Below, in pieces: positions 1 to 36,083 of a stretch of DNA of 36,083 nucleotides. The position numbers and the translations under genes were made by a program. Below the pieces are notes generated by a model, which saw only the letters and a program-made list of their open reading frames with translations, was not told the origin of the DNA and searched no databases. Position 1 is the stretch's first letter. Every line of letters begins with the position of its first letter. The stretch is from a virus: IMG/VR virus record IMGVR_UViG_3300017524_000107, positions 1 to 36,083 of that record; one strand, given 5' to 3'.

Positions 1-1
1 C

Positions 2-301
2 ATTCAACCGCTTCTGGATGGGTATGCCACAATGCGGATGCAGGGCAGTACACCCGACGTGCTGTATGTACGACCGGCAGTGTTCGATGAGCTCAAACGC
101 CTTGCAGCGTTCAGATTTGACAACGAGAGTCTTGCTGAGTCACTTGATATGGGATTCCGCATCGAGAAGAGTGAGACAATGGGTGGGTCAGACGTACCGA
201 TGGGAATGTTCGTCGACATCGAGACGTTGACGGTCTATACCATCAAGTGGAACAGCAACGATGACCCAGTACTGCGTGAGTCTGCCAGTACGGCACACTG
301 A
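2..301 (+). CDS. Hypothetical protein, 5' end outside window
   Basis: The frame is open from the first bases of the window and stops at 301. An ATG at 32 is available, but the codons before it (reading IQPLLDGYAT) look coding, so the true start is probably outside the window. At least 99 residues are visible. The protein is soluble and acidic, with no transmembrane segment, signal peptide or cysteine motif. I do not recognise the family. It lies 74 bases before the next plus-strand gene, which has its own promoter-like element. Coding status rests on composition and the long open frame only. Confidence 0.6.
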   Translation: MQPLLDGYATMRMQGSTPDVLYVRPAVFDELKRLAAFRFDNESLAESLDMGFRIEKSETMGGSDVPMGMFVDIETLTVYTIKWNSNDDPVLRESASTAH

Positions 302-344
302 GTCGGTGTGACTGCGGTCGGATATGAGTCCATCCTCGCCAGAG

Positions 345-375
345 TTAACTACGTCGAATGACTATATACTGGTAG
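345..375 (+). promoter_or_regulatory. Promoter-like element A before the 376 gene
   Basis: TTAACTACGT begins 31 bases before the ATG at 376, and TATATACTGGTAG abuts the ATG. The first part sits where an archaeal TATA box would be for a leaderless transcript. Related sequences lie at 10086-10113, 31472-31499 and 33946-33975, so this is a repeated viral element and not a chance TATA box. Its role as a promoter is inferred. Confidence 0.5.
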
Positions 376-684
376 ATGCCCTTCGAGCACGGAGACATCC
401 CTGATAAGGACGAGGTACGGCCACATAGCATCGGTGACGCGGATTCAACACACGAAGTCCGGACCGTTGATATCATCAGCGAAGCACTTGAAGATGCTGG
501 CGAGATACACCTGTACTACCCCAACACGCCGGTTGACGAGGATATCCATCTCCGGAAGGACATGGCATACGTCTGGCCATCAGCTCGCGACGGGGCGGGA
601 CTCATCTACGTAAAGGATGGTGGCGTCGAGCGCTGGCTCTTCCCTGAGCACGTGCTGTTCATCGAGCGCCACGAGGAAATCTAA
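376..684 (+). CDS. Hypothetical acidic protein (102 aa)
   Basis: An ATG-started frame of 102 codons, immediately preceded by promoter-like element A, which suggests a leaderless message. The protein is soluble and acidic, with no cysteines, membrane segments or motif I recognise; the C-terminal half (YVWPSARDGAGLIYVKDGG) looks like a short beta-rich domain. It ends 54 bases before the nuclease gene at 739, so the two may share a transcript. It belongs to the mixed-strand DNA-processing arm. Function unknown. Confidence 0.7.
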   Translation: MPFEHGDIPDKDEVRPHSIGDADSTHEVRTVDIISEALEDAGEIHLYYPNTPVDEDIHLRKDMAYVWPSARDGAGLIYVKDGGVERWLFPEHVLFIERHEEI

Positions 685-738
685 CCCCCGCAGGAACGCC
701 AGGTTGCCGGGCGCTTTGCGATGGGCGTCCGATGTCGC

Positions 739-1278
739 ATGAGTAGTCAGAAAGCGGGGCTCAACTTTGAGCACGAGATAGCGAACGGCGTGTTCGACAG
801 AACCGGTGGTCGATTGCTTCCACTCAGGGTCGGGTGGTCAGGCAATCAGAAGGTTCCCTCTCCGGATGTTGTGCTCGATGATGGAGACCTTGTGCACGCG
901 TTTGAGTTCAAGCGGACAACACAGGACCGAATCTCTATCACGTTTAGCCCAGAGACGCCAGAGGAGGACCGTGATGATGACCTGTCTGACCTGCTACGCT
1001 TTGCTAATGACTATCCTCGAAAGGTCGCACCCGCGGTGGGTATCCGATTCACGAATCGCCAGCTGTTGTTGCTTCGTATCTGGCCGGCTGATAATGATGA
1101 AAAGCTTCGCGAATCGATGGTTGAGACCGCTCCGGTAGAGGCAAAGGTCACGCGGGCTGGCAATATCTCGGTGCCAAAACCACCAACGGATACACAGGCA
1201 ACACCAGATGAGCAGGGGTGGCCATCGAGTCAGGTCGGCGATGACTTCGAGTATCTGCTGGACTATATTAACTGGTAG
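739..1278 (+). CDS. Holliday-junction-resolvase-like PD-(D/E)XK nuclease
   Basis: Predicted to cleave branched DNA during replication, recombination or before packaging. The 179-aa product has the order expected of archaeal Hjc-type resolvases: an N-terminal Glu (E11 in NFEHEIA), a VGWSGN segment, an acidic residue in PSPDVVL (D43) and the FEFK pair (E56, K58) that forms the PD-(D/E)XK metal site. The C-terminal third is family-specific. The start at 739 is preferred over an ATG at 721 because GTCGC, the motif found before many starts here, directly abuts it. The stop is one base from the stop of the convergent gene ending at 1280. Hjc-like is well supported; the exact substrate is not. Confidence 0.75.
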   Translation: MSSQKAGLNFEHEIANGVFDRTGGRLLPLRVGWSGNQKVPSPDVVLDDGDLVHAFEFKRTTQDRISITFSPETPEEDRDDDLSDLLRFANDYPRKVAPAVGIRFTNRQLLLLRIWPADNDEKLRESMVETAPVEAKVTRAGNISVPKPPTDTQATPDEQGWPSSQVGDDFEYLLDYINW

Positions 1279-1279
1279 C

Positions 1280-1702
1280 TCAGCGCGTCGGCTCGTAAAA
1301 GGTCATTGGGTCATCGGTCGCATCGCCCCACTCGTGGACGTGTGGATAGCCACCGACCGCGCGTGTGGTGCCATTGCGGTAGTACTCTCGGTTCTCAAAG
1401 AAGTATCGCCACTGTGGGGGTGGGCCCGAGTTAATACGGACTGGGTTGAATCGACCAGGGTCATCGACAACCAGTGCACAGGTCCCGCAGACGGTCTCAG
1501 TCCGACTTTGATAACAGAAACCAGGACACCCCGTCAGTGGGCAGGCGCGCTCGGTCCGGCCATAGCCATGGTTACGAAGCTCAGTTGCGTTGGCACCGAT
1601 TGGTGTTCCGAGAACAAGCTTCAGGGCTGGCTCTGTATGTCTGTGCACCCCGAACGCTGACTCTACTGAGTCACCTGAACCGGTATCGTGTGGTTCGCTC
1701 AT
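1280..1702 (-). CDS. Cys-rich hypothetical protein, possible zinc binder
   Basis: A 140-aa protein with a cluster of cysteines in its middle (CPLTGCPGFC followed about 10 residues later by CGTC), a spacing suited to one or two bound zinc ions. The C-terminal third is rich in aromatic residues and His (HVHEW). GTCGC directly precedes the ATG at 1702. It is converging with the resolvase-like gene and lies downstream of the RecB-like nuclease, with 23 bases between them, so it is probably co-transcribed with that gene. Family not recognised; zinc binding is inferred from Cys spacing. Confidence 0.65.
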   Translation of the reverse strand: MSEPHDTGSGDSVESAFGVHRHTEPALKLVLGTPIGANATELRNHGYGRTERACPLTGCPGFCYQSRTETVCGTCALVVDDPGRFNPVRINSGPPPQWRYFFENREYYRNGTTRAVGGYPHVHEWGDATDDPMTFYEPTR

Positions 1703-1725
1703 GCGACTGCACCGACCGGCCCCAC

Positions 1726-2529
1726 TCAGTCAGCATCTGCCGACTCATTCTCGCCTTCGACGAATGCCTCTCCACTGGCATGTCGGTCCTGGATACTCTC
1801 GACCATCTCCTCGACAGCCAGCTGTGAGTGCAGGTCACAGAACTCGGTCCACCGCTCATCGCTTGTCGTCTCCCAGTCTTCACTGCTTGAGAGCTCCCAA
1901 TCACGGAAATCCGGGTTGACGCGTAGCACCTCGAGTCGGTCGACCTTGATGGGCACCGCGTGTCGGTAAGCCTCACCCTGCAGCATATTCTTCTCATAGA
2001 CGTGCTTGCCGGTCTTGATATCAGAGAGCACTACATCGTCGTTCTCAGCATCGTAGTACAGGAGGTCAAACTGCCCAGCATAGCCAAGACTGGTCTCGAT
2101 AACGAACGTCTCGACATCAATGACGTAATCGATGTTTGCGACCGTTTGCATCATCGGCCAGGCCGTCTCACTGACCCATTCCCGGTCGCGCTGACATCGC
2201 TCCCACTTGCCTTCTGACTTGAGCTCAGCGACCGACCCTTGCTCATCCTCGCTCCAGAGGTCGGCCTCGTGATCCGGAACGCTGTCCGGGACCGACTGAC
2301 GCTGCAACTCGTTCAGGATATCGTAGTGGACCAGTGTCCCCCGATTGCGCTTGTAGCGGTTGATTTCATCGGCGTTGTCGGTCCGGCTAAGCCAGTTCTT
2401 GAGCGCCTCCGGCTTGGGCCGAACGTTGAGTACCGTTGATACGGAGGGAAGCCACAGGTCGCGCTGCGGATGTTCGTACACACGACCGATATCTTCGACC
2501 GTGTACCGTCGGATATCTGTGGCTGACAT
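1726..2529 (-). CDS. RecB/Cas4-type PD-(D/E)XK exonuclease
   Basis: A 267-aa nuclease predicted to degrade or resect DNA ends in viral replication or recombination. The active-site motifs are in the canonical order: NRGTLVH (H68), FVIETSLGYAGQFD (E145, D155), LSDIKTGK (D170, K172) and QGEAY (Q184, Y188). This is the RecB nuclease pattern, shared with Cas4 and YqaJ-type exonucleases. No four-Cys iron-sulphur cluster is visible, which argues against a true Cas4. A GTCGCACC motif lies just before the ATG. The gene is divergent from the helix-hairpin-helix gene at 2610. Confidence 0.8.
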   Translation of the reverse strand: MSATDIRRYTVEDIGRVYEHPQRDLWLPSVSTVLNVRPKPEALKNWLSRTDNADEINRYKRNRGTLVHYDILNELQRQSVPDSVPDHEADLWSEDEQGSVAELKSEGKWERCQRDREWVSETAWPMMQTVANIDYVIDVETFVIETSLGYAGQFDLLYYDAENDDVVLSDIKTGKHVYEKNMLQGEAYRHAVPIKVDRLEVLRVNPDFRDWELSSSEDWETTSDERWTEFCDLHSQLAVEEMVESIQDRHASGEAFVEGENESADAD

Positions 2530-2609
2530 ATGGTGCGACGTTCCCGTCTGCTTGGCATGTATAGGTTTTCCGCGTTAATTAAGTTTGTTGGTCACATACA
2601 TCAAGTCGT
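2530..2609. promoter_or_regulatory. Divergent promoter region
   Basis: This 80-base gap separates two diverging genes. On the minus strand CCTATACATG is centred about 30 bases before the ATG at 2529; on the plus strand TTAATTAAG (2575-2583) lies about 27-35 bases before the ATG at 2610. Both fit archaeal TATA positions for leaderless or near-leaderless messages. GTCGCACC precedes one start and GTCGT the other. Promoter activity is inferred. Confidence 0.5.
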
Positions 2610-3200
2610 ATGACGGAGACTGAACTTGAGGACATCACCGGCGTCGGTCCAGCAGTTGCTGAGGCACTTGAGACGGCAGGATTACTGACCGTCGAAGATG
2701 TCGCACAGGCGACCGAGGCAGAGTTAGAGGCAGTGGGTGAGTATGTCGGGACACCGACTGCTGACCTGATATCGCTTGCAGCGCCCGCCCAGGAATTACT
2801 CGATGCGCATGCAGCAACGCCAGAGACCGAGTCAACGGAGACCACAGTGCCCGATGCACCGACCAGCACGCTCACGGTCGATGCACAGACCTATCGACAC
2901 TTCCTGCATGGATTGCTTGAGTTCCGTGTGCAGGCCGAACAGCGCACAGAGATAGATGACAAACAGCGTGCGGACGCACTTATCGAGCAGTTCATCGAGG
3001 CCGGCCCGGTGGATGCAGCCACGGATATCTCGTTCACAGCCGATATGGCAGGACTGAATATCCTTGACCGGGCTGCATCGGCAATGCTGGGTGACCTACG
3101 TGCTCGCTCGGGCACCATCGCTGGCTGGGGCGAGCTGGGCGACCTCATTTCCGATGTCAATGACCTTCGACGTGAGAACTGGAATGGCCCGGCCGAGTGA
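2610..3200 (+). CDS. Helix-hairpin-helix DNA-binding protein
   Basis: The 196-aa product opens with a helix-hairpin-helix pair (residues 4-60; ITGVGPAVAEAL and the following LTVEDVAQ segment), typical of proteins that bind DNA non-specifically through the minor groove. A Thr/Pro-rich linker (about 72-92) leads to a helical C-terminal domain (about 93-196) I do not recognise. The start follows AAGTCGT, a variant of the GTCGC pre-start motif, with a TATA-like TTAATTAAG upstream. It probably works with the neighbouring nucleases in replication or recombination; that is inference from context. Confidence 0.75.
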   Translation: MTETELEDITGVGPAVAEALETAGLLTVEDVAQATEAELEAVGEYVGTPTADLISLAAPAQELLDAHAATPETESTETTVPDAPTSTLTVDAQTYRHFLHGLLEFRVQAEQRTEIDDKQRADALIEQFIEAGPVDAATDISFTADMAGLNILDRAASAMLGDLRARSGTIAGWGELGDLISDVNDLRRENWNGPAE

Positions 3201-3236
3201 CCGGACACAGAACATCCAGTTGATAGTAGTCACTGG

Positions 3237-3461
3237 TTAGTCTGGGTCGAAGATGGTGTCAGCCAACGCGTCTATGTACCCCCACAGCAGGTAGACCAGC
3301 AGCAGTGCCAGGGTCTCAAATATCCAGAGTACCAGCAACTCGGTCTGGTCGGTCGTGAGCTGTAGATTACTGTATTCAAGTACCTTACCGAGTGAGACAG
3401 CCAGCAGGATACTGACGAGTACGTCTCGGGAGACAAATCTATCGAGCGGGTCCATCCCCAT
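3237..3461 (-). CDS. Small two-helix membrane protein
   Basis: A 74-aa protein with two predicted transmembrane helices (about residues 13-28 and 41-63) and acidic tails. The ATG overlaps the TGA of the upstream gene (TGATG), so translation is coupled to the four-helix membrane protein. Size and topology would fit a holin-like protein, but no family signature is visible. It is the last gene of the minus-strand run, converging with the helix-hairpin-helix gene. Confidence 0.65.
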   Translation of the reverse strand: MGMDPLDRFVSRDVLVSILLAVSLGKVLEYSNLQLTTDQTELLVLWIFETLALLLVYLLWGYIDALADTIFDPD

Positions 3462-3979
3462 CAGAACGGCAGCAGTGTGGGGTCAAGTGGAAACCAGTCA
3501 GCTACAACGGCGTTCCACACGAAGTCAAGGGGGGTCCAGATACCGAACGCGTGTTCGAGGACATCATCGGCAGCCCCCACCAGTGTGACCAACAACAACG
3601 CTCGGGTCCACTGCCCGTAGACGGTATCTCGGTAATCATAGTCAGGGATTCTATCGCCACGAGTCAGTCGGTATGCATGTTTCGCCATGAACGGTGACCA
3701 CGCCGGTCGGCATAGCACGCCACCGATTGCGATAGCCAGTCCAAGTATGGTCAGCAGTGCGCCAAACACGGGCTTGCCGGTCGGCCAGAGATAGTGCCAG
3801 GCAAAAAATGACAGACACAGTCCACCCAGTAACATCCATGGGTCGTGATCATCCTCGTCATCGATCAGCAGGATGCCGATAAACAACGCAAACGCTGCGA
3901 AGTAGACAAAGTGGTGACTATAGAAGACGTTGCCATCTGGAACGGTGTCGTACGGAAACGACTGGAGAAGGGGCCACAT
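3461..3979 (-). CDS. Multi-spanning membrane protein
   Basis: A 172-aa protein with about four hydrophobic segments (roughly 24-40, 48-66, 71-90 and 122-137) and an acidic loop rich in Asp and His (DDEDDHD). The frame is open to 4033, but the internal ATG at 3979 is chosen because TGTCGCACC directly precedes it and a longer form would overlap the upstream gene. It sits between two other small membrane proteins. I infer a membrane-acting cassette, possibly for egress or exclusion; no specific function is recognised. Confidence 0.65.
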   Translation of the reverse strand: MWPLLQSFPYDTVPDGNVFYSHHFVYFAAFALFIGILLIDDEDDHDPWMLLGGLCLSFFAWHYLWPTGKPVFGALLTILGLAIAIGGVLCRPAWSPFMAKHAYRLTRGDRIPDYDYRDTVYGQWTRALLLVTLVGAADDVLEHAFGIWTPLDFVWNAVVADWFPLDPTLLPF

Positions 3980-4004
3980 GGTGCGACAAAACAGGGGGAG
4001 TAGC

Positions 4005-4301
4005 TCAGTCGTCTGAGTGCCCCTCAATTTCACGCTCGATGCGCTCGCCAGCCTCCGTGGATTTCATCGAAACACTGTCGATGAGTTCCTGGGGCTCAAC
4101 CGTTGTTGCGAACATATCAGCGTAGCCCTGAATCTGTTTATCCTGGACGAGTTCGTATCCGCCAAGCAGCCCCATCCCGGCAAGGACGAGGCCAAGTCCG
4201 CCATAGTATTCTCCATTACTCAATCCTGTAGCGCCGGCGCCAACCAGTGTGGTGCCCAGTGCGAGCACACCAGCCTTGCCAGCCTGTTGTTTCTTGCTCA
4301 T
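4005..4301 (-). CDS. Small membrane protein with glycine-rich helices
   Basis: A 98-aa protein with a Lys-rich N-terminus, two Gly/Ala/Leu-rich membrane segments (about 9-27 and 33-50) and a charged C-terminal tail. The ATG at 4301 is chosen over one at 4310 because GTCGCGT, a variant of the viral pre-start motif, lies immediately before it. It is first of three consecutive membrane-protein genes downstream of the tail-fibre cassette. Function unknown. Confidence 0.6.
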   Translation of the reverse strand: MSKKQQAGKAGVLALGTTLVGAGATGLSNGEYYGGLGLVLAGMGLLGGYELVQDKQIQGYADMFATTVEPQELIDSVSMKSTEAGERIEREIEGHSDD

Positions 4302-4335
4302 ACGCGACATCAGCTACGGGTGGTCAGCATGCTGT

Positions 4336-5472
4336 TCAGAAGAGGTCGAACACATTGCCATCGAACCGACCGACCTCTGCAGGCACCCACGACGTTCCAT
4401 TGTAGTAGAAAATCTGCCGGTTGTCCACGAACCCCGCGCTATCAGCAACCCGCGGGCCGGACGTATACACCTCAGCAGTTGCCGTACTCTGTGGTGAGCC
4501 AAGTGAAACAGTAGCGTCGAATGCACTGATGGCATACTCGTATGATTCGGCCGGACTGACGTCCGTATCCTCGAACTGCAGTGTGTTTCCGCCCACGGTG
4601 GCTATCCGTGCGAAACTGCTATCTGATGGGCCCTTTCGTCGGATGCGATACGCTGTCTCATCGGCGTTGACATCGGTCCAGTTTATTGTGACCGATGGTG
4701 GCGTCGACACAAGCGAGGGTGCCTCAGGCACCGCTGGAGGAAACTGTATCTCAACCGTTCCATCGCCGGTGTTACCACCGGCCCTGTTGAATGAGCCGTT
4801 TGTATCGACATTCACGAGGCTGGTCCCCCCACCACCACCAGTTGCAGTAGCGTCGTCGGACCCCAGTTCTACGTTGCCGGCTCCGCCCCCTCTGTGTCCA
4901 CCACCCCCACCACCACCTACGGCAGCTATTTTGACGTTGTCAAAATCCTCAGTGTCAGACCTGGCAGGCCCATTTGCTCCCGCATTACCTGACTGCGCAC
5001 CAGCGAGGCCACCATCGAGAACTCTGTCGAATAGGGAGTCCGCTACGTCCGTATCTGGTGCGTCTTCGTCTCCTGCACCGCCACGACCACTTACCGCAAC
5101 ATCCCTTGAGTTTGAGTCGTCGTCAGTTGCAAATGCAGCACCCCTCCCACCGGCCCCACCAACCGCAATCGCGGTAGACCCATCAGGTCGGCGAACGTAG
5201 GTTCCACCAGCACCACCATCTGAGGTCGCAGTATTACCACCAATACTCCTACTATTCCCGTTACCACCGTTCGGGAACCCACCTGACTGTCCACTGTTAG
5301 AGCCACCAACGGTCACATCAATAGTCTGTCCTGGACTGACATTCAGCCCACCCTGTACAAACGAACCAGGTTGGCCAGAACCGGCACCCGATGCCTTGAT
5401 GAATACCTCAAAGACCCGACTTGGCACGGTGAACGTTTCAGTAGCTGGACCATTGTATATTACGTTCGGCAT
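4336..5472 (-). CDS. Glycine-rich tail fibre or adhesin with FnIII-like domain
   Basis: A 378-aa predicted receptor-binding protein at the tail tip. Residues about 20-260 are dominated by glycine, including runs such as GGGGGGG, with a repeated VGG/GGAGG pattern like that of phage glycine-rich adhesins. A fibronectin-type-III-like domain follows (about 265-345; VTINWTDVNADETAYRI and YEYAISAF). The C-terminus (QIFYYNGTSWVPAEVG) resembles a fibre tip motif. The start at 5472 lies one base past the TAA of the upstream gene; longer frames would overlap it. No GTCGC motif is present, consistent with coupled translation. Host-receptor specificity is inferred. Confidence 0.75.
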   Translation of the reverse strand: MPNVIYNGPATETFTVPSRVFEVFIKASGAGSGQPGSFVQGGLNVSPGQTIDVTVGGSNSGQSGGFPNGGNGNSRSIGGNTATSDGGAGGTYVRRPDGSTAIAVGGAGGRGAAFATDDDSNSRDVAVSGRGGAGDEDAPDTDVADSLFDRVLDGGLAGAQSGNAGANGPARSDTEDFDNVKIAAVGGGGGGGHRGGGAGNVELGSDDATATGGGGGTSLVNVDTNGSFNRAGGNTGDGTVEIQFPPAVPEAPSLVSTPPSVTINWTDVNADETAYRIRRKGPSDSSFARIATVGGNTLQFEDTDVSPAESYEYAISAFDATVSLGSPQSTATAEVYTSGPRVADSAGFVDNRQIFYYNGTSWVPAEVGRFDGNVFDLF

Positions 5473-5473
5473 C

Positions 5474-6211
5474 TTATTTTTGCACCCACAGGTCATCGGT
5501 GGACGGATTGCTTGGCTCGGTTGACTGAACGTAGATTTCTCTCCCTCCAACGGTGTCTGCATTGTTGGCTGCATCAGCCTGCGTTGCCTGGTCAGCCTGG
5601 ATAGCTGTCTCAGCTCGAAGCCCCGAGCCGGCGCCGTCGTTGCCAGCATGGAATGATTCGTTCCCACCAATGGTCGTTCCGGAGACAAGTGTCGCCCCGA
5701 CGGCGATGCCTGCTGGCTCAGCGTCGTGCGCATCGATAATATGCGTACGGATGCCATCGTAAAGTGTCTCAAACCCGGCGTCGCGACCGAACGAGCCGGC
5801 TGGGTCACCAGCGGTTGCGTGTGCAATATCTGTGACGCTGTCGTGTTCACGGACACAGTGCGCACAGACCACGCGCTTTTGCTCACCACGGTGGTCATGG
5901 TAGTCAGTGTAGCCATAGGCACCCTCGAACGCTACATACTCTGCAACCCCGACAAACCGCTGGCTTCCGTTAGGCACCTGTATCACGGGGTCAACAAGGT
6001 CACCAACCAGTTCGCGAAGAAGGTCTGCAGCCATTGCATTGTCAATATCGAGTGATGTCGCGAGATACGAGATAGTCTGTGCTCGGGTTCGCATGGTTCC
6101 TTGCTCGTCGATGAGCAGGTGAACCGCATCAAGGAGCAGTTCCTTCACCCGCTGGTGGCGGGGCATTGCGTTTGCCAGGATGTCGTCTGCGTCGTAGGTT
6201 GTCTCGGTCAT
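5474..6211 (-). CDS. Tail fibre connector with zinc-finger-like segment
   Basis: A 245-aa protein between two fibre genes. Residues 1-85 are helical and closely resemble the short gene at 35621-35866 (shared LAT.LD and DIVDPV/DLVDPV patterns). Next comes CAHC with later His residues (about 120-165), a possible zinc site. The C-terminal part has the GSGL.A.T seam, an Ala/Asp repeat (QADQATQADAANNAD) and YVQSTEPSNPSTDDLWVQK, typical of tail-fibre ends. It is flanked by one-to-two-base junctions on both sides, so the three fibre genes form one coupled unit. Structural role inferred from these motifs and context. Confidence 0.7.
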   Translation of the reverse strand: MTETTYDADDILANAMPRHQRVKELLLDAVHLLIDEQGTMRTRAQTISYLATSLDIDNAMAADLLRELVGDLVDPVIQVPNGSQRFVGVAEYVAFEGAYGYTDYHDHRGEQKRVVCAHCVREHDSVTDIAHATAGDPAGSFGRDAGFETLYDGIRTHIIDAHDAEPAGIAVGATLVSGTTIGGNESFHAGNDGAGSGLRAETAIQADQATQADAANNADTVGGREIYVQSTEPSNPSTDDLWVQK

Positions 6212-6213
6212 GA

Positions 6214-6825
6214 TTACAGTGAGGCGTTTTCCGTCAGTTGCCCAGCAATCTTCAGGTCACCCGTTGTCCGGTCGAGATTGAGTCGGTCTGCATTCTGGGT
6301 GACATCTCGGACAACATAGGCGTCTCTCCCGTTGTCGTAAGCCTGTGCAACAGGCGCATTGAGCAATGGCAGTCCCTCTGGATGGCGTTGTGCGTTGTTA
6401 GTGACCTGTGCATTATTTTTATCAATGGCTGCAAGTGAAAGCCAACCATCGTCGGGCAACGTGCTTCCGTCAATGACACGAATAACTGGGCGGTCATTGC
6501 TGCTCAGATTAGGGTCAAGGTAGACCTTATTATCTCCAGTTGACAGCTGTGTGCTGGCCAACATTGCAACGCCAGTTCTGGCCTGCAGCTGTACGGTGAA
6601 CCCGAGCGCCTGTCGTGTTTCGCCCGAGCTGGCTGCAACACCATTGTCCCGGTGAATACGAGCGATACCCTCGGTCACATCAAAGGTTTCTGCAGTAAAG
6701 TCAGCGTTCACCACTCGCATTCCCTGGACAACATAGTCGTTGAGCCGGGGGTCACCTGTTAGCTGAGCAAAGTTCTCGGCATCATTGTCATCAGCATCCT
6801 GTGGAAAGACGTGGTCTTGAACCAT
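6214..6825 (-). CDS. Tail fibre protein, baseplate-proximal
   Basis: A 203-aa beta-rich protein, first of the fibre cassette. Its ending (RLNLDRTTGDLKIAGQL) is the short repeat typical of tail fibres and matches the partial protein at 35916-36083 (LDMDLTTGDLDIEGQI). The N-terminal half resembles baseplate-attached fibre proteins in general composition, though no specific family is recognised. TGTCGCACA sits directly before the ATG. It follows the baseplate genes in transcription order, as expected for fibres. Confidence 0.7.
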   Translation of the reverse strand: MVQDHVFPQDADDNDAENFAQLTGDPRLNDYVVQGMRVVNADFTAETFDVTEGIARIHRDNGVAASSGETRQALGFTVQLQARTGVAMLASTQLSTGDNKVYLDPNLSSNDRPVIRVIDGSTLPDDGWLSLAAIDKNNAQVTNNAQRHPEGLPLLNAPVAQAYDNGRDAYVVRDVTQNADRLNLDRTTGDLKIAGQLTENASL

Positions 6826-6874
6826 TGTGCGACATCACGGCATCAGTAGTCGGAACGCAGCCCTTACGTATCAT

Positions 6875-7264
6875 TCAGTTCGTGAACGAGAGGTTTGCCT
6901 CGAACTGGACTCGCTCCCCTGCATCGATGGTCGTCGATGGGGCCGTCTCTCGGTAGACCAGTGAGTTGTTGACGTCATCGGCAAAGACACCAAACTCGGT
7001 GATAGTGGTCCCAGACGGTACCTCTGTTCCCCCAGCAACCGAGATAGCGATACGTATCTCCCCGGTACGTGAGGTGAAATCAATAGCTGCATTGTCCGCA
7101 TCGATATCAGTTCGGAACACCTCAGTAGCAAGACCGGTGTCACCAGATGCTGGTGTGGTAGTACCGGTTCCGACTGCTATCTCATAGAGCTCTTCACCTG
7201 CTGCTGCACCGGTCAGCGCGGTGGTTATCCAGTCCAGTCCCTCGTCGGGGTAGATGTCTGCCAT
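6875..7264 (-). CDS. Small baseplate or tail-fibre-associated protein
   Basis: A 129-aa protein, rich in Thr, Gly and Asp and probably all beta. The pattern YEIAVGTGTTTPASGDTGL followed later by ITEFGVF is a common theme of phage tail proteins that lie between baseplate J/I genes and fibres. GTCGC abuts the ATG at 7264. No enzymatic residues are visible. I infer a structural adaptor or short fibre. Position is the main evidence. Confidence 0.65.
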   Translation of the reverse strand: MADIYPDEGLDWITTALTGAAAGEELYEIAVGTGTTTPASGDTGLATEVFRTDIDADNAAIDFTSRTGEIRIAISVAGGTEVPSGTTITEFGVFADDVNNSLVYRETAPSTTIDAGERVQFEANLSFTN

Positions 7265-7294
7265 GCGACTACTGCGCCACGCTGGGGATGACGC

Positions 7295-8140
7295 TTACAG
7301 CGTGTCGTCACCGATGGTGCCAGCACCCAGCCCATCGGCATCCACCGCGGTCACGGTGAACCCATCTGAATCACAGGTGGCGACCGCTCCCTGTAGTGTG
7401 ATGACCGGCTCGGCCAGAAGCTCGACGCCTGATGGGTCAGCCAGCTCAAGCAGCTCCGAAAGCGAGCCGGTCAACAGCGACGTACTGGGAGAGGTAACAC
7501 GGATACTGTATCCGACCTGCTCGAAGTCCTCGATGATAGTAACGTTCTCCGGGTCGGTCTGTAATGCTTCGGCGACCGTGTCTCGCAACCCTGGCCTGGT
7601 CCCACGGCCTTTGAATGCCGTTCTGAGCGTTCGAATGTGTGTCCGGTATGTCTCATCCCGTCGTCCCCGTCGACGGCCCAGTCGGCCATAGAGGCTCCCC
7701 AGCTCGTCCAGATACTGACCGGTTGCGGTCTCGATTCTGGCATCTGCGATTGCAGCATCGACACGGTCACCGTAGGTGTGGATATCCGTTGTCGATGCAC
7801 GGGTGAACCGATGGATAAGCGGAAGTGATTGATACACCACATCGAACGTCTGGTCAGCAGCCGGATAGACCGATGCATCGGTAAATGCAACTGCGTCAGG
7901 GCGCCCGTCACCGTCAATGTCGCGAAGCTCGACCCCATCAGGTGGTGTCAGTGTCCGTCGACCGACTACAACGCGTGTGAGTGACAGAACTGGTGCCTTG
8001 TCCAGCCGATAGACCGTTCGGGCAATATCCCCACTTGCGGTTGTTCGGACGTCAAAGGTCTCTGTCTGTGTTGACTCAAGCAGGTCGCGTGGAGTTGGTG
8101 AGGGAAACCGGTCGATAATACGTCGGAATAGCTCGGTCAC
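7295..8140 (-). CDS. Baseplate protein, P2 gpI-like
   Basis: A 281-aa protein directly after baseplate J, the position of P2 gpI. The start is GTG and overlaps the TGA of the J gene (GTGA), so the two are translationally coupled. The middle contains YGDRVDAAIADARIETATGQYLDEL and LYGRLGRRRGRRDETYR, resembling the central region of tail protein I families that set wedge geometry. The C-terminal part is beta-rich. Assignment is by position and moderate motif likeness. Confidence 0.65.
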   Translation of the reverse strand: MTELFRRIIDRFPSPTPRDLLESTQTETFDVRTTASGDIARTVYRLDKAPVLSLTRVVVGRRTLTPPDGVELRDIDGDGRPDAVAFTDASVYPAADQTFDVVYQSLPLIHRFTRASTTDIHTYGDRVDAAIADARIETATGQYLDELGSLYGRLGRRRGRRDETYRTHIRTLRTAFKGRGTRPGLRDTVAEALQTDPENVTIIEDFEQVGYSIRVTSPSTSLLTGSLSELLELADPSGVELLAEPVITLQGAVATCDSDGFTVTAVDADGLGAGTIGDDTL

Positions 8141-9810
8141 AGCTCGGTCACCTCAACATCGCCTTTGTTTGCCTCCTGTAGCTCACGCTCGGTCGCGACG
8201 AGGTCGCGTGGGAACGATTTCTTTGCCACATAGGACACCGAGAACCGTTGTCCGTCGGCCGGTTCGACCGTATTGTTGACCGTAAAGTCAATCGCACCGC
8301 TCATCCCAGTATCAACCGCGTTGACAAGGTTCACGTCAACGCCAACTTCGTACTCGAACCCGTCATCATCGACCACACTGGTAAGTTCAAAATCACTGTG
8401 TCGGTAGTCAATACTGATATTTGTCCCTGCATCAGGGACCACACCATCATTCAATATGATTCCAGCAATCCGGCCTTGGTCGTCGATATCCTTGGTGAAC
8501 TCGGTTGAGGCTAACTCCCGTTCTTCATCATCGATGATAGCTATCACCGTAAACGGGGTGACCCCATCAATAGCCGGATATCTCAGACTGTACGCAGAGA
8601 CGCCCTCTCGTACGCGTCGTTCTTCATCAACGACAAACCCGAGTGGCTGATACTCAAGTTCGAACTGTTCAGCTGTTGTGTCATACTGAAACGTCTCATC
8701 GCTCACCGTGGTGACGTACGTGTTGAGCGAGGCGATGTTCCGGATATCTGTGTCGGCCTCGAACAGGTCGCGGACCAGCCGAGTTCGCGAAAAGGCATCA
8801 CCCAGCCCGGTCGCATCGACGAATCTGGTGAACGCTTCGGTAATAGATGAGACGGATGCGCCGTTAGTCTCGACTTCGATACCCATGCCGATATTGACAA
8901 TATCAGGGCGGACAAGCTCATGTCGAATGCCAACCGGCCTGGAGTTTTCAATGGCCTCAATCACAGCCGTATCTGGGCCTCCGTCGACGACGACCTCGAC
9001 GTTCGGGGGCGATACATCCGTGTTTTCAATGGTCTGCACATCCCTGACACTGTCCAGTTCGCGGTCGATGAATCCCTTGATACCCTTGGCGGTGCCACCC
9101 CCGGTGGATTCGACCAGTGCAGATTTGATATCCTCTCGAAACAGCGCATCACTCTGTGCATCATCCCCGCCCGTTGTCGCCTGCAGATTGGTGACTGACT
9201 CCAGTCCGGGCTGTGGTGTTGGGATAAATGTCAGTGTGCCTGCCCCAACGTTAAATTCGCTTCCGGTCCGTGCTGCGATGACGTCCACCTCGACGGTGGT
9301 CCCCGAGTCAGGCGAGGCCGTCACATCGGTTGTGGGAGAAATTATTCCATCTCCATCGACATCGACAAAGAAACTGACACCCGCACCCTGTCTGCTGGGC
9401 TCGGTCGCGACCTCGGTGCCTTCCGGTATCTCGACACTGCTGTCGGTGACGGTAAACTCGACGGTTCCGCGTGACCGTGAGCCCGTTTCTCTGCTGACAG
9501 CAACCAGCTTGCCCAACTCATCCAGCTGTCGTCGGCGCATGTACTCATTGAGTCGGTCAGGGTCGGCGGTAATGCCCAGCTCTGATAGCTCAGTCCGGGT
9601 AATGTCATTCCGACCGGCAAAGTCAACGAACATGGCCAGCTGGGCAGCCAGCGCCTTGTACTCGGCCTCACTCAGTTGCTCGGAATATGACTGGAGGAAC
9701 ACCTCAGCAAAGGTGCCATCGATAAAGTTGGTGAGTCCGCCGATACGATTTTTAAGGTCTTCGCGAAGGTCGGCGAAAATATCGCCTGGGTTGCGGGGTG
9801 AGAAGGTCAT
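8137..9810 (-). CDS. Baseplate wedge protein J
   Basis: A 557-aa protein of the baseplate J family, which forms the wedge arms that open when a contractile tail fires. Recognisable features are the VEIPEGTEV segment (about 130), ARTGSEFNVGAGTLTFIP followed by VTNLQATTGG (about 180-215), the acidic SDALFREDI stretch and the VRDVQTIENTDV segment. The N-terminus (DIFADLREDL) is typical of J. The C-terminal third is longer than P2 gpJ and may carry extra domains. The start overlaps the short ORF ending at 9807. Confidence 0.85.
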   Translation of the reverse strand: MTFSPRNPGDIFADLREDLKNRIGGLTNFIDGTFAEVFLQSYSEQLSEAEYKALAAQLAMFVDFAGRNDITRTELSELGITADPDRLNEYMRRRQLDELGKLVAVSRETGSRSRGTVEFTVTDSSVEIPEGTEVATEPSRQGAGVSFFVDVDGDGIISPTTDVTASPDSGTTVEVDVIAARTGSEFNVGAGTLTFIPTPQPGLESVTNLQATTGGDDAQSDALFREDIKSALVESTGGGTAKGIKGFIDRELDSVRDVQTIENTDVSPPNVEVVVDGGPDTAVIEAIENSRPVGIRHELVRPDIVNIGMGIEVETNGASVSSITEAFTRFVDATGLGDAFSRTRLVRDLFEADTDIRNIASLNTYVTTVSDETFQYDTTAEQFELEYQPLGFVVDEERRVREGVSAYSLRYPAIDGVTPFTVIAIIDDEERELASTEFTKDIDDQGRIAGIILNDGVVPDAGTNISIDYRHSDFELTSVVDDDGFEYEVGVDVNLVNAVDTGMSGAIDFTVNNTVEPADGQRFSVSYVAKKSFPRDLVATERELQEANKGDVEVTEL

Positions 9811-9962
9811 TGGTGGTGGATATCAGGGGTCAGTGCGAGTTTGCTCGGCAACATTGATACTGAGTGATGCTGGTTCATCATCATCGGTGAGCGTTGCCCA
9901 GCGTCAAGCTGGAGGTCGAACTGCTCATCCAGGTCAAAGGTCCGACTGTCTGGAACTGTCAT
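9807..9962 (-). CDS. Small ORF before baseplate J, probably frameshifted
   Basis: From the ATG at 9962 (preceded by GTCGCACG) the frame runs 51 codons to a TGA that overlaps the J start. Its first 20 residues (MTVPDSRTFDLDEQFDLQLD) look haloarchaeal, but the rest (SPMMMNQHHS) does not. The adjacent frame over the same bases reads LTDDDEPASLSINVAEQTRTDP and ends at 9823, and looks genuine. A one-base change near 9893-9908 would join the two good halves into a protein of about 45 aa. This may be a sequencing error, a real mutation or recoding. Function unknown. Confidence 0.5.
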   Translation of the reverse strand: MTVPDSRTFDLDEQFDLQLDAGQRSPMMMNQHHSVSMLPSKLALTPDIHHQ

Positions 9963-10145
9963 CGTGCGACGTCAGGGCCCATCTGCAGTGTCTCTCATTA
10001 CACCGGCACCGTCAAGACAAACGATGACCCTGGTAGGACAGACAAACAATTCCTCCCCAACTATTCCCTGTTGTGTACGACTGTACTACGGTATATATTT
10101 TCCACGTAGTTAAATCCAACGGGAATTAGTAGTATTAGGGGCGTC
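9963..10145. other. Intergenic gap between spike gene and small ORF
   Basis: This 183-base gap holds the repeated element at 10086-10113 and an A/T-rich stretch at 10090-10140. No open frame with convincing composition was seen. The GTCGCACG before the ATG at 9962 lies at its left edge. It interrupts an otherwise tight baseplate operon, so it may hold an internal minus-strand promoter. Confidence 0.45.
10086..10113 (-). promoter_or_regulatory. Repeated element B, candidate internal promoter
   Basis: On the minus strand TTAACTACGTGG is followed by ATATATACCGTAG, matching element A at 345-375 in order and orientation relative to its downstream gene. The ATG it would serve is at 9962, leaving a leader of about 100 bases. 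TATA-like content supports a promoter; the conserved flanks suggest a regulator site as well. Inferred only. Confidence 0.45.
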
Positions 10146-10841
10146 TCATTCGATGGTCGTACTGGTTCCCGGCTCATTCGGTGGACTGGATACCTTGGTC
10201 GTGCTGTTATCGCCTCCACCGACGTAGTCATGGGTGTGGTCCGCTGGGGCAACTGCAGTGCCATCAGCGCCGATTGTTATCGAGCCGTTGGCGTTGATGG
10301 TCACATCACCGTCCACATCGATGGTGACATCGCCATCAGAGGCAAGTCTGACCTCGGTTGTTGCCCCACTGTCATCGACAGCCACCTCGGTGGTAGGCGA
10401 GGCAAGGCCGTCAGGCTTGACGCCCATCCGAACCAGGTCTGGGTCGCCCGCTGCACCATCGGCTCGCTCAGCCTCCAGGTATAGCGGGTCACCAGTATCA
10501 CGGCTGAACTCGTGGCGCCAGTGACCGGGTCGGGTCTTTGGTGGTGGCTGGTCTGGATTTGGCACATGGTTTACGACGACACCGGTCTCTCGACTGTTCG
10601 TCAGATAGGCAATCCGGACAAGGTCGCCCTTTTGTGGGGTGGCCATGTGGCCGTTGTGGTCGCTGATATTGACCGGGACACCCCGAAGCTCCTGGCCTCC
10701 ATCCCGAAACTTTGCGCTGACGAACACGGGTCGGACGCTATCATCGGTTCGGGTTGTGACCTTGGTGACCTCGGCTATCGAGGAGTTTCGGCGCTGGTCA
10801 ATGGCGATACGGCGGATGCGTTCGGTGTCTCCTGAATACAT
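10146..10841 (-). CDS. Baseplate spike protein, gpV/gp5-like
   Basis: A 231-aa predicted trimeric spike that pierces the host envelope. An N-terminal OB-fold-like part (about 35-100) is followed by a triple-stranded beta-helix repeat (DGDVTIDVDGDVTINANGSITI, about 163-185). Near the C-terminus DHTHDY (His 202 and 204) recalls the HxH motif of gpV-type spikes, in which three chains can coordinate a metal at the tip. It sits between the hub gene and baseplate J, matching P2-like order. The ATG is 9 bases past the upstream stop. Confidence 0.75.
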   Translation of the reverse strand: MYSGDTERIRRIAIDQRRNSSIAEVTKVTTRTDDSVRPVFVSAKFRDGGQELRGVPVNISDHNGHMATPQKGDLVRIAYLTNSRETGVVVNHVPNPDQPPPKTRPGHWRHEFSRDTGDPLYLEAERADGAAGDPDLVRMGVKPDGLASPTTEVAVDDSGATTEVRLASDGDVTIDVDGDVTINANGSITIGADGTAVAPADHTHDYVGGGDNSTTKVSSPPNEPGTSTTIE

Positions 10842-10850
10842 AGTGTTTGT

Positions 10851-12380
10851 TTACCCGTCGGTGTCATCCGTCTCATCGGTATCTGGGCCAATTTCGACCG
10901 GTTGGCTATCTTCGAGTCCGTTGTTATCGCTGAGTAGGCCCACATCCGTTGGCTGGTCCGGGGCCCGGTCGATACCTGGCTCGCGGAAGTCGAGGCCTGG
11001 AAGGACGATATCGAAGGCATCCAGGAGTGCAATTACTGTCTTAGGGCTTCCCTTTGGGGAAAGCGCAGCGTCTATGAGACCGACATCGGAGACGCCACCA
11101 ACGAACAGCTCAGACGTAAATATTAGGGCCTCAGCTTCAGCTGTTAGCTCTGGCTTTGTCCAGCGTCGGACCCCATCAGTTCCCTGACTCTGATAGACCT
11201 GTTCGTAAATCTCATCGAGTCCTGGACCGAGCTGTAACTCTGTCACGAACCCATCGTTGCCGTTCAGTCGATGGACAACTTCTCTGGCCGTATAGGTGCC
11301 TGCTGAGACGGTCTCAGCAAGCCCTAACTTGGGAACCACGACCTGGTCGTTTGGACTTGCGCCTGGAAAGCCAGGGATGGTGAGTCGGCCTGATGACTTC
11401 ACGAGCTGGTCAGCTCTGAACTCAGATGCTGCTCGCGACTCGACATCATTTTCAAGCAGGTTATCATCGCGAAGGACACGTCTGTTCTCGGCGTCACCAT
11501 TTCCAGCTGACGCTTCGGCGCTCACCTGTGAACTTCCGGTTGTTGTCCAGTCACTGATACCGGTCACGTCATAGCTGGATTTGACGATAACGCGCTCGTT
11601 TGCGCTATCCTCGTTGCCAGCATCTACTTTGATGGCAGACTCAATGGCATAGTAGTTGGAAATTGCGTGGTCAACGAAGTTGATGCGGTTTGACGCATCG
11701 ACAAACACGAACGCGTCCTGTTTTTTTGCCAGGTCAATCAGTACTGTCCTCAGTGTTTCACGGTTGTCCGTACCGTACGTAGTTGTGACGGACTTTGGAT
11801 TACGGATACTGATGACGAAGTCTGCATCGAAGTCAAACAGGCCTGTTGCCTCTGTTAACCCAGCATCGTCTCGCAAGAGGTTGCGGACGATTGTATCGAC
11901 TCGTTGCCCAGTTTTTTGTGTGACCAGTGCGACGGTGTAATCGGTCAGTGTCTTGGTGATACCAGCCAATTCAAGTCTGACACTACCTTCCTCATCTTCG
12001 GTGGCCCCAACCAGTTCGCCGGTGAACGCAGTGGCGCCGAAGGTGCGGTCGAGACTGGTGAAACTGGTTGTGATATTTATCTTCACAATAGTCTCGATAC
12101 CTGCCTGTTCGGTTGCACGAAGCGCACTGGGATCAAGCCCATCAGGAAAGACAACGGTTGCTACTGCAGTGTTTCCCCGAAGTACGTCGCGATTTGTTAT
12201 CTCGACTTCCAGTACACCGAGCTGGTCACCAAAGCTGTTGAGTGCGTCAACATCCTCGCGAAGCTGAAGGGCCTCATATCGCTCTGGGCCAGACTTGGGA
12301 TTTTCTCCAATAGTGAAGTCATCATTGATTTCTGCATCCAGTTCGAGGCCAATGTCGAATATCTGTACGTCTCCTGGCAT
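10851..12380 (-). CDS. Baseplate hub protein, gpD/gp27-like
   Basis: A 509-aa protein in the position of the gpD-type hub that caps the tail tube and carries the spike. The region VDTIVRNLLRDDAGL and FVDASNRINFVD (about 160-240) resembles phage late-control/hub proteins. The C-terminal 40 residues form an acidic, low-complexity tail rich in Asp, Glu and Thr. The start abuts the stop of the gene at 12381, with no intergenic bases, so expression is coupled. The family assignment is by position and partial pattern. Confidence 0.65.
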   Translation of the reverse strand: MPGDVQIFDIGLELDAEINDDFTIGENPKSGPERYEALQLREDVDALNSFGDQLGVLEVEITNRDVLRGNTAVATVVFPDGLDPSALRATEQAGIETIVKINITTSFTSLDRTFGATAFTGELVGATEDEEGSVRLELAGITKTLTDYTVALVTQKTGQRVDTIVRNLLRDDAGLTEATGLFDFDADFVISIRNPKSVTTTYGTDNRETLRTVLIDLAKKQDAFVFVDASNRINFVDHAISNYYAIESAIKVDAGNEDSANERVIVKSSYDVTGISDWTTTGSSQVSAEASAGNGDAENRRVLRDDNLLENDVESRAASEFRADQLVKSSGRLTIPGFPGASPNDQVVVPKLGLAETVSAGTYTAREVVHRLNGNDGFVTELQLGPGLDEIYEQVYQSQGTDGVRRWTKPELTAEAEALIFTSELFVGGVSDVGLIDAALSPKGSPKTVIALLDAFDIVLPGLDFREPGIDRAPDQPTDVGLLSDNNGLEDSQPVEIGPDTDETDDTDG

Positions 12381-12884
12381 TTATCGGTATGGACTGTAGT
12401 TGTTGGCCGTCTCGCTGTTCTCGTTGGATGCTTCGACACCTCGCTCACGCTCGATTCCCAGTAGCTCGATGGTGACACTATAAAGCCAATCGGTGCCATC
12501 GACAGCTCGCTGGGGCTCGGTTGTGGCTGAGGAGACCATGGCCGTTCCGGTCCATCGCTCAGTTCGCACGTAGACCTTACCTGCGAGCACGTCAGCAAAG
12601 TCGACCTGTGCCTCACGTACAATCCCACTGATGCTAATAGTCGGGGGCTCACTTCCCAGGTCCTGGACCAGATACTGCTCATCATCCTGGCCAGAGGTGA
12701 CCAAATTGTGCTCAACGGTTCGGCGGTTCTGGTTGACCGATACCTCTGGATTGGCATACTCATCTGCAAAGACCAGTGGTCCAACCCGTGCCTTTGCTCG
12801 GGTACGGCCGGGCGACCGTGTGGCCCCAATATTCTCTACGTTCTCGGCTACGTCACCACGTGGTTGTAGATATTCTTCTGTCAT
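12381..12884 (-). CDS. Tail/baseplate protein between tape measure and hub
   Basis: A 167-aa soluble protein with alternating hydrophobic stretches; PPTISISGIVREAQVD and LYSVTIELLGI suggest a beta-rich core. In other myoviruses this slot holds a LysM-type or gpN/gp53-like connector of tube and baseplate, but no LysM repeat is evident here. The ATG shares a base with the TAA of the tape-measure gene. A minor structural protein is the most likely role. Confidence 0.6.
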   Translation of the reverse strand: MTEEYLQPRGDVAENVENIGATRSPGRTRAKARVGPLVFADEYANPEVSVNQNRRTVEHNLVTSGQDDEQYLVQDLGSEPPTISISGIVREAQVDFADVLAGKVYVRTERWTGTAMVSSATTEPQRAVDGTDWLYSVTIELLGIERERGVEASNENSETANNYSPYR

Positions 12885-15800
12885 TATCTCGTCATAAATT
12901 TAGACTGCATCATCTGGTTTCGTCTGCTCTGGGCGTTCGCTTCTTGTTTTATGGTTCGCACAAACATCTCTGGGTTCACTACAGAGTTGGCCACGTTGAT
13001 GACCATCCCTCTACTGTTCCCGGCCACTTGCTCAGCTGTTGCGCCCTGGGGCCCCTGTCGTTGCACTATACCGCTATTATCAAAGTTCGACGCAGCCTCA
13101 AACCCTGGCAGATTTCTAATGCCTGCAGTTGCTCTATCTACTGTATTTGCGATTCCTGCTACTGTACGTTCAAGTATTTGCGCTGGCCGGAGGATTCGAT
13201 TGAATCCGACCGCTAACTTTTGTACATATGCATAAAATGTATCAAGATGTGGGATATAGTCTGCCAGAATACTATCACCTGTCACCAGCAAAGAAATCAC
13301 CTCTGCAAGAAGGACTACGACAAGTGAAACGGCTGCAGCTATACCTCCGAACCCGACTATTACTCCTGTAGACGCAAGTACCACCCCAGACGAAATGCCA
13401 AGGACACTACCAAGCGCGGTCGCTACCAGCATCAGTCCTCTTGCCATAACAGTAAACGTTGTCGACGCAAGCACGGCATTGAGTATTCCAAGTGCAGTAG
13501 TTAGCGTATAGACCGTTCCAGACAGAACACCAACAGCAGCTGCCAGAAGGTAGACAGCCTGTTGTTTGTTATCGATAACACCAATTGCTACTCCCAGTCT
13601 GCCAATCGTATCTGCGATGATATCCGTCAGGACCTCAAAGATGGTCAAAATCGCTAATGCCAGCCCACCGACCATTCTCAGGAACGCTTCACCGAAGGCG
13701 ATGAGTAGTGGGAGCTGGTCGATAAACTTGGCCAGTGCTCGCCCAAGTGAATCGCCAAGGATATCTGCCAGTCTGGTGAGCCCGTTAATTAGTGCGGGAA
13801 GTGAGTCGATGAATCCAACCAGTACATTCGTTATACCGGGAAGAAGCAGTCGCATCATATCCTGTAATGCAGGAGTGAGGTCGCCTCCGCTGAACAGCGA
13901 ATCACTGATACGGTCGACAAAGCGCTTGACAGCTGGTGTCTCGACAACGTCAGCCATTACCTCGGCAAAGTCTTCGAGTAACGCCAGTCCAGCCTGAATG
14001 GAGTCAACGAAGAACCCCTGAGCGGTGGGCCCGGTCCCACCGAGTCTGGCCTCACGGAGTGGCTGTAATGCATCTATCGCCTTTTCGGCCAGGTCTTCGG
14101 TCAGCTTTTCCAGGGCCTCACCCCGGCTACTGACATCGGCCATACTTTCTTCCATCGTCTCCAGGAATCCAAGCCCACCAACTGCCACAAAGCTTGCCAG
14201 TCCGACACCTGCGGTTACCAGTGCGCTCGCAAAGCCAAGTAGTGCGCCGGCAGCAGCACCCACGGTTCCAATAAGGCCACCAAGTATCTGGCCAATAGAC
14301 TTGAGTTGCACATTGAATGCACCAATGTTCGCAGAGGTAACCCCAAGTACTGGAACAAGCCGTGTCAGTCCTTTTGTGGTGCGTCTGATTGTCTTGTTCA
14401 CTCGCTGCTGACTACCCATATCAAATCCGAACCGGTCTGAAGCGGAGTCGCTAATAAACGCTGACAGCCGACTGAACAGTGTCGTCTGTATTGGTCGTCC
14501 CTGGGCGACTGCTCGGGCCCGACTCATGGCGCCCATGACATCGTTGCCGTCTGTTGGAATATGGACGCGGTCGTTTTGCTTGATGTTACTCTCATCGAGC
14601 AACTGTGTGAGCCCAGGTGCACCCTGTTCCATTGCGCCGATTCTGGTGTTATTGGCAGCATTTTCCAAGGCTCGAACCACTGCAGTTGGACTTCTATCGT
14701 CCAGTTCGATTGTCTCGCCGATGATTGACGCCAACGGACCTCGCTCACTTGCGGTGAGTTGTCGGAGTGATTTTATGTTATTATCAACCGCTTTAGATAC
14801 TGCTTGCACCACGTCCCGACGCTCGGCATCACTCAGCATGGTCAGATTTCTGTCTGCCTCAGCAATGAACTGTGACTCAAATGCATTCTCACTTAATGAC
14901 GAGTCTGGGAGTGATAGCGAACCCGTCTGTGATCGGGTAATGAGGTCAGCAACTGCCTGTCGTGCCTGTCTGGACTCTTCGTTGATGCCCAGTTTGAACA
15001 GTCGTGATTCCAGTGTTTCCGGCGTCAGTGGTACCTGGTCGTCCTCAAGTTCCTGCATCGTCTTGAGTAGTAACTGCCGTTTGAACCCACCGATGAACGG
15101 TAGCTCCTCTTTGAGAACCTCCAACCGACTGGTGTTATCAGTCCTTGGAAGCATGTCCCGCATCCCCTGTGGTCCAAGTAGATTCAGTACCTCAGGATTT
15201 TCTTTGATAGTGCTGATTACATTGGCGTGCCCTCGCCCATCAAGATGGCGCCGAAGTGATAGTAGACTCTCATCATCGCGTAGTCCATCAAGTATGCCTA
15301 ATATGGAGTTTTTGTTGGCAATATCGTCGTCAGCATCGATGCCTTCGATTCCATCTTGCGTGTCTCTGATAAACTCGGTTAGGTCTTCAACAAAGTCCAG
15401 TACCTCCGACCGGGTTGCGTCCATCGGTCGACCGTCGAAGTCTGTGAGGCGCTCGTCATTATCTATCTCTACATTGAGTAGATTGTTGAGCCTGTCAGTA
15501 TCAGTATCAATATTTTCAAAGTCCCCCTCAACTGGTATGTCTCCTGACGCAATTCCGCTCTGTATGGCATCAGGGATGAAGTTTGCAGCCTGGATATCTT
15601 GCATAGTCTTCTTGAGGTTCTGAGCAGCCGTTTGGCTGGGAACATCAAGCGTCTCAGCAACCATATCTGCTGCATCGTCGAATGACTCAGCGGTACCATC
15701 GGCAAGCTTTTGCTGGGCCCGTCTAAATGCACGTACCGCGTTGAACTGTCTCTGTCCACCCGACGGAAGCCCTCGCTCTACTTCTGTTTCGTCCGCTGGT

Positions 15801-17098
15801 GTATCGTCATCGAGATTTGTGAATGCATCGGATACTGCATTTTGTATCGTTTTGCGACTGCCAACTGAAAATTTTTCTGCATCACTCAACATTGCATCCA
15901 GCGTGGCGTTGTCCTCGTCAAACTTACCCATCCCACTTACTGATATCTCTCCCGTTTTGAATGCATCTTTGATACGGGGCGGAATATCTTCTGAACTCTG
16001 TATCCGGTCCATGACCGTCATGCCACGCGCAACAGCCCGTTCAGTAGGGATACGAGACTTGTCCTCAAGATTGTCAATCAGTGCCTGTTCGAATGTGTCT
16101 GCCCCACCAGTTTTGACTCTAAGTTGTGCCCGCTTGAACGCCTTTCCGACGTTGAAAAAGTCCAACGGGTCTGTCTCGGAGTCATCTGTCTGCATAGCTT
16201 CGACGCGAGACGTGTTGACAAACGCACTTTCCAGTGACATTCGAGCTCGATTCATCTCTGCAACACTGTCTTCACGACCCTTGGAGTCTAACAACTCGCC
16301 GGCTCGTTGGCGAGCTACCTGTGGGGCGTCCGTATCGAGTGGACTTGCAAAAAATGACTCTGTATCGTCAAACGGATTTTGAACGAACCGGTCGTCGTCG
16401 AAAATTGCTTTGAAAAAATCAGTTCGCATCGTGACGCCATTACCGGAGCCCCGTTTGAGTATACTGCTTAACTCCGCAAAGCGTGAGCCAGCTCGGGCTG
16501 TCTTCCGGTCAAACTCGTCCATAGCCTTTGTCGCCCGCTCCATATCAGACCCAATTTGACCCGCCACATTTGAGTTATCGCCGAACGGGGCACCAAAGTC
16601 ACCAGACTTGCGTGGTGCGCCCCGCTCTAACGACTCAAGGAATATATCGAGGTCTTCCTGTGGAAGCTCACGGAAGGCATATTTAAGCTTCTTTATTGAA
16701 TCGCCGTACGCTGCATTACTGGCTCTGGCACGTGTAAGGTTTCTAACGTACTTTGACAGATTGGCATTGGATGTGTCTATCCCGTCCTCTCGAAGTTCAT
16801 CCAGCACGCCAACAAGCGACTCAGATTCATCACTCAACGACTGGGTAATGGCTGTTGCCTCAGAGAGACGCTGCCTGTATGCGCTGACACCTCTGCTATT
16901 ACGGTTGAACGACTTGCCGGTCTGTTCAACGTGTTTTTCGACAGCAGAAAGGTTGTTTCCGACATTCGTTGCTGCATCACTCAGCTCATCGAGTTGGTCT
17001 TCAGTATTTTTGAGCTGTCGAATTGCACGTCTGACGCTACTGATACCGTTCGTCGTAACGTCCAGTGCAACTTCGACTCGGCGGTCGGGAAGAACCAT
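12884..17098 (-). CDS. Tail tape measure protein
   Basis: The longest gene of the window: 1404 aa, which sets tail length and is ejected ahead of the DNA. The N-terminal two thirds are helical and polar, with many coiled-coil-like stretches. Hydrophobic segments at about 940-990 and 1170-1285 (for example GGLIGTVGAAAGALLGFASALV) are the membrane-active region typical of tape measures. A short polar C-terminus follows. It lies just after the chaperone pair, the classic order. At roughly 1.5 A per helical residue the length would predict a tail near 200 nm; this is a rule-of-thumb estimate. The start has a C/A-rich leader and no GTCGC. Confidence 0.9.
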   Translation of the reverse strand: MVLPDRRVEVALDVTTNGISSVRRAIRQLKNTEDQLDELSDAATNVGNNLSAVEKHVEQTGKSFNRNSRGVSAYRQRLSEATAITQSLSDESESLVGVLDELREDGIDTSNANLSKYVRNLTRARASNAAYGDSIKKLKYAFRELPQEDLDIFLESLERGAPRKSGDFGAPFGDNSNVAGQIGSDMERATKAMDEFDRKTARAGSRFAELSSILKRGSGNGVTMRTDFFKAIFDDDRFVQNPFDDTESFFASPLDTDAPQVARQRAGELLDSKGREDSVAEMNRARMSLESAFVNTSRVEAMQTDDSETDPLDFFNVGKAFKRAQLRVKTGGADTFEQALIDNLEDKSRIPTERAVARGMTVMDRIQSSEDIPPRIKDAFKTGEISVSGMGKFDEDNATLDAMLSDAEKFSVGSRKTIQNAVSDAFTNLDDDTPADETEVERGLPSGGQRQFNAVRAFRRAQQKLADGTAESFDDAADMVAETLDVPSQTAAQNLKKTMQDIQAANFIPDAIQSGIASGDIPVEGDFENIDTDTDRLNNLLNVEIDNDERLTDFDGRPMDATRSEVLDFVEDLTEFIRDTQDGIEGIDADDDIANKNSILGILDGLRDDESLLSLRRHLDGRGHANVISTIKENPEVLNLLGPQGMRDMLPRTDNTSRLEVLKEELPFIGGFKRQLLLKTMQELEDDQVPLTPETLESRLFKLGINEESRQARQAVADLITRSQTGSLSLPDSSLSENAFESQFIAEADRNLTMLSDAERRDVVQAVSKAVDNNIKSLRQLTASERGPLASIIGETIELDDRSPTAVVRALENAANNTRIGAMEQGAPGLTQLLDESNIKQNDRVHIPTDGNDVMGAMSRARAVAQGRPIQTTLFSRLSAFISDSASDRFGFDMGSQQRVNKTIRRTTKGLTRLVPVLGVTSANIGAFNVQLKSIGQILGGLIGTVGAAAGALLGFASALVTAGVGLASFVAVGGLGFLETMEESMADVSSRGEALEKLTEDLAEKAIDALQPLREARLGGTGPTAQGFFVDSIQAGLALLEDFAEVMADVVETPAVKRFVDRISDSLFSGGDLTPALQDMMRLLLPGITNVLVGFIDSLPALINGLTRLADILGDSLGRALAKFIDQLPLLIAFGEAFLRMVGGLALAILTIFEVLTDIIADTIGRLGVAIGVIDNKQQAVYLLAAAVGVLSGTVYTLTTALGILNAVLASTTFTVMARGLMLVATALGSVLGISSGVVLASTGVIVGFGGIAAAVSLVVVLLAEVISLLVTGDSILADYIPHLDTFYAYVQKLAVGFNRILRPAQILERTVAGIANTVDRATAGIRNLPGFEAASNFDNSGIVQRQGPQGATAEQVAGNSRGMVINVANSVVNPEMFVRTIKQEANAQSRRNQMMQSKFMTR

Positions 17099-17173
17099 GT
17101 GTGTGAGTAGTGGGGATTTCGGGGGTGCTAAGAGAACGTGTCCGGTAACTGCTGCGACAGACCTCTGGCCTGG

Positions 17174-17655
17174 TTAGTCAGGCCGAGGGAAGTTTCCTGG
17201 TTTGTGTGTCTGTCCTGATTGACTACTGGTGGCTCCGGGTGGTGTGCCATTCATCGCTGGTAACTGACCGGGGCTACCAGCCTGTGGTGTCTCTTCTTCG
17301 GTACTGACCATTGGGTCGTTCTCAATGTTACCCATCAGCAGGAACGAAAGCTGCTTGCCAGTGAGCTCATCAAGTCGGCGCGCCCGTGTTTCGGTTACGG
17401 TTCCGCTGGCACCGCACTCACTACAGTCAAGATGAAACTGGGTGAGTGGACGGATTGCTGCCCGGATGGTCTCATAGAGTCGGTCGAGAGGGCCCGGAGT
17501 GTCGTTCTCATCGCGTTCATCGGTGGGGGCCACCGACCGGATGGTTCGGACACCATCGCCGTCACACGACGAGCACGTGCGTGTCTCGGTGATTGTGAAA
17601 TGATAGCCGAACTTGTTGGCGACCAGTAGCTCCTGTCCTATTCGACTTCGTGAAA
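17174..17655 (-). CDS. Zinc-ribbon extension of tail chaperone, -1 frameshift product
   Basis: This frame has no convincing start: only a GTG at 17533, yet clearly coding sequence continues upstream of it, including the first half of a zinc ribbon (CSSCDGDG), whose partner CSEC lies about 60 residues later. The frame is open back to 17671 and overlaps the end of the chaperone gene in the -1 register. This matches the conserved G/G-T arrangement of tailed viruses, where a minority of chaperones carry a frameshifted C-terminal domain that engages the tape measure. The C-terminal 40 residues are Pro/Gly/Ser-rich. The exact slip position, here taken as the TTTT at 17653-17656, is inferred. Confidence 0.7.
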
Positions 17656-18081
17656 ATCTACGATGCCACCATCATCATCGAAGGTTAGCTCCATAACCTC
17701 GGCACCGATGGGGAACAGGACATCAAGCTCGAACTTCTGGACAAGTTGCTCAAAGTCAGACTGATCAAGCTCGACGTGGTCCATTCCGTGTGCTGCGATG
17801 CGCTCGAATGCATCGATGGTTGCTCCACCGACGTTGTTGAGCTGTCCTTCCTCGCGAGCTTTTGCCTCGGCCTCTTCTGGGTCTTCGGCGCCCATCAGTG
17901 TGTCAAGGATATCGTCTGGAAGACGCTTGAGTTGGTCAAGTATCAGCTTTCGGTCGACACCACTGACGGTCACCGTAAGCGCCTTACCGGAGGCGTGTTC
18001 CAGTGTTCGCTCTCGTGTTTCGACATCTTCTGCATCATCCATCACCGTTTGCATGAAATCGATTGCGTCTATTTCCTTCAT
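17638..18081 (-). CDS. Tail assembly chaperone, gpG/gpE-like
   Basis: A 147-aa acidic, helical protein between the tube gene and the tape measure, the invariant place of the tail assembly chaperone. It is expected to coat the tape measure during tube polymerisation and is not normally in the virion. The ATG at 18081 follows a strong Shine-Dalgarno sequence (AGGAGTGAT, 18085-18093), rare in this window. Its last codons overlap the zinc-ribbon frame. The product may therefore exist as a short and a frameshifted long form. Confidence 0.75.
   Translation of the reverse strand: MKEIDAIDFMQTVMDDAEDVETRERTLEHASGKALTVTVSGVDRKLILDQLKRLPDDILDTLMGAEDPEEAEAKAREEGQLNNVGGATIDAFERIAAHGMDHVELDQSDFEQLVQKFELDVLFPIGAEVMELTFDDDGGIVDFHEVE
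17653..17656 (-). other. Candidate -1 slippery site in chaperone gene
   Basis: The zero-frame codons read GAT TTT CAC shortly before the TAG at 17638. A tRNA on TTT could re-pair one base back on TTT. The downstream frame is open only after the TGATGA at about 17672-17677, so the shift must happen between there and the TAG. It is not a perfect X-XXY-YYZ heptamer, so the exact site is uncertain. Confidence 0.4.
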
Positions 18082-18084
18082 TGT

Positions 18085-18093
18085 ATCACTCCT
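18085..18093 (-). promoter_or_regulatory. Strong Shine-Dalgarno site for tail chaperone
   Basis: AGGAGTGAT ends three bases before the ATG at 18081 and is complementary to the pyrimidine-rich 3' end of archaeal 16S rRNA. Most genes in the window lack such a site and carry GTCGC or a C/A-rich leader instead. It fixes the start and suggests strong translation of the chaperone. Confidence 0.6.
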
Positions 18094-18108
18094 GGTGTAC
18101 GGGAATAC

Positions 18109-18163
18109 ACACCGAGTATCGGTGTATCTCGGCCGTACCTACCGAGTTCGGGCCGGTGCCCGA
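18109..18163 (-). terminator. Two hairpins between tube and chaperone genes
   Basis: A 7-bp perfect stem (ACACCGA/TCGGTGT, 18109-18125, 3-base loop) and a 6-bp GC-rich stem (TCGGGC/GCCCGA, 18148-18163, 4-base loop) lie in the 111-base gap after the tube stop. They could lower readthrough from the highly expressed tube gene or protect its 3' end. A GTCGCAC copy (18164-18170) flanks them without an adjacent start codon. No U-run follows, so classical termination is uncertain. Confidence 0.4.
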
Positions 18164-18192
18164 GTGCGACAAAAACAAAATCCGATGCGAGA

Positions 18193-18696
18193 TTATTCTG
18201 TAGTCGTTGTTGTGTCGTAGAAGGTTGGGCTGTTGCCGTTTTCCTGGATTTTGAGGTCTTCCGCTTCCCAGTCAAAGGAGGTTGTTGCGTTGTCAGACGC
18301 TGGAAGGTCTCGGGACGTACTGGTGATGATACATCGGCGGAACTTGTAGGAGTATTCGCTGATGTTTCCGTCACCTTCAACGTCGAACTCCTTGACCATC
18401 AGTGTCGCTCTGACCGGCTCGTTAGCCTGTGCGGTCACTCGGTCGCCATCGACGACATCTTTGCCGTGAACCAGCTTATTCATGGCATCGTAGTTTCGGC
18501 CAGTATACTCGAAGCTACCACTGTAATCGACACCAGTGATGGTTCGAGTTGGATTCAGGCTATCGTTGTGCCGTACGGTACTTGTCTGCGTATCACGAGA
18601 CCAGGAGACGTTCGTGACAGGAATTTCTATGAATTTCCCATCGAATTTGAACTTGAGCTTGGAATCCTGGCCGGTGACGTGATCGTCGTGTGTCAT
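18193..18696 (-). CDS. Tail tube protein
   Basis: A 167-aa beta-rich protein directly after the sheath gene, the expected place of the inner tail tube. The segment GVDYSGSFEYTGRNYDAMNKL and later VRATLMVKEFDVEGDGN fit the tube fold shared with Hcp and gpV_N-type tube proteins. The C-terminus is Thr-rich. The ATG has a C/A-rich leader (GACGCTTTACA) and no clear Shine-Dalgarno site. The position between sheath and chaperone is strong context. Confidence 0.8.
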   Translation of the reverse strand: MTHDDHVTGQDSKLKFKFDGKFIEIPVTNVSWSRDTQTSTVRHNDSLNPTRTITGVDYSGSFEYTGRNYDAMNKLVHGKDVVDGDRVTAQANEPVRATLMVKEFDVEGDGNISEYSYKFRRCIITSTSRDLPASDNATTSFDWEAEDLKIQENGNSPTFYDTTTTTE

Positions 18697-18752
18697 TGTA
18701 AAGCGTCAGTAGGAGGGTGCGGTTGGTTGGTGATACGATGCAATATGCGCAT

Positions 18753-20072
18753 CTATGTCTCGATGATAAGCGTGGATGTTGCCTGTTTGGCAACACCAAA
18801 TGGCGTGATGCCGATATCGATGCCAATGGTGTCACGGTCGATGCGGAAGACATCGATAAACTGCCCATCCGGCTTGAGGATACCAAGGTCTTTGAGGTCA
18901 TCAATCTCGCTGACCAGTATATCATTCAGGTCACCACGGGTTTCTGGGTCGTTTATTCCACCGAGTGCTGCATCAGCAACTCGCTGGATGGTGGCAACCG
19001 TTACATCGACAACACGTCGGGTGAAGAAATCGCGCTCCCAGTCACCCTTTTCGGGGACATACGTCGAGCGGTTGTCTGCAAGGGTCGGCACACCGGTGTC
19101 GCGGACTGGAATGACGCGTTCGGCACGAAGCGCATCGGCTGTTGTTCGTGACACACGCTGGACCAGTCGTCCGTTACGTGGGACAGACTCATTGAAGACA
19201 GGGTCATCAAGTTCTGCACCGGCAAAGACACCAGCCTGGGCAGACCCATGGCCGATATTGAAGTCACCAGCCGATGGGTCAGCTCCCTCGATAGCCGATG
19301 GCGCAGTGAGGAAGACGCGGTCGTCGTCCCACGGGTTAGTGTATGTGCTGGAATCTACCTTCGGTCGGCCACCAGCAGTGGTTGCATTAGGTGTGGCAAC
19401 TGCGTGAACAAGGCCGAACTTGTAGTCTTTGCGCATCTTATCCAGTGTCTCTGTGACCGTTGCCTGGATGGTTTTGAAGATGAGCATCATCGGGTGGATG
19501 AGCGCGAACTCACCCTCGATAATACTCTCTGAGACAGCTTCGAACGCGCTTGCCCAGTCAGCAAACTCATACGATACCTCAAAATCAGTCGTGGTTGACA
19601 GCGAGACCTCGCCCGTCAGTGGGTTAATGTGCGCCACACCGGACTCGGTTGGAGCCGTTGGCGGGGACTCAAACCGTTGCCGTACGATGAACTCAGATGC
19701 ATCGGTGGTATCCGTGATAGTGATTCGGTCCGTATCGCGGACGATTGGTGCATTCGCCAGTGTTGCAACCGCTTCGGCGGTGAACGATTCAGTTGCCGAT
19801 GACGTGCTGGCCATAACGGCCTTCACGAAGTTCGAGTTCGCGCCGGTGCTGAGTGCCCGGCGATAGCCGGCCACCAGGTCACTGCCTGCACCGAATTTGT
19901 TCGTTGCGTCGGAACGTGAATCAACGGTGACGGGCACATTCGTAGGTGCTGAGCCAACCGAGTTGTTACCGACGCCGACGAGAACCGTAAACTGTTCTCT
20001 ACCGACAGTGGCACCGCCGACGACACCGTCAGAGGTGGACACTTTTACGCCAGGGATTGAGCCGAATTGCAT
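18753..20072 (-). CDS. Contractile tail sheath protein
   Basis: A 439-aa sheath subunit, the hallmark of a myovirus. The N-terminus (IPGVKVSTSD) and the Ala/Gly-rich stretch LVAGYRRALSTGANSNFVKAV (about 65-85) are typical. The C-terminal region contains the conserved-looking NDPETRGDLNDILVSEID and ends with FRIDRDTIGIDIGITPFG, which supplies the strand exchanged between neighbouring subunits. Length agrees with compact sheath proteins. The leader before the ATG is C/A-rich (ACTACACTACTACC). It precedes the tube gene by 56 bases. Confidence 0.85.
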   Translation of the reverse strand: MQFGSIPGVKVSTSDGVVGGATVGREQFTVLVGVGNNSVGSAPTNVPVTVDSRSDATNKFGAGSDLVAGYRRALSTGANSNFVKAVMASTSSATESFTAEAVATLANAPIVRDTDRITITDTTDASEFIVRQRFESPPTAPTESGVAHINPLTGEVSLSTTTDFEVSYEFADWASAFEAVSESIIEGEFALIHPMMLIFKTIQATVTETLDKMRKDYKFGLVHAVATPNATTAGGRPKVDSSTYTNPWDDDRVFLTAPSAIEGADPSAGDFNIGHGSAQAGVFAGAELDDPVFNESVPRNGRLVQRVSRTTADALRAERVIPVRDTGVPTLADNRSTYVPEKGDWERDFFTRRVVDVTVATIQRVADAALGGINDPETRGDLNDILVSEIDDLKDLGILKPDGQFIDVFRIDRDTIGIDIGITPFGVAKQATSTLIIET

Positions 20073-20126
20073 GGTAGTAGTGTAGTCTCGTCCGCGCTCA
20101 CCCGGCGGACTGCGGGAGGTTCACCA

Positions 20127-20702
20127 TCATTCGTCGACCGCGACAGTTTGGTCGAACCCCCGGATGGGGTCCTGTTCGCCGACAACGTCGACTGTGGAAA
20201 ACGAGTGTGTGAACCGTGTCGTCACCTCGAACCGCTCGCCACGTAGCGAGTAGTTGAGCGAAAAATCATTCGCTGGTTGTCGCTCACCGAACCGGACGGT
20301 GTCGACCTCGGTCAGCGGGTCTCCCGTCTCTGGGTGCGGAAGCGTCTCGCCCATATTCTGGCTATCATATCGTCGAACCGCAGCCTCGACACGCTGAGCC
20401 AGTGTACGCGCTGAGAGGGGTTGGCCCTCAACAGCGAGCAGTTCGAGTTCGAGCGACATCTCAAACGCATCAGTGTGCACGTAGCCGATGGTCTCACCGG
20501 CATCGTTGGTTACACCCGCTCGCCGATTGGTGTTCAAATCCAGGCGTTCTGTATTCTGAACGGTAAGTTCGACCAGCGGGAGTGAGACATCAGCGTGGGC
20601 ACCACCACTGTCGAGCTCGACGGTAGCGATGGTCACGTGGTCCGGAAGCCCAGCATCGATGATGCCAGCCACTGCTTCCAGGACCGTCTCTGGGTACACC
20701 AT
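20127..20702 (-). CDS. Tail terminator / neck protein
   Basis: A 191-aa protein between a gp10-like connector and the sheath gene, where tail completion proteins are found. A long open frame reaches 20885, but the ATG at 20702 is chosen because GTCGCAC directly precedes it and longer forms would overlap the previous gene. Helical start (PETVLEAVAGIIDAGL), then beta strands ending FTHSFSTVDV, as in head-tail joining proteins. Assignment by position. Confidence 0.6.
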   Translation of the reverse strand: MVYPETVLEAVAGIIDAGLPDHVTIATVELDSGGAHADVSLPLVELTVQNTERLDLNTNRRAGVTNDAGETIGYVHTDAFEMSLELELLAVEGQPLSARTLAQRVEAAVRRYDSQNMGETLPHPETGDPLTEVDTVRFGERQPANDFSLNYSLRGERFEVTTRFTHSFSTVDVVGEQDPIRGFDQTVAVDE

Positions 20703-20715
20703 GTGCGACGTCTGC

Positions 20716-21264
20716 TCAGCCTTTGTCGACGGATTCTTCAAGTGCATCGTGGACAGCATCGCCAGCATCGTTGAGTACCTTTGATGCCGTATCGCTGACT
20801 GCCTCAGCGAGAAAGCCCTGCGATTCAACACCAGGGTGAATGACGAACTCGACAATGACGTTCGACCCGCCGATATTGAACGCAACCGGCCCGCTTGCTG
20901 AGCGAATCAGATAGCCAGTCCGGCCATCAACCGTCCGGGTTGGTGTCCGTGGGTTGTAGCTCCCTGACCCGTACTCGTGTGATAGCACGACTTCATCATC
21001 AGTATCCAGCCCGACGGTGAGGGTATTGCCATCCCACCCAGCATAGACCGACTCGATATCATTGGCATAGGAGCCGACATACTGGGCAGCGTTTGTCTTG
21101 GCCAGCGGTTCGACAACTCGCCTAAAGCTCCCAACCACCGATTCCTCGATGGCGTATTCGGCGTTGCCTGGGCCCTCACCATCGACGAAGTTTTCGAGGC
21201 CAGCAGCGATATCGGCTATCTCTGCCTTTGCGCCCCCGATACTACGGTCGTTCAGACCGAACAT
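20716..21264 (-). CDS. Head-tail connector, HK97 gp10-like
   Basis: A 182-aa protein. The patterns YGSGSYNPRTPTRTVDG and VIHPGVESQGFLAEAV are typical of HK97 gp10/Mu gpG-type neck proteins, including the H-PG--- step before the last helix. It joins the capsid portal vertex to the tail. Its ATG overlaps the upstream TGA (TGATG), so it is coupled to the previous connector gene. Confidence 0.75.
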   Translation of the reverse strand: MFGLNDRSIGGAKAEIADIAAGLENFVDGEGPGNAEYAIEESVVGSFRRVVEPLAKTNAAQYVGSYANDIESVYAGWDGNTLTVGLDTDDEVVLSHEYGSGSYNPRTPTRTVDGRTGYLIRSASGPVAFNIGGSNVIVEFVIHPGVESQGFLAEAVSDTASKVLNDAGDAVHDALEESVDKG

Positions 21265-21782
21265 CAGTCTTCGAGATACTCGTCCAGTTGCTCATCCAGG
21301 TGGTCATCCTGGAACCGATGGTCACGACGGAACGGATAGCGGTTGTCCATTTCAAGTGGGTCACGACGGTTCGTTGTCGTGCTCGAGCCAGTGGTATTGG
21401 TCGCCCCAAAGTAGACACCGCCACCATCATCGTTCTTTGCGAGTGACTCGATGATGGTGTTGTAATTGTTCAGAAACTGGTCCGAGTAGTCCATCTTCTC
21501 GGAGCCACCATCGTCCAGCTCGCCAAGTGTTACACTCGATGGTGAACTGGCTGCCTGTGTCAGATGGTGAGTAGCCAGCTCAAGAACAGCTGCGACGTGC
21601 TGCTTGGTAAGCGCAGCCGGGTCGAATGGCTCACCACTGTTCAGGTCAAGCTCGAGCCGACCCTCTGCGTGGAACAGTGCCTCTGACTTCTGGTAGAAGT
21701 CATACTCGTCTGGACCGACCACTGGCAAGTGCTCTGGACCAACGTATCGTGAGTTGTATGACCTGGGGTCAGGAGCAGACAT
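21264..21782 (-). CDS. Head-tail connector / adaptor protein
   Basis: A 172-aa protein directly after the major capsid gene, where DNA-packaging adaptors of the gp6/gp15 type occur. The first half is helical (ALTKQHVAAVLELATHHLTQ), the last part acidic and disordered. GTCGCACCTC precedes the ATG at 21782. I infer an adaptor that sits under the portal; sequence likeness alone is weak. Confidence 0.6.
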   Translation of the reverse strand: MSAPDPRSYNSRYVGPEHLPVVGPDEYDFYQKSEALFHAEGRLELDLNSGEPFDPAALTKQHVAAVLELATHHLTQAASSPSSVTLGELDDGGSEKMDYSDQFLNNYNTIIESLAKNDDGGGVYFGATNTTGSSTTTNRRDPLEMDNRYPFRRDHRFQDDHLDEQLDEYLED

Positions 21783-21832
21783 GAGGTGCGACAGAAATGA
21801 TAGATTGAAACGACAGACCAGACTGCGTTGGT

Positions 21833-22696
21833 CTATCCCTCGATGAAGACGCCAGCGTCCTCCTCCATCACAAGCCAGCCATAGCGGGCCATGATGCGGA
21901 AGATGTCGGCCATCGAGCGCTTCTCCTCGTAATCCTCGGTCATGACGGGATCGCGTACCCCCTCATAGCCGAAGTAATCAGAGTCGACCATCAGCGCAGC
22001 TGGGCCGGATACTCCGCCGATTTCAATTGTGGAGGAGTCCTCGATGATGGTGAGCCCTGCGACCTCACCGACCATGCCGGACCGGCGCATCTGTGCGCCT
22101 TCGTTGGTCGCATCAAGGAAGTCCGTCCCAAGCAGGTCGTGGGTAGCCTCGACATCGACAATGAGCATGTCAGGATCATAGCTCTTCTCGACAAGGTTTC
22201 GACGGCCAGCAAGCAGGTCGTCGAACTCGAAGGTCCCATTAGCGCCACTGTCCTTTGAGACGGTGGTGCCACCGATTGAGGCCTCGATTTCCTCGTAGGC
22301 GCGTCGGTTCATGTCCTCGGCCATTTCACGGGCCTGGCGGTCAACCTGGTCACGGACCAGATTCACCTGTGAGTCCTGCTGGGACTCGTAGGTCAGCTCG
22401 ACCTCGAAGCCGAACTTGTCGAACTCGAGGGTCTCGAGTCGGTAGTCCTCTTGACTACGTGGGAACTCGGCACCTTCTTCGACCAGCTTTGGCTGTCCCA
22501 TATTCTCCTGTGGGACAGGTAGCTGCACGACGTTGGAGTTGATGTTGCGCGCGTTGTATTCCCGGAAGACCTCCCGGAAGTTCAGCGGTTCCTGAACAAT
22601 ATCTTCGACGCGGTCTTCCAGAACAGGCTGCGCGAGCAGACCATCGATATCCTGGAACGAAACCGCCAGCTCGGCAATGGATTCGTCAGTACTCAT
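21833..22696 (-). CDS. Major capsid protein, HK97 fold
   Basis: A 287-aa protein right after the scaffold and decoration genes. The N-arm (SIAELAVSFQDIDGLLAQPV) is followed by an E-loop-like segment, a long helix rich in Arg and Glu (QVDRQAREMAEDMNRRAYEEIE, about 135-155) and a C-terminal strand series (ITEDYEEKR-like region, about 255-285). Length is on the short side for an HK97-type coat but usual for haloarchaeal myoviruses and encapsulin-like forms. The leader before the ATG (CAACATTTCAATCCA) is almost the same as that before the nested scaffold start. Confidence 0.8.
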   Translation of the reverse strand: MSTDESIAELAVSFQDIDGLLAQPVLEDRVEDIVQEPLNFREVFREYNARNINSNVVQLPVPQENMGQPKLVEEGAEFPRSQEDYRLETLEFDKFGFEVELTYESQQDSQVNLVRDQVDRQAREMAEDMNRRAYEEIEASIGGTTVSKDSGANGTFEFDDLLAGRRNLVEKSYDPDMLIVDVEATHDLLGTDFLDATNEGAQMRRSGMVGEVAGLTIIEDSSTIEIGGVSGPAALMVDSDYFGYEGVRDPVMTEDYEEKRSMADIFRIMARYGWLVMEEDAGVFIEG

Positions 22697-22726
22697 TGGA
22701 TTGAAATGTTGTGTCAGTCAGGGGTG

Positions 22727-23128
22727 TTATCGGAGCAAGACGGGCGCAACGTAGTCGCCATCGTCGTTCTGCTCGGGGTTCTCAGTAATCGTTGGTGCAC
22801 CAGGCACAGTGCCTGCAGCAGCCACACCAGGCTCGCCGTCGGTTCCCGTATCGGGAGCGACAAGCTCGACGCCAGCGGTGACATCAGCTTCGACAAGTCC
22901 GTAGACAAGCCCTCGGTAGCTCACCATAACGGTGTCACCGGGCTCGACGGTATCCTGTACAATGCCCAGGAGCGTGTCGTCGCCAGTCGCTGCATCAATA
23001 GGAAGAATGCCACCGGTGCCGTCAGGAGAGACGAACTCTCCCTCCTGGATGGTTACCCCAGAACTGTTCTCGTGCGTATCGTGGTCTCCGTGACCGAGCT
23101 TTCGGTCACCTGGATGGTAAGTACTCAT
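22727..23128 (-). CDS. Capsid decoration-like protein
   Basis: A 133-aa protein between scaffold and major capsid. The core (EGEFVSPDGTGGILPID, LLGIVQDTVEPGDTVMVSYRGLVYGLVEADVTAGVELV) has the hydrophobic rhythm of phage DUF2190/decoration proteins that stabilise capsid trimers. N-terminus His- and Asp-rich. It lies 21 bases after the scaffold stop and 30 before the capsid start, fitting the gene order protease, scaffold, decoration, capsid. Confidence 0.65.
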   Translation of the reverse strand: MSTYHPGDRKLGHGDHDTHENSSGVTIQEGEFVSPDGTGGILPIDAATGDDTLLGIVQDTVEPGDTVMVSYRGLVYGLVEADVTAGVELVAPDTGTDGEPGVAAAGTVPGAPTITENPEQNDDGDYVAPVLLR

Positions 23129-23149
23129 AATGAATCAGTAATGGACGTA

Positions 23150-23788
23150 TTACTCCGCCTCGATGGCGATGTCGAACGCGTCGACCGGGATGTCGCCCTC
23201 CCGTACCTTCTCAGCCTGCTTGTCCCAGCCGAACTTCTCGAGTTCTTCGGCAACAAACGAGCGGGCTGCACTTTCTTCCATCTCTGCTGTCCGGGAGTCC
23301 TCGTCGACCCCGGAGAGCTCCTCGGTTGATGCTGAGCCACCTGATGGTGCTGGCTCTTCGGTTTCGATGGAAGCCGATAACTCGGCTTCGTCGTGGTCCT
23401 CAACCTTGTCCCGTAGCTCGGCCGGGTCCCAGCGGTCGCTGAGTTCCTCGGCACTAAATGGGGAGTGGTTGGCCAGCTCCTCTGCGTAGATGCCGGCTGC
23501 CTGCTCGACGACCTTCTCCTGTGTCTCGAACTCGCCAGCTTCAATGACGACCGGCTCGTCAGCCTCAGCAAGCTCTTCAACGGTGGCCTCGTCAATTTCG
23601 GACAGGATGTCCTGGGCATCGGAGAACGCACCGAGTTCAGCGCGTAGTTCAGAAAGCTCTTCCTCGACGTTGTCGGCCCGGTCGGCTTCGTCGCGAACTG
23701 ACTCAAGGTCGGCTCGCTCGACGACGACCGGGTCCGAAAGGGACGCAATTGTCTCCTTGTCGGCGCCGTCGTACGTTATTTCGTTCAT
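23150..23788 (-). CDS. Nested scaffold protein (internal start in protease gene)
   Basis: An in-frame ATG at 23788 begins a 212-aa segment (MNEITYDGADKETIASL) with the look of a free scaffold: acidic, coiled coil at about residues 20-60 and ending in charged helices. It is preceded by CTACAATTTCAACC, nearly the same leader as that of the major capsid gene. In lambda the scaffold Nu3 is likewise made from inside the protease gene C. The low-complexity linker just before it (RSAQTTATIST) is consistent with an untranslated-leader function. Inference; not certain. Confidence 0.55.
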   Translation of the reverse strand: MNEITYDGADKETIASLSDPVVVERADLESVRDEADRADNVEEELSELRAELGAFSDAQDILSEIDEATVEELAEADEPVVIEAGEFETQEKVVEQAAGIYAEELANHSPFSAEELSDRWDPAELRDKVEDHDEAELSASIETEEPAPSGGSASTEELSGVDEDSRTAEMEESAARSFVAEELEKFGWDKQAEKVREGDIPVDAFDIAIEAE

Positions 23789-26700
23789 GGTTGAAATTGT
23801 AGCAGTGGTCTGAGCCGACCGGGATGGTCGGTCCGACGCAATTGTAGCGACGGTTAGCGATGAACGAGCACCCATCTCCTCGGCATCCTCCATATCGATA
23901 GGTGGACTGTCGAACTCTTCGTTGAGCTGCATCAGAAATGCTTCCAGCGTCTCCTGGCTGACATCGTAGTCTCCCTGACCTCGCAGTTGCCAGGCAGCGT
24001 CTACGTTGCCCCGCCGGAGCTGGCCGTCGGCGTCGACGACCGGATAGCTGGAGTCAGACTTGATATCACTCGGGAAGATGTAATGAGGCTCGAAGCCCTC
24101 GCTTGGCAATGCTGTCTCGTCAAGGTCGCCCATTTTGGTCCCCTCAAAGGTGACCGAGAGCGAATCTTGCTCAACAGTTGATGCGAGTTCTTCAGCCCCA
24201 CAACAGGGTGTCGTTGCGCCGTCGTCTGCGACTTTCGTAATGGCTGCGTATGAATCAGAGGCAGCCGATTGGTAGGCCTGCATCGACCCACACGGCATGT
24301 AGATCGTCTCGCCCCCGGACTCGTGCTCGTGGAAGCCATCACAGCCAAGGTCGTCTGCACGATTCTGTGCAGCCTCCTTGGTGGCATACTGGTCACTCTC
24401 CATCCGGGATACCGTCTCCTCGTCACTCTTGCCGGATGGGGTATCACTGTAGCTCACAGCGAGATTCTCGTAGCCGGGTTTGTCAGCCAGGTCGCCGTCT
24501 TCAGGTTTATCTGGAATCATTGGAAATGGATTGTGGGCCCAGTTCAAGAGACTGATGCCCCACCTACTTGGACACCCGTGTACACCATCCATCGGCGACT
24601 CGGGTTCGTTCTCCGAGGCAGACATCCGGCTGATAAACGAGATGGTCCGCTTGGCATCTGCGAGATGCTCGTCGGTCCAGTCGGTCTTGTTCGTCTCAAG
24701 TAGCGACAGATTCCGCTCCAGTACCGCCTTTGGGTCGAGTGAGGCCTCTTTCGAACATGGGTTTGCTGCCCACCGACGAAGCTCACTGGCAGACATGGTG
24801 ACCGCATCGTTCCAGTCAGCATAGACCGAATCAAGCTCATCGCCATCGACCATAAGTGATTCACTGGTATCCGTCCAGCTCTGGTCATATGGGCCCAACA
24901 GTGCAACCGCACCATCGCCCTCGCTAACGGCATTCTCACTCGATTCGGATGTGGCCCGCGGATGCCCATCTGGCAAGAGGTCGTTGTCCTGGGTATATGC
25001 GTCATTCTCTGGGTTCCCGTTGCGGACAAGATAGAGAAATGCGTTGACCCGAGCCATCGACCACTGGTTGCGACTCATCCCCTTGCGGTGACTGCTGGAG
25101 TAGGCACCGGCACCACGTCGGTAGACTGCCTTCAGCTTGCGAAGTGTGACCCGCTTGGAGTCTGCATCGTGCTTGTCGTTGTGTTTCTCAACCTTGTTCT
25201 CCAGGCCGGTGGTGACCTGGTCAGAGAAATCAATATCAGCTGGTGAGGAATCAGCCGAGCCCGAATCGTTTGTATCGGAGCCAGACCGCCCATCACCCTC
25301 GGCCTTGCGGTCGTCGGATGCCATCTTCTCGTCAGTTTCGACCGGTCTGACGTCAGTGTAGGATGCGGTATCGGTGTAGCCCGTTGTGACGAGCTCACCG
25401 TCCATCCGCTTGTGTACCTCCACCATGACAACATGATTTTCTTCATCGATGTGAACGACGCGTCCGACCTTGTACGGACTCGACTCCCACTCGACAATGT
25501 CGCCCTCACCATAGCTGGTCGGGCGCATCATCATCTCGGTGATGATAGCGTCATCAGATGGGTAGTTGCCCCAGCCCTCGACGTCGTCCATACTCTTTGT
25601 AACTGTGTCACCGTTTGTCTTCCACGTACCATCGCTCAGTTGCGTCCAGACCTCAATGGTCACCTCATCGTCAGACACAGATGTTGCATACCCGTGCTTC
25701 TCTGTGGTCTCTGATGGATACCACTGTACCCACTGGTCTGCTTCAACATCATACTGCTCGACATTTGAACGACCAAGTTCGGCTGCCGTTTCTTCAAGAA
25801 TCTTAAATGAGTGTGATTGAATACCAATATCAGCATCATCAGCGGTCCTCCGGACTAAAATCTCTGCAACATCAAGGTTCGCGTGCGCGAGTTCGTTTTG
25901 TCTGGTGTCAAGATACAATCGGTTTTCGTTGTAGTACGCGTTTGTGGTGACACCAGCAACAAACTCATACAAGCGTGAAATCTCGTCAAGTGCGGAGTCG
26001 GGCAACCGGTCATCCATCATGAAACATGGCTGGATTGAGTGCCCCTCGGCATCCCCTCCAATGAATGTGGTTGACTTTTGACGAATGTCGGTGGTGTTGT
26101 CAAACGCTGACTCAATAATATCAAGATGCGGGTGCATAAACTCAGTTATGCCCACACCCGTATCTGGGATAGGTTCAACAAACACACCCTCATCGCCCAC
26201 CGACACAGAGATATCTTTGCCGAGTTCGTCTTCTGCGATAGAAACCGCTTCCATCACACCATCTTCGGTTGCGTCTTCTGGGAGTGGTGTAAAGAATGTG
26301 GCCCGGCGCTCACCCCCTTCAGGTCGAGACACCATCGGATCATCAGCGAGTTCTGAAAGAGCCTGAAGATGTGCGTTATCTGAAAGTTCAACAGGCGACT
26401 CAGAGACATTGGCTGGCTCATCAATCGAGCGGACACTGTCTCCATAGTGGCCGATACGCCCCCCAGTGGTGGGGTGCAACGTGTTGGACGCGCCCATCTC
26501 TGCCATGTCCGATTCTGACGGCAACCACATCTCGACCGCACCCATCGGTAGCGTCTCCTCCTCGCCTGAAGAGGCCCATCCGTCGTCGCCCTCCTCGTAC
26601 ACGTCGATTGTGAGCATGCTCCCGCTCACGTCGGTGACTTCACCGTAGCCCGAGCTCGAGTCGGTCTCCCACTGGACCATGTTGCCATCGGAGACGTCTT

Positions 26701-27301
26701 TGGCGAGCATCTCGGGATCGTAGCCACGTTCGAGTGTGGCCGTTGCCATTTCTCCGTCCTCAAAGGCAGACATCGCAACCGCATGGTCAGGTGAGAACGA
26801 ATCGGCTGCGCCAAAGTTTGCCGTGTTGGATGGCGAGGCGCCGTCATTGACAATTGACAGATTGGAGAACCGAGCATTGTGTACCTCGAGTGTGGCATCA
26901 TCGTAGTTCTCCAGTACCGACTCCGGTGGGTGCTTGATTCGGGGTGATACGTCTTTGATACCGGCTGCGACATCGCGAGCGAGCTGCTCGTAGTGAGGCG
27001 CTATCTCTGCCTCGTAGCGAACGCCGACACCTGGGTCAAACCAGGCCTTTGTCACGGTCCCAACATGGCCATCGCTGTTGTTGATATGATCTTTGACAAG
27101 TGGCTTGCCTTCGAGGCTATCGACAGCCTCTTTCAGCGTTGCAGCCGGCCAGTACTTACGGATACCTGACTGACCAAGGGTAATGTCGCCCGAGCCAAGC
27201 GCGATACCATGAATCGGGTATGGCTCATCACCATCGACCGCAGAGACACTGGCTGAAAGCGAAGCTGTGCCAACACCAGCGTACTCAGTTGTACCGGACA
27301 T
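23150..27301 (-). CDS. Giant prohead protease-scaffold fusion (1383 aa)
   Basis: The N-terminal 165 residues resemble prohead proteases (KPLVKDHINNSDGHVGTV, with a candidate His at 72 and the segment DVSPRIKHPPES). Three Tudor/SH3-like repeats follow, at about 208-262, 524-578 and 603-655, each with a V.W......G.V.....V.V pattern. Between them is an unknown domain (about 300-490). Residues 715-785 carry a W..ARVNAFL...QDNDLLP module known from phage protease neighbourhoods; 970-1010 holds GC-GFHEHE...YMPCG. From about 1172 to the end is an acidic coiled-coil scaffold. Far longer than a typical protease (200-500 aa). Roles of the inserted domains are unknown. Confidence 0.75.
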   Translation of the reverse strand: MSGTTEYAGVGTASLSASVSAVDGDEPYPIHGIALGSGDITLGQSGIRKYWPAATLKEAVDSLEGKPLVKDHINNSDGHVGTVTKAWFDPGVGVRYEAEIAPHYEQLARDVAAGIKDVSPRIKHPPESVLENYDDATLEVHNARFSNLSIVNDGASPSNTANFGAADSFSPDHAVAMSAFEDGEMATATLERGYDPEMLAKDVSDGNMVQWETDSSSGYGEVTDVSGSMLTIDVYEEGDDGWASSGEEETLPMGAVEMWLPSESDMAEMGASNTLHPTTGGRIGHYGDSVRSIDEPANVSESPVELSDNAHLQALSELADDPMVSRPEGGERRATFFTPLPEDATEDGVMEAVSIAEDELGKDISVSVGDEGVFVEPIPDTGVGITEFMHPHLDIIESAFDNTTDIRQKSTTFIGGDAEGHSIQPCFMMDDRLPDSALDEISRLYEFVAGVTTNAYYNENRLYLDTRQNELAHANLDVAEILVRRTADDADIGIQSHSFKILEETAAELGRSNVEQYDVEADQWVQWYPSETTEKHGYATSVSDDEVTIEVWTQLSDGTWKTNGDTVTKSMDDVEGWGNYPSDDAIITEMMMRPTSYGEGDIVEWESSPYKVGRVVHIDEENHVVMVEVHKRMDGELVTTGYTDTASYTDVRPVETDEKMASDDRKAEGDGRSGSDTNDSGSADSSPADIDFSDQVTTGLENKVEKHNDKHDADSKRVTLRKLKAVYRRGAGAYSSSHRKGMSRNQWSMARVNAFLYLVRNGNPENDAYTQDNDLLPDGHPRATSESSENAVSEGDGAVALLGPYDQSWTDTSESLMVDGDELDSVYADWNDAVTMSASELRRWAANPCSKEASLDPKAVLERNLSLLETNKTDWTDEHLADAKRTISFISRMSASENEPESPMDGVHGCPSRWGISLLNWAHNPFPMIPDKPEDGDLADKPGYENLAVSYSDTPSGKSDEETVSRMESDQYATKEAAQNRADDLGCDGFHEHESGGETIYMPCGSMQAYQSAASDSYAAITKVADDGATTPCCGAEELASTVEQDSLSVTFEGTKMGDLDETALPSEGFEPHYIFPSDIKSDSSYPVVDADGQLRRGNVDAAWQLRGQGDYDVSQETLEAFLMQLNEEFDSPPIDMEDAEEMGARSSLTVATIASDRPSRSAQTTATISTMNEITYDGADKETIASLSDPVVVERADLESVRDEADRADNVEEELSELRAELGAFSDAQDILSEIDEATVEELAEADEPVVIEAGEFETQEKVVEQAAGIYAEELANHSPFSAEELSDRWDPAELRDKVEDHDEAELSASIETEEPAPSGGSASTEELSGVDEDSRTAEMEESAARSFVAEELEKFGWDKQAEKVREGDIPVDAFDIAIEAE

Positions 27302-27451
27302 AAGAGGGTATATCTCACCGCATAACCGCGGTGCAGTGCGACGTGAAAGGCGACTGTGTTGACTACGCCTTCGACTTATCGGTAGTCACGACGCCGTACT
27401 TAAATAAGCACGCTACACAGCCTGTAGCACTCGAAACCGACATCGCGTGTA
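27302..27451 (-). promoter_or_regulatory. Leader and promoter region of protease gene
   Basis: This 150-base gap contains a TATA-like TTATTTAAGTAC (minus strand, around 27397-27408), a stem CACCGC/GCGGTG at 27316-27333, and a GTCGCAC copy at 27336-27342 that is not next to the protease ATG. The AAGTACGG core recurs at 34496-34505. A promoter driving the head genes is plausible. No coding sequence was recognised here. Confidence 0.4.
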
Positions 27452-27718
27452 CTACCTGGTTGGCCCACCGCAGTCAATTTTATTCATCTGTATCAGCTTT
27501 GATGAGCCTCCATGGCCATGGATGCGTTTGACAGCCTCGATTGAGTCATAGACCGCAACCGAGGTGAGTCCCTTGTTCGCAACCCAGCCAAGTGCTACTC
27601 GCGCGTTCGGTTCGGGAAATCTGATTCCGAATGCAACAGTTCCTTCGCCGGAGATACCGGACGTATCCTCCTGCCGATAGAGCTGGAACAGCACCAGGTC
27701 GTGGGGATTTGGATTCAT
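27452..27718 (-). CDS. Hypothetical small protein (88 aa)
   Basis: The frame is open further upstream, but the ATG at 27718 is preceded by TGTCGCACCG, the viral pre-start motif, so an 88-aa product is proposed. It reads as a compact alpha/beta domain (PNARVALGWVANKGLTSVAVYDSIEAVKRI). An alternative start at 27842 would overlap the previous gene by 42 bases; the extra residues do look haloarchaeal, so this is not settled. Function unknown. Confidence 0.55.
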   Translation of the reverse strand: MNPNPHDLVLFQLYRQEDTSGISGEGTVAFGIRFPEPNARVALGWVANKGLTSVAVYDSIEAVKRIHGHGGSSKLIQMNKIDCGGPTR

Positions 27719-27800
27719 CGGTGCGACATGGCATACCGCGGTCGTAGCTGAATACTGGTTCTCGGTGGTAATAGTGTAGTCGGTGTGCTGGGGCTGGTGC

Positions 27801-28472
27801 TCAGTCGCCACCGTTTCGCCAGTAGGTCGTTCCGTATATCTCATCTTTGAATGAGGCACAGAACCGCTTGGGTGCAACGACGTTGCCTCGCATCTCTCTC
27901 ACACAGCCCCGGAAGCTTGCCCCCATCGAAGTCCAGGCATCAAGCGCAATAAGCCGGGCTGGTTTATCCGCCTTGACCCAGGAATCAGGCCAGGATTTAA
28001 AGCCCAGTCCGGGTGTTGTCAGCACGGCCTCGCCGACCACCTCCCATGCATCCTGGTCGCCAATTGGGCAGTCTGCGGTGAGTGTGGCCTGGTCAAGCTT
28101 GTCGAGATACTGCTCTGCAGACTCTTTTTCTTCGGTACCGAAGGCCTCTTCCTCGGGCATTTTATCCAGCTCACTCGCTCGGAACGGCTCAACACCCGAA
28201 TCCTCGGTCGCCAGCAGATAGATTGGTGAGCTACGGCGCCCGTCCAGCTTCCCATCATCGGTGAGATATTTCGCATCAAACTGGTCTGCATCGTTCCACT
28301 CGGTTGCCTCGGTGAACACCTCAGTCACAACGCCAATTCGCTGCTCGGAGCCATAGACGACAACATCTGCCTGTGTATACCGTGAGAGTCGGGCAACCTG
28401 TAGCGTCGCAAGTAGCGATTCGATATCGTCGGATTCGTATGCCGTAATATGATTGTACATTGGCTTAGTCAT
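27801..28472 (-). CDS. Conserved phage head-region protein of unknown function
   Basis: A 223-aa protein. The C-terminal third has a pattern I recall from many phage genomes near protease genes: GFKSWPDSWVKADKPARLIALDAW, then MGASFRGC and KRFCASFKDEIYGTTYWR. The N-terminal third is likely helical with a central strand. Its start at 28472 overlaps the upstream stop by 8 bases; an ATG at 28460 with GGTGAT about 10 bases before it is the alternative. No enzyme motif is visible. Virion or packaging role inferred. Confidence 0.7.
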   Translation of the reverse strand: MTKPMYNHITAYESDDIESLLATLQVARLSRYTQADVVVYGSEQRIGVVTEVFTEATEWNDADQFDAKYLTDDGKLDGRRSSPIYLLATEDSGVEPFRASELDKMPEEEAFGTEEKESAEQYLDKLDQATLTADCPIGDQDAWEVVGEAVLTTPGLGFKSWPDSWVKADKPARLIALDAWTSMGASFRGCVREMRGNVVAPKRFCASFKDEIYGTTYWRNGGD

Positions 28473-28932
28473 CACCGCGGTCAGCATCGTGGTTCAGCTG
28501 TCGGTCATCGATACCACCGGCCAACTGCCCAATTGACTGGGGTATCGACTTGACATAGTAATATCCAGGGTCTCCTGCCGTATCAGCATCGTCGGTCAAC
28601 TGCTTGAATATCCGGCGCCGTGTTGCCATATCCATCTCCTGGTAGACCAGCATCGACCAGTAATAGGCATCACCTATTAATCCGTAGCTATCGCTGTACT
28701 CCTCGATATTGAACTCAGCAACTCGACGTGCGAACCCGCACGGATAGACATAGAACCGATGTTCGGACTGGGCGGTGAAGAACAACGAGAACATCTCGAT
28801 TGACTCACCGGGTGTCATGGCCCCATCGAGTAGCGCATCGATAGTGTAGCGTCCCCAGACCAGTGTCCCGTTACGGGCACCTCGGGGGTAAAAGTCCTCC
28901 TGTAGCTCGACCATGACGGCGTCTTCGGGCAT
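28465..28932 (-). CDS. Hypothetical protein (155 aa) in head cluster
   Basis: The start at 28932 is chosen because GTCGC abuts it; a longer frame to 29049 exists but would overlap the small gene at 28952-29128. The product is aromatic-rich in the middle (EHRFYVYPCG, YYWSMLVYQEMDMATRR) with an acidic, His-containing end. No membrane segment. Its neighbours are portal and protease genes, so a head role is likely. Family not recognised. Confidence 0.65.
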   Translation of the reverse strand: MPEDAVMVELQEDFYPRGARNGTLVWGRYTIDALLDGAMTPGESIEMFSLFFTAQSEHRFYVYPCGFARRVAEFNIEEYSDSYGLIGDAYYWSMLVYQEMDMATRRRIFKQLTDDADTAGDPGYYYVKSIPQSIGQLAGGIDDRQLNHDADRGDD

Positions 28933-28951
28933 GCGACGTGACCGACCCAAC

Positions 28952-29128
28952 TTAGAGCTCGACCCGCTCATCGGCATCGAGCCGGCCGAATCCAGTACGC
29001 CACTGGTCATCGGTCGGGGTGAGAAACACCATCTGGTGGTCCTCAACAATTGAGCGAGGCGTCCCGATGACGTATGCCGTGTCGCTCAACTGCTCATTGA
29101 AGATGACCGGCATAATGGCTTCACTCAT
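28952..29128 (-). CDS. Small protein (58 aa) after portal
   Basis: A 58-aa ATG-started frame ending in TAA at 28952, with GTCGC five bases before the start. Composition is good for a haloarchaeal protein (VIFNEQLSDTAYVIGTPR, then FLTPTDDQWRTGFGRLDADERVEL). It fills the gap between the portal gene and the 155-aa gene, with 37 and 19 bases on either side. Beta-rich; function unknown, possibly a minor head protein. Confidence 0.6.
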   Translation of the reverse strand: MSEAIMPVIFNEQLSDTAYVIGTPRSIVEDHQMVFLTPTDDQWRTGFGRLDADERVEL

Positions 29129-29165
29129 GATATGCGACGAGTAGACGTATGGGTGACACTACTGT

Positions 29166-31394
29166 TTAGCTTTCGGTCATCTCCTCGACAACCGGAGCCA
29201 GCTCGCTTCGACAGCCGTAGTGGAACGGTGGCAGCCCCATCGGGCGGAATCCATCCGGCGGTGTCTCATCGACCTGTCGAGCCAGCTGGGCCATCACCGG
29301 CTCAGACGCGTTAAACGAAGCCATGACCGGTCCGCGGTCACCACAGGATGCAATCTGTTTGCAAAGCAGGGTGGTGTTAGCCGTACATGGATTGATGATT
29401 TGGACACCAACAACCCGGTCATCGGCCTCGTATTCGGCGAGCTTGGCCTCGTTGATGAGTGACTGGGCCCGCATTCGGGCCTGGACCGATGCCTGACTGG
29501 CCAACATGCCCTCGGTAAATGTATCACGGACGATGTCGGCCCCAGCTTCGGTGAGCCTGCTGCCTGACTGGACCCGACGGACTGCCCGCGCCATGTCAGT
29601 TGCCACCGAATCCATATCCGCTCTGAGCGAGCGATAGGCCTCACGGCGGAGTCGGGTCGACCGTTGCCGGTCAAGACGCATCTGTGGGACGTGATTGGGC
29701 TGCTGTAGGGTATCATCGACTCGGTCGAGCACTGAGCCGAACATGGCCGAAGACGTCATCTGCAGGCCAGCACGGTCCGCTGCGCCGGCCAGTGATTGCA
29801 TGGCTATCTCCTGCAGTTGCGAGCCATCGGCTGGCTCACGGCGCTGTCTGGCCCGCTCAAGCAGTACATCGAGTGTATCAGCGTATATCGTACTGATGCT
29901 CTCACGCAGCTCCTGTTCGAGGTCACGGGTCCCAACCAGTCGGGCATCAGCCAGCTCGGCGGTGCCTGGCTCGATGGTCTCCAGTGGGTCATCCACGGGC
30001 CCATCGAGTGAGGCCAGGTCGGTCAGGTCGGGAACCACATCCGACCGGGTGCCACCAGGGTCAACCGGTGCATCACCGTCGCCATCATTGACACCACCAG
30101 GGTCATCACGCTCATCAGCAGCTGCCTGGCCCTTGGCATCCACATCGGAGGTGTACCGAATAATGTTCCCACTGACATCCTCGGGGAGCACATCACCAGC
30201 ACGGCGCTCGATATGCAGCTCGATTCCCTCCGTATCCAGCCCCCATGCCTCTGCGACATCGCGAAAGTATCTGGTCATCAGCTGCTCTTGCTCACGACGG
30301 AGCTGTCGGACGTACTTCCGATACTTGCGTTCCTGTGCGCTGGCAATAGATGGTGCCAGTTCGTTCTCGAAGGTACCCAGGACGTATTTGGGTGCGGGCA
30401 TCCCCGAAAGAATAATGTTCACATCGGTCGAAACGGTCTCCTCGATATCGGCCGTCTCGCCGGCAAACTCCTCAACCTCGATGTCACCAGGGACCGCCTG
30501 GTACATCCCAGGGCCAAAGTTCTCGCCATCATACGACTCCATGAACGAATCAATCTCGTCCTGTGTCCACGGATTCTCGGCGGTTCCTGTCTGGAACAAC
30601 ACCATCGGCCAGGCCTTCATTGCCACCGCATCGTCGTTATCCCGGAGCTTGGCCTCAAGTGCCAGCGCACGGTCATAGACGCGCTCGACCACGCTGGTGC
30701 CCCACACATCGCCCACATCGGGGTTGTTTGCCCAGTGAAGTATCTCGTCGCGAGCAAACCGACGCTCGCTCTTGGTCTGCCAGTTGAACTCAGATGAGTT
30801 ATCGAACTGCACGTAGGCAGCAGCGGTCTCCTTTGGCGTTAACTTGACATGGTCGAGATGCGTATCGCTGGGCTGGACGACAACATTCGTATCCGGGTCG
30901 GTGTAAATCTCGAACGTCTCCTTCTGGAGCGGGTTCAGCCCAACCGGCTTTCCATCATCGTTGACCAACTTCTCACAGACCCAGTCACCGCGGGCCAGAT
31001 ACTGGACCACACCCTGGTAGCCTACCTTCGAGAGGTTACGCTTGGGCCGATTGCCAACATAGCCTATCTTCTCACCAAACTCGGTGAGCTCACTGGCCGT
31101 GGTTGCATCATCAGCTTCGACATACCACCCTGGCTCCCAGACCTCGCTTGCGACATCATCAATTGGGGTCCCAACGAATGGGTTGGTCTCATAGAGCCGG
31201 TAGTACTCACTGGTCTCGTTCTGTGGGCGCTCAATCTCAACATCCCGACCAGAGAAGAGCTTTGACCACCCACGCTTGCGTCGGTCGTCAGACTGCTGGT
31301 AATCTCGGGGGGTGCCGTCCTGGTCACCGGCAACGAGAGATGCGACTGCTGTACGCGGGTCGTATCGACTCAGAATGCTGGTGTTCCTCGACAT
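29166..31394 (-). CDS. Portal protein fused to MuF-like minor head protein
   Basis: 742 aa. Residues about 50-420 follow portal proteins of the SPP1/HK97 type: TNPFVGTPIDDVASEVW, a clip/stem region (NDDAVAMKAWPMVLFQTG), and LSGMPAPKYVLGTFENELAPSIASAQERKYR. A hydrophilic linker (about 420-500) is followed by a C-terminal domain (about 560-742) like MuF/gp7: CTANTTLLCKQIASCG and LPPFHYGCRSEL. Such domains are usually separate genes; here they are one frame. The ATG follows AAGGAGTACAGGGAAGC, containing GGAG 11 bases upstream. It is the entry channel for DNA. Confidence 0.85.
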   Translation of the reverse strand: MSRNTSILSRYDPRTAVASLVAGDQDGTPRDYQQSDDRRKRGWSKLFSGRDVEIERPQNETSEYYRLYETNPFVGTPIDDVASEVWEPGWYVEADDATTASELTEFGEKIGYVGNRPKRNLSKVGYQGVVQYLARGDWVCEKLVNDDGKPVGLNPLQKETFEIYTDPDTNVVVQPSDTHLDHVKLTPKETAAAYVQFDNSSEFNWQTKSERRFARDEILHWANNPDVGDVWGTSVVERVYDRALALEAKLRDNDDAVAMKAWPMVLFQTGTAENPWTQDEIDSFMESYDGENFGPGMYQAVPGDIEVEEFAGETADIEETVSTDVNIILSGMPAPKYVLGTFENELAPSIASAQERKYRKYVRQLRREQEQLMTRYFRDVAEAWGLDTEGIELHIERRAGDVLPEDVSGNIIRYTSDVDAKGQAAADERDDPGGVNDGDGDAPVDPGGTRSDVVPDLTDLASLDGPVDDPLETIEPGTAELADARLVGTRDLEQELRESISTIYADTLDVLLERARQRREPADGSQLQEIAMQSLAGAADRAGLQMTSSAMFGSVLDRVDDTLQQPNHVPQMRLDRQRSTRLRREAYRSLRADMDSVATDMARAVRRVQSGSRLTEAGADIVRDTFTEGMLASQASVQARMRAQSLINEAKLAEYEADDRVVGVQIINPCTANTTLLCKQIASCGDRGPVMASFNASEPVMAQLARQVDETPPDGFRPMGLPPFHYGCRSELAPVVEEMTES

Positions 31395-31427
31395 GCTTCC
31401 CTGTACTCCTTCAGTAGTCGGTGCGCG

Positions 31428-31436
31428 CTTTTTAAG
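31428..31436 (-). promoter_or_regulatory. TATA-like site upstream of portal
   Basis: On the minus strand CTTAAAAAG is centred 38 bases before the portal ATG, giving a predicted transcript start about 12 bases before it, inside the Shine-Dalgarno-containing leader. The AT-rich context stands out in the 221-base gap 31395-31615. Inferred. Confidence 0.4.
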
Positions 31437-31471
31437 TACACTATCTCCATACGAGCAGGTAACAACAAGAG

Positions 31472-31499
31472 TTAAGTATCTGTAGCATATACCACGTAG
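31472..31499 (+). promoter_or_regulatory. Repeated element C in terminase-portal gap
   Basis: TTAAGTATCTG, then ATATACCACGTAG, on the plus strand. Order and spacing match elements A, B and D. Here the plus-strand orientation points away from the portal and into the end of the terminase gene, so it is either an antisense promoter, an operator that works in both directions, or a symmetric regulator site. The rest of the 221-base gap shows no gene. Confidence 0.4.
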
Positions 31500-31615
31500 T
31501 AGAGTACTTTTCTACAAGGGTTGGTTGGGGAGGATTCTGTACGTACATTGGGATGGTGTGTTCCTACCTGGCCGTGTCTGGTGATACCGACCACGTCTGG
31601 ATGGCACCGACCGAG

Positions 31616-33079
31616 TCAGTCACGACGACGCGATTGTCGGTCTCGACGCGGTGACCGTCGGCGTTGATTCGATGTTCGGCTATACCGTCGACCCGTGGAT
31701 GCTGACCCATTCAGCCGGTCGCGACCCATGGTGAACGAGCGGGCCTTGGTCCCGCCCTGTGCCCCCCGTGTCTGCCCACCGGTGGTGTCGGGCCGGGCCC
31801 AGTTGGCCAGCACCATGGCGTCGACATAATCATCGTGCCCGGTTCGAGCGTGTAACGAGAGGTTTCCCGTTTTGGTCTTTTCATAGCCGATTTGGGCCAG
31901 CTGGTCGCGAAGCTGGGTGCCGTGTTCATCTATCGGGATGGCGAAGTTGCCCCGTTCGAGCTCGGCCTTGGCCGACTGGTAGGCGGTCTGTTTCTTCTGG
32001 ACGGTCAGATACAGGTTTGATACCCGACCGCTGATATCGGCATAGGTATCGAGCTGTTCGACGGTTCCCTGGCCGAGTCCGGACCGGTCGACCACTATCT
32101 GCTCGAAGCCAAACTGCTTGTCGATGACGCTGATGCGTTCGGCTGCATCAAGCACGCCCATCTGGCCATAGCACTCCGTGTGAAAGAGATTACCCAGCTC
32201 ATCGACCGCCATCAGCACGGTATCGTCGGCACCCGCAGCTGCGATGTCAGCGCCCAGAAATGCCCGTGACCCGGTGAACCCAACCCGATCCTGTGTGCAG
32301 GCCCGAATCGCATCGGTTGCAAAGAACTGTGCGCCATCATCGACAAAGTCGCCATGCACCTCCTGGGTAATCTGGGTCTTGGTCTTGCCTCGCTTGTACT
32401 CTTCCAGGTCTGATTCATCGACCAGTGGCGAGCGCTCGGAGCTGATTCCGCCGTTGTCGCTGTCCCAGGTGGAGTAGTTGTCATCGTTTGCGTCCTGGGC
32501 CCACTGGGTCCCCTTCCGATAGAAGTAGCCAGACGTCCCCCACGGGGTCGAGGTTAGCACCAGGTCACCGCCGGTCGCGAACAGTGAGGGGACCAGCACA
32601 TCGGTGATGATGGTGTCATCCAGAAAGGCTGCCTCGTCGATGATGATGAGCGCGGGTGAGTAGCCACGCACGTTCGACCCGTCGAGACCGGTCGGGATGC
32701 AGTGTATCTCAGACCCGTTATCGAACTCAAGAATGGTCTGTGTGTCCCGGTCGACCCCCCACATACCGTCACCAAAGCCCGAGTCGCCCATCTCTGAGCG
32801 GAGCGTCTTGAACAGGAGCGAGCTCTGACGCTGCGATGGGGCCGTGATAAGCACGGTGGCGTTTGGCTCGGTCAGGGCCTTGTGTAGCGCCAGCCAGGCA
32901 GCGGTGAGTGACTTGCCGACCTGACGCCCGCTAACGAATGCCTTTCGCTTGCCGGGGTGGTCGAGAAACCGTTTCTGGTAGTCGAACGCCTCCTTGCCAA
33001 TCACCGTCTCGATAAATACGGAGGGCTTTGCTCGAAGGGCCTCCCAGTCGACGTCGTCACCGTATCCTGCTGGGCTCAT
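31616..33079 (-). CDS. terL: Terminase large subunit
   Basis: 487-aa packaging motor ATPase and nuclease. Walker A is SGRQVGKS (50-57), Walker B with catalytic Glu is LIIIDEAAF (144-152), and the RNase-H-like nuclease acidic residues are D277 (GADIAAAG), D331 (VVDRSGLG) and the D/D pair in GHDDYVDAM (about 416-417). A basic Arg-rich C-terminus follows. The ATG at 33079 is chosen over a GTG at 33100 because CCCGTCGCA directly precedes it. No small terminase gene was recognised with confidence; the small genes at 33.3-33.8 kb are candidates by position only. Confidence 0.9.
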   Translation of the reverse strand: MSPAGYGDDVDWEALRAKPSVFIETVIGKEAFDYQKRFLDHPGKRKAFVSGRQVGKSLTAAWLALHKALTEPNATVLITAPSQRQSSLLFKTLRSEMGDSGFGDGMWGVDRDTQTILEFDNGSEIHCIPTGLDGSNVRGYSPALIIIDEAAFLDDTIITDVLVPSLFATGGDLVLTSTPWGTSGYFYRKGTQWAQDANDDNYSTWDSDNGGISSERSPLVDESDLEEYKRGKTKTQITQEVHGDFVDDGAQFFATDAIRACTQDRVGFTGSRAFLGADIAAAGADDTVLMAVDELGNLFHTECYGQMGVLDAAERISVIDKQFGFEQIVVDRSGLGQGTVEQLDTYADISGRVSNLYLTVQKKQTAYQSAKAELERGNFAIPIDEHGTQLRDQLAQIGYEKTKTGNLSLHARTGHDDYVDAMVLANWARPDTTGGQTRGAQGGTKARSFTMGRDRLNGSASTGRRYSRTSNQRRRSPRRDRQSRRRD

Positions 33080-33283
33080 TGCGACGGGGCTGGTGGACAC
33101 GGACTACGTGGTGGGGCCGATTGACAGGGCTGCCCCCCGGACCCGGAACACGTTGGGCGTGATGGCGCGCCCCTTCTCCTGGTTGTGTCTGACAGTGCTA
33201 TGTGAATACCAACATGGGTAAGTCGAAACTGAATGACCACAGAAGAACCGGGCCGGATGCGACAGAACGGATGGCTATGGGGG
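33080..33283. other. Intergenic gap upstream of terminase
   Basis: 204 bases with no convincing open frame. A minus-strand frame from the previous gene region reads Arg/Pro/Cys-rich and does not look haloarchaeal. A GTCGCATCC copy (minus strand, about 33253-33261) has no start codon next to it. GC-rich stretches (33130-33175) could fold. I see nothing else. Confidence 0.4.
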
Positions 33284-33514
33284 TTACTGGTCGTGGTCGT
33301 GAGCGTCTGCTGGCTCACCGGGCCCATCTGCATCCGCACGCTCGTTCAGTTGTTCAATCAGCTGTTCTTTGTTGTTGAACAGCTCAACAACCTGGTTTGA
33401 GACCGTCTGGGCAAGCAGTCCGTCGATGGTCTCTGCCTCGATTTCCTCGTCTGCAACAAGGACGCTGTACAGATGCTTGGTGGATTCAGAGAACTCCGTA
33501 AGTTCCAGTTTCAT
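33284..33514 (-). CDS. Small acidic protein (76 aa)
   Basis: 76 aa, helical (EEIEAETIDGLLAQTVSNQVVELFNNKEQLIEQL), with an Asp/His tail. The ATG overlaps the TGA of the previous gene (ATGA), so it is coupled to it. Position just upstream of terminase would suit a small terminase or a regulator, but no DNA-binding motif is clear. Function unknown. Confidence 0.6.
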   Translation of the reverse strand: MKLELTEFSESTKHLYSVLVADEEIEAETIDGLLAQTVSNQVVELFNNKEQLIEQLNERADADGPGEPADAHDHDQ

Positions 33515-33813
33515 GCGTTTTCGATTGCGATGTTTTCCTCAGCAGCGGTCGCATCATCTTCGACGTTGACGGCCATCCCAGCGACGGTGGCTGCCAGCTC
33601 GTCGATGTCAGCTGCGATAGTGTCTTTTGCTGATGCCTTGGCGATGGTCAGCACTGCACGCCGGTCCTCGGGCTCGACGTCGAGTACCATGTTTGACCAG
33701 TCGACACGATAGTCGGTCGCCGATTGAATGGCATATAGCTCAGTGATGAGCCCCTGGGCATCTGTCTCTGTCATACCGCCGTACGTACCGTTGTATACAA
33801 CTTCGTGTGTCAC
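33511..33813 (-). CDS. Small acidic protein (100 aa), GTG start
   Basis: A 100-aa frame starting with GTG. The start is supported by GGTGAT at 33822-33827, a good Shine-Dalgarno match 8 bases upstream; an ATG at 33774 is the alternative. Two parts: ITELYAIQSATDYRVDWSNMVLDV (beta) and an Ala-rich helix (AKDTIAADIDELAATVAGM). It overlaps the preceding short ORF by GTGA. Function unknown. Confidence 0.6.
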   Translation of the reverse strand: MTHEVVYNGTYGGMTETDAQGLITELYAIQSATDYRVDWSNMVLDVEPEDRRAVLTIAKASAKDTIAADIDELAATVAGMAVNVEDDATAAEENIAIENA

Positions 33814-33896
33814 GAGTGATAATCACCAGTTTCGTCCCCACCACGGGACTCGTCGGGCCACTGAATGGCTATGGCGACCGGTAAATCGATGTGCAT
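33810..33896 (-). CDS. Very short ORF (28 aa), dubious
   Basis: From an ATG at 33896 a 28-aa frame (DLPVAIAIQWPDES) ends in a TGA sharing bases with the next GTG. A GTG at 33920 would give 36 aa and lies about 25 bases from the TTAATAATA of element D. Composition fits the genome and the overlap suggests translational coupling, but at this length coding is uncertain. Confidence 0.35.
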   Translation of the reverse strand: MHIDLPVAIAIQWPDESRGGDETGDYHS

Positions 33897-33945
33897 CACT
33901 GACCTGGTTGGATGCGTCACGGCTACTGGTAGTCGTTCGATATTA

Positions 33946-33975
33946 TTAAGTGCGTCGGTATATATACCGGTGTAG
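33946..33975 (+). promoter_or_regulatory. Repeated element D with TATA palindrome
   Basis: TTAAGTGCGTCGG runs into the perfect palindrome CGGTATATATACCG, followed by GTGTAG. It shares the TTAA...TATATAC...GTAG order with elements A-C. Because its core is symmetric, it could act on either strand; on the minus strand CTTAATAATATC lies about 25 bases before a possible GTG at 33920. No plus-strand gene follows. It is probably a promoter or regulator site. Confidence 0.45.
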
Positions 33976-34012
33976 TACGTAGAGACGCCGGGTATCCAGG
34001 ATACTGGGGTGT

Positions 34013-34156
34013 CTACTGGCGCAGTTGCTGGTACGATTCGTGAATCTCTGACTCAGCCATGGCACGCAGATGGTCTTCCATTTCGTCGCCATGGATGGCT
34101 GTTAGCTCGTCCAGCATGCCTTCATGGAAGTCCGAGATATCTATTTCAAGAGACAT
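34013..34156 (-). CDS. Small helical protein (47 aa)
   Basis: 47-aa frame with ATG at 34156 and TAG at 34013. Its sequence (MSLEIDISDFHEGMLDELTA, then GDEMEDHLRAMAESEIHESY) is acidic and helical with typical haloarchaeal composition. The start overlaps the previous gene's stop by 11 bases, an operon-like arrangement. Function unknown. Confidence 0.6.
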   Translation of the reverse strand: MSLEIDISDFHEGMLDELTAIHGDEMEDHLRAMAESEIHESYQQLRQ

Positions 34157-34448
34157 TGATGGCATCCGTTGCGCTTGCAAGGTCATCTTTCAGGCCAGCT
34201 GAGACTGCGAGGCCAGCAAGCGTGTCCTCATCAGCATCGAGCGTGGTTGCGGTCGTATCCATTGTCATGCTGACACGCATCCATATGCCGTCACCTCGCC
34301 ATCGGAGACTTCCACTGCGCACGGTGATAGCGTCATCAGACCGGTGACTCTGCGTCAGCGATTCAAGTGCAGTCTGCATGTCGGCAAGGTTAGCTTCACT
34401 GACTGTTCTGGTTCCGTCAAGTTCGAGTGTAAGTTCGTGATTACTCAT
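34146..34448 (-). CDS. Small acidic protein (100 aa)
   Basis: 100 aa with a beta-rich half (ELTLELDGTRTVSE, SGSLRWRGDGIWMRVSMTMD) and an Ala-rich helical end. The ATG at 34448 follows GCGGTGCTATACAG. The upstream gap contains a TTAAGTACGG element on the minus strand. Probably first gene of the small-gene operon down to 33284. Function unknown. Confidence 0.6.
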   Translation of the reverse strand: MSNHELTLELDGTRTVSEANLADMQTALESLTQSHRSDDAITVRSGSLRWRGDGIWMRVSMTMDTTATTLDADEDTLAGLAVSAGLKDDLASATDAINVS

Positions 34449-34685
34449 CTGTATAGCACCGCATTATCGGCCAAACTACCAATTTACTGTAGTATGTCCG
34501 TACTTAAGTTCATTACTATCAGGCGACTGTTGCAACGTAACTACGCAATGTGACAGACATGTGTCCCCAACGGTATGTTTCGCATGCTCTACGTAGGGGG
34601 TGTACGCTTTCCGAATATTCGCTACTGTGTTATGCATTTGATTGCGCATGTATGTATTGCAGTTGTACCATACCAGTTGGATTAA
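34449..34685. other. Intergenic gap with promoter-like repeat
   Basis: 237 bases between the small-gene cluster and the decayed fibre. On the minus strand CTTAAGTACGG (about 34497-34507) followed by ACATACTACAG resembles the core seen in the protease leader and elements A-D. Two further TACGTA-type sites lie at about 34537 and 34590. No gene was seen. It is AT-richer than the rest of the window. Confidence 0.4.
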
Positions 34686-35636
34686 TTATAATGTCTTGAA
34701 TCTCGGTGGCGCCCCGGTTGAATACTCTTGAATTTGTTCCAAGGCAGGAGCGACCAAGAAAAGTTTTTTACCATCGTTACTGAATCTAAGACTCCTCCCG
34801 TCGAAGTCGTTTATTTCCATGCCTTCAGTGAGAAATTTGATGGTTCCAATATCGAAGGGTGTGGGCAACTCTCCCACAGAAATATTGCCTCTCGTAATGC
34901 CAAATATTTTTCTTCCGTTCGCACTAAATGTGAAGCCTCTTGTATCAAAGGTAGCAAAAAACCTATTTATTGGGCCAGTGTTGGTGCTCAGCGTAGAAAA
35001 ATCAAATGCTGTCGAGAGTGGATGCTGATAAATCTCACCTACCCCGAGTTCAAATAATTTTGTCCCATCGTCATTAAACTCCATTGCTTCTGGGCGGGAG
35101 TCCTCGGTTTGAACGGTCTGTTGCAATGTGGCAGTGGATACATCAAAGGGTGTAGACAAGCTCAACTCCAAAAACTCCTCACGGTCACTGTCCAATTCAA
35201 AGAGCTTTGTACCGTCGTTGTTAAATACTATGTCTTGTATTCTATCGCTCTGAGATGGATTAGATTGCTGAAACGTGGCGGTGGAGATATCAAACGGTGT
35301 AGACAGCGTTGAAGTTGCAATCCTTTGACTTGAACTTTGACTGTCAAATCCTGCTTCAAATAGTTTGGTACCATCGTCGTTAAACTCTATTGCTCTCGTG
35401 TTACCAAACTGCGTTTGAATGGACTGCACAACCGTGTTATCCTCGACGATAAACCCATCTTCGCCAACTGACTGTCGATACGAATTTTCATCCTGAACGA
35501 ATGCTATCTGTGGTGGATTTACTGCAGGTAGGTCGGCTTCGGTGGATACCGAAAGAATTTCTATGGGCGTTATCGCGCTGAGTGTTGACCCATTGAGTGT
35601 ATCCGCATCGAGTCCAGAGCCTATCCCAGTATCTGC
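34686..35636 (-). pseudogene. Beta-propeller-like tail fibre, start lost to frame change
   Basis: About 316 codons open in the -1 register relative to the gene at 35621. It opens ADTGIGSGLDADTLNGST, a classic fibre seam, then has five repeats with cores such as EFNDDGTKLFE, VFNNDGTKLFE, EFNDDGTKLFE, TFSANGRKIFG and RFSNDGKKLFL, paired with L(S/P)T.FD.(S/G)T. Each repeat is about 48 residues, as in WD40/YVTN-like propellers. There is no ATG upstream of 35429 and none near the beginning of coding sequence. It could be reached by frameshifting or be a broken gene. A receptor-binding domain in another copy is likely. Confidence 0.6.
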
Positions 35637-35866
35637 TGGACGGGGTCGACGATATCGCCGACCGTGTCAGTGATTGCCTGATTTGCCTGGTCAGCTCCGA
35701 CATCGAGCTCGGTAGCAAGTTTCCTGATAACGGCAGCACGTGTGTAGAACGCACCAACGTTGTCCTCGTCGAGGAACCACGCCAGTGCGTCCGTGGCGAG
35801 CTCACCCCGAGTTTTCTGTCGCGCTCGGTGCTCCTCGATGAGGTCGAGCGCATCGTATGAATCCAT
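35621..35866 (-). CDS. Truncated copy of fibre connector gene
   Basis: 81 aa, matching residues 1-85 of the connector at 5474-6211 (RARQKTRGELATDAL, LATELDVGADQANQAITD, DIVDPV). It stops at TAG just where the fibre seam GSGLDADTLNG begins in the -1 frame. The zinc-finger-like part of the longer copy is missing. The simplest reading is a deletion that fused the N-terminus to another fibre and shifted the frame. The leader is AT-rich (AATAAAGTACAT before the ATG). Confidence 0.6.
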   Translation of the reverse strand: MDSYDALDLIEEHRARQKTRGELATDALAWFLDEDNVGAFYTRAAVIRKLATELDVGADQANQAITDTVGDIVDPVQQILG

Positions 35867-35915
35867 ATGTACTTTATTGTTGTGGAATTTAATAAATTCG
35901 TCGGTCGCTGTGATT

Positions 35916-36083
35916 TTACAGTGCTGATCCTTCGGTTATCTGGCCCTCAATATCGAGGTCTCCAGTGGTGAGGTCCATATCCAAGCGTGTGTTGCCAGAT
36001 TGGTCACTTACGATGAATACATCATTCTGCGTATTGCTCGATGCTGCACCTTTGCCGAGAGCTATTACACCATCACCAGTGTT
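35916..36083 (-). CDS. Tail fibre protein, C-terminal fragment at window edge
   Basis: The last 55 codons of a minus-strand gene whose start lies beyond the window. Its end (DQSGNTRLDMDLTTGDLDIEGQITEGSAL) matches the ending of the fibre protein at 6214-6825 (LNLDRTTGDLKIAGQL). The order, fibre end then connector then adhesin-like fibre, repeats that of 6825-4336. It therefore looks like a second copy of the fibre cassette. Confidence 0.6.
   Translation of the reverse strand, partial: NTGDGVIALGKGAASSNTQNDVFIVSDQSGNTRLDMDLTTGDLDIEGQITEGSAL

Follow-up and report, generated by a model that had tools for sequence, protein, structure and literature searches.

A second fibre module with a predicted propeller head and a broken frame in a probable haloarchaeal tailed virus

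In phiCh1 and phiH1 (Vertoviridae), one of two tail-fibre copies is silent, its start codon missing until it is inverted; the copies are inverted and adjacent and are served by Int1 (PMC6210493). They flank Int1 and are alike at the DNA level. The adhesin of the hafunaviruses has been implicated as a determinant of host range (PMC8651126, PMC7230728), and haloviruses possibly make their tail chaperones by way of frameshifting (PMC7230728).

Here we analysed an entire IMG/VR record of 36083 bases (“the window”). Like phiCh1 and phiH1, it holds two copies of tail-fibre genes, one of them without a start codon. In contrast to theirs, the two cassettes of the window have the same orientation, lie 29 kb apart, and come without a DNA repeat or an adjacent recombinase.

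The virus is probably a haloarchaeal tailed virus of temperate lifestyle, and its hosts are probably salt-loving archaea. Its terminase is closest to that of Halogranum tailed virus 1 (HGTV-1, 38% identity), the nearest isolate by this protein, and a sibling contig (IMGVR_UViG_3300017575_000049, hereafter G001; 57735 bases, overlapping window positions 1-26415 in reverse) encodes an integrase resembling those of haloarchaeal viruses; together these make a haloarchaeal tailed virus likely. The integrase is of the tyrosine type (Pfam Phage_integrase), with relatives in pleomorphic and tailed viruses of haloarchaea, and this suggests that the virus is temperate. The window also encodes a Holliday junction resolvase at 721-1278 (Pfam Hjc). 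An intergenic repeat occurs three times, always between operons (10037-10133 and 31469-31505 of the window, and L027 14362-14455 of the sibling), with two copies identical over 34 bases; this may be a promoter repeat comparable to the AT-rich intergenic ones of HF1 and HF2.

Two fibre cassettes with related ends

The intact main cassette consists of three genes.

6214..6825, minus strand: fibre protein whose C-terminus matches the fragment at the window edge
5474..6211, minus strand: 245-aa connector (“connector 1”) with an N-terminal anchor, a CxxC...H...H segment, a seam and a short tip
4336..5472, minus strand: glycine-rich adhesin (Pfam Gly_rich_2, 29.8 bits, cut-off 24.3)

The CxxC...H...H segment of connector 1, between the anchor and the seam, looks like a zinc site. 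A structure prediction for this protein, made from two sequences, had a pLDDT of 34 and gave an unusable model.

The second cassette (34686-36083, minus strand) is located upstream of the terminase gene.

35916..36083, minus strand: upstream fibre protein, C-terminal 55 codons, truncated at the contig edge with its frame open at the 5' end
35889..35896, minus strand: TATA-like box TTTATTAA with CGAA before it; putative promoter for leaderless transcription
35621..35866, minus strand: 81-aa copy of the N-terminal fibre anchor (“connector 2”), recognised by homology and coding signal; stop TAG at 35623-35621
31616..33100, minus strand: terminase large subunit, following the second cassette in the direction of reading

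The initial annotation had described this region as a second, decayed cassette in the same order as the intact one, with matches at both the edge fragment and the 81-aa gene and then a fibre with another binding domain. As regards order and homology, these claims held. The edge fragment (36083-35919) was identical to the end of the 6214-6825 product at 18 of 36 positions (50%, E 2e-9 for the pair), and connector 2 was 39-41% identical to the N-terminus of connector 1 over 77 aa (E 7e-12 against the whole window), so that the two N-termini align and the anchors are homologous. The gene order on the minus strand is that of the 4336-6825 cassette. The C-terminal heads differ, with a predicted beta-propeller in the second module taking the place of the glycine-rich adhesin. 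The conserved parts adjoin each other at the gene border, being C-terminal in the first protein and N-terminal in the second; they may represent the physical joint of two fibre parts or the borders of an exchanged cassette.

The centre of the TATA-like box is about 26 nt upstream of the ATG of the 81-aa gene, which is the TATA spacing of leaderless haloarchaeal transcripts. It is the sole occurrence of TTTAWWAA in the window (0.6 expected), and it is suggestive only, since the spacer is AT-rich.

Relatives of this cassette were scarce. A search for relatives of the connectors and their anchor among viral contigs, genomes, plasmids and phages returned only the sibling contig and a short match to the tip in HF2. 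No viral contig matched an exact 20-mer of connector 2, the nucleotide sequence of the region matched nothing among phage records, and sequence searches returned no second record spanning 26416-36083. The second cassette lies outside the overlap with G001, and no third cassette was found in the additional 31 kb of that contig. Terminase relatives led to 26 loci that were examined for syntenic cassettes, and none had these fibre genes; the position of the module, upstream of the terminase and at a distance of 29 kb from the genes of the main fibre, was not seen in the relatives examined. Rfam and tRNA scans returned nothing.

A predicted propeller head out of frame with its anchor

Beyond the stop of connector 2, the coding signal continues in a different frame.

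34686..35666, minus strand: second frame, from the last stop in the -1 frame to the fibre's own stop, open throughout
35623..35644, minus strand: change of coding frame by -1, from a codon-usage switch scan
35589..35621, minus strand: fibre seam GSGLDADTLNG, resembling the intact connector at its GSGL stretch
34710..35453, minus strand: five-bladed beta-propeller head with five FxxDGxKLF-type repeats, from an AlphaFold2 model, BFVD and sequence relatives
35427..35429, minus strand: GTG, candidate start of a possible stand-alone 247-aa propeller

AlphaFold2 modelled residues 63-310 as a beta-propeller, with pLDDT mostly above 85 and >90 over most of blades 1-3; the head alignment comprised the window protein and sixteen related stretches taken from viral contigs. 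Matches to the model include many PDB propellers of the WD40 type and, in BFVD, uncharacterised phage proteins (best TMq 0.73, rmsd 2.1 Å over 262 columns). Relatives of the head occur in tail proteins of Roseobacter, Lentibacter and Maribacter phages and in marine contigs. The head is AT-rich relative to the anchor (45% versus 58% G+C; 42% versus 66% at third codon positions), and this is consistent with an imported head.

A codon-usage model trained on twelve genes of the virus itself preferred the anchor frame as far as 35644-35632 and, beyond it, the -1 frame, with one clean switch. The two frames overlap by about 15 codons (35666-35621). An open run of 317 codons, as found in the -1 frame, has a chance probability near 1e-8 at the given base composition. 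This frame contains no ATG, GTG or TTG until GTG 35429, which is downstream of the seam. The seam had been reported to continue in the -1 frame past the stop of the 81-aa gene, and it does so within a frame that is open from 35666 to 34686. Compared with the intact connector, connector 2 lacks about 105 residues, from after a DPVxQ motif up to the seam, among them the CxxC...H...H segment. An out-of-frame deletion would account for both the shortness of the connector and the offset of the head. The reference for such a deletion is connector 1 alone, as no relative of connector 2 that keeps the middle segment was found in the same searches. We discounted phase variation at the C run, which has just four bases.

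The most likely explanation, to which we assign a probability of roughly 0.7, is that the locus represents a second fibre module for receptor binding, in which the head has been exchanged for a propeller and one frame-breaking event, either a real defect or an error of the record, has occurred. Such a module would share the anchor type of the main fibre, and its five-bladed head would replace the separate adhesin. Given the common anchor type, it would probably attach at the same site on the virion, and it would presumably bind a receptor. One event between 35644 and 35623 would have put anchor and head out of frame; in the simplest case, an out-of-frame deletion would have taken the middle of the connector with it. 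The event could be a genuine defect in the variant that was sampled or an error of the record. Translation of the record as written would yield the 81-aa anchor only, without a head.

Weighing the explanations

The sibling contig bears on the nature of the break. Over the 26.4 kb that it has in common with the window we counted 45 substitutions and no small indels. The substitutions are concentrated at 8030-12385 and 22017-22711, with 7 amino-acid changes in baseplate J and 5 in the major capsid protein. The contigs differ in a larger event.

9897..9898: 226-bp out-of-frame deletion relative to G001, which cuts a baseplate wedge subunit gene

In G001 the deleted stretch lies within an intact protein of 121-122 aa that resembles baseplate wedge subunits (phrog_120, E 6.5e-6; gene at L025 16454-16819), and an infectious virus should need this gene. 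The record thus holds two frame-breaking events, one of them in a gene that is likely needed, which speaks against a decay limited to a spare fibre. Cassette-specific decay is less likely than a defective variant or a fault of the record. Of the “decayed” cassette in the initial annotation, the frame break stands; the cassette is otherwise open, this break is the only one seen, and the upstream fibre runs off the contig edge. Likewise, the proposed deletion and fusion are well supported insofar as the module is shortened and fused, whereas decay of a spare cassette is unproven, because another frame-breaking deletion occurs in the same record in a gene that is intact in the near-identical G001.

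The break might be purely an error of assembly or sequencing, in which case the natural gene would encode an in-frame fibre of anchor, seam and propeller. We regard this sub-case of the preferred explanation as possible, with the odds against it. The baseplate deletion, in a gene that the virus should need, speaks for it, as does the lack of any further lesion in the second cassette. On the other hand, the absence of small indels over 26.4 kb points to a low rate of small errors, and the 226-bp junction lacks the microhomology that an assembly collapse would be expected to leave. A different possibility is that the propeller is a separate adhesin starting at GTG 35429, with the 81-aa anchor a separate small protein and the seam a relic. 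The GTG coincides with the beginning of the folded domain, so that the product would be almost exactly the propeller; a GAGG is found about 11 nt upstream, and in the main cassette connector and adhesin are likewise separate proteins. We nevertheless consider a separate start unlikely, since the roughly 70 codons before the GTG, including the conserved seam, retain coding signal in the same frame, the spacing from GAGG to GTG is long, and a head without the seam would have no evident means of attachment.

It could also be speculated that programmed -1 ribosomal frameshifting produces a short anchor and, less frequently, an anchor-propeller fusion. The overlap of about 15 codons, with coding signal for each frame on its own side, would suit such a mechanism, and a C-rich run (GAC CCC) would permit re-pairing of a single tRNA. 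However, reading the overlap (35666-35621) by eye revealed no X XXY YYZ slippery heptamer, the downstream RNA was not unusually folded (z +0.46; 127 of 200 shuffles folded as well or better), and no relative is known to retain the -1 offset, the searches having returned none for the junction. We know of no receptor-binding fibre that is made by frameshifting, and this reading is very unlikely. Less probable still is its extension, that frameshifting where the anchor gene ends sets the fraction of fibres that bear a propeller, so that one module gives virions with mixed fibres. We give the lowest probability to the second cassette being a silent donor, as the initial annotation had suggested, that would recombine with the main cassette to switch host range. 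The cassettes have their protein-level ends in common and differ in their heads, and phiH1 and phiCh1 offer a precedent in their silent copy. However, a search for matching or inverted segments yielded nothing above chance: the longest DNA word common to both cassettes has 13 bp in direct and 10 bp in inverted comparison, against 10-13 bp (direct) in random windows. Both cassettes have one orientation, with head and tail genes between them, and recombination would therefore excise these genes. No recombinase adjoins either cassette, and the only one found is the G001 integrase (42686-43708; L027 2686-3708), about 20 kb from the main cassette. G001 keeps the same main cassette in place, with identical fibre and connector and three codon differences in the adhesin, and thus reveals no alternative arrangement. 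Inverted copies with DNA similarity, and a recombinase of the Int1 type between them, as in phiCh1 and phiH1, are both lacking. The second cassette appears to be an ordinary alternative fibre affected by a single lesion or sequence error, and not a switching device. It also illustrates that a frame break in a single contig should not be taken for biological decay when a sibling contig reveals a second frame-breaking deletion in the record.

Relation to known fibre modules

The locus is of a known kind, that of mosaic receptor-binding modules. Among the haloviruses, the Hafunaviridae (HF1 and HF2) have a cassette that, like the intact one here, follows baseplate J and has a glycine-rich adhesin at its end. 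They have no full-length relative of the connector proteins, HF2 matching the short tip motif only, and in HF2 fibre genes are absent from the examined stretch upstream of the terminase. The fibres of HGTV-1 differ from those of the window, and none of the 15 loci examined in HGTV-1 and uncultured relatives has a fibre cassette upstream of the terminase.

The closest counterparts of the head are phage tail proteins with propeller repeats of the form FNxDGTKxYxxG...YQYxLSTAxDxSTASY. The head has both their repeat signature and their predicted beta-propeller fold, at 26-38% identity. In contrast to these proteins, it has only five blades and is out of frame with an unrelated halovirus anchor. 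The module would thus exemplify head exchange in tailed viruses of archaea, with a propeller of the marine-phage type joined to the fibre anchor of a halovirus.
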